Assembly (NCBI GenBank): GCA_904066235.2
Contig: CAJFCV020000002.1
Coordinates: forward strand, 11,966,001 to 12,030,000
Length of the DNA stretch: 64,000 nucleotides
DNA from: Bursaphelenchus xylophilus
Lineage: Eukaryota > Nematoda > Chromadorea > Rhabditida > Aphelenchoididae
Reading direction: 5' to 3'
Shown here one piece after another: positions 1 through 64,000 of the stretch; within the stretch, counting starts at the first letter, position 1, and every line of letters starts with the position of its first letter. The translations under genes and the position numbers were made by a program. The notes below the pieces were generated by a model, which did no database searches, was not told where the DNA came from, and saw only the letters and a list, made by a program, of their open reading frames with translations.

Positions 1-62
1 TTTTTGATACTTCCCGGATGCAAAATGGTACGATTTTTGCCACTGGATCAGGTCCCACACTG
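1..62. mobile_element. Right end of a family-A MITE, cut by the window edge
   Basis: This is the right arm of the inverted-repeat element seen complete at 1160-1416 and 21989-22145. It shares TTTTGCATCCGGGAAGTATC (read on the minus strand) and ends in CACTG followed by TA at 63-64. It lies about 50 nt past the stop codon of the oxidoreductase gene, so it may sit in that gene's 3' UTR. The left end is outside the window. Confidence 0.8.
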
Positions 63-112
63 TACCAAAATTCTGCTTTATTTAGCTTCAACAAGCCAAT
101 TGTTTCAATATC

Positions 113-2297
113 TCAATCATCAACTGGAAACTTAATTCCCATTCTGGCTCTGACTTCGTCAACGACTTTCTGAACATTCAAACTTAAGTCGAAGCTTACA
201 ACTTCACTCTGAATCTTCTTTCCGATAATGTTATCATAAATATGATCGATTTCGTATCGTAGGCCAGAGCCATTCGGATAGATGAATGTTCTGTCATCGT
301 TCAAAGGAAATTCGTGGTCTTCACTGCCTTGGCTAGTAATTTTTGTGAGCCTGGTCGGACACCAGAAGGGTTGGTCAACCTAAAACATGCTCTATTCATC
401 CATTCTATCTGATCGAATGAGAGCTGTCCAGACAGTTTTGAAATTTTACCTCAATAATCCCTCTTTCGCAATGCACTTTCACCTTGTTTTCCAACGACTG
501 AGTATCGTCAAAAGTCAACACGGCTTGTTTGTCCTCGCCGAAGTTCAACGTCAACTTCGTAGGCTTATCACCACCTGAATAACCGCGATTAGTAATAAAA
601 CTTGTTGACGAGGCCGTAGGAAGTAATACAAGTAAGGCTTGAAGGTTCGGGGTTCTATAACCAATGCGCCAAATTTGATTGTTGTCGAGACCAGAGATTG
701 CCACGACTCCGGCTCTGAGCGGCTCCGGCTCCGAGCCGGGAGCCAGAGCCGGAGCCGGAAATTTTGGGTGCGGCTCCGGCTCCCGAGCCCAAAGTCGGAG
801 CCAGGCATCTCAGCGTTCAGAAAAGTAAAAATTTCATAAACCAAATTGCTTGAAAAATACTGGAAAGGATGTGTTGCATACCAATTGGCTGCAAAAACGT
901 TGGGTGTATGATATCCGGCACTAATAACTTTTATTTTTGGAAAGATATTTAAAAAATTTTTTTGCACGGGAGCCGGGATTCGGAACCTTTTTAATTTTTT
1001 TATGGAAGCCGGAGCCGGAGCTGCAAATTTGGCCTCGGCTCCGGCTCTGGGAGCTAAGAGCCGGAGCTGGAGCCGAAATTTTGACCGTGGCAATCTCTGG
1101 TCGAGACACACCTCTTTGGCACTTGCCACAAAAATACAAATCAATGTTTTGAGACAGTACAGTGACGGAAATTATTCAGTGGCAAAAAACGTACCATTTT
1201 GCATCCGGGAAGTATCAAAAAATGTAGCAAAATGCCTCCCTCTCCGACTAAAAACAAATCCGTTTCGAAGGGCGCGCCTTTTCCCTCACGAAAAGAGCGG
1301 GCGCGCTTTTGAAATCGGAATTTTTTCACTTGGAGAGGGAGATATTTTGCCACTTTTTTTAAACTTCCTGGATGCAAAATGGTACGTTGTTTGCCACTGG
1401 ATCCGGTCCGCCACTGTATGTTTTGCCCCGAAGGAAAATTCTCGCGTTTCCCGGCGTAAGAACAGCCTCATTTGACGTAACGTTTTGGCGAATTGGAAGT
1501 GAATAAAATGTAAAACAATGCAGACGGACATTTTTCAAAAAATATAACTAAATTTAACTCAAAAAATCAAGTTAAAAAAGCCGAAAACAGATGGAATTAC
1601 CTTTTTCATCCACAACCCAGTCCACATCCAAAACTTTGCCTTCTGTTTTGTAAACAAAATGAGCAACCATAACTGTATAGCATCCAAGAGTATTTAATAA
1701 AGTTGCTCCTTGCTCCAGATTATTAACAAAGTGGTCAGGCTAAATTTACAAAAAACCTCTAGAAATTTTTGTTTTCGCCTACCAAAATATATCCAAAACT
1801 GACTTCAACTTTATGGGCGTTTCCATATTCCTTTTTATCCAAGATTTTCTCCAATTGTCTGTATACCGGAAAATGGAGACTCCAATAGCCTTCGACCAGT
1901 AATTTTCCCACAGACTTTGCAGTTTCAGTCATATTCTTGGTCTGTTTTAAATTTAGTCCAAGTGGTGTTTCGCACAAGACATTTTTTCCGGCCTTCAAGG
2001 CTTTGATTACATAATCATGATGTTGATACTGCCTCAGTCCAATGTAAATCACATCGACATTCTTGTCAGCCAGCACGGATTCATAGTCTCCATAAACTTT
2101 AGCGTCGAGACAATTTTTTTTCGCGAATTCTTCAGCCCGTTGCAGACTCGAAGCGCCAATTGCAAAAACCTACAGTGGATCTTCGTGAACTGATTTTTTA
2201 CCTTATGATTATGCTGCGTCTTGCCCAACGCTTGACAAAAGTCATTGCACATGTTTCCACTGCCCAAAATTCCCCATTTTAAAGTTGTCTCAGCCAT
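113..2297 (-). CDS. Dihydrodiol dehydrogenase-like Gfo/Idh/MocA oxidoreductase (337 aa)
   Basis: Five exons: 2297-2202, 2169-1783, 1739-1601, 574-450 and 379-113. All have GT-AG borders and compatible phases, giving 337 aa, close to mammalian DHDH (about 334). Residues 9-16 hold the Rossmann motif GILGSGNM. The segments YIGLRQYQHHDYV, KAGKNVLCE, GATLLNTLGCYTV and FWCPTRLT follow the DHDH pattern in order. The family oxidises cyclic trans-diols or sugars with NADP. The hallmark EKP motif, whose Lys is catalytic in the family, reads E-T-P here (Thr100, codon at 1966-1968), and the usual WTRFFP reads WSLHFP. The enzyme is therefore probably inactive or changed in specificity; this is inference. 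Intron 3 is 1,026 bp because it holds two inverted-repeat elements; the other introns are 32-75 nt. The gene has no close same-strand partner. Confidence 0.9.
689..1102. mobile_element. Fold-back element with GC-rich GGAGCC hexamer arms
   Basis: The ends are inverted copies of GACCAGAGATTGCCACG (689-705 and 1086-1102). Inside each end is a degenerate run of GGAGCC/GGCTCC hexamers (about 711-795 and 1008-1075), so the arms are also complementary over a long distance. The middle is AT-rich. There is no coding capacity of its own; the open frames across the hexamer runs are low-complexity artefacts. It lies wholly inside intron 3 of the oxidoreductase gene. No clear target duplication is visible. 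Confidence 0.7.
1160..1416. mobile_element. Family-A MITE, 257 bp, Tc1/mariner-like ends
   Basis: The two halves are inverted copies over roughly 115 bp each. The element starts CAGTG and ends CACTG, flanked by TA at 1158-1159 and 1417-1418. CAGTG ends with a TA duplication are typical of Tc1/mariner elements. There is no transposase frame, so it is non-autonomous. It sits in intron 3 of the oxidoreductase gene. A deleted copy is at 21989-22145 and a truncated one at 1-62. Confidence 0.85.
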
Positions 2298-2840
2298 TAT
2301 TGTGGTTGTCGGAACACAAAATAAAGAATCGATAAGACGCGGGGAGCGTAAGCAATAAGCCCTATCAAATTATGAAAGGTTTAAAGACTCCAAAGGTAAA
2401 TAACGTGGGGTCGTCTGTTTTCCGACCAAAGGGTTCATCTGTCAGGGAATTGATTCCATTTTCTTAGCCTGCCCCGCCCAGGGAATTATAATGACCGCCA
2501 GTAACGAATCGGCCGAAGCCCTAATTCAGGGCTCTTAGCGCATGCTTTTGATATCTTCTGACAATGACACTTTAATCCCGCTAAAGAAAGCAATTATCAC
2601 TTACAGTCTATCAAAAAAGTCCTTATTTCTACTCTTTATCATAAGGATTCACTGCATTTTTGGCATTACAAGAATTCTGAAGAGCTCTGAACACCAAAAA
2701 CTTGCTCGTTCAATAATCGCAAGTCCTATTTTTATATGTTCAAAGACTTCTTGAAGACTCTGGATAGTTGCAAACAACTTTATACACCATTGCACACTTA
2801 GGGCGTTAACCAACGTTAAAAATTTCAAAAACTGCAAAAA
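2298..2840. other. Intergenic, 5' flank of the oxidoreductase gene
   Basis: This is the space between the oxidoreductase ATG and tRNA-Phe. It must carry the oxidoreductase promoter. I see no convincing coding exon, repeat or TATA box. Confidence 0.6.
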
Positions 2841-2913
2841 TGCCACGAACCGGGATCGAACCGGTGACCTTTAGATCTTCAGTCTAACGCTCTCCCAACT
2901 GAGCTATCATGGC
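2841..2913 (-). tRNA. tRNA-Phe (GAA)
   Basis: A 73-nt cloverleaf on the minus strand. The acceptor stem GCCATGA pairs with TCGTGGC, the D-arm reads TAGCTCAGTTGGGAGAGC, the anticodon loop CTGAAGA gives GAA, and the T-arm contains GGTTCGATCCC. The discriminator base is A. It carries Phe to UUC/UUU codons. There is no intron. A tRNA-Ile lies 130 bp away on the other strand. Confidence 0.97.
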
Positions 2914-3043
2914 ACACGGGTTCCTCTCTTCTCGTTCCACACAGCCTTTGGGTGGAAAGGCGAGAGTGAGTGGGGGCCACGCTTTTTTCGAAGTCTCTCT
3001 CGCCAGCCGATGAAAAGGACAAACAGAAAGCCGAGGACTGTGA

Positions 3044-3117
3044 GCCGCCATAGCTCAGTCGGTTAGAGCGTGGGTCTAATAAGCCCAAGGTCGCAGGTTC
3101 GACCCCTGCTGGCGGCA
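3044..3117 (+). tRNA. tRNA-Ile (AAT)
   Basis: A 74-nt cloverleaf. The acceptor stem GCCGCCA pairs with TGGCGGC, the anticodon loop CTAATAA gives AAT (read as IAU after deamination), and the T-arm is GGTTCGACCCC. The discriminator is A. There is no intron. It lies between tRNA-Phe and the 3' end of tmem-39. Confidence 0.97.
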
Positions 3118-3300
3118 AATTGATTTTTTTTTGCCTTTGAAAAATGTAAATTTACTTCTTTAAAAAGCTGAAAAAAACAGCTATGTATCTACACTGTTAA
3201 TTGGAAAGCATAACTTTTAAAAATTTCTTTTAAAACACCAGTAAAACCTCCTTTTTGATAAATATTTTATTTCATCTGTACAAAAAATTGATATGTAGCG

Positions 3301-5130
3301 TTAATTCCGGTTTAAATAATACCTTCTATCATCTGGGGCCTTTCTTTCGTCCGAATATATGTATCTCACAACAATGTATTCGCGGAAATACACGAAGAAA
3401 CAGACATAATTGGCAAACATTAGCATGACCAAGGTGCAAATATGTTGCCAATCAGTAGCCATGACCAAGTTATGGAATTGAATGGCAATCAGCATTCCTT
3501 GGACATAACAGGAATATTTGAAAAGTGATGTGGGATTGTTGAAAAATTTCTGCAAAATTAAAAAAATTTTGATTTTTTTAATCAAAGATTGTTTTTTTTA
3601 TCTCATTTTGACCATTTTTAGCTATTCAACTTACATAAAACAAGCTATGCTTCATATTTCCTGGTGTGGCTGCGACTTCATACCAATGTCGATGACATTT
3701 CGCCGTATAAACAATATTATCTGAACCCACCACTTTGGCCCCATCACAAGCGACATCATCTCCAACAACAGCGGCAACCGGAGCTTGTCGTGTCTCCGGG
3801 TTCGTGTAATACCCCAGGTGGAGGGCTGTTTGATATGCTTGATGGAGAAGTTGAATCGGAAGCTGATATAGGGCGTAGATAAAGAAAGTCGTGAAAAAGA
3901 CGTTCACAAACATAAATTCGTACCAGACGGTCTCACGGTAGAAATGCTGGCTCAAACCGGAGAGAGTTTTACTCTAAAAAACGAAAATTCTTGAGTCTGA
4001 TAAAAGCGACTCACCGGAACAAAGATGATTGGCAAGTAAATCGAGTAGTAAGCCGTATAAAATGCGATAAGCAGACAGTTAAGCACTCGACATTTGATAA
4101 TCTCGTGCAACTTCTCGGCCATTGCAGCATGCGGTGAGCATTTATTTGCTGAAACATCAATATTCCATATTACTTCACATACCACACTCATGCTGGAGAT
4201 CTAGCCCATAGTCTATCGAAGTTGGACTTCGAATACCCATTAGACCTTGATAAGTAATTCCGTTATAGATACTCCAAGGAGAAAACGAGACTTTTCTGAG
4301 GTCTTTTCGAATAAACCACAGTTCATATACACCGTGAAGGAGAAGTCTAAAAACAAAAAACAATAAGTCATAAAAGAGACTTACGGAGTAATAAGCAGCA
4401 CCGCAGATGTATAACCAAACTCTCTCGTTATCCTGGTCATACTAAACATAAAACTGGCCGTGATCATTGTGCATAATGGCGATTTGATAAATGCATACTC
4501 CACGATACTCCAAAAGACAGAATCACATAAAGGATTGAGAGAATCAAACTTCTTGGTGATCTGGAAAAAATAACACACAAGTTAGACCATTTAGCCAGTG
4601 TTACCTAAACTTCGAAGCAAGGAAATTAACATTTACCGTTTGCCAGAAACATTTTGTTACTCGAATTCCCAAAAGAAGTCCAATGCACGACAAAACGTAT
4701 GGATTGATCAAGTATGTCTTCTAAACCAACAAATTAGACTTATACTGCTTGCTACAGACACTTACAAAAACTCCATGCCAATGAGATTTTGGAAGCCACC
4801 ACAAGGTCTTGTATAAGTTAAGATATTGAATAAATAATGCAAAGATAGAGTAAAGAAAGAGCGTGCATTCCGAGAAAAGAGCTGTCCTGGGCTGTGGCAT
4901 CACTGGCCATGATCTATGTCCGAGTCTAAAAAATCGGTTTTCATTCTACGCCAAAAATTTACATTATTCATGACTCATAAGCCCAAAAAACCGACAACAA
5001 GCTTTAAAAATCAAGCTAAACTTTGATGCTAAATAAATCAAGCCAAATAAACTTACGGTTCAACATCTGGAACCTGTTTCGCGGACGCTTTGCGCGGTTT
5101 TATAATATTATCCAGGAATTTTGACCTCAT
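3301..5130 (-). CDS. tmem-39: TMEM39 family multi-pass ER membrane protein (459 aa)
   Basis: Eight exons: 5130-5057, 4925-4766, 4720-4637, 4560-4385, 4346-4183, 4148-4015, 3973-3635 and 3549-3301. All splice in phase and give 459 aa; vertebrate TMEM39A has about 488. The early hydrophobic segment ALFIQYLNLYKTLWWLPKSH (about residues 51-70) is the clearest family signature. A later one, EIIKCRVLNCLLIAFYTAYY, matches the family's second half. Further hydrophobic segments are spread through exons 3-8, as expected for a multi-pass protein. TMEM39 proteins sit in the ER; the C. elegans member supports collagen secretion through COPII. A short out-of-frame upstream ATG at 5141 opens a 4-codon frame that overlaps the real start. 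Most introns are 34-75 nt. The Ly6-like gene lies 362 bp upstream on the same strand. Confidence 0.93.
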
Positions 5131-5492
5131 TCGTCCGTCATGTATAATAAGAGCTACGTCTTCTAAGGGTGATCGTCAGTTAGCGACGCATGGAAGGAAG
5201 GATTCATCGAGTCGCGCAAAAGCCTTTCTCGCCACCTCTTCCAAAAAAATTGTTTTATTTCTTTCTTGGGTCAAGTCACGCGTTTTCGGGACGACTCTTT
5301 CTTTGGGTCAAATCTCTCTTTTTGCGTCAACTGTTTCTTTTCTCAAAAAACGTGGAAAAAAGAAATGTAAATCGTATTTCAGAAGTTTTTGCAATGCTAT
5401 GTGTACAAATTTAAATGTGGCAAGTAATTTGACCAATATTTATCCAGGTTATTGATAACAACAAAGCAATTTATGGCAAATGCTAACCAGTT
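5131..5492. other. Spacer between the Ly6-like gene and tmem-39
   Basis: 362 bp separate two same-strand genes. It must contain the Ly6-like 3' UTR and the tmem-39 5' region. The distance would allow either a private promoter or an operon with downstream trans-splicing; the sequence does not settle this. Confidence 0.5.
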
Positions 5493-6608
5493 TTAAAAGT
5501 TTACCGTTACTCCGAAAATAAGACCCATAACAGACAAAAAGATCGACGATTCCGTGACAAGCGAGCTGTTGCACCGCTGATTTCCACAAATGCATTGAGT
5601 TCCGCTGAATTCTTGGTTTATTGACATTCCCAGCAGAGATGAGTTGATTGGTCGGTTGAAATTGTAGCAGTAGTCGACTTGGAGAGGATTGATGGCAGTG
5701 CATCCACGATGCTCAAAACGACGTCCTGAAGCGATTAGGAAGGTTTTTTATATCAGAATTAAAATTTATGCTTTTTGCACTTTTGACCCCCCTAGCATAA
5801 AAAATACCATCAACCAAAAGATAGCCACCGCTTACCGTTTAGTTTGCCGATGGCTTTCACACAATATGGGCCTGTACAAGTTTGTTTTGAGTCGTGTTCA
5901 CAAGAACCTTCCCCGTCAAAGTGAGTGCATTCGAGGCATTGAACTCCCCCTAAAATCTTTTGTTGTTCGTCTTGAAAACATCAAACTTTTAATGTTGTAA
6001 GACGACATACCTGACTTTAATTTGCAATTAGTATCGGTTGCTCCCCATTCGGTTTCCGCGAATGATGCGGAGTTGGCCAAAGCCCGCTCGCTGTTACATT
6101 TTGCTGTTCCAGTGCAAACATTGATCCCAACAAATGGGTTTGTGATTAGTCTTCCATTTGGTGCCACGCTGGCGGTCCCTGTGTACCGGGCATACTCGCA
6201 CATTTTTCCAGTAGCACTTGCTGGGACATTAGAACCGGCGATGAAATCTTCTGGACATCCTCTGATTACCCCATATGTTCCTTCTAAATTTTTGTGCTCT
6301 TAATTATACTAGTTAAGTTGCTTTCATTAGTGAACTCCACTTCAGCTCGGTTATGCACAATTTTGAAAGTTTATAAGTCGCTTACGTATAACAAAAGCCG
6401 CAGCGTAACAAGTCGACCCACCGCATTGCACTTCAAAGGCCTCTCCCAAGCTGTTGGCACAAGCATCCGTATAAGTCATATTTGGCGGCTGTACCGGGAA
6501 CCCAGTGGCCAACCAGTTGTCCTTGAAGATCCCTTGGGCACATCGGTGACAGATATCGCAACTCGCTTTCGTTATCATCAATACAAGAAGGGAGAGCGGC
6601 GATTTCAT
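5493..6608 (-). CDS. GPI-anchored protein with two Ly6/uPAR-like domains (280 aa)
   Basis: Four exons: 6608-6386, 6283-6011, 5949-5836 and 5725-5493. Joins are all phase 1. The start was chosen at 6608 because the frame then begins with a signal peptide, MKSPLSLLVLMITKA, although it stays open further upstream. Two cysteine-rich units follow. Each starts with CxxC (CDICHRC; QCLEC), has a middle S/GTCY or GPYCV motif then RGC, and ends in a Cys-Asn motif (CTGTAKCN; CICGNQRCN), the hallmark of three-finger Ly6/uPAR folds. The tail SSIFLSVMGLIFGVTVNF is hydrophobic and stops without a cytoplasmic tail, as for a GPI signal. The likely site is the outer cell surface. The ligand is unknown. N-glycosylation motifs such as NMT and NSS are present. 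Confidence 0.85.
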
Positions 6609-7721
6609 CCCGATGTTTGGCGAGACGCAAATATGGACTGGTCTCGCCTTCTTCCTTCGCCTCGGGCCATGTGTGGAGGAGTTAATCCGGGCGACGATCG
6701 CTGAATCATCTGGCTGAGGATATGATGCACAAGAGTTCAGTGATTGGGACATGACGCATTGGTTGAGTACACTTTCGAATTTTGGTACCGTTTGACGTCA
6801 GTTGGGGCATGCGAAGCGGATCTATGATTATTTTCTGAGTTTTTGCAAGCGAGGTGAGTATGTCTTACGTCCAATTTCTTGTAGGAGGAACTGTGATGGG
6901 ATAGGTACAATGAGGACAATTTTGAAAAATGAAAGGAGCTTTCAGGAGATCGCCAAGAATGTCATGATTTCTGTTTATTGGCCCTTATTGAAGACATTTT
7001 GCTGCATCCAACGACTCTGCTATTTATTTACTTTGGACCATGCGATTTTACGCCTTGTTTCGTAATCCTATTCTATTTTTGATTGCATTGTTTATATAAT
7101 CGGTTAACCTTTGTGAGTCACAAAAACGAGGGTTGTTAATCTCTCCTAAAGTGTCAATCATCCACCCGGATGTTTTTTGCTTTTCCATTTCCAAAAATTG
7201 GTTCCAGAATTACAAGTCATCCAATTTTATTTTCAAGGTTCCGGAATAATTGTTACAGTCTGCTCCGATTTTGCAAAATGAAGAGATAATTATGTTTTTA
7301 ATCGAATGATATCAAGTTTTAACAGACTTTGGTCTGCAATACCACCCAGTAACTAAATAATCACTCTGCAAATCTCCCGATTTGAAGTTTTTTGTATTGT
7401 CTACATTTAAACCCATGGTTATTTGAACATAAACGCATGGGAACACTTAGCTGCGTGTTTGTTCACTGAACAATTTACCGTAGCGATTTGTCGAATCCGC
7501 CCCTTAGCCTTCGATCCATTTCAAATCGTCTGACATTGGCTTTTATGACGGCTTTATTAGTCGCTTTTGCCCTCGGATTGATCCCCGCTTCTATTCAAAC
7601 TGTTTTTTTTGTTATCCATGAGAGGGCTTGAGGCTTTATAAAACATTGCGCAATCCCGAATCAAGCCCGCTTAAAAGTCAGTGGGGGCGAACTTGGTCGC
7701 TGTTGTATTGTATCCGGTAAA
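6609..7721. promoter_or_regulatory. Divergent intergenic region between Ly6-like and precursor genes
   Basis: 1.1 kb between two divergent starts. A TATAAAA is at 7637-7643, about 80 nt before the plus-strand ATG, and a TGAGTCA heptamer is at 7113-7119. I see no coding exon or repeat. Confidence 0.6.
7637..7643 (+). promoter_or_regulatory. TATA box of the KR-rich precursor gene
   Basis: TATAAAA about 80 nt upstream of the ATG at 7722. It is the same element found before the Gly-rich genes. Confidence 0.65.
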
Positions 7722-8843
7722 ATGACGGCTAAATTTTTTATAATTTTTGGTGTAGTGGCAACTTTTTATGGTAAGTGTGGCTGTGGGTTCGCAGGATTTG
7801 GTTTAAAGAACGAACAGTTGATATAACAACCGTTGGCCTGTTGTTTTTGGTTAAAAAAGGCGTCTTTTACAAAAAATTAAGGAGTAATTAAGATATAATA
7901 CTTGCATATTTTATAATACGGAGATGCGCTGAAAAGATTTTTTTTAAACCCTTGCGACTTTTTGCAAAGACTGCGTCCTCTAACTAACGATGAGTATAAA
8001 AAGATGACAATTCTGCTTCCGTAACAACCAATATCGGATTTCATTTTCAGTTGTAATATCCGCTCCAATTGACACAGAGGACGACCGAGAACCATCTACT
8101 GGGTCAGAAGTTGCCAAGCGGGAGGCCGGCGGGACTACCGCTGCCCCAGAACCTGTAGCCAAGAGGTCGCCACAAAATCCACTTGATGACACGATTAAAG
8201 TTGATGACGAAACAGCAGGGAGGGCTAAACGTCAAGCTGAATCGTTGCAAGTCACAACTGAAACGGTTTTTAAGCGAGACACCGAGGGGTCCTCTAAGGT
8301 TGTTGAGGAACGAGGAGTTGATGAGGAGGTTGAAGAAAAGGATGTGGATAAAAGGTCAGTCGAGGACTCAAGCCCTGAAACTGTTGTGAAGCGCGGAGGA
8401 GAAGGCAGCCGGGCTGACACTGGAGAGGACAAAGGTGTCAGAAGAAAGCGAGAAGACAACGCATCCAATGAAGAAGAGGATGAAGAAGGAGTTGAAGCTG
8501 ACGAAGGTGACGAAGATGAAGGAGGAGTGTTTGGAATGGGATTTGGAAGAAAGAAGAGAGATAATGAAGGTAAGCGGTTGTTAGAGAACCTACAGTAAAG
8601 CGTTCAATATAGGGACTTAGCTGATTTTTTATTTCAGCCCAAAATCCCAACATTCTGATTAAGCGAGAAGCTCAGCAAAAACCGGATGAAACACAGACGG
8701 AGGATAAAAACCCCAGAGAAAGTCAGCCATCTGGAGAGGCTCAAGAGACCAACCAAGCAGCAACTTACAACTCAGGGCTTTCCGATTCAAACGGTGAAGC
8801 CGTTAGTCCGATCCAAGCTGTTACCAGCCACGGAGTTTTGTAA
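7722..8843 (+). CDS. Acidic secreted precursor with nine KR sites, neuropeptide-like (257 aa)
   Basis: Three exons: 7722-7770, 8051-8569 and 8638-8843. Joins are phase 1. A signal peptide lies at residues 1-21, ending ISA. The rest is polar and rich in Glu and Asp, broken by dibasic sites ending at residues 40, 55, 77, 92, 118, 131, 150 (RRKR), 186 (RKKR) and 199. The stretch GVFGMGFGRKKR (175-186) has the Gly-basic pattern used for C-terminal amidation, so a peptide ending ...GMGF-NH2 is predicted. The spacer peptides are not copies of each other, unlike FLP or many NLP precursors. I therefore call it neuropeptide-like only as inference; a secreted propeptide or an antimicrobial precursor is the alternative. 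Its short first exon and TATA box match the Gly-rich cluster next door. AATAAA motifs follow at about 8878-8885. Confidence 0.85.
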
Positions 8844-9344
8844 AAGTCTAATATTTTTTTGTGATATAACCCGTGTCAATAAATAAACTGTACATTATAA
8901 ATAAGACTGAAAGCTTGTTGTTAACTTTGAAAAGTAATCACGGCAGAATTTGCAGAAATGGCCATAAACCGCTGCCTACAGATATTCGGCCTCCCAACTA
9001 TGCTATCATGACTCACAAACCTTCAATCGCTATGTTAAAAATCGATTGTTTTGTTTAATCCTCTTACAGGATTAAATTTCTCCCACAGTCTACAAACTGT
9101 TTGCCTAACGACTAATGCAAGGCCTCAAGAAGTGCAAAAAACATACAATAAGCAAAAGTCTAGAAACTCAAAGGTCAGTGGGATAGCCGGATCATTGTGT
9201 CGCACCCATTCCAGACAATTTTTAATCATAAGCCACAAGCTGCAAGAGGAAAAAATTAAAGTTATATACATCAAAACATTGAAATTCAACCTTTCAAGCA
9301 GAATGGAACAACAAAACAAAAGCCATTTATTACAGATCAAGTTA
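8844..9344. other. Convergent 3' region
   Basis: It lies between the ends of the plus-strand precursor and the first minus-strand Gly-rich gene. It contains AATAAA motifs for the plus gene and a TGACTCA at 9009-9015. No exon is seen. Confidence 0.6.
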
Positions 9345-10966
9345 TTATTCTTCTTTTGGTGACTCCGTCGTGGGATGCCTCAACGACATGAAGTCAGATA
9401 ATGGCTCTCCATTTTGTCCAAAGTTGAATCCACTTACTGGATCGTAGCCGGGCTGCTTTTGTTGCTTTTGCCCGTTTCCGATTCCGAACGGGAGATTTTC
9501 AGGGTTCTGGAAGATCGGATTATTGTTGCCATTTCCATTGTGATCCCAAGGGTTATTGCCGTTGCCATTATTGTTGCCATTTCCCCAGGGGTTGTTGCCG
9601 TTGCCATTGCCATTTCCCCAGGGGTTGTTGCCGTTGCCATTTCCCCAGGGATTGTTGCCGTTGCCATTATTGTTGCCATTTCCCCAGGGATTGTTTCCGT
9701 TGCCACCATTTCCATTTCCCCAAGGATTATTTTCATTGCCGTTTCCTCCATTACCCCAGGGGTTGTTGCCATTTCCACTACCGCCATTATTTCCCCAGGG
9801 GTTGTTGCCATTTCCATTACCGCCATTATTGCCCCAGGGGTTGTTGCCATTTCCACTACCGCCGTTATTTCCCCACGGGTTGTTGCCATTCCCGTTGCCG
9901 CCGTTGTTTCCCCAAGGATCGTTGCCATTACCTCCATTATTCCCCCATGGGTTGTTTCCGTTACCGTTGCCGCCATTATTGCCCCAAGGGTTATTGCCGT
10001 TACCATTCGATGGGGAACCCCATCCTCCGTTGCCGCCGTTGTTTCCCCACGAATTTCCATTTGGATTATTGCCTCCGTTGTTTCCCCAAGGGTTGTTTCC
10101 ACCTCCGCTACCACCATTGCCATTCGGTGGGGGGCCCCATCCTCCGTTGCCGCCGTTGTTTCCCCATGGATTTCCATTTGGATTGTTGCCTCCGTTGTTT
10201 CCATAAGGATTGTTGCCATTCCCATTTGGACCCCATCCTCCGTTGCCTCCATTATTTCCCCACTGGTTACCGTTCCCGTTGCCACCACCGTTCAGGCTAT
10301 CAGCATTGTCTTGATCTCTTTTGTCTGGATTATTTGGGTCAGAGGGAGCGTCTCCTGAGGGGTTATTCGGATCTAAAAAGAAAGTTTTGTATTTCTTTTT
10401 GGTAATCGGTTGATTCTACGATGTCGTAGCTTACTGTATCCGTTTCCATTTGGATTATTAGGATAGCCGTTATTGAAGCCACCACCGTTGTTGTAGCCTC
10501 CATTTTGGCCCCACTGATTTGGATTTCCGTTGAATCCGTTGGGGTTTCCACCATATCCTCCATTGGGATTCTGGAATCCGCCATTTGGATTCTGATTGTA
10601 GCCTCCGTTATTTCCCCATTGATTGTTCGGATTCTGAGGTCCCCATGGGTTCTGTTGACCGTTTCCGTAGTTATTGTAGTCTCCGTTTCCTCCATTTTCT
10701 CCTTCTTTATTCGCTGGAGTCTTGTTCTTCTCTTCGTCGGCTTTTGTGATTTCCGGGTTGTCCGATAAAACTGGAATATCATTGAGAGTCAATGCGCTTC
10801 CAGCAGGGAGGGAAAGCCCTGTAAAACAGCGTTAGTATGACACATTGATACCACCGACGGAAAAGTGCAGAAAATAGTGACATTTATAAGAAAATGCTGA
10901 CTATTGTCGAGCTCTATCATTACCTTTATTTAGAAGAAATAAAATTGAAATAAATGAGATTATCAT
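9345..10966 (-). CDS. Secreted Asn/Gly-rich NPWGN-repeat protein (484 aa)
   Basis: Three exons: 10966-10924, 10818-10435 and 10372-9345. The 43-nt first exon encodes MIISFISILFLLNK and ends in phase 1, like its neighbours. After a short polar stretch (ITKADEEKNKTPANKE) exon 2 carries NPNGG repeats, and exon 3 about 25 imperfect units of GNNPWGNNGGNGN. A single DKR site is near the start of exon 3. The non-repetitive C-terminus ends RHPTTESPKEE. The protein has no enzyme motif. Regular Trp-Gly-Asn units suggest a structural, adhesive or cuticle-associated secreted protein; that is inference. The DNA coding for the repeats also leaves long open frames on the opposite strand, which are shadows. 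This is the first of ten same-strand members. Confidence 0.88.
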
Positions 10967-11485
10967 TGCAATTTCGGCTAGATTCTATACAGTGAAAAAA
11001 TAGTAAAATCTGCGTAGGGAAACTGGAAAACGGGCCCAAAAAACCGTTTTATGTAAGAGGAATGAACGGCCACGGCCGATCATTATTTGTACAACTGCTT
11101 ATGGCGCCCGAAATATAAATTTACAAACGTTTTCGGAGGTTTCTTTACGACTTGAGGGGTTCAAATTTTATGTTTTAATCACAACAAAGTGAGTCATCGT
11201 CTTTAAAGTGCATAAAAGATTAACACAGTTTTGATCAGAGTTGAGGGATTCAAGAATTATTTCAAGGTAACATAGCATTGGGTGAAATGAAGACAAAGTT
11301 TGAGCAGCTGGCTCCGGAGGAAGTCTCGGACAATATTATATAATTTTGCAGCGATGCGTCATGTCACGATAAAATTTATATTTACTTTGCCATAAATAAA
11401 CGTAATCAATTGCGTGTACAACAAAATTACCGGAAAATTGCGTTGATTTTTTTTAGAAATTACTGAGAAATTTTAGATTTAATAT
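10967..11485. promoter_or_regulatory. Spacer/promoter upstream of the NPWGN gene
   Basis: 519 bp. It has a TGAGTCA at 11190-11196, 224 nt before the ATG, and only a degenerate TATA (CATAAAA near 11047-11053). This is the weakest core promoter of the cluster. No exon is seen. Confidence 0.45.
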
Positions 11486-12217
11486 TCACCATCTTCCCCC
11501 AAATTCATATCCACCGTTGCTGCCTGATCTTTCATTTCCGTCATCAAAGGGTCCCCCGTGTTGGTGCCTTCCTCCAAAGCCCCCATTGCCCTCACGCCCT
11601 CCATGTCTACCATTTCCGTGGTCATCAAAATCCTGATCTCTTCTTTCGTCATGGCCAAACCCATCGTTGCCGCCGTTTAATCTACCGTCGTTGCCGTGGT
11701 TGTAGTCAAAGCCATTTTTGCCGTCGTTGAAGCCATCGTTATTGCCGCGGTTATGGTCGAATCCATCACCGTTTTCGTTGAACCCTCCGTCCTCTCCGTG
11801 GCGATGTCCTAAATTTATGAATTAGTAATCGTGCATTTGACGAGCTTTTCATTCAAGCCGTTACCTTATTTCAACGACTTCTCCTATTTACGATCAGAAC
11901 TCACTTTTGCCTTCACCGTTGCGCCCATGGCTGTCTCCAAATGGCCCACCAAATCCTCTGTTAGCGTCATTGCCATAACCATCAAAGCTGTTCTCATCTT
12001 CTTTGAATCCACCGCCATTCTCCAGGTTCGGATCGAAATTAAAGCCAGGTGCCTCTCCTAACTTCTCTTGGACTTGGCCGTTGGAAGGCTTCTTGGATAC
12101 ATGTGAGTATCCTAATGATTGATGCATTACAAAAAGAAGAAAATAACATGTGATATCACTCTTAATCAATGGCTTGCCTTGATTCACGAGCAGGATTACA
12201 ATAAACGACTGGATCAT
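11486..12217 (-). CDS. Secreted Asn/Gly/Asp-rich protein (189 aa)
   Basis: Three exons: 12217-12178, 12111-11905 and 11808-11486. The 40-nt first exon encodes MIQSFIVILLVNQ and ends phase 1. Its intron starts with GC, not GT (AAG|GCAAGC), in an otherwise strong donor context. Exon 2 is acidic and Gly-rich (FDGYGNDANRGFGGPFG). Exon 3 carries loose repeats such as GFNDGKNGFDYNHGNDG and GNGRHGGREGNGGFGG, with an ERR site, and ends GGYEFGGRW. No known domain. The architecture is that of the flanking secreted Gly-rich genes; function unknown. Confidence 0.82.
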
Positions 12218-12698
12218 TGTATCAATATCTCAGATGGATATTGACTTTTGCCATATTATCCGTCCTTATATATGCTCCTAAACCTTACCGACCAAACCAT
12301 ATTTATTTGTCCAAATGTGACCATGAAAAACAAGTCTTGCAAACAATATTTCGATTTGTAGCACCACATATTGGTGAGCGTTGTCTTATGTGCATGGCAG
12401 GTGCAAGTGATCGTCAATATAGATTTCCATATGCTGGATTTATTTACAATTAGAAATACTTTGCTTTGACTGTGAGTCAGATCATGTTCAGTTGTCACGC
12501 AACGTTTTCAGACTACAGAAACGAGTTCTGTTGTAGTTAGGGTCAGGTTTCGGATATTGATGATTCCTTGAAATACTTTGTTAAACAGCAAAGAATAGAA
12601 CTGGCATTTTATTCCATTAACAATAAATTATCGCTGTTACAATTATTATATTTACAAAGCAAATGTTGCACATTCAGTTTCAGACGTCAATTTGTTTC
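12218..12698. other. Intergenic spacer in the Gly-rich run
   Basis: 481 bp with TATATAAGG at 12264-12272 and TGAGTCA at 12473-12479. No exon. Confidence 0.5.
12264..12272 (-). promoter_or_regulatory. TATA box (TATATAAGG)
   Basis: About 50 nt upstream of the ATG at 12217. A TGAGTCA heptamer lies further upstream at 12473-12479. Confidence 0.6.
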
Positions 12699-13516
12699 TT
12701 AGTACCCTCCAAACCAATGATATCCGTCCTGGTTATCGTTTCCAAAAGGACTCCGAGTAAATCCATTTTGGTTTCCACGATTTCCATGATTTTGTCGACC
12801 GTTCTCGCCGTTCCCATGACGGTGTTCATTGCCGTTTCGACCACCGAAACGACCATTATTTCCGTCACGGCCTTCATTTCCGTAGGACCTCGTGAATCCA
12901 CGGTTATTTTCGTCCGATCCAAAGAATCCCGGGGCTCGGGCTACACGTTCTCCACCTTCATTTTCTCCATTCTCACCTCTGTTGAATTTGTGGCTCTCTT
13001 CGTCATTTCCTTTGCCTTCAGAATGCTCATTCCCGAATTGACGGCCTTCTTTATTCTCTCCATTTTGACCAAAACCTCCGAGTTCTCCATTTTCGGTTCT
13101 ATGTTCTCCTCCGAGGCCCTGTTCTTCATGCTCGCTGGATCGACGTGCTCTAGTTGGCCATTGGTCCCTTCCGCCGAGGCCTCCGAATCCGCCCTGGCCG
13201 CCAAATCCTCCTTGCCCACCGAAGCCGCCATTCTGTCCGAATCCTCCATCTCCGCGCCCCTCTCCAAATCCAAAGCCTCCATTTTGGTCGCCAAATCCTC
13301 CACCGAATCCATTTTGTCCACCACCATTTTGCCCGCCGAATCCTCCGCCGAATCCGTTTTCCCCACCGCCATTTGGGCCACCAAACATTCCTTCGCCTTC
13401 GGAGTGGGCGGAAATTACTAAAAATCAGATGGTAATAAGTCACAAATTTACTGCATAAACATTTGTAATCACATACCGGTAGCCATAACCGCAACCACTG
13501 TAAGTAACTTGAACAT
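12699..13516 (-). CDS. Secreted GFGG-repeat protein with basic cleavage motifs (252 aa)
   Basis: Two exons: 13516-13477 (40 nt, encoding MFKLLTVVAVMAT, phase 1) and 13417-12699. After the signal peptide (cleavage likely near VISAHS) come GGGFGGQNGG units to about residue 90. Then comes QWPTRARRSSEHEE with an RARR motif, a Glu/Asn/Gly-rich acidic middle, and RVARAPGFFG. The C-terminus is Asn/Gly/Arg-rich and ends HWFGGY. The QWPTRARRSS segment resembles QWPSRRGRAS of the gene at 15685-16257, showing common ancestry. Processing by a furin-like protease is inferred from RARR and RVAR. Function unknown. Confidence 0.88.
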
Positions 13517-13928
13517 GGTTGAGCCTACAGGAAGCACTCAAAACAGTAAATGAAAGACTGATTTGCGTTGTGTACCCCACTGCTAAAGCTGCCTCCTTTT
13601 ATAACAAAAAAAGAGATCAATTGTCCTGCAAATCTGCATGAGTCATGTAATGTTTCAACTTATTTTGAAAACTTTTTTTGTATTTTTACTTCCAGACCAG
13701 AAACCACGCAATACAATGAACTGGATTTGAGCTTGTTTTTGTTTCTGATTCACGAGGGAAAGGATTATGATTGACGTAGATGTTACTCAGTGTTGCAACA
13801 CTTACTTGTTGTTTTTACCAAACTTTGAGTTGTGATTCACCTTTACAAAAGATTGCATTCTTTTATTAAAATTCAATTTGTAAAAAATAAAAAAATATTT
13901 TTTTTGAGTATATCGATTGGGCAGTGAC
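13517..13928. other. Intergenic spacer in the Gly-rich run
   Basis: 412 bp with the TATA at 13597 and TGAGTCA at 13639. No exon. Confidence 0.5.
13597..13603 (-). promoter_or_regulatory. TATA box (TATAAAA)
   Basis: 81-87 nt upstream of the ATG at 13516. TGAGTCA is at 13639-13645. Confidence 0.65.
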
Positions 13929-14645
13929 TTAGAAACTTTGTCCTCCACGTCCTCCCTGTCCTCCGCCGTTCTGTCCTCCGCGTCCGCCTTGACCACCTTG
14001 TCCGCCACCGCTCTGTCCTCCGCGTCCGCCTTGACCACCTTGTCCGCCACCGCTCTGTCCTCCGCGTCCGCCTTGGCCTCCACCGTTCTGTCCTCCGCGT
14101 CCTCCTTGGCCTCCGCCATTCTGACCGCCACGGCCTCCTTGACCACCTTGGCCGCCGCCGTTCTGTCCTCCGCGTCCGCCTTGACCTCCGCCGCTCTGTC
14201 CTCCACGGCCTCCTTGACCACCTTGGCCTCCGCCGCTCTGTCCTCCACGGCCTCCTTGACCACCTTGGCCTCCACCGCTCTGTCCTCCGCGTCCGCCTTG
14301 ACCACCTTGGCCGCCACCGCTCTGTCCTCCGCGTCCGCCTTGGCCTCCGCCGCTCTGCCCTCCGCGTCCGCCTTGGCCGCCACCGTTCTGACCGCCACGG
14401 CCTCCTTGTCCACCGCCTCCCCCGCCTTGTCCTCCTTGACCACCTTGCTGGCCTCCACCGAATCCTCCCTGTCGAGCCACTCGAACACTTCCGAGTTCTT
14501 CTTCATCGGACTCTTTTCCTTGCGGGTTTATGTTATCGGCGATTTCATTCGAACCTCCATCTTCTTCGCGATGGTTCGGAGCAGAATGGGCCACGCAGGC
14601 AACGCCATACAAGACCAAAGCGACGATTAGCAGCTTGGATGTCAT
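13929..14645 (-). CDS. Secreted GGQGGRGGQNGGG-repeat protein, single exon (238 aa)
   Basis: One uninterrupted frame, unlike the other cluster members. The signal peptide MTSKLLIVALVLYGVACVAHS is followed by an acidic propeptide-like stretch (NHREEDGGSNEI...ESDEEELGS). Next is RVAR, then about 170 residues made only of Gly, Gln, Arg, Asn and Ser in units like GGQGGRGGQSGGG. The RVAR at the acidic/repeat border looks like a propeptide cleavage site; it also occurs in the 252-aa neighbour. After cleavage the mature protein would be basic, which fits binding to an acidic polymer or an antimicrobial action. Both are inference. The intron was probably lost in this copy. Confidence 0.9.
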   Translation of the reverse strand: MTSKLLIVALVLYGVACVAHSAPNHREEDGGSNEIADNINPQGKESDEEELGSVRVARQGGFGGGQQGGQGGQGGGGGGQGGRGGQNGGGQGGRGGQSGGGQGGRGGQSGGGQGGQGGRGGQSGGGQGGQGGRGGQSGGGQGGQGGRGGQSGGGQGGRGGQNGGGQGGQGGRGGQNGGGQGGRGGQNGGGQGGRGGQSGGGQGGQGGRGGQSGGGQGGQGGRGGQNGGGQGGRGGQSF

Positions 14646-14703
14646 TGAGCAGACAGAAATTACTGAATAAATGGATGTGATGGAGATCCAAGGAGGTAAC
14701 GGT

Positions 14704-14710
14704 TTTTATA
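14704..14710 (-). promoter_or_regulatory. TATA box (TATAAAA)
   Basis: 59-65 nt upstream of the ATG at 14645. Confidence 0.65.
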
Positions 14711-15007
14711 GGGTTTAATCGGAGTGTGTTTAGCTGCCCTTTTTGAAGGTGCGGATGATTGACAAACAATCCTGCATTTGGGCAATCAGCAAACTCATAA
14801 TTTTAAAGATTACACCTGCTGAGCACTTGTGGGTGGTGGTTTGAAGGATATGAGGCGATGTGACGGAAAATTAGTCACTCGGGTCGGCAAGGTCGGTTAT
14901 ATGTCTGATTTGTGACATTAAGCGGGCCAAAAGTCTCGACAAATTTTTGCACGGTACGGCCTACCACTGTGCGTGGTCGGCGTGAACCGTGAATTTAGCT
15001 TACAAGG

Positions 15008-15435
15008 GAAGTACCCCACGTGCGACGCTCAGATTTGTTTTGAATTTTGCACACATGTCGGACATGAACCAGACATCAATTCCCGAAAGTTTTAGCTCGC
15101 GTTTTCCGGCGCCGCCCGGATATTGAACGATCTTTGCCGCCGGGAAAGCGTGCTAACCGCGGAGAGCGGTCAGAGAGCAAACCATTTTTTGGCCATAACT
15201 CCGCTAGTTTCGTGCGGAAAAAAATTATTTTTTGTGGAAAGATTACCTTCTATGGCAGAAAAAGGCATGAAACTTTTCGTGCCGAAATTCGGCAAAAGGT
15301 GTCAAATTTTCGCCGACCTTCGATGTAAAAATCTCGGTTATTTCTGCAATGCACGAGCTAGCATTTCGCATATTTTAGAAATAAATATTCTAAATTTGTG
15401 CCAAGTTTCATCAAGCGTCACACTTGGGGTACTTC
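15008..15435. mobile_element. Inverted-repeat element, 428 bp
   Basis: The ends GAAGTACCCCACGTGCGACGCT (15008-15029) and its inverted, slightly diverged copy at 15414-15435 bound a non-coding interior. This looks like a MITE. The short motif AAGTACCCCACA also occurs at about 35268. No clear target duplication is seen. Confidence 0.55.
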
Positions 15436-15684
15436 TCCTGTTAGTCGTCGTGCAACAACTTTTTTAATTGTGAGCAACGATGCATCATGAAAACATGTCA
15501 CGTCTTTTTGGCCGCCAGTTTTCTAAACAAGTTGCAAAATCATAGATCGTTCGTTTATTTATATATGACCATAATATGTACTTTTTGTAAGGAAAAAATC
15601 ATTATTAATTTAGATTTGCACAATGCTGATGGCCATTCTCGGAATTCTCTCCATTGTTTTGATGTCTCTGCGACTTTTCTGCTT

Positions 15685-16257
15685 TCAAATCACCATTTTT
15701 GTGTTCAGTGAATCCACAGATGCACGACCGCGTCTGCTCGGCCATTGGTTGTTTCCTCCTTGTCCTTCAAATCCATTATTCCCGTTCTGTTGTCCACCAA
15801 AACCTTTATCTCCGACTCCACCATTTCTGGAACGTGCTGGCGTTCCAGCCTTGTTATGGTCACTTAATCCGCCGTTGTGTTCTCCACCATGGCCTCGATT
15901 TCCTGATCCTTTCGAAGCTCCATTGCCGAATCCATCTGCCCCAAAAGATGCTTTTCTCCCATTCTGTTCTGCAAAACCTCCGAAACCACCATCGTGTCCA
16001 CCCAGGCCTTCGCCGAAACCGGCCGTTCGACCACTGGGATCAAATTCGCCGAACGCATGTGTGACTCTTTTGTCGGAGGATCGTTGGCCATCACGGTCAT
16101 TGGTCTCTCCAAGTTTTGGAATGTGATCCTCAGAATCCCATTTATCTGTGTGATGACAGTAGACTAGAACAAAAAATAACTAAACTGCTATCAGTAACTC
16201 TCGCCAAACTCCCTTACCGGTAGATACGATTACTGCGGTTGCCAAAAAATATAACAT
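15685..16257 (-). CDS. Secreted Gly-rich protein with SRRGRAS motif (172 aa)
   Basis: Two exons: 16257-16218 (40 nt, MLYFLATAVIVST, phase 1) and 16163-15685. The mature part starts with VYCHHTDKWDSEDHIP and has a DKR site. It continues as a Gly/Asn/Phe-rich low-complexity chain with less regular repeats than its neighbours (GFGEGLGGHDGGFGGF; GFGGQQNGNNGFEGQGG). Near the end QWPSRRGRASVDSL parallels QWPTRARRSSEHEE of the 252-aa gene. The protein ends LNTKMVI. An alternative splice near the end cannot be excluded, as GTGATT follows the last Met codon. Function unknown. Confidence 0.82.
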
Positions 16258-16889
16258 CAATTTAGCGGATGAGATAGCTGACAGTGGAAAGGTCTTCAAT
16301 CTGAATGTCTGTTTGTAGCATGCCTTCAGCAGCCTTTTTATATCAAAATAAAGGATTAACCGTATTACGTATGTATGAGTAATACAGCACAATGTTACAA
16401 CGCAGTTTGGAAAGGTGTTGTGAAACAATACGGCGTGTTAGCAAACTACAGATTAAAAATGATCCAAACCTAATCCTTTTCGAAAAAAAATTTGCATAAC
16501 AGACGACGTCACGGTTACTCGCCAAACTCATACCGTAGGAGAAATTACTGTCTGCATATATTATATTTACGCTGTTGATCATTGAGTGTAATCGTCTGTG
16601 ACTGGTCCCGCCGAACATTGGGTTGTATTCTTGGCTTATCACCTCCAACCTTACTTATGAATTGAGCAATAAACAAGAGCAGTGTTATCATTGAGCAGAA
16701 AGATGAAAAAGCAACACCCGCCTGCCATTTGCTTTCTTGTTTGATTAGCCGATTAAATTCTTGGCTAAGACTTTTGAGCTCTATTTTGTAGTCTTTTCTA
16801 GTGTTACAATGCGTGTCATTTAATAATTTTATAACATCATAAACAAATGCAATGGGGTAAATGGGTTATGGCTTTGAAGACATTGTGGC
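16258..16889. other. Intergenic spacer
   Basis: 632 bp between two same-strand Gly-rich genes. It holds the TATA at 16336-16342. I see no exon. Confidence 0.5.
16336..16342 (-). promoter_or_regulatory. TATA box (TATAAAAA)
   Basis: 79-85 nt upstream of the ATG at 16257. Confidence 0.6.
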
Positions 16890-17946
16890 TTAGTTTTGTC
16901 CTCTTCCTCCTTGGCTTCCTTGTCCACCTTGGCCTCCTCCGCGACCTCCTTGTCCTCCTTGGCCTCCACCGCGACCTCCCTGACCTCCACCGCGACCTCC
17001 TTGTCCTCCTTGGCCGCCGTTCTGTCCTCGACCACCGTTCTGATTATTCTGACCGCGTCCTCCCGGACCACCACTTTGCCCGCCACGGCCTCCTTGTCCT
17101 CCTTGGCCACCTTGACCTCCGCGTCCACCTTGGCCTCCACTCTGTCCACCACGGCCGCCTGGTCCTCCGCCATTTTGTCCGCCTGGACCACCTTGGCTTC
17201 CGCCTGGGCCTCCTTGGCCGCCGCTAGAGCTCGAACCACTGTCTTGACCTCCTTGAGGGCTCCGACGGAAACGACCATAACCTCCTTGACCTCCAGAGCT
17301 TCCACCGTTTTGTCCACCATACCCTCCTTGGCTTCCTTGGTTTCCTTGGCCGCCAAATCCGCCTTGGCCTCCAAAGCCGCCGCCATTTTGACCGCCGAAC
17401 CCTCCCTGGCCTCCTTGATTTCCTTGGCCGCCAAACCCGCCTTGGCCTCCGAAGCCGCCGCCATTTTGACCGCCGAATCCTCCCTGGCCTCCTTGATTTC
17501 CTTGGCCTCCAAAGCCGCCACCGTTTTGACCGCCGAATCCTCCTTGGCCTCCTTGATTTCCTTGGCCTCCAAAGCCGCCACCACTTTGACCGCCGAAACC
17601 TCCCTGGCCTCCTTGGCCACCAAAGCCTCCTTGTCCTCCAAATCCACCTCCGCTCTGACCTCCAAAGCCGCCTGGAGGTCCTCCTTGTCCGCCAAATCCT
17701 CCTGGCCCTCCAGGACCTCCAAATGGTGGTGGTCCTGGTGGTGGGCCTGGTGGTCCTCCATTGTTTTCATTGGAAGATTCTTCGTCATCGTTATTGTCAG
17801 AACTGGTTGTCTGGGCCGAGACCAGTGAGACAACTGAAAGAATTTCGTATAATGCTTCGCAATTTCTAAGAAGTGCTAAAATGTATCCAATATTATGACG
17901 TACCTCCAAAGAGCATCAAGTTGATCAAAAGTATTTTGGAAAGCAT
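16890..17946 (-). CDS. Secreted GGFGGQ-repeat protein (328 aa)
   Basis: Two exons: 17946-17904 (43 nt, MLSKILLINLMLFG, phase 1) and 17833-16890. The signal peptide ends near VSLVSAQ. An acidic Ser/Asn/Glu stretch and a proline run (GGPPGPPPGPPPFGG) follow. Then come about nine units of GGFGGQNGGGFGGQGNQGGQ, then RFRRSPQGG, then GGQGGRGGQSGG-type units to the end. The order (signal, acidic spacer, FGGQ repeats, RxRR, QGGRGG repeats) shows that the repeat types of neighbouring genes are combined in one protein. No enzyme motif. Probable extracellular matrix, adhesive or defence protein (inference). Confidence 0.9.
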
Positions 17947-18366
17947 GGTTGGGAACACAATACAACTACAAGTGATGTGATGAATAGGAAACACTTGCAG
18001 TCCTTTTATAGGAAGCGTATATAGGAATCAAGGTGAGTTTAGCCACCTGTTGCCGCGTGAAAGTTAAACAACACTGTTTAACACTCTGGCTGGGCGTGTC
18101 TTTTTTATTTTTTCAACGGTTAGAGGTCTGACTGCCTTTGAGCTTAGCAATATCGAAGGCACGGATAGTCAGATTCGGTTCAATGAGTCATTGGCTATGA
18201 TTTGTGACATTAAATTCAAGATTATGATTTCAAAATTGGCGTGGTTTTAAACAAAAATTTATTTCTTGAGCAGGATATTTATAATGCATAATACATATTG
18301 AAAAATTTGACGCAAAATATCGAATCATAAATCTTTAAAGTTAATTCTCACACTTAAAGTGATAGG
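17947..18366. other. Intergenic spacer in the Gly-rich run
   Basis: 420 bp with the TATA at 18004 and TGAGTCA at 18184. No exon. Confidence 0.5.
18004..18010 (-). promoter_or_regulatory. TATA box (TATAAAAGG)
   Basis: 58-64 nt upstream of the ATG at 17946. TGAGTCA is at 18184-18190. Confidence 0.65.
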
Positions 18367-19797
18367 TTATTGCTGGCTTGATTGTGGGCCACCAAATCCA
18401 CCAGAACCTCCTTGGACACCGCTTTGTCCTGGTCCGAATCCTTCAGGTCCACCTTGTCCAAATCCTCCTGGGCCTCCGGATACTCCTTGTCCAAATCCTC
18501 CTGGGCCACCGGGACCACCTTGGCCAAATCTTTCTGGGCCACCGGGACCACCTTGGCTAAATCCTCCTGGGCCACCGGGACCACCTTGGCCAAATCCTCC
18601 TGGGCCTCCGGATACTCCTTGACCAAATCCTCCTTGGCCACCAGGACCACCTTGTCCAAATCCTCCAGGCCCGCCTTGGCCAATTCCTCCTGGGCCTCCG
18701 GATACTCCCTGACCAAATCCTCCCGGGCCGCCAGGACCTCCTTCGCCACCAAATTCACTACTCTCTTGCTGACCACCTTGGTTAGCGCTCTGGCCTTCCT
18801 GTCCCTCTCCATTTCCTCCTTGATTTTGTCCGTTACCGTTCTTGTTGCCGCCGTGTCCGCTTGGAGAACGACGTGAGCGCTGTTCGTTTCCTTGGTTGTT
18901 ATTTCCTCCTGGTCCACTCTGGACATTTTCGGTGCCGTCTTGTCCTTGTTGGCCTTGTTGCCCACCAAATCCGTCACCGCCGCTTTGGCTACTGTTCTGT
19001 CCACCAAAGCCTCCTTGACTTCCTTCAAAATTAGACTGACCTCCTTGTTCTCCAGGGCCGCTCTGGCTGTCACTGTTACCTGGTCCATTTTCTTGGTTGT
19101 CGCGTCGGTAGCGTTGAGGACCTTGACTGTTGTTTCCCTCTGGACCGCCTTGGCTGCTTCCTGGACCACCTTGGCTGCTTCCTGGACCACCCTGACTACT
19201 TCCTGATCCGCTTTGTCCTTGCTGACCCTGCTGCCCACCGAAATTGCCGGAATCTCCTTGGTTGCCATTCTGTCCGCCAAAACCTTGATTTGACTGGTCG
19301 TTGCCGCCTTGTTGTCCTTGGCCAAAGGCACCTTGACCTTCTTGCCCTCCAAGTCCTACACTATGTTCTCCTTGGCCTTCCGACTGTCGTCGGGAACGGC
19401 TTGGCGGGCTTTGACCGAAGTCTCCACTAGGTCCGCCGCTTTGGCTCCCTCCAAAAGCGCCTTGTCCGGGCTGACTGTTTCCTCCAAAGCCGCCAATTCC
19501 TCCTTGAGGTCCGTCGATGCTTCCGAAACCACCTTGGCCCAAACTTTCACCGCCAATTCCTCCTTGGCTTCCACCCTGGCCTCCAAATTCAGCTTGGCCG
19601 CCACCAAGCCCACCAAATCCGCCGCTGGACTGGCTATCGCCTCCAATTCCAGGCGGTCCACCTGACTGTGGTCGGGATAGCCCTACAAACAAATTTTAAT
19701 GGATCATAATAATATATACAGCTATCATAATCCTGCCTTCACCATAACTCTTACCTTGCTGCAAAATCAAAGCGATCAGAAAAGTCTGTCGAAGCAT
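18367..19797 (-). CDS. Secreted Gly/Gln/Ser/Pro-rich protein with three RxRR-type sites (452 aa)
   Basis: Two exons: 19797-19755 (43 nt, MLRQTFLIALILQQ, phase 1) and 19682-18367. It is the second longest of the cluster. The first half has GGFGG and QGGIGG units, the second half GGPGGFGQG units that resemble Gly-Pro collagen-like chains but without a strict Gly-X-Y register. Basic sites divide it: PPSRSRRQSEGQ (about residue 90), RYRRDNQ and QRSRRSPSG. If cut at these it would release several fragments of roughly 70-180 residues. The SRSRR segment is nearly the same in the next gene (PPSRSRRASQQ). No known domain. Confidence 0.9.
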
Positions 19798-20220
19798 GGT
19801 TCAATAAAATCCTACTATATCAAAGACCAAATTGTAATACGATTACCGAAGCCATCGGGTCGGCTTTTATATCAGTTTGGGTCGGATTAACAATGGCGTA
19901 CGAGGGATGAGTAACAAAACGTTGCAAGTAAAATTTCGAGGTATTGCCGTAATTGGAGGATCGAACGAATGAACCGAGGTCGAGCTTGTGCTTTTTAGTT
20001 GTTCGTATTTGTTACAATGAGTCAGAATTAGATCACAAAGAACTTTGATCATGAGCTTTTATGGAAGCCCCCGGCCTTTGTCTCCTTTTTTTTTGAAAGC
20101 GGAAATTTGGTCTCATTTTTACAAAAAATATTATACTTTATTTGACGTTTTTTGCATTTTTTCGCAATCAGCTTTTACATAATTCGCCGTTAAAAACATC
20201 GATGTTTATTAGGCCTTATA
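19798..20220. other. Intergenic spacer in the Gly-rich run
   Basis: 423 bp with the TATA at 19865 and TGAGTCA at 20018. No exon. Confidence 0.5.
19865..19871 (-). promoter_or_regulatory. TATA box (TATAAAAGCC)
   Basis: 68-74 nt upstream of the ATG at 19797. TGAGTCA is at 20018-20024. Confidence 0.65.
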
Positions 20221-20929
20221 TCACGGAAAATATAAAAAAGAAGGTATGGCAATACGCCGGAAGTGTGTTTCCCTGACTGTTGTTCTCTTATGAGTTTCCT
20301 TTCCGCGGCTTCCTTGGTTGTTTTGTCCTCCATTTGTAGGGCCGCCTTGCTGATTTTGTCGTCCTTGTTGACTATTCTGGCCACCTTGTTGACCATTCGG
20401 GCCTCCTTGTTGGCCGCGTTGACCTCCCTGAGCGCCTTGTTGTCCGCCTCTTCCTCCCTGTTGGTTGTTCTGACCGCCCTGTTGACGTCCTCCCTGCTGA
20501 GAAGCGCGTCGGGAACGGCTCGGGGGACCTCCTTGCTGCCCACCTTGGCCTCCTTGCTGCCCACCTTGTCCTCCTGGCTGCCCGCTTTGTCCGTTTGTCC
20601 CTCCCTGACCGCCACCATTAGATCCACCTTTTTGCTCATTTCCATTTCCTTGGCTTCCGCCGAAGCCTCCAGTTTGACCTCCTTGGCCGCCAAATCCTCC
20701 TTGACTAGGCGGACCTTGGTTGAATGAAACGGAGCGTTTGTCACGGTTATCAGACAACTCGCTAGTCTTATTCTGACCTCCGTTATTGTGGTTGTTTGGG
20801 GGCTTCCCATCGAACCAGAAAGCAGCTGAATGTAGCTGGTAGCAGTTTTTACATTTTACATTGGATGTCATAAGAATTTCACTTACCTCCTTGGAAAACT
20901 AAGACCGCAAGAAGAACCTTTGTCAACAT
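20221..20929 (-). CDS. Secreted Gln/Gly-rich protein (215 aa)
   Basis: Two exons: 20929-20887 (43 nt, MLTKVLLAVLVFQG, phase 1) and 20825-20221. The mature start is AAFWFDGKPPNNHNN, followed by a dibasic DKRSVSF site, GGFGGQGGQTGG units, SRSRRAS, and then GGQQGGQGGQQGG units. The last about 25 residues are basic and hydrophobic (KETHKRTTVRETHFRRIAIP) and end SFLYFP, unlike the rest. Two putative cleavage sites would free a central Gln-Gly block. The frame runs through both repeats without interruption. Function unknown. Confidence 0.88.
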
Positions 20930-20999
20930 TTTGATCACTATTGTTACAGTAATCCAAATCCTTTTTTGGATGTGATATCCCTTTCAATTTCTCTGGTCC

Positions 21000-21006
21000 T
21001 TTTATA
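21000..21006 (-). promoter_or_regulatory. TATA box (TATAAAAGG)
   Basis: 71-77 nt upstream of the ATG at 20929. Confidence 0.65.
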
Positions 21007-21467
21007 CATGAAGTTGTTGCACAACGTCTTATTTGCTCACATTGGAAATGTGTGATTAGCATTTCATTCCCGCCACTATTTCAAAATTTCGCTATTTTCA
21101 TTTATTTGCAGTATTCAAATATCCAGTGGTTGTCTATCTTTGTGATCAAGGTTGGGATACCAAACAAAGAGATTTGCGTTTGATTTGTCATCAAATGCCA
21201 GCGCCAATTCTTGCTTGTGAGCAGAACTATGACTTGTGACCTATGCTTTACTCGGTCATAGAAAGAGTCTCGCATATCTGGTGTATAGCCACTTATTGGG
21301 TACAAGTGGAGACCCGATCATCCGCTATTTCATACCTTTATTGTGATGCAATCTTTGTTTACATATCTGTTTGGAAAACGATGTTTGAACTTTGTTTGTT
21401 AGATGGCAAAGCCTGCATAAGTTTGAGTGAAAGTAGTGCTATTTAACGTAGCAACGCCATACTAACT

Positions 21468-21614
21468 AGATGATTTATATCTGACGGCAAATTATTTTTT
21501 CGCACCTACAAAAAATCGATTACTTTCCACATTTTGATCGAAACCGTACACGAAGTTGACGATAAGAAAGTGCAAAGATGGCCTCCCGAACTTGCCGCCA
21601 GATATAAATCATCT
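21468..21614. mobile_element. Short inverted-repeat element, 147 bp
   Basis: Terminal inverted repeats of 23 bp, AGATGATTTATATCTG(A/G)C followed by GGCAA, at 21468-21490 and 21592-21614, with one mismatch. The centre is unrelated sequence. It is either a MITE or a long hairpin near the 3' end of the 115-aa gene. Confidence 0.55.
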
Positions 21615-21689
21615 TGGCTCTATGTATACGTATATCAAAAGCATATAATTCGCTTAATTTTATGTCGAGAAAAAACTGAAGTACAGTAG

Positions 21690-22271
21690 TTAACCTCCTC
21701 CGCCACCGCCTCCTCCGCCGCCGCCAAAAGGTCCCCCTCCTCCGCCGCCGCCGCCACCACCACCGCCTCCTCCACCTCCATCACCACCATTATTGCAGCA
21801 GCTTTTCTTTTTCTGACAGCAATCACCTCCTTCAGATTCTCCATACTCGTAGTAATAATCGTAAAACCTCTTTTCTCTCACATTTTCTCCAGCATATTGA
21901 ATCGGACGCGTTCGCGGACGACCATGCACAATGGCTTTCTCAGGCAACGGATCGTAGAACTCAACTTGTGGCGCTGCTGGAAATGTTACAGTGAGGGACC
22001 TGATCCAGTGGCAAAAAAAAAGTTTTGAAGGGCGCTTTCGAAATCGGAGTTTTTTCACTTGGAGAGGGAAGCATTTTGCCACATTTTTGATACTTCCCGG
22101 ATGCAAAATGGTGCGTTTTTTGCCACTGGATCAGGTCCCCCACTGTAAGTCGTCAATTTCTGTCATCAGATGAAATCGACAAAAGTTTTCCGACACATTC
22201 CTTGCCTTACCTTTCACCAGAAGCAGAACACAAGCTACTACAAACACCAGCAAAAAACATCTCAATAACAT
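21690..22271 (-). CDS. Secreted Cys-containing poly-Gly protein (115 aa)
   Basis: Two exons: 22271-22211 (61 nt, encoding MLLRCFLLVFVVACVLLLVK, phase 1) and 21976-21690. The start at 22271 was chosen because the frame then opens with the signal peptide. The mature chain begins AAPQVEFYDPLPEK, has a Tyr-rich stretch (RFYDYYYEYGESEGG), then CCQKKKSCCNN. It ends in about 37 nearly pure Gly residues with a single PF. The paired cysteines (CC, CC) and the pure Gly tail set it apart from the Gln/Asn-type neighbours. The 234-nt intron is mostly a 157-bp MITE; without it the intron would be 75 nt. Function unknown. Confidence 0.82.
21989..22145. mobile_element. Family-A MITE, internally deleted copy (157 bp)
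   Basis: It has CAGTG...CACTG ends with flanking TA at 21987-21988 and 22146-22147. The right arm matches 1-62 closely, and the left arm is shortened by an internal deletion. It lies in the intron of the 115-aa gene, 12 nt from the 3' splice site. Confidence 0.85.
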
Positions 22272-22936
22272 TGTTAATAACTGAATTGTATATACAGATA
22301 TTTCCAGAAGGCTTTTATACACCTTATTGTTTATGTCAGCGATGTTTTGATCATGGGAAAAGTACGCGTCATTATGGATCGTACTTTTTGGATCATCCAT
22401 AAGAGATCGAAAAACTCTACATAGTGCAAATATATAATATGCTTTTTTTTTGATCCTTAACTATTTTCACATTCAAGTAAGATATGTCACCTTTTTCGTA
22501 AAATCCAAATTCTTCTAAATTTCGCAAAGTGTACCACATAAATCAATCAATTTTTGGGTAGCCCAGAAAATACGTCATCCGCGACCGATTTTCCAGATTC
22601 TCGATTCTTTCGATTGTACAATTTTCAGGTGCAGCTGTTGTCAGTAGTTTGCAGCGGTTTCATCTGAAACAGTGGAAGATTTTTGTGTCAGTAGGAGAAT
22701 GACAAGTGTAAGGTAATCTTTTCTCGATTTTTCTTTGTTTTTAGAAAGGTTGTCCGTATATACAGAGAAAAATGACTCTGCAATTGATAAATAAGGTAAT
22801 TTGGCTTTATTTTATGCTTGTTTGAATGTGAAATAGCAGGTAACAGCAATATTTCGTTACTAGGGAGCTAAAACAATCTTATAATATTGGCGTTGTTTCT
22901 ACGATTTTTTCTGCCAATTCTAATCTTTACTTCCTT
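22272..22936. other. Intergenic spacer
   Basis: 665 bp. Apart from the TATA at 22313-22319 I see no exon or repeat. Confidence 0.5.
22313..22319 (-). promoter_or_regulatory. TATA box (TATAAAAGCC)
   Basis: 42-48 nt upstream of the ATG at 22271. Confidence 0.6.
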
Positions 22937-23203
22937 TTAGCACGGACAGTGACATTCACAACCCTCGGGCCCGTCACCACGCCCGCCACCTCTTCCACCT
23001 CCATTGTGGCCACTTGCACCGTCTTCATCAATGTGCCAAGGGTTTCCTCTTGCATGATAAGGTTTATAACTGTCCTCAGCCGATGAACTCACTGATGGAC
23101 TTGGAACTGTTGAAAAGATACTAGCAGGTAAACCCGTCTACCTTGGTGAAAAAGAAATGATAACGCCAATACTGTCAAGAATAAGGTAAGATATTTTGAT
23201 CAT
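22937..23203 (-). CDS. Small secreted Gly/Cys protein (about 70 aa), splice model uncertain
   Basis: Exon 1 starts at 23203 with MIKISYLILDSIGVIISF and ends at the donor after 23142 (AAG|GTAGAC, phase 2). Exon 2 is clear in its 3' part: SSAEDSYKPYHARGNPWHID, then a GGGRGGGRGDG run, then CECHCPC and a stop. The frame fits a 43-nt-class intron whose acceptor is at 23099/23100 (CCAAG). The better-looking acceptor at 23107 (CAACAG) would need a different donor. It is the last member of the minus-strand Gly-rich run. Four cysteines in the last seven residues suggest a disulfide-linked or metal-binding tail (inference). TATAAA is at 23252-23257. Confidence 0.6.
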
Positions 23204-23251
23204 GATTTTTTCGGGTTTTAGGTAATATTGTGCAAGATAATCCAAGAAGAA

Positions 23252-23257
23252 TTTATA
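23252..23257 (-). promoter_or_regulatory. TATA box (TATAAA)
   Basis: About 50 nt upstream of the ATG at 23203. Confidence 0.5.
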
Positions 23258-23507
23258 AGATTACTAAAATAGCGTTTTGCAGATTGGTTTATTTACCTAT
23301 CTTTGCAATTGTAATATTATTCTTCGTGCAATTCCCGATAAATCCTAGTAAACGTCAAATTTGTCAATAGATGAGAAGAGGAAAATTTTATTAATAATAC
23401 AACCATTTCTTCATTCGGGGTTTAGGAATCAAGAGTATAATGTAATTTCGAAATCTAATTTCAATTATTCTTCCAGATTTTTCTCATTTCAGTCTCTTCA
23501 CAGTCCG

Positions 23508-25216
23508 ATGACCGGCGGATCCAAGCCGACTCCGGCTGCTTCGCCAGCCAAGTTGCAAAGTTCGAAGCAAGACATCCTTTCAAAGGGGCCAGTCCAGCCG
23601 AAACCCGCCGGATCAGCCAGAGCTTTGCCGACTAAACCACCTCTCAAGGAGAATGCTGCCGGTCTGAAGACAGCTAGAGGTGCGTTGCAGTCTTTCTGCG
23701 CGGCATTTCATTTCAGGCAGAGTTCATTTTTAGGAGACTAAATTCGATTGTTTTTTCAGCTTCCTCTACCCCTCGATCTCCACGAACGCCACATGAAAAG
23801 AAGGCGAAAGTAGTCGACGAAAACAACAACAAGAAAGTGGCGATGGAGAGGAACAAGGAGAAATTCAAGGAGGCCAGAGCTAAAGCGAGAATGGGAATCA
23901 AATCTCCAGGAGAGTCACCTCCTGAGTTGCCAACGAAGGTTGAGCCGGTGAAGGAGAAATCAACTAAAGGTATGCATATGATGAATATGAGAGTTGTCGA
24001 AAATTGACGGCAATAAACGGGTGTTCGAGCCAATGGGTTATTGCGGAATGCCAACATTTTTTTGCATTTAAAGTTTGCGTGTGAAGTGCAATTATCGACT
24101 TGACTGCTTCTGGAACACCCTGTAACTTCTTTAGAGCGCCATTCAGAATGATGTTTGTTTCAATACATTTATTTATTTTTAGCAAATCCATTTAAAAATG
24201 CGGACATTGATTGTGCAGATGTGGTGGAGCTGGAAGGCGGATGCGACACCTCGAGAATTGAAGGGGACTTGACATCTTCTGACGTAATTTCGGATTCCAA
24301 CGAGCATTCGATGGATCCTCGCTCACCACCGGAACGTTATTTTAGTCCTGAAAGAGAAAAAAATCCAGTTCGACGATGCTTTTATTTCGATAAAACTGGC
24401 GCCAGAAATGAGAGAGTAAGACTTTTTTGTGATTGAGTGACTAGATGTAGTGCGGATAGGTCTTTACATTTTGAACAACCTAATGCGTTCGGTTGTTTAA
24501 CGGATATTGTTTTAGGTAGATATTGATGATGATATTTATGATGAAGTTGAATTCTCATCTTCTCAAACTGTATATCCAGCTAAATTGGAACGTCAAAGAA
24601 CTCATGCCAAGGTCATACGGTAGGTTGTTGTGGTGTTTATATTTAAAAATGTTGTTTTAGTTCAAGGGCGGATCAATGGAGGCGATACGGAGCTCTGCTG
24701 CAGATATACAGCATTGGTGGACATATACAACTGCATAATCGAAAAAGCGAAGGAAAGAAGACAGCATTTATCAAGGCGGGAACGAAACCTCCAACTCCAC
24801 CGAGTGAGTAAAATTGTTGGCTTTTTTTGAACCTTTAGACAAGTTTATATGGCAACTTGCGCCCGAGGGTCCTTCATTTTAAAAGCGGCTGTAAAAGATG
24901 GATTTAGAGTGGGATGTTCTGATATTTCAGGCTGAAAATTGTTGTCTCTGCAACATTCGGCCAACATTAAAAACTGAATTTTATTTGATTTTTTGCAGAA
25001 GAACCCCCAATCACAACGTTAGAGGAGTTTTTCGCACGTACGATTCCAAAATGCTCGTCGAGTATTAGCAAAGAGCCTGATGACCCCTTCGAAAACACCT
25101 CCCCAGATGCCCTCACGGATCAAGACAACAAAAATGGGAAGAAAGAAAAGAAAGATGCCAAAAAGGAACAAAAAGATGCCAAGCCTGATAAGAAAGATAA
25201 TCCAAAGGTCAAATAA
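23508..25216 (+). CDS. Orphan charged, lysine-rich intracellular protein (359 aa)
   Basis: Six exons: 23508-23679, 23760-23969, 24183-24415, 24516-24619, 24661-24803 and 24999-25216. All splice in phase. A TTTCAG acceptor lies 15 nt before the ATG, fitting spliced-leader addition. There is no signal peptide or membrane segment. The N-terminus is Pro/Lys/Ala-rich and disordered-looking (SPRTPHEKKAKVV). Exon 2 carries a charged helix-like stretch around MERNKEKFKEARAKARMG. The middle has acidic and Ser-Pro motifs (DPRSPPERYFSP). Exons 4-5 (DIYDEVEF; RADQWRRYGALLQIYSIGG) look the most folded. The tail is a Lys-Asp repeat (KKEKKDAKKEQKDAKPDKKD). I do not recognise the family. It differs in composition from the neighbouring secreted genes. 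Confidence 0.85.
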
Positions 25217-28200
25217 ACTGTATTTCTAGTGCCATCTTATTGGCTTTCAGAATTTTTTTTACATTCTTGTTAAAATTTTTGTATATTATTTCTGAAATTT
25301 TATTATGTTTTAGCCCTTATAGAGCTTGAATAACCTAGCCAACGGGTTTGTAATATATCATGTATGCTCTTCTCCTTTCGTCTTTTTGAGTTCATTGTTC
25401 CTCGGAAAAGTTATTAAAGATTTTTGCGAGCCGCTCCTTCATAATTGAGACGCATTAATGCCGCTGATTGATGGGCTATGATGCCAGAAACGCAGCGAAT
25501 CCTCGGGTTATTGGTTTACGACCGCTAATAGTAAACGAACGATTTTTTCGTGGTAATTACAATATTCTTTTGAAAATTTTGAATTGCTGGTAGGTTTTTT
25601 GATGGAAAATTTTGCTTAAAATACGGGAAATCAATTTTAATTTCCACTGAAAATTTCATTAGGAGTTACAACCCCTAAGGCAATTTTCAGTGGATTAAAG
25701 TGAGGTGAAAATTTGATTCATGGCCTGTCAAAATGACCTTTTGTTTTGAAGACAGGTGCCATTAATGAGAGGCGATTTTAATAAGTGGGATGATGTCTTT
25801 TCGCGATAATAGACCTGACAATAAAAAAACGGGGGTTTCAATTTTTGATTCAGGATTTTTTGGTAACGTAAAATGACGTAAAGTATGCTGACATTTTATT
25901 TTTTTTATTTTTTTTAAATTTACTTCGGTTGCTCTTTGCTAGAACATTTATTTAATATCAAGACCGTGGTATCCAGACCGCTCACCATCCATCATCCCTC
26001 ACATTACGCACACTTTTTCCCTTTATAACTCCTTAGTCAGCAATGCAAACTCCGCATCCCTTAAATGGGCATTCCCTTATAACCGTTTGCGGGTTGTGCC
26101 ATTTCTCTCGCGCGCGATAAATAACGGAAACCCAATCGTTTTAATAATTCCAAATAATACGAAACGGATTTGTTCGGTTGAAAGGTCAAGATCAAGACGG
26201 TGCGAGAGAGCACCGCGACCGGGGAGCGGGTGCAGAGAGCGACGCGAAGCGGGCGTCCGTTACGGTGCGGGATTTGTGACCGCAGGGTCAATGTCGCCCG
26301 GAGGGCCTTAATGAATTTGCGTACTTAGGAGAGGGAGGGTAAACAAAATAAACATGGATCCGCGGTTCACGTACACGCGGGATGAGTGACCTAATAAACG
26401 GTTATGTAATCCGATTTTTGGCGGGGTTTACGAGCAAGTCTTGGAAGAGGTTTTTTTGTTTTTAACGAAGTTATGGGGTGCAGTTTTTCACATGTGATAT
26501 GCTGAGCGTTCGTACAGATTTTGATGAGAGTTGGGACAAATTAAAATACGACTCTTCTCACATACATACGAGTATTTTAGCAAGACCTTTGCAGAAATGG
26601 CCGAGGTTTTTAGGCCTCTTTTTCAACAGTTCTTCAAATATACAACAACAAATAAATTTGCATGCAAAAATTGTCAAGATCTGGGTCGTCTTTTACTTTA
26701 CGTATTGGTTTAAAATCGTTAAATATCCCGAAAGTCCGTGCAAAAAAAGAGCTGAAATTTTTAGGCTGTTGTATGTGGACAACATCTATGTTAAAAAAAA
26801 GTGTTCAAAATCTAAAAAAAGCCAATCGGAGCGTCAAACCACAGTTAAATTTTTAGCCTAAAAGCTTGGCCTTTATGCATTTTTTCAATTTTTTGCAGAA
26901 AGTTGCTCATTTTTCAACTTAAAACCCGCTCAACTTAATCGCACCCTCCAAACCCATTATTTTAACTAGCAATCAATATTCTAATCTAAATTCCAAAACC
27001 TGTCCACCATCATGTAGTTTATTTATTATTTTTTTCCCGATGAAACCCACATTTTAATGTGTTGTATATCTTTTTGTGCCGCCTAATCCCATCTGACCGT
27101 TTTCTCAAGATTCCCCATCGCCGATGGGAAGAGCGAAGGACGTGGAAATTGGCGTTTAGTGTCGTTGGCGTCACAGCTGGTGGTATCTATTTACTTTACT
27201 TGATTACAGTGAAAGTCGGCGTCAAGGTCGACGGTTTCTGGATTCTGAAACCCGCCTTCTGTTTCATGGGGTTATTGCATTACGTTTGACTCTCGACTAA
27301 GCTTTTGTAAATCGTCGGAAAGTTATTTTAACGCCTTAGGCAAGATTCCTGGTCTAAATAAGTTCCAATTTTTTGATCTTCTACTCTTAAAACTGATCTT
27401 GAAATTTTGAAATGATGATTTTATCGCATAGATTTTGGACTCTTATATTGTATAAAGGGACGACCGCGAAACTTTTTACCTCCGTCGAGCTCTGGCGCAT
27501 CTGTCCCCAGTTCCCCTTTATCCGTCATGATCATCTTGACCCGTCCATCAACAACCTTTGAGCTATCATATAATCTAATGCGGGAACAAATCGATCTGCT
27601 CGTAAATGGCGGCTCAATTAAGCTTCCGTTCATTTGAATTTTGGGCAGTTTTTGCTTATTTTATTAGTAATACATGCGACATTTTTATTGTGGCTTTTCC
27701 TAGTTGATGCTTCTTTTGCCGACTTTCTCTTTTTATGTCTGAAATAATAGAAATTTGACAGAATTAAAGCAAAAAAAATTGTTTGTCTTTTCATCAGTCT
27801 GTCGAGAAAATAATGCGGATTTGTCGCAGCAAAATGTCTCGCCTCGTCGCACGCGGCTAGGCGTCGCCAATCTGCGATGGGAGATTTTAAAGGCGCGACG
27901 AAACCACATTATTTTCCCGACAGACTGATATACAGCTATGAATTACTTCGCGCTCATTAGCCTCATTAAGAAGATCTGTAAGCAAATCCCTTTATTTTCG
28001 CTCATTTGGATGGCCGTAAATTTTTGGATCGGCGGTGGATTTGGCCGGGAAAAAGAAAAAAAAGGATCAGCTAGGTTATAATTAGAGGCGCGATTTTAAA
28101 CTCTATAAATTTCGGTATTTTCACCGCAGATTTCTCATGAAATATAATTATTGTTAAATTGAATCTATTTGCTGTAATGAAATTTTTCTCCTATCCCGTA

Positions 28201-29888
28201 AGACGAAGTCTGTCTAGAACGAACTATTTTAAAGGTCTCAAAAATAAACTTTAGTCCAGAAAGAACCTCCAAGCAATGAAACCTTTCTATAACAAATTCT
28301 TTTTTGTCAACTGTGCTAACTTATAGAGTTCCACTGTATTAAGTTTTGGTCCTTTCTCGCAAGTAAAGTTCTTACTTTCTCATTTTTTTCGAAATTTTTG
28401 AATCTTTCTCGCTATTTTATAAACAACTATGACTGTTTATGACACGAAAGTAAGCAAGATCGACCCTCTACAACGGCTCTGTAAAAAATTTTTAAACGTT
28501 GACCTTAACTACACCTGCCACCCTTCAGCCACATCCGCCCGGTTCACGCCATAAATTGGAGTGATAAAACAAATTGCAGGAGAATCTTCGTCTTCTTCTT
28601 CCCCCCTTTCTCACAAGATTATTTATTTGCAACTTGGAATTGCGCGAGAATTTTTAAAACAAGAAATTCATCAGGGGTACACTGATCTTTTTATTCGACA
28701 AGAATTTCCACTTTTTGCGGTATTTTTTTTAATCTTTCTTTTGAAGTTTTTGGCTTTTTGACAGTTGACTTTGAAAGGTTGTTGAAAAGATTAGCAATTG
28801 CTGGTTTAGTCGATATCGAAGGGGGTTGTCTTTTTTTGAATTTTCCAAAGTTTCTAGCGACTTTTCCGGTGGTCACTCTGTTGAAAGACTATCTGCAAAA
28901 AAGATTTACTATTATATAATATTTTAGCCATGTTTTTTTGCTAAATTTGTCTGTTTTTGTACCGACCGCATAATAGTTTTATGTTACATCGCTTTCCGGT
29001 GTAAATTTCTCCAGTCAGATAATCATTTTTTTCCGCTTTAAATTGACCAAGACACGGCCAAGAAAACGCGTTTTCTTTGACCGCATTTCGCTCTCTAATT
29101 GCCGGCTAAGATCGATGATTTTCTCGACCACCACCATTGCAAGACGCGAGCTGGAATCTTCGGAAATTTTGAGTCATACTTATTTTCTTTCTCTTAAAAA
29201 TTGCAAAAACATCTTTCTGCATCTGTAGCATTGCTTGAACCGTCGTCCATTGCACTGTTGTTTACCCTCAACGAAACGAAAGGAGAACATTTTCATCACA
29301 TTCTTGATGAAAATCCAATTCCTTTCCTTTCTTCATGGTAGACGCGCCGTTTGGATGGTATTTCGAATAAAAGTATCCGTTTTTGTTTCCTTTGTTTTTG
29401 TCAAATTTGAAATGTTAGAGTGACCGCTTCGGGTTTCGTGGCCGTTTTCGGGAACGGCCAAAGTTTGGGATAAAAAAAAATATGGAAAGTGTATAGTGTA
29501 ATCTTATAGCCCCAGGGCATTTCATTTTCGGTTTTTGGTTGGCGACTTTTGGAACGAAGGGGGGGGGGAATGATTTTAGCCAAGATAGGGAAGGGTTTGG
29601 TCATCTTTGGCGTTTATTTTCCTTACTAACCGTTATTTCTTTATTCTATTGCCCAATTTAATAGATGAAATGAGTGTTTAAAGAGTCAAAAGCTTGTTGG
29701 TTATATACATGTTTGCCATAGAATCGTTCCATCAGCATAGTTTTCTGGACAAGAATTTTTCCCGGCGAGTCCGACCTTAAATTTCGTGCTTTATTGAAAC
29801 CTCTGCTTTTGTTTTTTGCAACGCGAATTTTTGATGCTTTGAACGATGAAGAGGAAGTGAAAACTCAAGTTCTTACTGTTCATTTCAG
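25217..29888. other. 4.7-kb region without a convincing gene
   Basis: AT-rich sequence with a GC-richer patch at about 26040-26330. It contains a 134-bp MITE at 27794-27927. Two short open segments, 27107-27289 (+) and 27421-27633 (-), have weak splice-like borders but no recognisable product. The right part must hold the promoter of the Thr/Glu-rich gene. Confidence 0.55.
27794..27927. mobile_element. Family-B MITE, 134 bp
   Basis: Starts TCAGTCTGTCGAGAAAATAA and ends with the inverted copy TTATTTTCCCGACAGACTGA. TA follows the right end; the left flank is CA. A second copy with the same termini lies at 44417-44565. There is no coding capacity. Confidence 0.8.
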
Positions 29889-31595
29889 ATGTCAAGGAGG
29901 TTAAATCGAATATTCCTCCTAATCCTTCTCCTTTATGGCCCTATACTCACAAATTCCTGGTGGTTCTTCGACAGCGAGGATTCGCTAAGTAAAAAAGTCG
30001 AGGAATTAAAGCAAGAAGAAGAGGAGACGACGACAAGTCCAATCTCAGAGACAGAGGACGATTCAGAAGATTTTTTGAAATCGAATCGAAGGCTGAAATT
30101 TGGGATAAAAGAGCATCGATTCAACTCATCGTTAGTTGTTGATGAGAAAGAAGAAGAGGTTCCCAAATTGGGAAAGGAGCACGAAATTGAAGAGACGCCG
30201 TTGGATCCAGTCCCGGATACAGTTGAGACAACGACAGAATTCATTCCAGAACTACCGACGCCATTGCCGGATAGCAGTGATGACGGTGAGTATATTTACG
30301 GACGTTGGCTTCCATCTTTGGTTGATCTTTAATCTTTGGAAGCAAAATAAGTTGAAAAAGTTTAAAGAGAATATTTTTGCCTTAAATTCGCAGAACTAAT
30401 TCAGCTTCTTGACCGAATCTCTGATAATATTCCAGAAACGCAGCCCGAAAAGTCCGCATCCGCTGTTGAGGAAGAGCCAACAACAGAATCGTTGATAATC
30501 CCTGCGGACATTTCGGACGCAGAGGCTGGACTCTCTGCCGATGAGGATTCGGAGACAACGTTGACCTCAATTACTCAAACCGGTGTCGAGGAGACTACAT
30601 TAGCGCCTACAGCTTCACTAGACGTTGAGAAATCACAAAGCGATGAAGAAGGGCCCCAAAAGACGACGGCGGTGGAAGTTGAGCCCACAACAACGACAGA
30701 GGTTGTTGAAGAAACGACGACAACTGAGACGACAACCACGACGACGGAAGCTACGACAACCACAGAAATTACCACTACCACGACCACAGAAATTACTACT
30801 ACCACGACTACACAAATTACTACTACGACGGCGGAAGCGACAACTATTATTGAGGAAGCGACAACTGAAGTTGCAGCGGCTGAAAGTGAAGCAACAACGC
30901 CGGAGGAAACAGGGGAAGATGAAGAAGCCAGAATCTTAGACGATGCAGGCCATGCAAACGAAGGGAATGCGGTCACTGAAGAGCAGCCAGTACAGCAAAC
31001 CACTGTCGCAACAATACCGCCGGCATCAATTTCTGTTTTGGGCGAGGAAATTGTTTCAACTACTGAGGCAATTTCTGAACCTCCCATATTTACTCCACCA
31101 ACCGCTGATTCGAATGATATTCTTAACAATATTGAGATTGAAACTCCCGACAGTAAGTATTTAATGTTTTTTTTGGAAGGTTTTAGCATATATTTATTAT
31201 AGCTGGGTGTCGATCTTTGACCCCATTCTGATAGATTTGTTTGTCTTTAAAAAATTTCGATGAGAAAAAATGAAGAACCGCGCCGAGTAGGGCTTTGGAT
31301 ACCTCCAGGCCTGGCTTTCAGCGGTTTCAAAAATTTAGAAAATGCCCACAGCGGGCAAACTTTGACAGAGGGCAAAAAAACCACTGTCGTGTTCTTTGTA
31401 AGGGCAAAGTGGACGTAAAAACCATTACATAACGCAAAATTTCAGAAAACAATCAAGTCGTCTACATCACGGATAGCGATGTTTTACCAACAAGCACTGT
31501 CCTAAGATCTCGCGAATCGGCTGATACGGAGACTCAGAAGAGCGTAAATGAGATTCGCCCTGAAAACCCAAGGCCAGAACCACGACCATACAATC
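29889..31595 (+). CDS. Secreted Thr/Glu-rich mucin-like protein, 3' end unresolved (at least 435 aa)
   Basis: Three sure exons: 29889-30285, 30394-31152 and 31446-31595, with phase 1 joins. The ATG directly follows a TTTCAG, as at a spliced-leader site. The signal peptide (residues 1-22, RIFLLILLLYGPILTNS) is followed by an acidic region with TTT clusters. At about residues 232-285 comes a dense Thr stretch (TTTTEITTTTTTEITTTTTT), a likely O-glycosylated mucin segment. Exon 3 ends phase 1 after RPEPRPYN. A possible fourth exon starts at 32041 (phase-compatible, open to 32257), but its coding character is weak. The SEA exon at 35353 is in the wrong phase to follow exon 3 directly. The gene may end near 32.4 kb, or be a 5' part of the SEA/LDLa gene through an unseen exon. 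Confidence 0.8.
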
Positions 31596-34500
31596 GTAAG
31601 TTCGAATTTATCAAATGAGAATTTACTGAAGAACATTGTAAGATTTTGAGAAATTTTTCTTTTTTTCAATTTCTCCATGGACAAACTTTTTTGAGACGTT
31701 CTTTCATTATTTATTCTTTGAGCTTTGCGAATTGGACAACATATTTTTTGCCCTTTTTAAATGTTATGTATCATTGCAATCTCAGACTTCAAAAAAACGC
31801 CTGTTTCTAAAAGAAGTGTAATGAATTTTGCGAGAGATAAAGGATGGTTTAAAAGGTTTCAATCGCTCCATTATCTAGTTCACAATGAGAGATGACATGA
31901 TTTTGGTCTGTAAGAAATTCTTACATACTAAATTCTATTAGAACTGACTTCTTTCACTTTTATTTTAGCTATCTCGTCTTTATTTTGTAATTCTCATTTC
32001 CTTCCCTCCACAACTGCCTCGTCAAGAATATCCGTTGCAGCCGACCTTGACGGCATTTCGCAAACAAAAAATCGATTGCGGTTGATTAACTCGTCTCCAC
32101 CTTTATCCCGCAGCAGACAAGGCGGGGATAGATCACCAATAATTTGCAAAGCAATACGAAAAAACATTTCGAACAATCTTTTATCGGATATTTATTGGTT
32201 TCAAAGACCTGAAGGTGTTGCTGGGTGCTTAAAAACAGCCTTTGTGAAGCAATTTTTGTAAGAGCGAGTGTTTTCTTGGCAGTCGTTTGCATCGTGCAAA
32301 ATAGTCAGCTTAGCGCAACATTTGGCTTCGTATTTCATAATTTCCAGCACACTCAAAAATCCTTTGGCTGTCCGAAAAACGTGAGCTTATCGAGATCCCG
32401 ACAGGATCCATTATTAAGTGGACATGCAGGTCAAGAGTTTCCTTCGGAGGCTATTTTTATTTCCTAGGCAAAAATCAACAAAAAAAATTTTGATCGCCAT
32501 CTCTGTTCTGTAAATACGTTTTACAGAAGCTCAACCAAAATTTGAAACTTTAAGAATTGTAATTTTTGGTCACAAACTTTTAAGAGTGCGGCGGACTTTT
32601 TTGTTGATCTAACCGTTGAACCACTTGTGTGATCCTCTCGAGTGGCAGCGAAGAGGCTTGTAGATGGGCCAAGAAAATGCTGCTTGTTTCGTCTGCGCGG
32701 ATATTTACATAAAACGAGGAAGGGCGAAGATTAGTGTTGCGAAGGCTGGAATGACGCACAGGTCAAGAGGGTTGAGTAAGAGGGGATTTTTTGGGGGGAT
32801 TGGATTATCTAATATGTCATCCGATGATGCAAAGTAGAAAATAAGAATACCCTTTTAAAAACGGAAGAAATTTATCTCACCTACCGTTCTTCCCTATTCT
32901 AAAATTTTTAAGTCTTTGATTTTTACAGTATCCTCTTCGGCAGGTGTCTTATATTTTTCTGGTTCCTCGAGATAGGTGTTTTATTATTAAAAAAAGGCGT
33001 CGTAATTAAAGGTGTCACAGCGGTATATGCGAAACGGATATGTGGATTTATTTGCGATCCCGTTTCTTATTACATAAAGGTCAGTTGAAGAGGTCAACAC
33101 GGCTGGACGGTTGCCTTCTTAAAGTGGTTATTCGCTAATTTGCATACACAACCATTCCTTGCTTTTTCGCCCACTTTCTGTACAAATCTCAGTTGTTTGT
33201 TTTCCACAGCCGACGGCTAAATACTGAAAACTATTTTTTTGATTCACGAACTCCAAGGAGTGGAACGATTCCTTATTCAGCGATTTCCAATGTCCAGATG
33301 AATGGGTTTGAGGAACGGCGACTTCTTTTGAGGCTTTTGTATGCCAAACCCGGTCTGTCAAAATTTAGGGCTGGTCAAAGAGGGTCCAAAAAAGAGTAGG
33401 AGGCTTCTTTGAATATCAAAAGAACAGATAGACAATATACCGTTCTCTCGCCGAACCGTGGCAGTAATGTTTCGACAAATCACCGCGAGTTCTCGGAGGA
33501 ATTTCTGCCCATGGCTCCCGATACTTACAAACTCATCTATCCGCTCGATTGCGTCAAAACCCACGCATAGCCGGGCGCGCATTTCGAATAGCCAATCAAT
33601 TGTTTCGGACCGGGCCCCCCTCTTCGCGAAGGATGTCATAACCGCCGTTTGTTTCAACAAGTTGCGCCGACCTATCCCCCATTCCTCGTCCAAACAATCG
33701 GGGGTGGTGAAGATCAAGAAGATTTGAAGATTATCTTTTTTTTCGAGAGACAGGACTTTTCGGACAAGGATCAGGGTTTATTTATTAGTGGATTAGGAGA
33801 AGAGAGGATGTGGATTATGGAGTAATAGGTGGAGGTTGCTGGTGAGGACTTAAAATAAAGTCAAAACTTTGCCAGCGAACAGCAAATTTGTAAAATTTGT
33901 GGTTTCTGAAATTTTGATTGCCTAAGAACAACAGTTTCTTAAAGATATATTTTTTGTCGTGGTAGAAAGCCTCTCCAGGACATTGCTCTAGGATCCCGTC
34001 TGACCACCCGCTGAAATTTAAAACTACAAGAGTAAAAAACCCGCTGCAACGGATATTATACTGATCAACTTTTTGTAATTTACCCTACTCATAAAAAACA
34101 GTTTGGACGCCAATTATTATACATGTTTTGATTATCAGCTAATTCCTCGACATTCTTTGATTTGTTTAGCATATTACTCATTCCTCCCCCTCCTGCTATA
34201 GTTCAATCTGCTCCAGCTTGTCCATCATTTTATTTATTTTCTTCGTCACATAAAAAATAATTCCCTTCTTTTGATAAGAAAATAATGAGGATGTGGAGAG
34301 AAAAGTTTTTCTGGGAAACCGCAAAACCGTTTTGCTATTACTGTTTAAAAAAACGATTTTAGCCTCAAAATCACGCAAATATTGAAATAGCGCATTTCAA
34401 GACGATTCCTTTCCATTTCTTTTGTTTTTGTCACCTATTATATTATACATTCTCTCTCTTCCTGCATTACAGCATATGCGTCCTTTTCCTGCTAATTTTT

Positions 34501-35352
34501 TACGATTGAAAGAAATCTTTCTATGAAGTCTGGAACGGATTTTAAGGCTGATCAAAGATTTCTTTCCATTTCCTTTTTTTGTAAAAAAATCCCTTTCCAT
34601 TTGGGACGTATTTTATAGCTGTTGCGACTTTGAATATTTGCCCGTCGGGAAAAAAAGAAGTCATAAAATGTGGCGTAAGCGTTTTTTTTGTAAAAAATGG
34701 CTGATAAGCGAGTCAAATTTGCCGATGAAACCGTTGATGTAAATAAAGAATTGGGCGAGTTTACTGCCCAATGATTCATTTAAAATTAGTCTAGTCATCT
34801 TTGACAGTTCTTCTACTGGCTTTCTATTTTTTTTGATATGGCCTTTAATTCTGATTTTTGATTCGCATTTCAAGTGGCAAATTTTGACTTGTTATTTGAA
34901 GATAACAAAAGTGTGAAAAAGCTTTTGAATTTATGCAAATGCCAAAGTTTTTAACGCCAAAAAATTCTGTGAAATAAGATGGGTCAGTTTTGTTTGAAAA
35001 AGTCGTAAAAGTCAAAAGTCGGAGAACAATAGAACGGGAAGTTTTTGTGGTGGGCATTTCTTGTATTTCCGATGATTTTTGTTTGTTACGGACAATCGGA
35101 ATATATTTCAAAATTTTTGAAATTACTAATGCCGTCTTAACACTGATTTCTGTCTATTCCAAATGTATGACAGGCCTATTTTTGAGTAACGAACAACTTT
35201 TTAATGGCTTGTTGATCTTCTATCCCGAGCCTCAAAATCTTTAGCCATTTTTTTCTTTTCTCCGCGCAAAGTACCCCACATTTTTCTGCTTTATGTACCA
35301 TTACCGCATTGCCTTGTCAGACAACCAAACTCTCGGGTAGATCTGCACCATC
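31596..35352. other. 3.8-kb region between mucin-like and SEA exons
   Basis: It includes the possible exon 32041-32257 and a GC-rich patch at 33440-33720 that is open on both strands. A TTGTCAG acceptor at 35314-35320 lies 32 nt before the SEA-exon ATG. The rest is AT-rich and apparently non-coding. Confidence 0.5.
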
Positions 35353-38300
35353 ATGGGGCCTCCGCTGCTGGCCGCCTTATCGGCCATTCTGGCGCTGTAC
35401 CGAGTCACCCTCAACCTTCCGGATGTCCCATTTTCCGCCGAACTCCGCCGTCCGCATTCCGTGGAGTTCAACAACATGGCGACGAGGATTTCGACGGCCG
35501 CCAAACAAGTCTTCCAACATGAGCACAACTTTTACAATGTGACAATTTTGCAGTTTAGGTACAACTCGGTTGTTGGGACCTCAGTAATTTTTGATCTCAC
35601 ATTTACCGAGCAGAATCCATCCGTCGAAAAAATTCTGATCGAAGCGGTAAAGAAGGGCCAATTCGGGTCTTTGACTGTTTCGCCAGATGGATTTGAAGTC
35701 GCGGAACATCAAGGTAATTGGAAAGAGTTTGTTGACCCTTGGTCTACTAATGTTATTTCTATTGTGGAGTTTATTAAGACAAAGATTTCTATCTTTATTT
35801 TGCAAAAATTACTTATCTATCTCTATCCCTTTTTCTGCTTGGTTGCTTTTTATCATATACGTTTTTTTTAAATTTCTAACCCTTAATTAAATATGTAAAT
35901 AATCAAAAAAGTTCATGGAGAAATTGAAAAAAAAAATCTTTAAGGTTATTGAGTGGACCTTCTTTACCAAAAAATACTATCTAATCCCGGTTTTTAGCCA
36001 ATTCATCTCGACCAACTCGCCATTGCTCTGATGGTAGCGTTCCAGAGTTTAGTTTGTAAGTTTTTTTTTATGACTTACTGTTTTGAATTTTGTTCGAATA
36101 TAGTATGAATATTGAATTATCAATTGCAAAGGGCCTTTCAACCTTCGTAATTTACAAATCGCATTTCAGACACGGCAGCACGTATTGCTGGAGCGACGCC
36201 GTTTGCCCAACCGGATACGCATGCACTGACGGACAGTGCTGTCATTCTTCTGGACGTAGGTTTACGGAAAACAAGAAAAATTGAAGCTGAAAAACTATTC
36301 TGATCCGTTCCCTTGGACTTACTGATTTTATTTTGAACATGCTCCAGACATGTGTGACACACGATACACAAAACCCACAGCACGGAAATGTGCATCAAGC
36401 TATGACATATTTTGATTTTATTGTTAGCCCAAAAAAGGGGCCCTTAGAGGGCCAAAAAAGAGAAGAGTAAACTTTCAGGAGAAAAGTTTAAAATTAAGTA
36501 AATTAAATGCTAAAAATATTATGTACAGGGTGTTCCAAGAATTATGGAAAAAACTATTCGTTAATAACTTTGTGCCCGGTGGTCCAATCCTAAATTTTTT
36601 TTCATTTTGCAGAAAAACCTTGGAGTTTTTAGAATCAAAAAAAGATTTTTTTGTTTTATCGGCGGAGACTTCCGTAATCCGCCTTGAATTCGGCGGAGTG
36701 CTTTTTTCACAAACGAGGCCGTAAAAATGGGTCCATTTTTTCTCCGCCGATTTCTACGCCGAATTGCCCCCTTTTCTTCTCCCAGTGGGCCGAAAACGTA
36801 ATAAGTCCTGTTTAGGCGCCATGTCACCAGCATTACCATACGTTTTGGTTTTAGCCAATTTTGACTCAATTTTTCGGATTGGACCACCGAGCACAAAGTT
36901 ATTTATTAATGAATAGTTTTTTCCATAATTCTAGGAACACCCTGTACAATATAAAAGTAAACTAAACTAAATTTCTGCATCTTCTCCGGTGGCGGCTTCC
37001 GATTTTTTCCCATCTGAATTTTGTTCTTTTTCGCATAATCACTTCTTTAACATTAATATTGCTGTTTCTTGTGTTGTGAAACTTTTTGTGCTGTTCTCTG
37101 CATACTCACTCCAGTCCACGTTACTCGTCACTCACTGCTTCTTTAGCCGATTCACTGCCAAAGCACTGCGTGGACACGGCTTGGGAATGTGACGGTGGGA
37201 GATGTTTGCCATGGGAGAAGCGCTGTGACGGCCAGCTTGACTGTGCCGATCAGTCCGATGAATTCTTATGTGGTAGTTGTCTTGTCATCGTTTTTGCTTT
37301 TCTTGTCTTCATTTGACATTATTATTTCCCTGAAAACAGATGTTTAGTTGTTTAGTCCTTGTTCTGGTGTACCACTATGTTTATGTATATATCTGAAAAT
37401 ATTGTTTTCTCCGGCTGGTCGTACCGATACATTTTTCAGAGAATCAGAAACGCTCAGTGAAGCATCACTGCGATGAGAACGAATTCCGATGCCGTACTGG
37501 ACAATGTGTCCCCCGCAACGTGGAATGTGACCGGCGATACGACTGCTCAGACGGCTCTGATGAGCTTCACTGTGGTATGTTTTTTCCGAAAAAAGCGTTG
37601 GATCACATTAAAATGCTTGTTTTATTTTCTAGATGTCGTTTAGTCAAGATTCTTGTATACTAACGCTTAGCGGCCCAAATTTTCTGTTTTTTACGTTCAT
37701 TAAGTTTCAACTATATTAACATTGCTGTAAATTGTCGCAGATTATTTCGCTAACCACCCGCATCATCAGCAACGCGCCGAGACAGTTCGTGAGTCGCCGC
37801 AAGAACTGCAGGCTCCTCAAGAGTCGCGTAAAGACTGCACTGACCAAGAATTCCAATGCCCTTCGGGAATTTGCATTCACTACGAGAGGATTTGCGACGC
37901 GCGCAACGATTGCGGCGATAATTCGGATGAGGCAAACTGCGATTCCGATGAGTTGAATTTGAAAAAGAAGTGTACTCAGTATGAATACGAGTGTCAGAAT
38001 GGAGACTGCATTGATATTCGGAGGAAATGCGATCGGAATTATGATTGTCGCGATGGAAGTGACGAAACTGTCTGTGGTATGTGTTGTAATGTGCCCGGTC
38101 AAAGGTGTAATTTGTTTTACATAGTCCTGTGAAAGCCACGAAAGGCAAATATCGTTATATTTTTTCTTGTTTTGCAAATTTATACCATGCTTTTTTGTTT
38201 TTTTTTCAGTTCAGCCTTTATTAATTGCTTTTTTTAAGTTTATCCTTCAATAAGAAGTAGATGACCAAATTTAAAGTTTTGTTTTCTAGACTATTTCAAC

Positions 38301-39089
38301 CGCGTTCAGCGTCCAACTACACCTCCAGAAGTCTTGGAAGAGCAGAAAAGAGCGCAGGAAGCGGAGCGACGAAGAATCCACGAGGAACATCTACGAAGAG
38401 TCGAGGAGGCCAAAAGAGAAAGAGAAAGATTGGTAAGTGTGGATACGAGTTAGCTGAGGAGTGGCAAAGTCGTCTAACAATAAATGTATAGGGAATTCTA
38501 GCAGGTCAAGGTGGTCGCGAGCTTGTTTACGACCAAAAAACACGTCTTGGTAATCAACCACTAACAGCATTTCCGGTTTTTTGAGCAACCACCTTGCCCT
38601 AGGTCACGACCTAGGTCGCGAGCTAGTCAAGTTCAGAAAAAATGAACACGATTTTCGAAATCAGCACCCTCGAAAACCCTTCAACCAACTTTTTTCCGAA
38701 AAAAATCAAAAAATCTTCACTCCGGGGTCGCTTTACCCCATTTTGGGTCGCAATCGATGCGGGGTCGCAATCGAAGGATTCCGTTGCGGCGACAAGAAAA
38801 ATTTACGGTGCAATGCGAAACCGCACAGTGCAAAAAAATGTTTTGAAAAGGGCAATCGAAAGCACAGTGCGCCCTTTTTCGCACCCCGCCCAACTTTTAT
38901 CGCGCAACGCCGGATGCATGCGCCCCCACAGTGCGAAAACATGTCAAGACTTTTTGGCCCGCCCAGTATGGCATGTGGGCTTTTTCGTCAATGTGTTTGT
39001 AGAGCACTTCTTCCACCTATACGAAGCTCAATTTTAGGAAGCCATCCAAACGAATCAAGTCAAAGCCGCGGAGATAAACTTTGATGACG
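35353..39089 (+). CDS. SEA domain plus four LDLa modules, perlecan-type N-terminal exons
   Basis: Eight in-phase exons: 35353-35713, 35998-36055, 36170-36255, 37147-37272, 37440-37574, 37741-38076, 38290-38432 and 39038-39089. The first begins [14 protein letters not shown] (signal-like), then a SEA domain: [18 protein letters not shown], a helix, and [17 protein letters not shown]. The usual SEA autocleavage motif GSVVV reads NSVVG. Exon 3 is a small CPTGYxC...CC knot. Exons 4-6 carry four complete six-Cys LDLa modules with the acidic calcium motif (e.g. [16 protein letters not shown]). Exon 7 is a charged coiled-coil-like helix ([20 protein letters not shown]). The last exon ends DD + G in phase 1, exactly the phase needed to join the second unc-52 exon at 48136. 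It is either a separate gene with a tiny undetected last exon or a long-isoform 5' end of unc-52. Confidence 0.82.
36526..36944. mobile_element. Inverted-repeat MITE, 419 bp, mariner-like ends
   Basis: The terminal inverted repeats are about 65 bp long, starting CAGGGTGTTCC and ending GGAACACCCTG, with TA at 36524-36525 and 36945-36946. The interior has a minus-strand open frame without transposase motifs. It lies in the intron before the first LDLa exon. Confidence 0.8.
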
Positions 39090-42000
39090 GTGGGTTTATT
39101 ATTTTTTTAACTTGACGGCCTACGAAGATGTTATTGCGTATTACTGTTTTCAAAAGCGACTTTATTAAAAAGTTTTTTAACAGCATATAGTAAAAAACGA
39201 ATTTTCAAAAAATTTCGAGAGACTATGATTGATTAGCCCTCAGGTTCAAGATCATATCCGTCATGCTCTAAAAAATCGCAAAATAACAACAATAGAAGCG
39301 AGATTTCTTAGTATTTTCATTTTGAACTAGTACTATGACAATCCAGAGAGCACAATTTTTTCAAGAAAGTGCTTTCAAAATTCATCCTTTTAGCCCCTAA
39401 AATCCGCATGGCTAGTAAAATTAACCGCCAAACTTTTTGTTTATCCGGATCTCTTTCACCCACTTTTTTTGCTTAATTCGAATAAAAAACACCAGGCCGG
39501 AGGAGTGTCAAAGTCAAGCGGGGATAAACAGACAGAAAGCAACAAGATCCAACAAATGTTCTTCGGGGACCCGTGCGTTAGATGTTTCTGGGCATTGACG
39601 AGGTCTTGTTTCATTTAAAATACGTCATTTTGACTATTTTAAGCTAAAAAGTTAATAATATGTATGTAGGTGGAAGGCCACCGAGATTTGAAATAGTTAA
39701 AACGCTTTTAATTACAAATCGTAGTTTGGCCCGGACATTGTTAAAATCGATGTCTCAGAATTTAACGAAACTTGGTAGATTTAGTCACTGCTAGGCATAG
39801 AACATTCGCTTTCTTTGTTTTTTTCCCAAAATTGCCATACGGCGGTTAAGTGTTATTTTCTTCCTCAAAAAATATGCCCTAATCGAGAAAACGAAGCTCA
39901 GATCGAGTTCAGTTGTTTTAGCGCAAATTGAGTTCAGTTGTATGTTTTCGACCATGTAGAAAATTGTTGTAATTATCACCAAAAACTGAAAATAACATCT
40001 AAGCTATGTTACACTTAAGGTAACATACCATTTCAGGTATAAAAAGTGCAATTTAGAGGTGAATGGTGTTCCAAAAATATACATCATTTTCTATTAATCA
40101 TCCCACAGATTTCCCAGATTCCCGTTATTTTTCACCCTCCACTTCTTGATCAAAATTTCTATATTTTCCTTGACTTATTTTTATATTTCGTCGTTTCTAA
40201 TTCTTCACGTCCCAGATGTTTCGAAAAAAGGGGGGGGGGGCAAAAAAATGAAAGTGAGATCTTCTCTGGATCCCCTCTGGCCCGGGAGATCAAAAGAAGC
40301 ATGCATTCGCGCATTTTCTTCCCTTTTTTTGTTTTTGTCTGCAACAAAAACCTTTTGGATTTCATGACCGGAGGGGACGGGTGGGTGAAAGGGATTGCGC
40401 AACATTTTAATTAAGATCCAGACGAATTAAGGATCACGGTGCACGCTGATTAGGCGGAGGTTAGTCTTAGCTTCCTCGTTATGGGTTCCCTTTGCTCCTT
40501 TCTTTTCTGCTTTTTTAAATTCTTGGAAATTGAATTTTCTGATCAACGATTGTGAGAAAAAACAAGTCGTCGCGGGGAAGGTCCCATCAGCCGCCGGAAA
40601 ACTCATTTATTTCCGTTCTAGTTTAATCGGTTTCGAACCTAATCGGAACGCGTCAAAAATGTCTTTGATCAAGAATTATCAGCGTTTGTCAGCATTTGTT
40701 TGGCGGAGTGGACATTGTAGTTTCTCAACAGTGCGCTTTTTAGAAACCCACTGTACTTCTCAGTGCATTTGAGTTATCATATTATTACTTGAATTGTGTT
40801 ACTGTCCTTGGTTTGTCCGGAAAAGGTGTTACATTTGAGGGGCGTTCCCAAACTCGAATGCAAACATTTGCGGGCATGAAAAGTGCGGGAAAATTCCAAT
40901 AAAGAAATACGGAAGAAAATGACAACAACGATCACTTTTTACTTTGCATGTGCAGATATTGTATTCTTATAGTCACTAGAAGCTTTTTTCCCAACGTCAA
41001 GTCTTAGTTGGTGAACAACAGTGCTCGAGATTTCAGAGAATTCTTTCTGTCCGCAAAATTCCTACCGCGATTTGATCAATTTTACAAAGCCTGAATCTTG
41101 CCCACTTACTTTCCGAGTTATGTAAAACCATGAGTGTACCCCATAACTTTGTCGCATTCCGTCCGCATCTTAAACTTTGTGGTCAATCAACGCTTTAGTG
41201 GGAATTCAATGAAGCTGAAAGTTATTTCCAAAAGACAACAAAACTCTCTGCTCCGGAGGCGCTTTTTGCAAAATTTTTTTGCGCGAATGACTCCAGGTTT
41301 TTGTAAATAAATTCTTAAGACTTTGTTTCTTTCCAATTTTGTCCAAATTTAGCGCGGCTTTTCATTTCCGTCAACGTTCTGCTTGTATCGGAAAAATTGT
41401 ACAGTGTCTAGAAATAAAAGTTTCGTTGTGTTTCTGAAGATTCGTTGGCTCTTCTCTGAGTCACCAATCATTCGTCGTCTGGCCGTGTGTCTCATACTCT
41501 GATCAAACAACAATTTTTTTTACATACATATGCCTGCTACAATAGAAAATTCGCATAACAATCGAGCTAAATGCTGTGCACTCCTTCTCGAAAATGTGGC
41601 GTCCTCAGCCTTTTAGAAAGATTGTTGTGTAAAAGTTCAGCCGTATTTTGACCACTGAATTTTGTTGCAACTTTGACGCTTACTCCTCCCGCTTCCGTAA
41701 AATAACTTTTTTGGCCCGTCTTTCTCCGAATTCTCACCCATTCGTATTGGGATTCTTACGCATCGTACAGTCTGGTCATTTCACGGCTTTCGCTCTTCCC
41801 TCTGAACTGATTTTGATGAGTCATAGCGGAAGGGCCAGATCGTATTTTCCGGCCCTAAGGGGAGGGAAATATTCATGGGCTCAGTCATTTCCAAGTTTTA
41901 TTGTCCGATGCTTAGATGAGGACGATAGGGAAGCCGCCTTGGGGAGGACTTGATCGAGTTTGATCTTCGCCAAAATCCGTCTTATTTCAAAAAACTTAAA

Positions 42001-45000
42001 GATTACCATTACGTTATTTGACTAGATAGAGAAATTTTTTGATATCGGTCTCAAAAACCAAGCCCTCGAGCTTTATCAAGCGGTAGGAACTTTCGCACAT
42101 CCTTGATTAATCAAAATCCGGGCAAAAAAAGATCTTGATCCAAGAGGTTTTGTCTTAGTGTGACTAATGACCGATTTTTGGCGGTTGCAAATGTGTTGGG
42201 TTGGATTATTTATCGGAGGCCTACCTCTTGGTCTTTGGCAAATTAAGCCTTTCACCTTCTTGGCACAATATTTTTGTTTACTGGTTGAAATCACAACGCT
42301 ATGTCTGCTTCAAAAATGCAGAAAAGTTAGACATTTTGGATGACTCATTAAACTGTAAAAAACGGTTACATTTTTTTGTCAAAATCATTCTCGTACAAAA
42401 AATCAATCTCTTCAATGGGGAGTAGGGCAGAAAACAGTTTCGTTGACAAACCCAATTTTAAACAAGGAAATAGTGCCTGTAGGGAAGAGAGGAATGCAAT
42501 TCGTCTATTCGTCATCCCTTCGAATCGCGCTTCAATAATTAATTTAAATGCGGGCAAGTATTTTTTGGACGGTGAAGAAGTTTTTGACATTGAGAACATG
42601 GGCGTTTGAATGCAATAAAAATCAGGGAAGAATAAAGAGTTTAAAATGAAAAAAACATACATTCGGCCGAATTTCTTTAAACCTTGTTTCTATTAATACA
42701 CATGTAAAGCGATTTTTTACTGATTTACACTTTTTCGATTTTCAGTTAGCCCCCTCTTCCAATTACTCCAAATTATTTACAAACTCTCGTAAACAAGTCG
42801 ATTATTAAAGCGCGACTTCAGCGCCTTCCTTGATGGTCCCATCAATCTTGCGCCCAAATATTTTTTATTTATTTCCTGGCGTTCATAGCCCCGTTTTCCG
42901 TCGTCTAATCAACAACGTCGCTCTTCATCGTGCATAAAAAACGCGGGGTGCTGGAGGGTTTTTGGCGGGGTCGGTTTCTCCTACTGTCTAAAATGATGGG
43001 TATTGCTTTGGGTGGGATTAAAGATAAGGTGTGATTAAGAGAACCTAGGATGATGTCTGAAACATCAAGGGGTTCGGCGAGATCGTTGTGTGCATAGCAT
43101 TGTCATACAAACGCCGAGAAAACGTTCTTCAGGAGGTCCAGAGTTGGTGAACACAGTGCGAAAAAGAGTAGGTAGAGAGGACTTTCTTGTCCGAGAATGG
43201 CTTGATTGCTGTAGGAAACTGGTTAACAGTTTAATAAACGGTCTGTTCGTGAACCATCCGTCAATTTAAAGGGGTTTACAAAAGAGTTTTTAGTAGGATT
43301 GACAGAACTAAACCTTAGCCCATTGAAAAAACTGATTTTGTTTTATCAAGGCTTTTGTCGCCGTAGCGTCCTCAAGAAACGACGATCTCCTATCGGGCAT
43401 AGGTCAATTTGTCATCACTATCTATTTATTGCAACATTCCAGACCACTCACAGGTCACTTTGGTAGCCGCTGACTAAGCCCCCCGCCATTACTTTTTTTA
43501 CTGTTTATTTCCTTGCGGTTTTAACGGCGTTTTGATTTTACTGTTTTTCTGTATAGCCCGTCGTTTTTTTTGTAAATTTGCGTTTCAATTGTTGTGGGAG
43601 TGAGTCATTTTTGCGTCGGGGTTTTGTGGCCCTTCCGTTATACTTTATCTTTCCTCCATATACGACGGTCGGAATGGTTTCGTATGTTTCCATTCAGTCG
43701 TTTTTCAAATCATTTTTGCATCGCAAGAACCTCGGGTGGCGATTGTGAGTGAAGTGTGGTTGAGGGCATAGCTCAATGCAGTGGTGATGAATTTCGTGGT
43801 AGGACTCGAAAAGGAAGATATTTTGTACGTAAAATAGTTGTGGAGATGACTTAGCGCCCTTATATAGTTATCATGCGACGCGTTTCGAACTTTCTTTTGC
43901 CGCCGGCGGTTTCCAGCATAGGCACTCCGCAACACGACCTTGTCCTGTCCTATTAAAATCTCGACGAAACTGCGTCGAGAAAAGTTTAGCGATGCGTTAA
44001 TGAGGTGCCGTCGGGCTCCCTTGAAGACCAGCCTGAAACCGCGAAACATATGCAAAATTTGTTCGGCTCTTTGCGCTCTCACAAACCTTTACGATCCATC
44101 GACTTCGGCACAAAACTTTGCGAAATGAAGCGTTAATGACGTCGGGAAATATTTGAGAATAAGTGATTTGGAAGGAAGAGATATTATGTTAATGATCTCA
44201 CCACCTGCGGCGCATTTCCTTCGAGCTGCGGCAAACGGGATTTTTTTGTGAGGGGCGTCTGAAATGAACTGGACGTAAATTGTGGGGTTTGCTTGTTGTT
44301 ATACCACTTTTCTGCTATCGGCTTAATTTTTACATCGTATTTGCATTACAGTATCAATAATAGTCGCTTAAAAATTTGTACGATTTAAAGATACGAACTA
44401 TTTTACCACCTAAATATCAGTCTGACGGTAAAATATTGAGCACAATGTCGCAACGAAAATCGCTGTCGAGAAAATGAATTGTGTGCGGCAAAATCAAATT
44501 TCTTTTGACTTCAGCGACGTGATCGCCGCAACGACATTTTGCCAATTATTTTCCCGACAGACTGATATCCTCATAAATCAGCCCAACACTTTATCAGCTT
44601 AATTGTTTGCGCGTAATGACCCGGACAATAGCCCAGTCGTCGATTACGTATCTTGCGGGATATCCAGCTCTCTTAATATTGCATCGCCAGTTTTATCGAT
44701 TGATCTACTGGTGTGCAATTAGTTCGTTGTACAGTAGCTTCCTTATTGAAAGTTGAGTGGACTTGGGATCATGTTTGCATTAGATATTACAGTTGATAAG
44801 GTTATTTTTTATAAAACGGCGACGCTACTGACCGTTCAAATTTGTTCTTATCTCATTTCAAAGATTGAAGAAAGCAGGGGTTTTTGTGGTATTTTAATAA
44901 AATCGGCGCAGGAAAGCTTGATGCTGTTCGGTTGTCAACAATTATTATCACTTGTTCCATGAACCCTTGCTAAACCCTACCTTAAGTTTTAACCCTGATA

Positions 45001-47899
45001 ATCATCGTCTTTCCTAACCACATCCATATTTGTTTGTTTATAAAACAAGATTACCTTGCTGATAGCATTCGTACAGTCCAGCCGCACTGATTATGCGGTG
45101 TTCGCATATGAGCCGACCTTGAGGCGGTAGAAGCGGGACCTCCAACCTTTTTTCATCCAGCAGAGTTAATTGTCTCGCTCTGTAATTAAGACACCCAGAA
45201 ATGTGATTGTGTCGTCGCTTATTGATGGAATTCGCGTTAAGAGTAACGTTGGCGTAATTAGAGTCAGAATGGAGTTGGTGATGTTAAGGTGGTTGTTGAG
45301 GGGGGTTGTAATGTTTGTAAAGTTTGCAAGGGTACGTATGCAGGTTTGGTCTAATGGGCAGAGTATTCTTGGGTAATTGGGAAGATACTAAAAATAAGGG
45401 GGTTTTCATAGATTGGATTGACCCTATTTTATCATAACGGATTCTCAAGTCACTAAATCCAAATTGTTCTAACTATAATGCGGTAGTTACTTCCTGGTCG
45501 ATTTATTTACGGGTGGAGCAGACAATAAGGTTTTTTGCAATCGAATCTGAATCAGCGACAAGAGTAATCAAGTTGTTAAGCCTTACAGTCAAAAAAATAG
45601 AAGCTTGCTCTTGCTGTCCTGATTTTTGAATTGGGACCAAAAACTCTTTCTTATGTACTTGTCATAAAAATCAAATTTTGCCCCTTCATTTTCTACCTTA
45701 CCTATGTCTCTGGTAAACAAATCTGGCTAATAATATGTTTTGCAATTCCTTCCTTCCTCCGTTTGCCCGTTAATTGTTTGTCGATGGAATCCGAAATTGT
45801 TTAGAGGCGTTAATTGATTCAAGAAAGGGGAATGTCTCTGTTTCATTGGTTTAATCTCTTTGATTTCCAAGCGCGAAAGAATGCGGGTCATTACAATTGG
45901 AAGAGAGGGCGGAAGACTTGTAACGCTTCATGATTTCTCTCAAGTTTATGCCGTAAAAAGTAATTGCTTGAACAGGGATGTTTTTTGAGGATCGATGGGT
46001 TCTCATTGCTAGTTTGGAGGTTCTGACAGAAGTTTCCGGAAATTGACAATAGTTTGCTTGCATAATAATCTCGCTTGCTTAAATTTCACAATCTTGTCAG
46101 CTGTGGGTTCGTAGTCTTTTTTGGCGGTCTACTGATAAGAAAGACCATGGCAGAGGCAATTCAAATGATTTTATAGGCAGCTCGAGGTCAGTTCGTTATG
46201 CTCAGCTTCTGTAAATTTGTTTTTTTGCATTGAGAATTGCGACATTCGCATTTTTCGCATTCCATTTCACACTTGACTTGCATTCCTTTTTTTCTCGACG
46301 TTTCCAGTGAAATTTATATATCTAAACAATTTATTTGTTAACAAGTTTCGCTTTTCACAAGACTAAACAATTCGTTAACCAGAGCGCCGCAATTTCCGAG
46401 TGGGAATTGATTTGATTTTGGGTTTCGTTGATGGGGTTTCATCGACGCGCGTTGAGAAAAAACTCTTCTGAATTCGTTTTGGGAGGCAGAGAAAGCCGCC
46501 GAATTTGATAGACAAAGCGACGGAGTTTTGGCAGACAGTGATATACCATTGAGTTATATCGCGTTTTAGCTATGTAGAGGGCTAAAGAAAATGCAGGCAG
46601 AAAAGTAGTGTGTTCTTAAAGGGTTGGCAGAGCAACGGCAAGAGAGTGTTGAAGCGGGGATGGTGGGGTTCCATCGTATCTTTTCGATTCTTGTTGATTA
46701 TTTGTTTCATTTAATTTGACGTTTCCTTTTCCAAATGCATTCTTTACGGGTTTCGTTTATTTTTACGGTAAAGCCAACTAAAATCAAGTAATGAATTGAC
46801 GGGAATTAAACTGGAATTATAAAATGGGTTACTGTAACATCATTTTTTGGAAGTTTGGTCTCTTGGAAACTCTTCGCCACTAACATTTCGTATTTATTAG
46901 AGTTTCCGCGCGTGTTCTGACAGTGAAATCCAAAAAAATCATATTTAATTTTTCATTGTTACCATCTGTATTATCGATTTTTCAATCCCCCCACCGTCTT
47001 CGAAGACCATTTCCGTGTTCGGGGGCGATAAGACAATCGGCTAAAAGTGGATATTTTTTATACATTAAAGCGGTTCATAAAAATGTCGGAAATTTGGTGG
47101 TTAATTGCCGGCGGTCTTCCCTTCTTTTGTGGTCGATCTTTCCATTTGATCTTCTTCGATTGCAATTTTATCGCCTTTTCATGTCCATTCAAATAATGGA
47201 CAGTGGTTTCACAATCGTCATCATAATCGTTATGTGATTGATGCTTGGAAGGGGATGGGGGTTTAATGCTTGTAAAGATTGATGATTGATATAGTTGTCC
47301 TTAAAAAGAGCCGATTGTAGAGCCGAGCCGAAGAGCTGATAGTTTTCGCTATCTTTTTTCTTACTGTAACATAGTAATACCCACTTCGCCTTGCAAGCCA
47401 ATTTTTCAGCCGCTTTAATCAACAGATACCTGATAATTTACCGAATGACTAAGATCTCTTCCGACCGCCTCAAAGCATCCCCTTCTTTCATGCAAATTGC
47501 AGATTACTCTTTTTTTCATATCCAATTTGTCCGTCTAAATGAAGTCGTGACTCAGCTGCGGCAATAAATTTATCTTCTCCATGATGATTTCCCTCCACTT
47601 TGATCTCATGGACCACCGGTTAGTTCTCTCTTTACGACCTCAAACTTTATGAGTCCGACTGGCCGGGAAGGGGTGATTTGCGGAAATTGGTGCCCATGTT
47701 TTTGTCGGGATAAACATGCCCTCGGCCTGACGGTGCAAAAAAACATATGGATCTGTGATTTGGGCGGAGGTTCTTTTAATTAAGGCATCAATATTTCAAT
47801 ATCATATGCTAAACAGTGCTTAAAATTTCTTTATCGACCGTGCTGTTGTTTTTATCGAGCTCCTTAAGCCCTACATTCATTGTTAACAAAATTTTCAGC
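39090..47899. other. 8.8-kb non-coding stretch upstream of unc-52
   Basis: Either an intergenic promoter region or the large intron of a longer unc-52 isoform. It is AT-rich with homopolymer runs (G10 at about 40231). The family-B MITE is at 44417-44565. A GC-rich patch at 43860-44110 contains an 8-bp-stem hairpin (43959-43980). Acceptor-like TTTCAG (40036) and CCCACAG (about 40108) could start short terminal exons in the right phase. No substantial coding exon is seen. Confidence 0.55.
44417..44565. mobile_element. Family-B MITE, 149 bp
   Basis: Ends TCAGTCTG and CAGACTGA with TA on both sides (44415-44416, 44566-44567). The right arm ATTATTTTCCCGACAGACTG is identical to that of the copy at 27794-27927. 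Confidence 0.82.
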
Positions 47900-50800
47900 A
47901 TGCGAAGGCGGCTCATTGGGACGGCATTGAGCGCCGTCGTTGTGTTCTTGGCACTGGGTACAGTGCCAAGCAACGCCCGCCGACACAACTATTATTCGAA
48001 CGGTAGGGTTGTCAAAAAAAATTATCGACTTTTATTGTAAAAAAGTTTGCTTGAAAACAGTAATACACAGTAATAATCGGCTAATTTTGCAACTGAAATA
48101 GAACAATCTGGAACTTAAATTGTCAATATTTTTAGAAGAAAACGCTGCTGCTGGCTCGGAAGACCTGCAGATCACTGTCTACCCGCATGAACTTTCGGTT
48201 CGTGAAGGTCGCGAGGCTCGGTTCGAGTGTCGCGCTCGAACTTCAGATGGCGCCACCTTCCCGAATATCCGATGGACCAAGGTTGGAGCTCCTCTTCCAA
48301 AACACGCCCATGAATCCGGCAGCGAGCTGTTCATCCCGGCCACCAACGTCCACGATGCTGGACGCTATGCTTGCGTTGCGCAGTTAAACGGTCGCTCCGT
48401 TGAAGCGTATGCGCAACTTCACGTTCAGTCATGTAAGTGAAAGCATTAAGAAAAAATGTGCAATTTTCAGCTTGCTTGACCTGTAAGCGCTCAATTAAAA
48501 TCTTTCAGACGGACCTCAGACCTTCTCCAACGCCCTTCCCGCCGGTCCTAGCCATGGCTGTATGGCCGATGAGAGAGCTTGTGGGTCTAACGAATGCGTC
48601 AAGTCCGACTATGTTTGTGATGGAGAACGCGATTGCCGTGATGGCTCGGATGAAGAGAACTGCCCCACCAAACGCCATTGTGAGCCCAACGAGTTCCGTT
48701 GCAACAACGACCGTTGTGTGCAGAAGATGTGGCTTTGCGACGGAGACGATGATTGTGGAGATCGTTCCGATGAGCAGAATTGTAAAGAACGTAAACCCGG
48801 AGATCTCTGTCAACCAACCGAGTTCCAATGCGCTGACAAACGTCAGTGCGTCCCCAGGTCCTTCCAATGTGACGGAACCAACGATTGTCATGATGGATCG
48901 GACGAGGTTGGATGTGTTCAACCAACCGTCGTGCAGCCGCCAGACTCCAACCGCAGCGTGAGGCAAGGAGATCAGTTCAAGTTGACTTGTCGTGCCGTTG
49001 CTGTTCCCGACCCCTACATTAACTGGCGTCTGAATTGGGGTCCGGTTTGTGAGCCTCCACGTTGCGTTCAGCATTCGGAAGGCGGTGTTGGTACTCTCAC
49101 TGTTAACGATGCACAGTAAGTCGGGGGATTTTAGATGAAATAAGAATTTGTATCTTCTAAAATCACACTAGTTGGCTAATTGTTCAGTACAATGACTATT
49201 TAAAATTTTCCAGGCCAATTGATCAGGGAGCTTATACCTGTGAAGCCATCAACGTGAAAGGCCGTGTATTGGCGACTCCTGATTGTATTGTCAGAATTGT
49301 CAACATTCCAGCTCCTCCACCACCGACCGCTCCTCCACTTCTTTCTTGCAGAGTAAGTGGCACACCGCAAATACAACTTTCCAATCCGATTTTAGGCCGG
49401 TGAGTACAACTCTCCGCAACAATCGAAGGGATGCTTGAACTGTTTCTGTTTCGGAATCACCAACCAATGTCAGTCATCCAATTGGTATAGAACAAAGGTA
49501 GGCCTGTTGCATATTGTCAACACAGCTTTTATGTTGTAACAATCGTATTTTAAGTTATTTTTGAAAGTACGATTTTCAGTTACATGCGTTGAATTTTTTC
49601 GGATATTTTCAGTTTCAATATAAGTTGTTTTATGTTATTTATGTTTGCAGGAGATGGGATGTGTAAGTGTCTTGGTGCAGTCAGTCCACCAGTCTACCAG
49701 TCCGATTTATGTTATCCTTGGTTTTGTTTCATTTTCACTAACTACTTTTTCTTTTTCTACTTTCATTTACACGACCACTTCTTCTATCGCTTTACTATCT
49801 TTCCGTACGGATTGAATGTTTCAACGCTAACCCATGTTTTCCAGGAAAAGCTCTATTTTGCCGAAGGGCATTCTGATGGAGTTGTTCTTACGGATATTGA
49901 GAAGCGACCAGTCAGCGAGCGATTCGAATACACAATCCCACAACATCTCACCAACACCGAGAGCAGTCCCGAGACCAGATATTGGCAACTTCCACAGAGA
50001 TTCCTGGGTGACAAGGTGAGTGTAGCGAGTAGCAAGTATGAGGGGAAATTCAAATAAAGTCTAGAGAAAAGAAAGTTTACATTGGTTTTAAGGGAGCTGT
50101 AATCTTGTGTATAATTTGTTGGAAAAATTCGACATCTGGTGTTGATTTTACAGTTTGGCCCTTTCTCCCTAAGGCCTAAAATATTTAGGCCTTTCTGATA
50201 TTGTATACCCAAGTCAAAAGGAGCAATCCGGTGACCGGAATAGACTTCAACTTAACTTTCTCTTAACCCCCCATAGAACCTTTAACGCCGTTCTAATCAT
50301 GTACATCGCTTTCTAAGCCTTATAGTCCATCACTATTTTCAAACTGAACTCGTAATTTCAGATCTCCGCCTACGGAGGAAACCTTGCAATCCAACTCCAA
50401 TACTCCGGATCGGGCCCAGTTTCGGATGAGCCCCTCATTGTTCTCAAGGGTAATGGAATCACTTTGGTCCATCGTCCAAGGGACAACGCCATCTTCCAGC
50501 CAAATCAACCTGTTCATATTCAATTCGAGACCTATGAAAACAACTTCCAGCATTTGAATGGACAACCAGCCCAAAGATCCGATTTGATGATGGTCTTGGC
50601 CGATTTGGACACCTTCTTGATCAGAGCCAAGCACACCGATGATCAGACTTCTACCAGGTCGGTTTTTTTGATTTTACAGAAAAATAGGTATCCATAATGT
50701 AGCTGGGCACATTGGGCTTTTTTTGGCAAGATATCACTAGAATTACATGGAGAGAAAGAAATCTTTGGTCTCATTTTTCTAAATAAAAAGTTGGTTCCAA

Positions 50801-53800
50801 CAATTTCCGGACCAATATTTTGCATTCAAAATTTCTTTGACCTTAATTGCCTCCAGACATGGATTTCCCGCCATGATGTAAACTAAATCTCATCCAGTTG
50901 TCTTCTCCGACTCTCCTGACATTGGAATTTTATACTTGATATCGTAAAATATAACGGTTTTCGTGGCCCTAACGAGCTCGTTTAAGATTTTATGGCATCA
51001 AGTCTATGAGTTTGAGGAGAAATGCGGCCAGGTTTGGTGCAAAAAATCTACATATTAAGCAGAGTTTTTTGTTAAAATTGGAGAAGAATCAAAGAATAAT
51101 GTGGGCAGTTTCTGACTGCTACTTTTCCGAATATCTTATCTACCTAGAAAACATATGAAATTCCAAAAAACAAGAGAAAACAAAATTTTTCTGGAACCAT
51201 GATTTCGTAGCAGCATATGTATGGTCGTAAAACAGGTGGTTCCGAAATTAAATTCCGAATTTCTGGTTTGGAAATGAGAATGTCAAGCAGAAATTTTACT
51301 GTAGCCTTGCTTGAAATTCTGAATATCATTTATTCCCCCTCAAATTGATTACTTATTTGGGCGCTGTAACTGCTTGCAAAGGATGGAAAAAATGTTGCAT
51401 TGATTAGCCATTTTTTTAACAACTTTTAACAAGGTTATTATTAGAATTGTTACCCTTAAGAGTCCAAAACACAAATCAAAAATATGTATATTTATTGAAT
51501 TCTTTTATCGATAATGAGCAAAAATAATAATATAATAATAAAGACTAATACAAAAATATTATATTATCATAGCATACAAAAATCTATCAAATGTAAGAAA
51601 TAATTGGCGTTGAGACTATCAGTGGGTTAAGGTTACTGGTAGGTTAGTACTCAAAATCGATAAGAATGATATATGCGTTGGTAGCAATATTTAAGAAATA
51701 AGAAGTAATTAGATATCTCCTAAGATGTTTTTACAAGTCTTCAAGGATCATCTTGTCCTTGAAATACATAAAATGAATTTTTGACGCTAGCCGGGGAATC
51801 TTGCTCTGTCCGTCAGCACCGCAACAACCATTTGGACAAAATGCCGCCATATTAAGAGCTTCAACTCTCTTTCGTGCACGTTTCCATCCTTATCGACACC
51901 CACAGTGCATTGATATTGATGGGCCAGCACTTCCCCCAACTGCACAAACAGCGCGTCCGTCTGCCTGGCCGCACTTCCCCGCTGTCGGCGGCCAGTCAAA
52001 CAGTCGAATATTCGGGGCCTTCGTTTTGTCGTCCCAACCTCCGTGATTGCACCATTCTTCCTGCACAGTCGCGACGACGAAATTGGCGGCGCTGCAACGG
52101 CCGCGGAGAAGGAGCGCGTCCGAAGCAGAGTGGGGGCGGCCAGTGTGGCGGACGCGCTGGCTGCGGCGTTTGTGCATTTCCACTGTTCTCGCTTCTTGCG
52201 ATATGCGTTCAGATGGTTTTCAATCTCCTCGTCGAAGATGCCCTTTTCCATCAAGGTTTTGGCGATAAGGCGGATCAATTCTTCGAGTGCTTGGCCTTCT
52301 GATTCGAATTCGTTCATCGTGACTGGTGGTGCGGCTGGAAATAGAGAGCATTTAGAAGGGTTGCACGCATTTTGTGGTAAATACATTTTTCTGTTTCTGA
52401 TTCTGTATTCTACGTTTACTCTGACGATTCAATCCCTTGGTGAATTTCGACACTCATAAGGATGTTATTGACTAAATAAGGATGCTATTTTCCAAGATGT
52501 TTTGAATTACTGCCAATTTTAACTTCCCCACCCCCTGGATTGCCTACTTCCGAGAACAATTACCCAATTAGTCTTTACTCTAGGACAAATCAAGTTTCAT
52601 CTTCGGAATGTTCTCAGTATGCCCTCAATAATGCCCACGGCTGCTTTTGTGGCAAATTTCTTCATTCAAACGACCTTTTGGACAATCTCACGTTTTGAAT
52701 ATCTTAAGGTCCCCAATGAGGAATTAGAAGGCGGTTATAATCAACGGAATGTAACATCATTATGGGTGTATTTTCACGACTAATGAGTGCATTCTTTAGC
52801 TATATGCTTGGTTATTGCTCTTTTGGGGGCCTGGAGAAGCTGAGCGTATTTTGAAAAAGCTTTCAAAACGAGATATTTCGTTGTTTAAGTGATGTGTATA
52901 ATAGACTATTCACTAAAATTGCTCGGGTTTTGTCTTGAAGAAAACATTATCCAGCCACGGGGCTTCTCGTGCTTGAAAAACAAAAGGTTAGGCAAATTCT
53001 AGCGAGATTTTTTTCCTTGTTTGTGTATTCGGCCGAAAATTACCGCATACATTTTGAATACGAAGAAGAGTCGGAAGTAAAGACGTCACAATGACTACAA
53101 CTTCGTATGAATGCATTCGTGACGTCAACTGGAATCCCAACTGAGGCTGAGGTGTTTTAAATTAGCTGTCGTGCAGAATATGTCATTTTTATATCATTGA
53201 CCTGCAATTTAGCTAAATCTCCTTATAGCGAACTTCTAAGGGAGATATAAAAAAGACAGTGTTTTTTTTTTATTTTTTGATACATGTTGCTATTCTTCAT
53301 CAACCCCTACAATTGCCAACAAACTTCAATCTCTCTAGGGACTTCAACTTTTGCATACAGTATACGATGTCTAAATACAAAACAAAGATACGACAGTTTC
53401 TGAAAAATGATGGCGAAAAACTTACAATAAGAGTGTCCCGCGACTCCGGGATCCTTCGGTTCTCGCGCGGAAGACACCGCCTCCTTGAACCAGCGGAAGC
53501 TGACGGTCTCGAAGAAGCGCGGCGATTGCGCCGTCAGCTCCTTCAACATCATGGGTACCATTTCCATCTCGTAGGGCGTTAGGTAGTTCTCCGGTTTCTT
53601 GCCGCATCGCCGATTCCTGGAGCGGCACCGGAAACGACGTAGACAGGCGAAGAGTGGGAAACACGGCGACATTACACCTGCAAATGCTGGAATTTAAGAC
53701 TTTTTCCTCTGGCCTTGCTCCATTCTTCACGGCTCGTTTGAGGAACGGTTTTGCGAGTTAGTCACGAAATATTGCGAAAGTATGAAAAATGTGGAAAAAA

Positions 53801-56800
53801 TGGATAAACAAACAAGCGGGAGGAGCGACGTGATGCGCTTTAACGACCAGAGACGGCACTTTTCATTCAAGTTGAATTTGCATCCCGTATGTATGAAACG
53901 TTCAGACAATAGAGCTTGAACTTCCAGCTGACCAGACACAGCAGATGAAAAAACACATACATCGTGTCAAGCAGATTAAAAATAGCCGCAGACAGCTACA
54001 AATGCTGGAAAACAGCGCTATTCGCCAACGACAGTACTCGCGGTTAACATTTCTACAATTACACCAATTTCCAACAATATCTTTCAATATTTCCAATATG
54101 AATGCCCAAAGAAACCACCATAGCAAGGCGTGCACCAAGGACTTCCCGACTCTTTGCGTGTATGATGTAACCGATGTAAATCCACGCCAAGCCCCTTAAA
54201 ACGGGCCACTTTGCCTAATTTTCCCGAGAACAACGACCTCGTAGGAAGTCTGACGTTCAAATGTAAACACGTAGGTACCGCCGATAATATCGCATAATCT
54301 AATTGAAAGACGGCTTTTGGAGACAGGTGAAAGAACAAGTCATGGGGTATTTCGAGGGTGAATATATATGGCCTTAGCTATGTGCGGGGGGAGGACGCCT
54401 AGATTTCTGGGTATTTATAGAAGTGCCATGCAAAATTTTGGCGTTTAGAGGAAATGGAAAAGATAGAGGGATAAGCCTGCAAACGTTTTGATCCGTCTTA
54501 AGCTACCAGAAAGCATTAGCCTAATAGATCGCGCAAAAGAGATTAGGTGAGTTTACAATAGTCTCTGTGCAAAATTCAAACTAGTAAACCAAGTTTACTT
54601 GATTGACCAAATTGTGTCGTCCCAGGAATAGAAAATTATTAAATCAGTTTAAGGTAATTTCAAGTCTTTTCGAGTACTGAGAAACGCGAATTAATCTCTA
54701 ATTCCGAGATACCATGAAATATTTTATTCGTAGAGCAGATTTGAGCAACCCAATAATTTAATAAGGGCCGCTCACGCAACGATTTGTTCAAAATTCCGGA
54801 GGCGGATGGGGTATAATGTACAGACTAACAGAGGTAAAATGGAACGCGTTTTAAAGATAATATTGGAAACACTGCAAGAGCGATCTTAAAAATTACTAAA
54901 CTTTTAGGACAGGTTTTTGCAACGAGAAACATTATCAGCCTTTAGACAAAAAAAGCAACTCTTAAACTTCCTCTATTACACCACCCACTTGCTCTTACCT
55001 TCATCGAGTTAGTTATGGTCTCCGGTAGTCAAATAACTCCTTAAAGGTCCTCGCTTTTATCTCTGTATCCCTATTGAAAGTCAGGTTTCAAAGTAAATTA
55101 TCCTTTCATTTCTGCAAAAACCAGTGCCTTACCCTGTGGGCTTATTGCTCATGTCGTGCCTTGTGGGCCGCCGAGAATCGCGTGACTCCGCCCTTTCCCC
55201 CACTGCATTTATTGGTATTCGAAAAGCGACGAAAAAGTGTTTCTAAACCAAGAAAAAGCTGAAAAAGTCGTCGGCCGAACGGAAACAACCGTCTATTTTG
55301 GTGAAACGGAAGAGGTAATGGCAAAGGCATGTATAATATAACAATAGAACGGTGTGGCGAGATTCGGAGGCTTAGTTGAGGGGAACTGAAGGAGAAGAAA
55401 ATGCAGAACGAACATGGGAAAAACAACCAACGTTTTAATCTCTTATGGTGGTACTTAAAAGCTCTATTGTCACCTACAAATAATCATTGTAAGCCGTTTT
55501 ACGATCACAGAAGCGCAGATCATTTTAAGCCCTCGAAATACCCATTAATTTGAGACTGATATTCTAGGATGTCAAGCGCCTAATTAAAATAAAAGTAAAC
55601 CGTAATGTTACGAGACAAATTACGGAGCATGCAAGAAAAAAAATTTACATTATTATTTCCAAATTTAAGAAATAATTAAAGTACAGGTCGGGCCATTAAC
55701 GTCTCCAAAAGCTACGTAGAAAACACAGCCAAACAGCCAATACTGTACGCAGTAATCAGATAAGTTTAACATTTCTCAGACAAATAGTACTACGTGGCAG
55801 CTTGTCGTTACGTCATCACGCGAAGATTACGAAAGCACAAAGAAGTTTAAAGAACGGTGTCACACGCAAGACTTTTGTGTCCTGGAAATTTGACTCAAGC
55901 GACACGAAAATGTTTTCAAGGTGTGGAAATGCATATTTCCACGCAAGGAAAGGCCTCTTTGTGACGTCGAGTTATTTGATTACAATGAAAAACATGAGGG
56001 TAGCAATCGAGAAATAAGCATAATGATATGCATGTAACATTTAAAGTAGTCATGTAATAATATAATACGTTCTGGAACGATTCGAAGCCCATGTAGCAAA
56101 GACCGCTTGCGTCCAGAACCCTCGGGCAAACAGTCCCATTTACAACCACGACCAATCCTATTATCAGTCTAAGCAGAGTCGATTTCACAACCAGATGTAC
56201 ACGTAAGGTAGATGTGCATTGACGTCAAATCGCAGCGCCCTAATCCAACAATAGCATTAGGGTAAATGGGGTGGCGGATGTGGAGGCATTGATTTTGGAT
56301 TATTCGAGGTAAACTCGAGGTTATCTTCTCGACAGGATTTAGCCTTGAACATTTTGGATTGTCCTCTAGGTATGCTACCCATTTTCCCCTAGATATCTCG
56401 TTAATATTGGCCATTACACTTTTCGAACGCCCATAGAGTAAGTAGTTAAAAGTAATCGAAAGTCCCGGCCAGAGGTAATCATAATTAATTTGTGCGGAAG
56501 CCATCAACACGATTCTAATATTGCACATGTTTACGCGATTCCAACATGAAAAGAATAATATTAGGCGAGTTCGCAAAGTATTAATAGTGACTATAAATGG
56601 CAAAATGAATAATAAATTGAATTATATGTATGATGTTGAGAGAAGAGTATTAGTTAAGGTTTAGAGAAACCTCGTGCGGAATACAATATATGTATGTAGA
56701 CGATACGGTAGCGCGGATTGAAGAGAAGGAATAGAGATGTCTGCCATCGGCAAAGACACTACAAAACTCGACTTCAACAGAGAAAATTCAAGAGAAAAAT

Positions 56801-59800
56801 TGCCAAGCTTGCAAACTACAATTGTCAAGGATCCTTTCCTCGGCGTTTTGAAGCTCTTAGAAGCCTTTATAAGCAATTCGCTTCGAAATGCAACCCGATT
56901 ATAATGATGTAAAACAAACATTGCGACATGCGAATCGTTGAGACTGGCACGGCAGTATGGCTTAAAACCCAGAACATTCGCTCAAACACATGAATGGCTT
57001 CTTTTCGGAATCCATTTAAAAGCGAGATAAGCCAAAAGCTCTAAGGTGATGAAAAGGACACTTAGTCCTAAGCAGTTGAATCTCTAAATAAGATCCAGGT
57101 GAGTTCGGATGTTCTACGTGGACGAAAGTACTCATGACGAATGAATTAACGCTTTCCTTGAAATTCAACACGATCACACGGCAATTGTAATTTGAGGACC
57201 AGGAAAAGCGACCAATAAGAAGGATATTATGTTTATGTACATTTCCCTAAAGTCATGTATTCACGGCCGAGAATGGGTTTGGAAATAGGTATAAAACACA
57301 TTTCGCGGGCAAATTTGTCGATTATAATTGGCAAGCGGCTAGCTTGGTACAATTTTGTAATAACACGAAAAACGGGTTACGAAGCAAATTTGGTGGCTCT
57401 AAAATCTTAATTGCCAGCTTTAAGGGCCAATTGCAATATATAGGAAGGCAGCATAGTCGGTGAAATACAGATTGTTTAGTAAGGCATATCTTGCAACGAA
57501 AATAAATTGAAAAAAAAACCTTTTTTGCTACCATATTTTATATACCCTAAAAACTTTGTGATTTACGTCATACCGCATTGTGTAGCTTCACCCAGTTATA
57601 AACTGGGGTGTTTTGCACTTTAAACTGAAGGTTCATGTCCTTTAAGATATAGCAGGAGAAACATTTTTGGAAAACATTTTTCTCAAACACTCGAATTATA
57701 TTAACCCAAATTACTTAAAACATAACACAAGGGGAAAATTAATTACTTGGCTAATCTGTTTTCTAAGTATCATAAAAGCTATATTTACATATATGGAACA
57801 CAGCTAAACCGATTAATCTCACATAAAAAATAATTTACAGCAGTATATTATAATAATTAAGCGTAAATTAATCAATCTACTTTCAGCCTTGGCGATGTCA
57901 ACTGGCAAATCGCTGTCGAGCGCGATACTCAAGAAGGATACGCTCTTGAGGTGGAACAATGCGCGTGCCCACCCGGCTACACTGGATTGTCCTGTGAAGA
58001 CTGTGCCCCAGGATACGAGAGATCCGGACAAGGGCCGTACCTGGGAACTTGTGTTCCAATTAGAGAGCGGCCACGTCCTCAAGTGACTTGCGGTCCAGGT
58101 GCTGTCCAGCAGACCTCATATGATCGTTGCGAATGTAAGCCGAACGTGGTTGGTCCAAACTGCGATCGTTGCGCGCCAAACACGTTCGGATTGAGCCCGC
58201 AAAATCCGCAAGGCTGTAACAGATGTTGGTGCGCGGGTGTCACTGGAAACTGCGACGCGTCTTCGTTCCGAAGAGCCCAAGTTGAGGTGGATTATCAGCG
58301 CGGGGCCCAGGATCAGATTCCAGTCCAAACCAACGACATTGAATCGCCATTCCAACCAAGCGTTCAGCCCAGAGTTACTGGCTCCAGCATTGCGTTCGAC
58401 GGTTTCAGCGAAGCCCGCGGCCAGCCTTTGTACTGGAAATTGCCAGCCAAATTCACCGGAGACAAGGTTACGTCCTACGGAGGAAAAATTGAGTACACCT
58501 CAAGATGCTCCGGATCCGGTGAACCAACTCCAGACGCCGCTGTTATCATCCGTGGTAACAACGTTGTTCTTCACCATCAGAGCCGTCAGCCACAAACCGC
58601 CGACGTCGAACACAGAGTCTCGATCCCAATTACTGAACAGAGTTTCACACGTGCCGATGGGCAGCCAGCTTCTCGTGAAGACCTGCTGATGGCATTGGCC
58701 GATGTTGATGATGTTCTTGTCAAGTCCACTTGTGTTCAAGACACAACCAACTCCGAGCTTCACCGTGTCAGCGTTGAATACGCCGAACCTTACGGAACCG
58801 GCTCTCAAGCCATTGAGGTTGAACAATGCCAATGCCCAATTGGCTATGTTGGTCCTTCTTGTGAGGACTGCGCTCCAGGCTACGCGCGTGTCCAAGGCGG
58901 ACCGTACCTCGGCCTCTGTCAGAAATGCGAATGCAACGGGCATGCCAGTCAATGCGACAGCCAATATGGAACGTGTTTGAACTGCCAGCACAACACCGAA
59001 GGAGATCACTGCGAACGATGCGCTCCCGGATTTGTCGGAGACGCTCGCCGTGGAACCCCGCATGACTGCCAGCCGGAACAGACTCGGCCTCCATGCCAAT
59101 GCTACAACCACTCTCCTCGAGGATGTGATTCGTTTGGGAGATGTTTATTGTGCGAACATAACACCGAGGGATACCACTGTGAGACTTGTAAGAAGGGCTT
59201 CTATGGTGATGCGACCCGTGGCTCTCCCTACGACTGTACTCCATGTCCTTGCCCGTAAGTTTACATCGCAATAAAGTCAGAAAGGGGGTCTTAACTAGCT
59301 TTGACCTTAATATTTTCAGTGGAGCCTCAGATTGTTTCCTGGACAATGCCGGCCAAGTTCAGTGCCGAAACTGCCCTGCTGGTTATGCTGGTCGCCTTTG
59401 TGATGAGTAAGTAATTTCGTTGCACACGAAAGTAGTTCTCAAAAAAAGTTGAAAGCTCAAACTTTTCTTTCAGATGCGCCCCAGGCTACACCCGTTCTCA
59501 ACAAAGTGGAGGCCGTGATTGCGAACCAATTGGTCGCGTAGAGCCGGACCGTGTCCACTTCGTCGACAATCCCGCAGGTCAGCAAAGCTGGAACAGCAAT
59601 CGCCATCACTTGGCGTCGTGGCGTCAAGGCAGACGCCGCCGCTACCGAGTGCGAGGCCGCTTTTTCCGTCACTAAAAGCTTCGGATAACTAGCTACACTA
59701 CTACTATTTTTCGTTCAGTTTTTCGTTTTTAATTTTTATTTCTTCAGTTTGCTTTAATTTCAATGTGTTATTCATGGCTTACATGTCTGACGAGCTACTT

Positions 59801-62800
59801 ATTTTGAGTTCAATGAGATTTTTCTGAGATCTTCATTTCTGTGTCATACGGTCTAACTACAGCACCAAAAAAGAAGAATAATATCCGTTTCGAACTGCCT
59901 TGTTTCTGGAGATTTGAGCAATCTCCTGTCCAGTCGTATCTTCTCACAATCGTCCTTCTCTCTTAACTAAATGTTTCGTATTAAATATAGTGTAATTGTA
60001 CATCGACGTCATCTTTTTTGTTCGAAAGGTCGCAGTAAACATTTTTATTCGTTTTTCGTTCAGCTTACACATTCTCAATGTAAACGTACCGGGTTGTTGG
60101 TGGAAAGTGCACGGGATCGTCGCACTCGTTCTTTGAGTTACTGCGTCATGTTTGTGAATACTTTGTACGGTGGATGGTGGTAAACAAGATGTTATGTTGT
60201 TGTCCGGTCGAGTTTTGGATTTCAACTACTATTATTTCGCATGGCTAAATCTTTCGTTGCATCCTACAAACTGCAATGGCAACAATCATTTTTTCAGCTC
60301 ATAGTTAAATATTTTTAGTCCCACTCCGAGTTGAAATCCTGGCTCCAAAGCACCTGGTAATCCACGAAGGCCAACGTGCCAAATGGACTTGCCAAGTTGT
60401 TGGACATAAGCCTGAGAATGTTGACGTAACCTGGACCAAGGTTGGCGAAGGCGAACTGCCTCCTCATGTTCGCGTCCACAATACCAACCAAATTGTTATT
60501 GATCAAGTCCGCAACTCGGATCAAGGACAATACCGTTGTATTGGAACCTCCAAGATCGATGGAACTTTTGCCAGCGATGACGCGACTCTCCAGATTAGCC
60601 GTCCACCAGCCCTCCCCGCTTCTCCCTCAACTGGCCCAATTCCTCAGCCCGTTGTTACGCCACCTCAGCAAACCGTAAACCAGCACCAAAGTGCCACGTT
60701 TACTTGCCTGGTGCCTGGTTTCGCTGATTGTGAGGTTGTTTGGCATTTCAACGAAATCAACGGGCCACTTCCCCCCGGAGTCCATCGACGTGGAAATCAG
60801 ATATTTATTCCTCAAGCTGAACAGCACCATGTCGGAAACTACATCTGTACGGTCAGAAACCAATACGGCCAAGGAATCTCCAATCCAGGACACCTTGATG
60901 TCAATAAGCGTAAGTCTCCGTCAAAACAATCACAAGTATTTTTAGCTGACATGCGTCCAATTGCTGATCCACCAGTGCAAACTGTCAGCATCAATGATCC
61001 CGCCCGTTTCCGTTGTTGGGTCCCAGGCCATCCAGATGCCAAGATTTCATGGCGACCAGAACAAGGTTCCGCTCTGCCAGAAGGTGTCGAAGAACGCGAC
61101 GGAATCCTCAACATTCTCCATGCCCAAAACCATCATGCTCAACGCTACATCTGTTCGGCCTCTGACCCCAGCAACCCATCTCGTGGTCCAGTTGACGCCA
61201 ACCCAGTTCAGTTGGTTATCAAAGCCCCAGATGCGCCAGTTGCACCTCAAGTCGATCCTCTGCATCAAGAGGTGCCTAAAGGAAGCCCTGCCCGTTTCCG
61301 TTGCTGGGTACCCGGAAAGCCGGACGCTCAAGTCAAATGGAGTGCCCACGGAGGCGGAGCATTGCCAGAAGGTGCCGTTGATCGTGATGGAGTTCTTGAA
61401 TTCCCATCTGTCGATGATCACCATGCTGGCGGTTATATCTGCTCAGTATTCAACCCAGAGACTGGTCAGCCAATTGATTCGCCAATTGCTCGTTTGGGAA
61501 TCAAACAGCCACTGAAACCACAAGTGGATCCTCGTGAACAGACAGTCCCAGAAGGAAACCCAGCTAGAATTCGCTGTTGGGTCGATGGAGTTCCTAACGC
61601 GCTGCTCCGTTGGAACGTTAAAGGAGGACGTCCTTTGCCAGCCGGTGCTCGGGATGATGGTCGTGGAAACTTGCACATTGACAGGGTCAGTCAGGCACAT
61701 GCTACCGATTACGAGTGTACAGCCTATGATCCAGTTGATCGTACTCCAACGGTTTCCGAACCAGCCAACATCCAACTTCAACACTTTGAGCCTCCCGTTA
61801 TTGCTGAGCAAGGCCGCCCACCACGTCCAGTGGCTACTCCACCAGTGATCACCGTCAAGAGAGGAGATCCGGCCCGGTTCCACTGCGATCCTAACAGTGA
61901 TATTCCAGCAGAAGTGCATTGGGGATTCGGATCAGCTAACGGACCTCTTCAAGGAGATGCCCATCAAAGCGGAGATGATATTATCATCAACGCTGCTGAT
62001 GACTCTAACGCCGGCGAATACTACTGCCAAGCCACCAATAAATTTGGCAGTGGACAGGCCGAACCCGTCAAACTTGTCATCATTGAAGATGAAGCCGCCG
62101 TTCCACCAACTGCACGTGTTGAACCCAAGGTTTGGAATGGTGAGCCCGGGGAAACCCACCAGTTCAAGTGTATTGTCACCGGAGAGCCACATCCAACAAT
62201 TCAATGGACCGGTCCAGGTGGATCATCATTGCCAGAAGGCGTCGTTGACCTTGGAGAGGGAGTATTGGAAATCAGCAAAGCCAAGAAATCGCTTCATGAT
62301 GGTGATTATACTTGTACTGCCACCAACGAACATGGTCAAGCGTCGGACAAAGGAACCGCCAACATCAACCCATCCATCAAGATCATCATCGATAACCCCA
62401 AAACAGAAACCCCTCTTGGCCCAAGAATCATCTTGACTGTTGGAGAGCCGTTGGAGATTAGATGTACTGCTCATGGTGAGCCAGATCCAGATGTTGAATG
62501 GCTTCAGTAAGTGTAAACATTCTTGCTTCTCGGAGTTTTTCGATCAAAAATATTTACTTATCCCAAAATTTTCAGTGACCCTGGACCGGAACGTGGCGAT
62601 CTTCCTGACGATTACGTTCCAATCACCATCTCCGAACAATTCATTCGTCATCCCAACATTGGTCTTGGCAATGCCGGTCGATACACTTGCAAGGGATCGA
62701 ATCAATTCAGCACTGTAACGAAGGATATTTACGTCGAAGTTGTCGAAGCCACGGCGAGAACGACTGTTGCCATCATTGGTGGCTCCAACCAATTCTTCCC

Positions 62801-64000
62801 AACTAGTCAGCCCGCTCAAATTCTTTGTACGGCCACTGGTGCCTCATTGGTCGACAAAATTGAATGGACTCGCGTTGATGGCGGTCTTCCAGAGGGCGTT
62901 GAGGCGCATAACGAGCCCGGGCTTCTTCACTTTGACTCTTTCCGAGACTCCGATGCCGGTGAATACGAATGTCGTGCCTATAGAAAGGACGAGCTTATTG
63001 CCAGCTCGACTGTTCATGTCTACTCTGATCATCGGGCCCCAACTGATGTTGCTCATGTCGAGATTTCCGCTCCATCCGTCCGTGTGGTCAACAAAGGAGA
63101 TTCTATCGTTCTGGATTGTCTTGTGCACGGTTGGTTTGGGGATTTGATAGATTTTGAGACGCTAACCCACGTATTTTTTATTTTACAGTATTTTTTGCTT
63201 TGGCATTTAAGTTGAGGTTGTGGTTTATACGATTAAGTTGAATAATGTCTTTTGTTTGCACTAACAAACTTTAGCTCGAACACGGCCGGTCGCGTTTGCG
63301 TGGTATCAAGGGGAGAACACAAAGCATTTACAAGATATTATTTGGTGTAATCGTCGTATCTTGCACATGATCAATGTGCAATCCGAGCACGCTGGTGTCT
63401 ATTTCGTCAGAGCCGACTTTGAAGATGGACAAACGATAACGTCAAAGCCAGCATATCTCGTTGTCCGATCAACCAGTTATTACGGTTACGTTTGAGTTTA
63501 TTTTGCACTTTCCTCTGTTTGACTAACCTTTGATTTGATTGTTGTGACACACCTTGCTATTCTTGGTTCTCGATATTGTTTTGGGCTTGTCTAACCGGGG
63601 CTCTAGAACGGGGGTGTTGCATGGCGGACACAAGCGCATTATCAAATTTAGGTGGACACGACTCTGAGCTGAAATACCGCTGGTCTTTGGCGCGCGGAGG
63701 CTCGGTAATCCGCCAGTTGGGTGAGGAAGCTCAGTTGACGATCAAGGCCGCCGATCCAACAAATGACTACGGTATCTACAGATGCGAGGTCGACAACGAC
63801 GAAGGAGATACTTTGGGCAGCGCTCAGGCCGCTGTTTCCGTTGGATACGACGCTTCTACAAGTTCGTAAATAGGGATCGCTCTGGAAAATCTTGTCTTTC
63901 TATTGTCTTTTTCTTGCTGTCCTTGTTATGTCATTATACTAGTAACAAAGAAAATTTTAGATCCCGAGGAAGCCAAGTTTGAAGAAGAATCCGAGGCCGT
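47900..64000 (+). CDS. unc-52: Perlecan, basement-membrane heparan sulfate proteoglycan core protein (5' part)
   Basis: Sixteen exons in the window: 47900-48002, 48136-48432, 48509-49115, 49214-49352, 49396-49497, 49845-50015, 50362-50657, 57887-59254, 59320-59406, 59474-59577, 60319-60909, 60946-62506, 62576-63129, 63275-63484, 63607-63861 and 63961 onward. The ATG lies 1 nt after TTTTCAG. Order: signal peptide, Ig, three LDLa (e.g. [16 protein letters not shown]), Ig, half LE module, laminin IV, LE modules (CACPPGYTGLSCEDCAPGY), second laminin IV, LE modules, then at least eleven Ig domains, several with the signature ARFRCWVPG. This is the order of nematode UNC-52, which anchors muscle attachment to the basement membrane. 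The last three splice donors are weak (GTTGGT, GTTACG, GTTCGT), so exons after 63129 are less sure. The gene leaves the window. Confidence 0.93.
50658..57886. other. unc-52: 7.2-kb unc-52 intron
   Basis: It splits the first laminin IV domain region from the next LE modules. It hosts a complete minus-strand gene at 51787-53672. The rest is AT-rich, including an AAT-repeat tract at 51520-51570 and a small hairpin, CACCCAGTTATAAACTGGGG, near 57590. Nothing else with coding character is seen. Confidence 0.7.
51787..53672 (-). CDS. Nested gene inside unc-52 intron, unknown protein (264 aa)
   Basis: Two exons: 53672-53426 and 52334-51787, joined in phase 1 over a 1.09-kb intron. A TTTGCAG acceptor lies 6 nt before the ATG, fitting spliced-leader addition and an independent transcript. 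There is no signal peptide. The N-terminus is Cys/Arg-rich (FACLRRFRCRSRNRRCGKK), then a helical region (YEMEMVPMMLKELTAQSPRF). Exon 2 starts with an acidic helix (EALEELIRLIAKTLMEKG-like; actual segment ALEELIRLIAKTLMEKGIFD), then an Ala/Ser-rich linker with RRPRIF. The C-terminal helix contains LFVQLGEVLAHQYQ and LKLLIWRHFVQMVVAVL. Codon use is GC-richer than the surrounding intron, which supports coding. I do not recognise the family. Confidence 0.8.
59474..59675 (+). CDS. unc-52: Alternative terminal exon, short UNC-52 isoform
   Basis: If the donor at 59577 (GCAG|GTCAGC) is not used, the frame continues through GQQSWNSNRHHLASWRQG and a strongly basic tail (RRRRYRVRGRFFRH) to TAA at 59673. 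The protein would be 1,123 aa and end after the laminin-like domain III. About 640 nt of non-coding sequence follow before the next exon, enough for a 3' UTR. C. elegans makes short, medium and long UNC-52 classes; the short one ends at the same domain border. This supports a real isoform rather than a retained intron. Confidence 0.7.
59676..60318. other. unc-52: unc-52 short-isoform 3' UTR / long-isoform intron
   Basis: AT-rich and without an open exon. In the long isoform it is part of the intron 59578-60318. Confidence 0.6.

What the first reader, a model, noticed from the sequence alone, without database searches (positions are those of the whole stretch)
9345..23203. Ten-gene tandem cluster of secreted Gly/Asn/Gln-rich repeat proteins
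Ten consecutive minus-strand genes encode signal peptides followed by low-complexity chains. The repeat unit differs from gene to gene (NPWGNNGGN, GGFGGQ, GGQGGRGGQ, GGPGGFGQG, GGQQGG, pure Gly with CC). Eight share the same gene form: a first exon of 40, 43 or 61 nt holding only the signal peptide, ending in phase 1 with a G. This points to duplication of one ancestor and later turnover of the repeats, as in cuticle, silk-like, adhesive or antimicrobial families. It is the strongest candidate for an undescribed system in the window.
Basis: partly seen in the sequence, partly recalled or inferred. Interest (0 to 1): 0.85.

Follow-up and report, generated by a model that had tools for sequence, protein, structure and literature searches.

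The report
Nematode cluster of cleaved glycine-rich proteins
Near one end of a pinewood nematode chromosome, nine neighbouring genes appear to encode secreted, glycine-rich chains, most carrying sites where a processing enzyme could cut them; they may form a protective coating, an antimicrobial mix or part of the worm's saliva, but no use has been shown.

Summary
Nine intact gene models lie on the minus strand (9345-22271). Eight have the reported 40/43/61-nt phase-1 first exon ending in G; g4 has no intron. The tenth (22933-23203) has no workable model. The genome is Bursaphelenchus xylophilus.

(2) TATA boxes 48-87 bp before the ATG in 8 of 9 models, 4 being exact matches to STATAWAARS, a published pharyngeal-gland promoter motif of this species. 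(3) GGQGG, GGFGGQ and NPWGNNGG codon patterns concentrate here (43 of 86, 15 of 21, 5 of 5 genome matches). (4) In g1 and g4, repeat differences fall mostly at third codon positions, a sign of protein-level constraint.

Best reading: a tandem family of furin-processed, disordered glycine-rich secretions of both charges, probably matrix or coat material. Antimicrobial precursors and gland saliva are live rivals. Common descent is plausible for some pairs, unproven for all. No expression data were available. New variant of a known kind.

The parts
9345..10966 (-). g1: 484 aa, signal peptide, NPWGNNGGN repeats, DKR site; exons 10966-10924, 10818-10435, 10372-9345
   Evidence: Model; all 5 NPWGNNGG codon-pattern matches in the genome are here; not recovered from the protein database even as itself
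11486..12217 (-). g2: 189 aa, Gly/Asn/Asp-rich, KR and RR pairs, GC-AG first intron
12699..13516 (-). g3: 252 aa, GGFGGQ-type repeats, RARR and RVAR sites
13929..14645 (-). g4: 238 aa, single exon, acidic pro-part ending RVAR, then (GGQ/GGR)n, net +13
15685..16257 (-). g5: 172 aa, DKR and RRGR sites
16890..17946 (-). g6: 328 aa, GGFGGQ repeats, RFRR site, then (GGQ/GGR)n, net +8
18367..19797 (-). g7: 452 aa, three RXRR sites making four modules of 96, 95, 78 and 166 aa; GGPGGFGQG repeats
20221..20929 (-). g8: 215 aa, RDKR and RSRR sites, GGQQGG repeats
   Evidence: shared exact 14-mer with g7
21690..22271 (-). g9: 115 aa, REKR site, then Tyr-rich stretch, CC..CC and poly-Gly
   Evidence: no candidate in the protein database
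22933..23203 (-). g10: unresolved or broken; ATG out of frame with the signal-peptide-like reading
   Evidence: three-frame translation
14702..14711 (-). STATAWAARS match 66 bp before g4 ATG
18002..18011 (-). STATAWAARS match 65 bp before g6 ATG
20998..21007 (-). STATAWAARS match 78 bp before g8 ATG
22311..22320 (-). STATAWAARS match 49 bp before g9 ATG
7722..8843 (+). g0: neighbouring secreted acidic precursor, 257 aa, many KR sites, 49-nt phase-1 first exon; not Gly-rich, listed as neighbour
   Evidence: 100% identical to annotated protein P0001

Best explanation
A tandem family of secreted preproproteins of Bursaphelenchus xylophilus. Each chain enters the ER by its signal peptide (inferred from sequence), is cut in the secretory pathway by a furin/BLI-4-type convertase at RX[KR]R, RVAR, RRGR or DKR sites (inferred), and releases disordered Gly-rich modules. 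Some modules are net positive (in g4, g6, g8) and others net negative (in g1, g2, g3, g7), which would favour condensation of a mixed extracellular material such as a surface coat, pharyngeal or cuticular matrix, or secreted plug (inferred, least certain step). The genes look like separate transcription units rather than an operon: gaps are 412-1039 bp, 8 of 9 models have a TATA box and 8 of 9 a poly-A-type signal within 250 nt of the stop, though a few of these lie very close to it.
For: Nine open models with clean splice sites. RX[KR]R: 8 sites in 5 of 9 chains, shuffled mean 0.47, 0 of 5000 shuffles reach it. Mixed net charges after cutting. All 52 rows of the tandem-repeat output (overlapping rows) have periods that are multiples of 3. 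Repeat mismatches by codon position: 49 of 70 at position 3, p 7e-10; g4 16 of 17, g1 16 of 20. TATA boxes in 8 of 9 models at -48 to -87; gaps and poly-A-type signals. No known folded domain: 0 of 9 proteins match Pfam. Disordered low-complexity secreted families help build the pharyngeal cuticle of C. elegans, and many cuticle collagens appear to be furin-processed (PMC9629831 and PMC11304992, passages read).
Against: No expression, proteomic or localisation data. Tyrosine, whose motifs mark epicuticlin repeats, is rare (0-9 per chain). g1, g2, g4 and g5 have no RX[KR]R; the weaker RXXR and [KR]R classes are only modestly above shuffles (132 and 70 of 5000 reach the total). In g7 the differing repeat codons are not mainly synonymous (7 synonymous, 11 not); g6 and g8 gave few comparable codons, g3 none, and g2, g5 and g9 were not tested. 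Charge complementarity is only computed, with signal-peptide ends set by eye.
Confidence: 0.45

Rival explanations
1. Antimicrobial precursors: furin releases Gly-rich peptides that act on fungi or bacteria, like nematode GRSPs or a Baramicin-type multi-peptide precursor.
For: Prepro layout with RX[KR]R-type cuts and, in g4 among others, an acidic N-terminal part; cationic modules in g4 (+13), g6 (+8), g8 (+9); Drosophila BaraA is cut at RXRR into several peptides, one of them Gly-rich (PMC8423362, passages); B. xylophilus is reported with 61 putative AMP genes (PMC10506718, passage).
Against: All modules of g1, g2 and g7 and two of three of g3 are net negative; 6 of 9 chains exceed the 200-aa GRSP limit; no activity data.
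Confidence: 0.25
2. Pharyngeal-gland secretions of the parasite (saliva or plug material), switched on by the STATAWAARS promoter type.
For: 4 of 10 promoters (300 bp, g1-g10) carry exact STATAWAARS; the published rate, 597 of 17,735 promoters, gives P 2e-4, and a rate among secreted genes that I derived (206 of about 2252) gives P 0.009 (figures from PMC6062891, results section read). In that paper 7 of 10 newly tested motif genes were gland-expressed.
Against: The motif was looked up after the TATA boxes had been seen. It is a TATA box with fixed flanks and is not over-represented genome-wide (4346 matches, reversed control 6544); 5 of 9 gene models lack an exact match within 1000 bp; 66% of motif genes in that paper have no signal peptide.
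Confidence: 0.22
3. Ordinary low-complexity open frames or decayed repeats without a common function.
For: g10 looks broken; g1 and g9 are not found in the protein database.
Against: Third-position bias in g1 and g4 repeats, intact splice sites, processing motifs and promoters.
Confidence: 0.06

Closest known systems
Nematode glycine-rich secreted peptides (GRSP, including nlp-24-34)
   Same: Secreted, Gly above 17%, multigene
   Different: 6 of 9 here are longer than 200 aa; several processing sites in some chains; C. elegans best-hit test could not be run
C. elegans pharyngeal-cuticle disordered families (IDPA, IDPB, IDPC, APPG)
   Same: Secreted, predicted disordered, low complexity, multigene
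Ascaris epicuticlin Asu-EPIC-1
   Same: Short exon 1 (55 bp) and a repeat-coding exon 2; signal peptide; disordered
   Different: Tyr-motif repeats of 49 or 51 aa with the GYR motif (PF02756); none of 9 proteins here matches Pfam
Globodera HYP effectors
   Same: Secreted, variable in-frame tandem repeats, some Gly-rich (RGGG)
   Different: HYPs share highly conserved flanks (over 90% identical) and vary between alleles; here flanks differ between genes and allelic variation is untested
Drosophila Baramicin A
   Same: One precursor cut at RXRR sites into several peptides, one Gly-rich
   Different: No sequence relation shown; here several tandem genes with long repeats

Membership tests
GRSP (criteria of PMC10506718) | Precursor of at most 200 aa | tested here: not met
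   3 of 9 meet it (g2 189, g5 172, g9 115 aa), 6 of 9 do not
GRSP (criteria of PMC10506718) | Mature Gly content above 17% | tested here: met
   25-54% in 9 of 9, counted over residues 19 onward, uncut
GRSP (criteria of PMC10506718) | Predicted signal peptide | tested here: inconclusive
   Hydrophobic N-terminus by hydropathy in 8 of 8 genes with a separate exon 1; g4 not scanned; no signal-peptide predictor available
GRSP (criteria of PMC10506718) | C. elegans GRSP among top five BLAST hits | not testable with these tools
   No C. elegans proteome on hand
Epicuticlin | GYR motif, Pfam PF02756, in Tyr-motif repeats | tested here: not met
   0 Pfam families in 9 of 9 proteins; no GYR string in any of 9
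Cuticle collagen | Collagen Gly-X-Y domain / cuticle collagen N-terminal domain | tested here: not met
   0 Pfam families in 9 of 9
HYP effector | Flanks over 90% identical between members | tested here: not met
   N-terminal and C-terminal parts differ between the nine (translations; alignment of six of nine, 26-40% identity to the first)
HYP effector | Allelic variation of the repeat domain | not testable with these tools
   One assembly only
B. xylophilus gland effector list (criteria of PMC6062891) | STATAWAARS within 1000 bp upstream | tested here: inconclusive
   Met by g4, g6, g8, g9; not by g1, g2, g3, g5, g7
B. xylophilus gland effector list (criteria of PMC6062891) | Gland-cell expression above 100 FPKM | not testable with these tools
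   No expression data; gene IDs of the paper could not be mapped
Pharyngeal-cuticle IDP families | Pharynx expression in successive waves around the moult | not testable with these tools
   No expression data

The most novel reading that the evidence does not exclude
A single locus encodes a multi-component, furin-released secretion in which oppositely charged Gly-rich chains from neighbouring genes condense outside the gland or epithelium into a cement, plug or coat: a nematode counterpart of tick cement or worm glue, with repeat units free to turn over because only composition, charge and cut sites are selected.
Probability: 0.18. Interest if true: 0.75.

Novelty: new variant of a known kind. 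Interest (0 to 1): 0.5.

Why it matters
If real, it is a compact, testable case of how low-complexity secreted proteins diversify: neighbouring genes keep secretion, cutting sites and promoter type while their repeats diverge. It also marks secreted proteins of a major forest pathogen of which two (g1 and g9) were not found in the protein collection searched; if they are missing from the public annotation, proteomic searches against it could not have seen them.

Tried and rejected
Not supported: operon (gaps 412-1039 bp, own TATA box in 8 of 9). Not supported: a genome-wide family of the same form. Outside the cluster the GGQGG pattern has 43 matches against 39 for its reversed control over the whole genome. 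I read 20 of those 43: 11 single matches (L024-L034) and 9 at four loci (L054-L057). Gly-rich frames do exist there (for example L028, L031, L032, L054-L057). RX[KR]R was seen in two frames only: RAKR in L056 and REKR in a 44-aa frame of L030, 20% Gly. The 6 outside GGFGGQ matches lie at 5 loci, all read: two Hsp70-like C-termini by recall (L076, L078), a long Gly-rich frame with RXXR but no RX[KR]R (L075), a 90-aa frame with one RHRR and 14% Gly (L077), and L063 without a frame of 40 aa holding the motif. Protein searches of the own genome with g8, the first 204 aa of g1, the first 330 aa of g7, and g3 found only themselves, plus one weak hit for g3 (E 0.045); they miss repeats, so they do not exclude paralogues. 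The six 1-mismatch 14-mer places are within chance (8 matches in all, reversed control 14) and show no Gly-rich frame. PDB with g7: none. NCBIfam with g3 and g4: none. g0 as a family member: set aside, not Gly-rich. The STATAWAARS site at plus 7994 lies in g0 intron 1, so is not its promoter. Structure prediction was not run because the chains look disordered. In print: searches; 12 open papers hold both 'Bursaphelenchus' and 'glycine-rich' (listing and abstract starts), two of them by title on nematode protein families (PMC10506718, PMC8764417); the passages I read of these do not describe this cluster.
Full report
Place and organism. The window is C2:11966001-12030000 of a 78,253,340-base genome in 8 contigs. 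C2 is 12,140,115 and C4 12,794,883 bases, which fit the N90 (12,140 kb) and N50 (12,794 kb) of the B. xylophilus Ka4C1 v5 assembly (PMC7561696, whole text read; that paper lists 11 scaffolds, 8 are held here). A published 20-nt Bx-vap primer (PMC10720641, passages) matches exactly once, and the neighbour g0 is 100% identical over 257 aa to a protein named B. xylophilus on a 12,140,115-base contig. The cluster lies about 150-165 kb from the end of its contig.

Gene models. Nine intact models were built by eye and checked by script: 484, 189, 252, 238, 172, 328, 452, 215 and 115 aa for g1-g9. A mechanical scan for that form on both strands found 10 hits in 64 kb: eight of these genes, 16691 on the same strand, and g0; none elsewhere, and none in 111,980 bases of other fetched loci, some overlapping. 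Its limits were set after seeing the genes. The tenth gene of the finding has no consistent model.

Are the genes real? All 52 tandem-repeat rows (overlapping) have periods that are multiples of 3. Comparing six of nine coding sequences with themselves at the best in-frame lag, 49 of 70 mismatches are at codon position 3. This rests mainly on g1 (16 of 20) and g4 (16 of 17). g7 has 11 of 22, with more nonsynonymous than synonymous codon pairs (11 and 7); g6 and g8 have few codons, g3 none; g2, g5 and g9 were not tested. The comparisons are not independent, so the p value is indicative.

Processing sites. RX[KR]R occurs 8 times, in g3, g6, g7 (three), g8 (two) and g9; shuffles of residues 19 onward average 0.47 and none of 5000 reaches 8. 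P[ST]R-type linkers occur in g3, g5, g7 and g8 (0 of 5000; this pattern was chosen after reading the sites). Looser classes are weaker (RXXR total reached by 132, [KR]R by 70 of 5000). Further sites: RVAR in g3 and g4, RRGR in g5, DKR in g1 and g5. g2 has only a KR and an RR pair. Cutting there gives modules of mixed net charge (signal-peptide ends set by eye).

Promoters. g2-g9 have TATA[AT]AA[AG] 48-87 bp before the ATG; g1 has none, and g10 only a plain TATAAA at -54. Exact STATAWAARS precedes g4, g6, g8 and g9; g2, g3, g5 and g7 differ at one place. In the window the motif occurs 5 times on the minus strand, four of them here, and twice on the plus strand. Against the published promoter rate P is 2e-4; against a rate for secreted genes that I derived from that paper's percentages P is 0.009. 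The motif came to mind (recalled, then looked up) after I had seen the TATA boxes. Because it is a TATA variant, it suggests but does not show gland expression.

Uniqueness in the genome. Codon patterns: GGQGG 86 matches, 43 in the cluster, control 39; GGFGGQ 21, 15 in the cluster, control 1; NPWGNNGG 5, all in g1, control 0. The patterns leave out one of the four Gly codons, and the tool calls counts of repeats lower bounds. Other Gly-rich frames exist in the genome, so it is the concentration that is unusual, not Gly-richness.

Ancestry. Evidence for descent from one gene is good for pairs (g3-g5 linker and promoter; g7-g8 linker and exact 14-mer) and weak for the whole set (mean promoter z 0.86 over 45 pairs; g5-g0 the best pair). 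g4 and g6 share GGQ/GGR repeats, which could also be convergence or conversion.

Relatives elsewhere. g9 gave no candidate; g1 gave 7989 candidates and none at E 0.001, not even itself. Both may be missing from that protein set, though a composition effect is not excluded. g0 found only itself. The other seven were not searched there. No nematode genome other than this one could be searched, so synteny is untested.

Function. What is shown is sequence anatomy. What is inferred is secretion, cutting and matrix formation. I weigh matrix or coat first (0.45), antimicrobial precursors (0.25) and gland secretion (0.22) next; gland secretion overlaps with the first, since a gland could secrete a matrix. 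Papers, what I saw: PMC10506718 passages and one section; PMC9629831, PMC11304992, PMC4177990, PMC11228951, PMC8423362, PMC3689755, PMC6465311, PMC8764417 and PMC10720641 passages; PMC9612446 abstract and one section; PMC6062891 abstract and results section; PMC7561696 whole. Tick cement proteins are known to me here from search listings only. That signal-peptide exons often end in phase 1 is recalled, from no call.

Noticed in passing
window 7722-8843 (+): g0: secreted acidic precursor with about ten KR/RR cut sites, 49-nt phase-1 first exon, divergently placed beside the cluster; annotated but unnamed in B. xylophilus (P0001), no other relative found.
   Followed up: partly
window 16691 (-): A further signal-peptide-like exon (49 nt, GTGAT donor) between g5 and g6 without a coding continuation that I could see; possible relic.
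   Followed up: partly
window 22933-23203 (-): Short frame with Gly/Arg stretch and a Cys-rich end beside a signal-peptide-like stretch in another frame; looks broken.
   Followed up: partly
window 48437-63215 (+): LDL-receptor A, laminin B, laminin EGF and many Ig domains: an UNC-52/perlecan-like gene (name from domains and recall).
   Followed up: partly
window 29850-31202 (+): Open frames of an acidic, Thr/Glu-rich low-complexity protein with a hydrophobic start, no Pfam match.
   Followed up: partly
window 35341-35871 (+): Open frame with a SEA domain (Pfam PF01390, E 1.1e-9).
   Followed up: no
L056 (C6:8011501-8014500) and L055 (C5:7428001-7431000): Gly-rich open frames elsewhere in the genome, one in L056 with RAKR, one in L055 Gly/Gln/Trp-rich; not modelled.
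   Followed up: no
L075 (C5:12496501-12500000): 601-aa frame with GGFGGESKGFGG repeats near a contig end, no RX[KR]R; may be a germ-granule helicase N-terminus (guess from recall).
   Followed up: no
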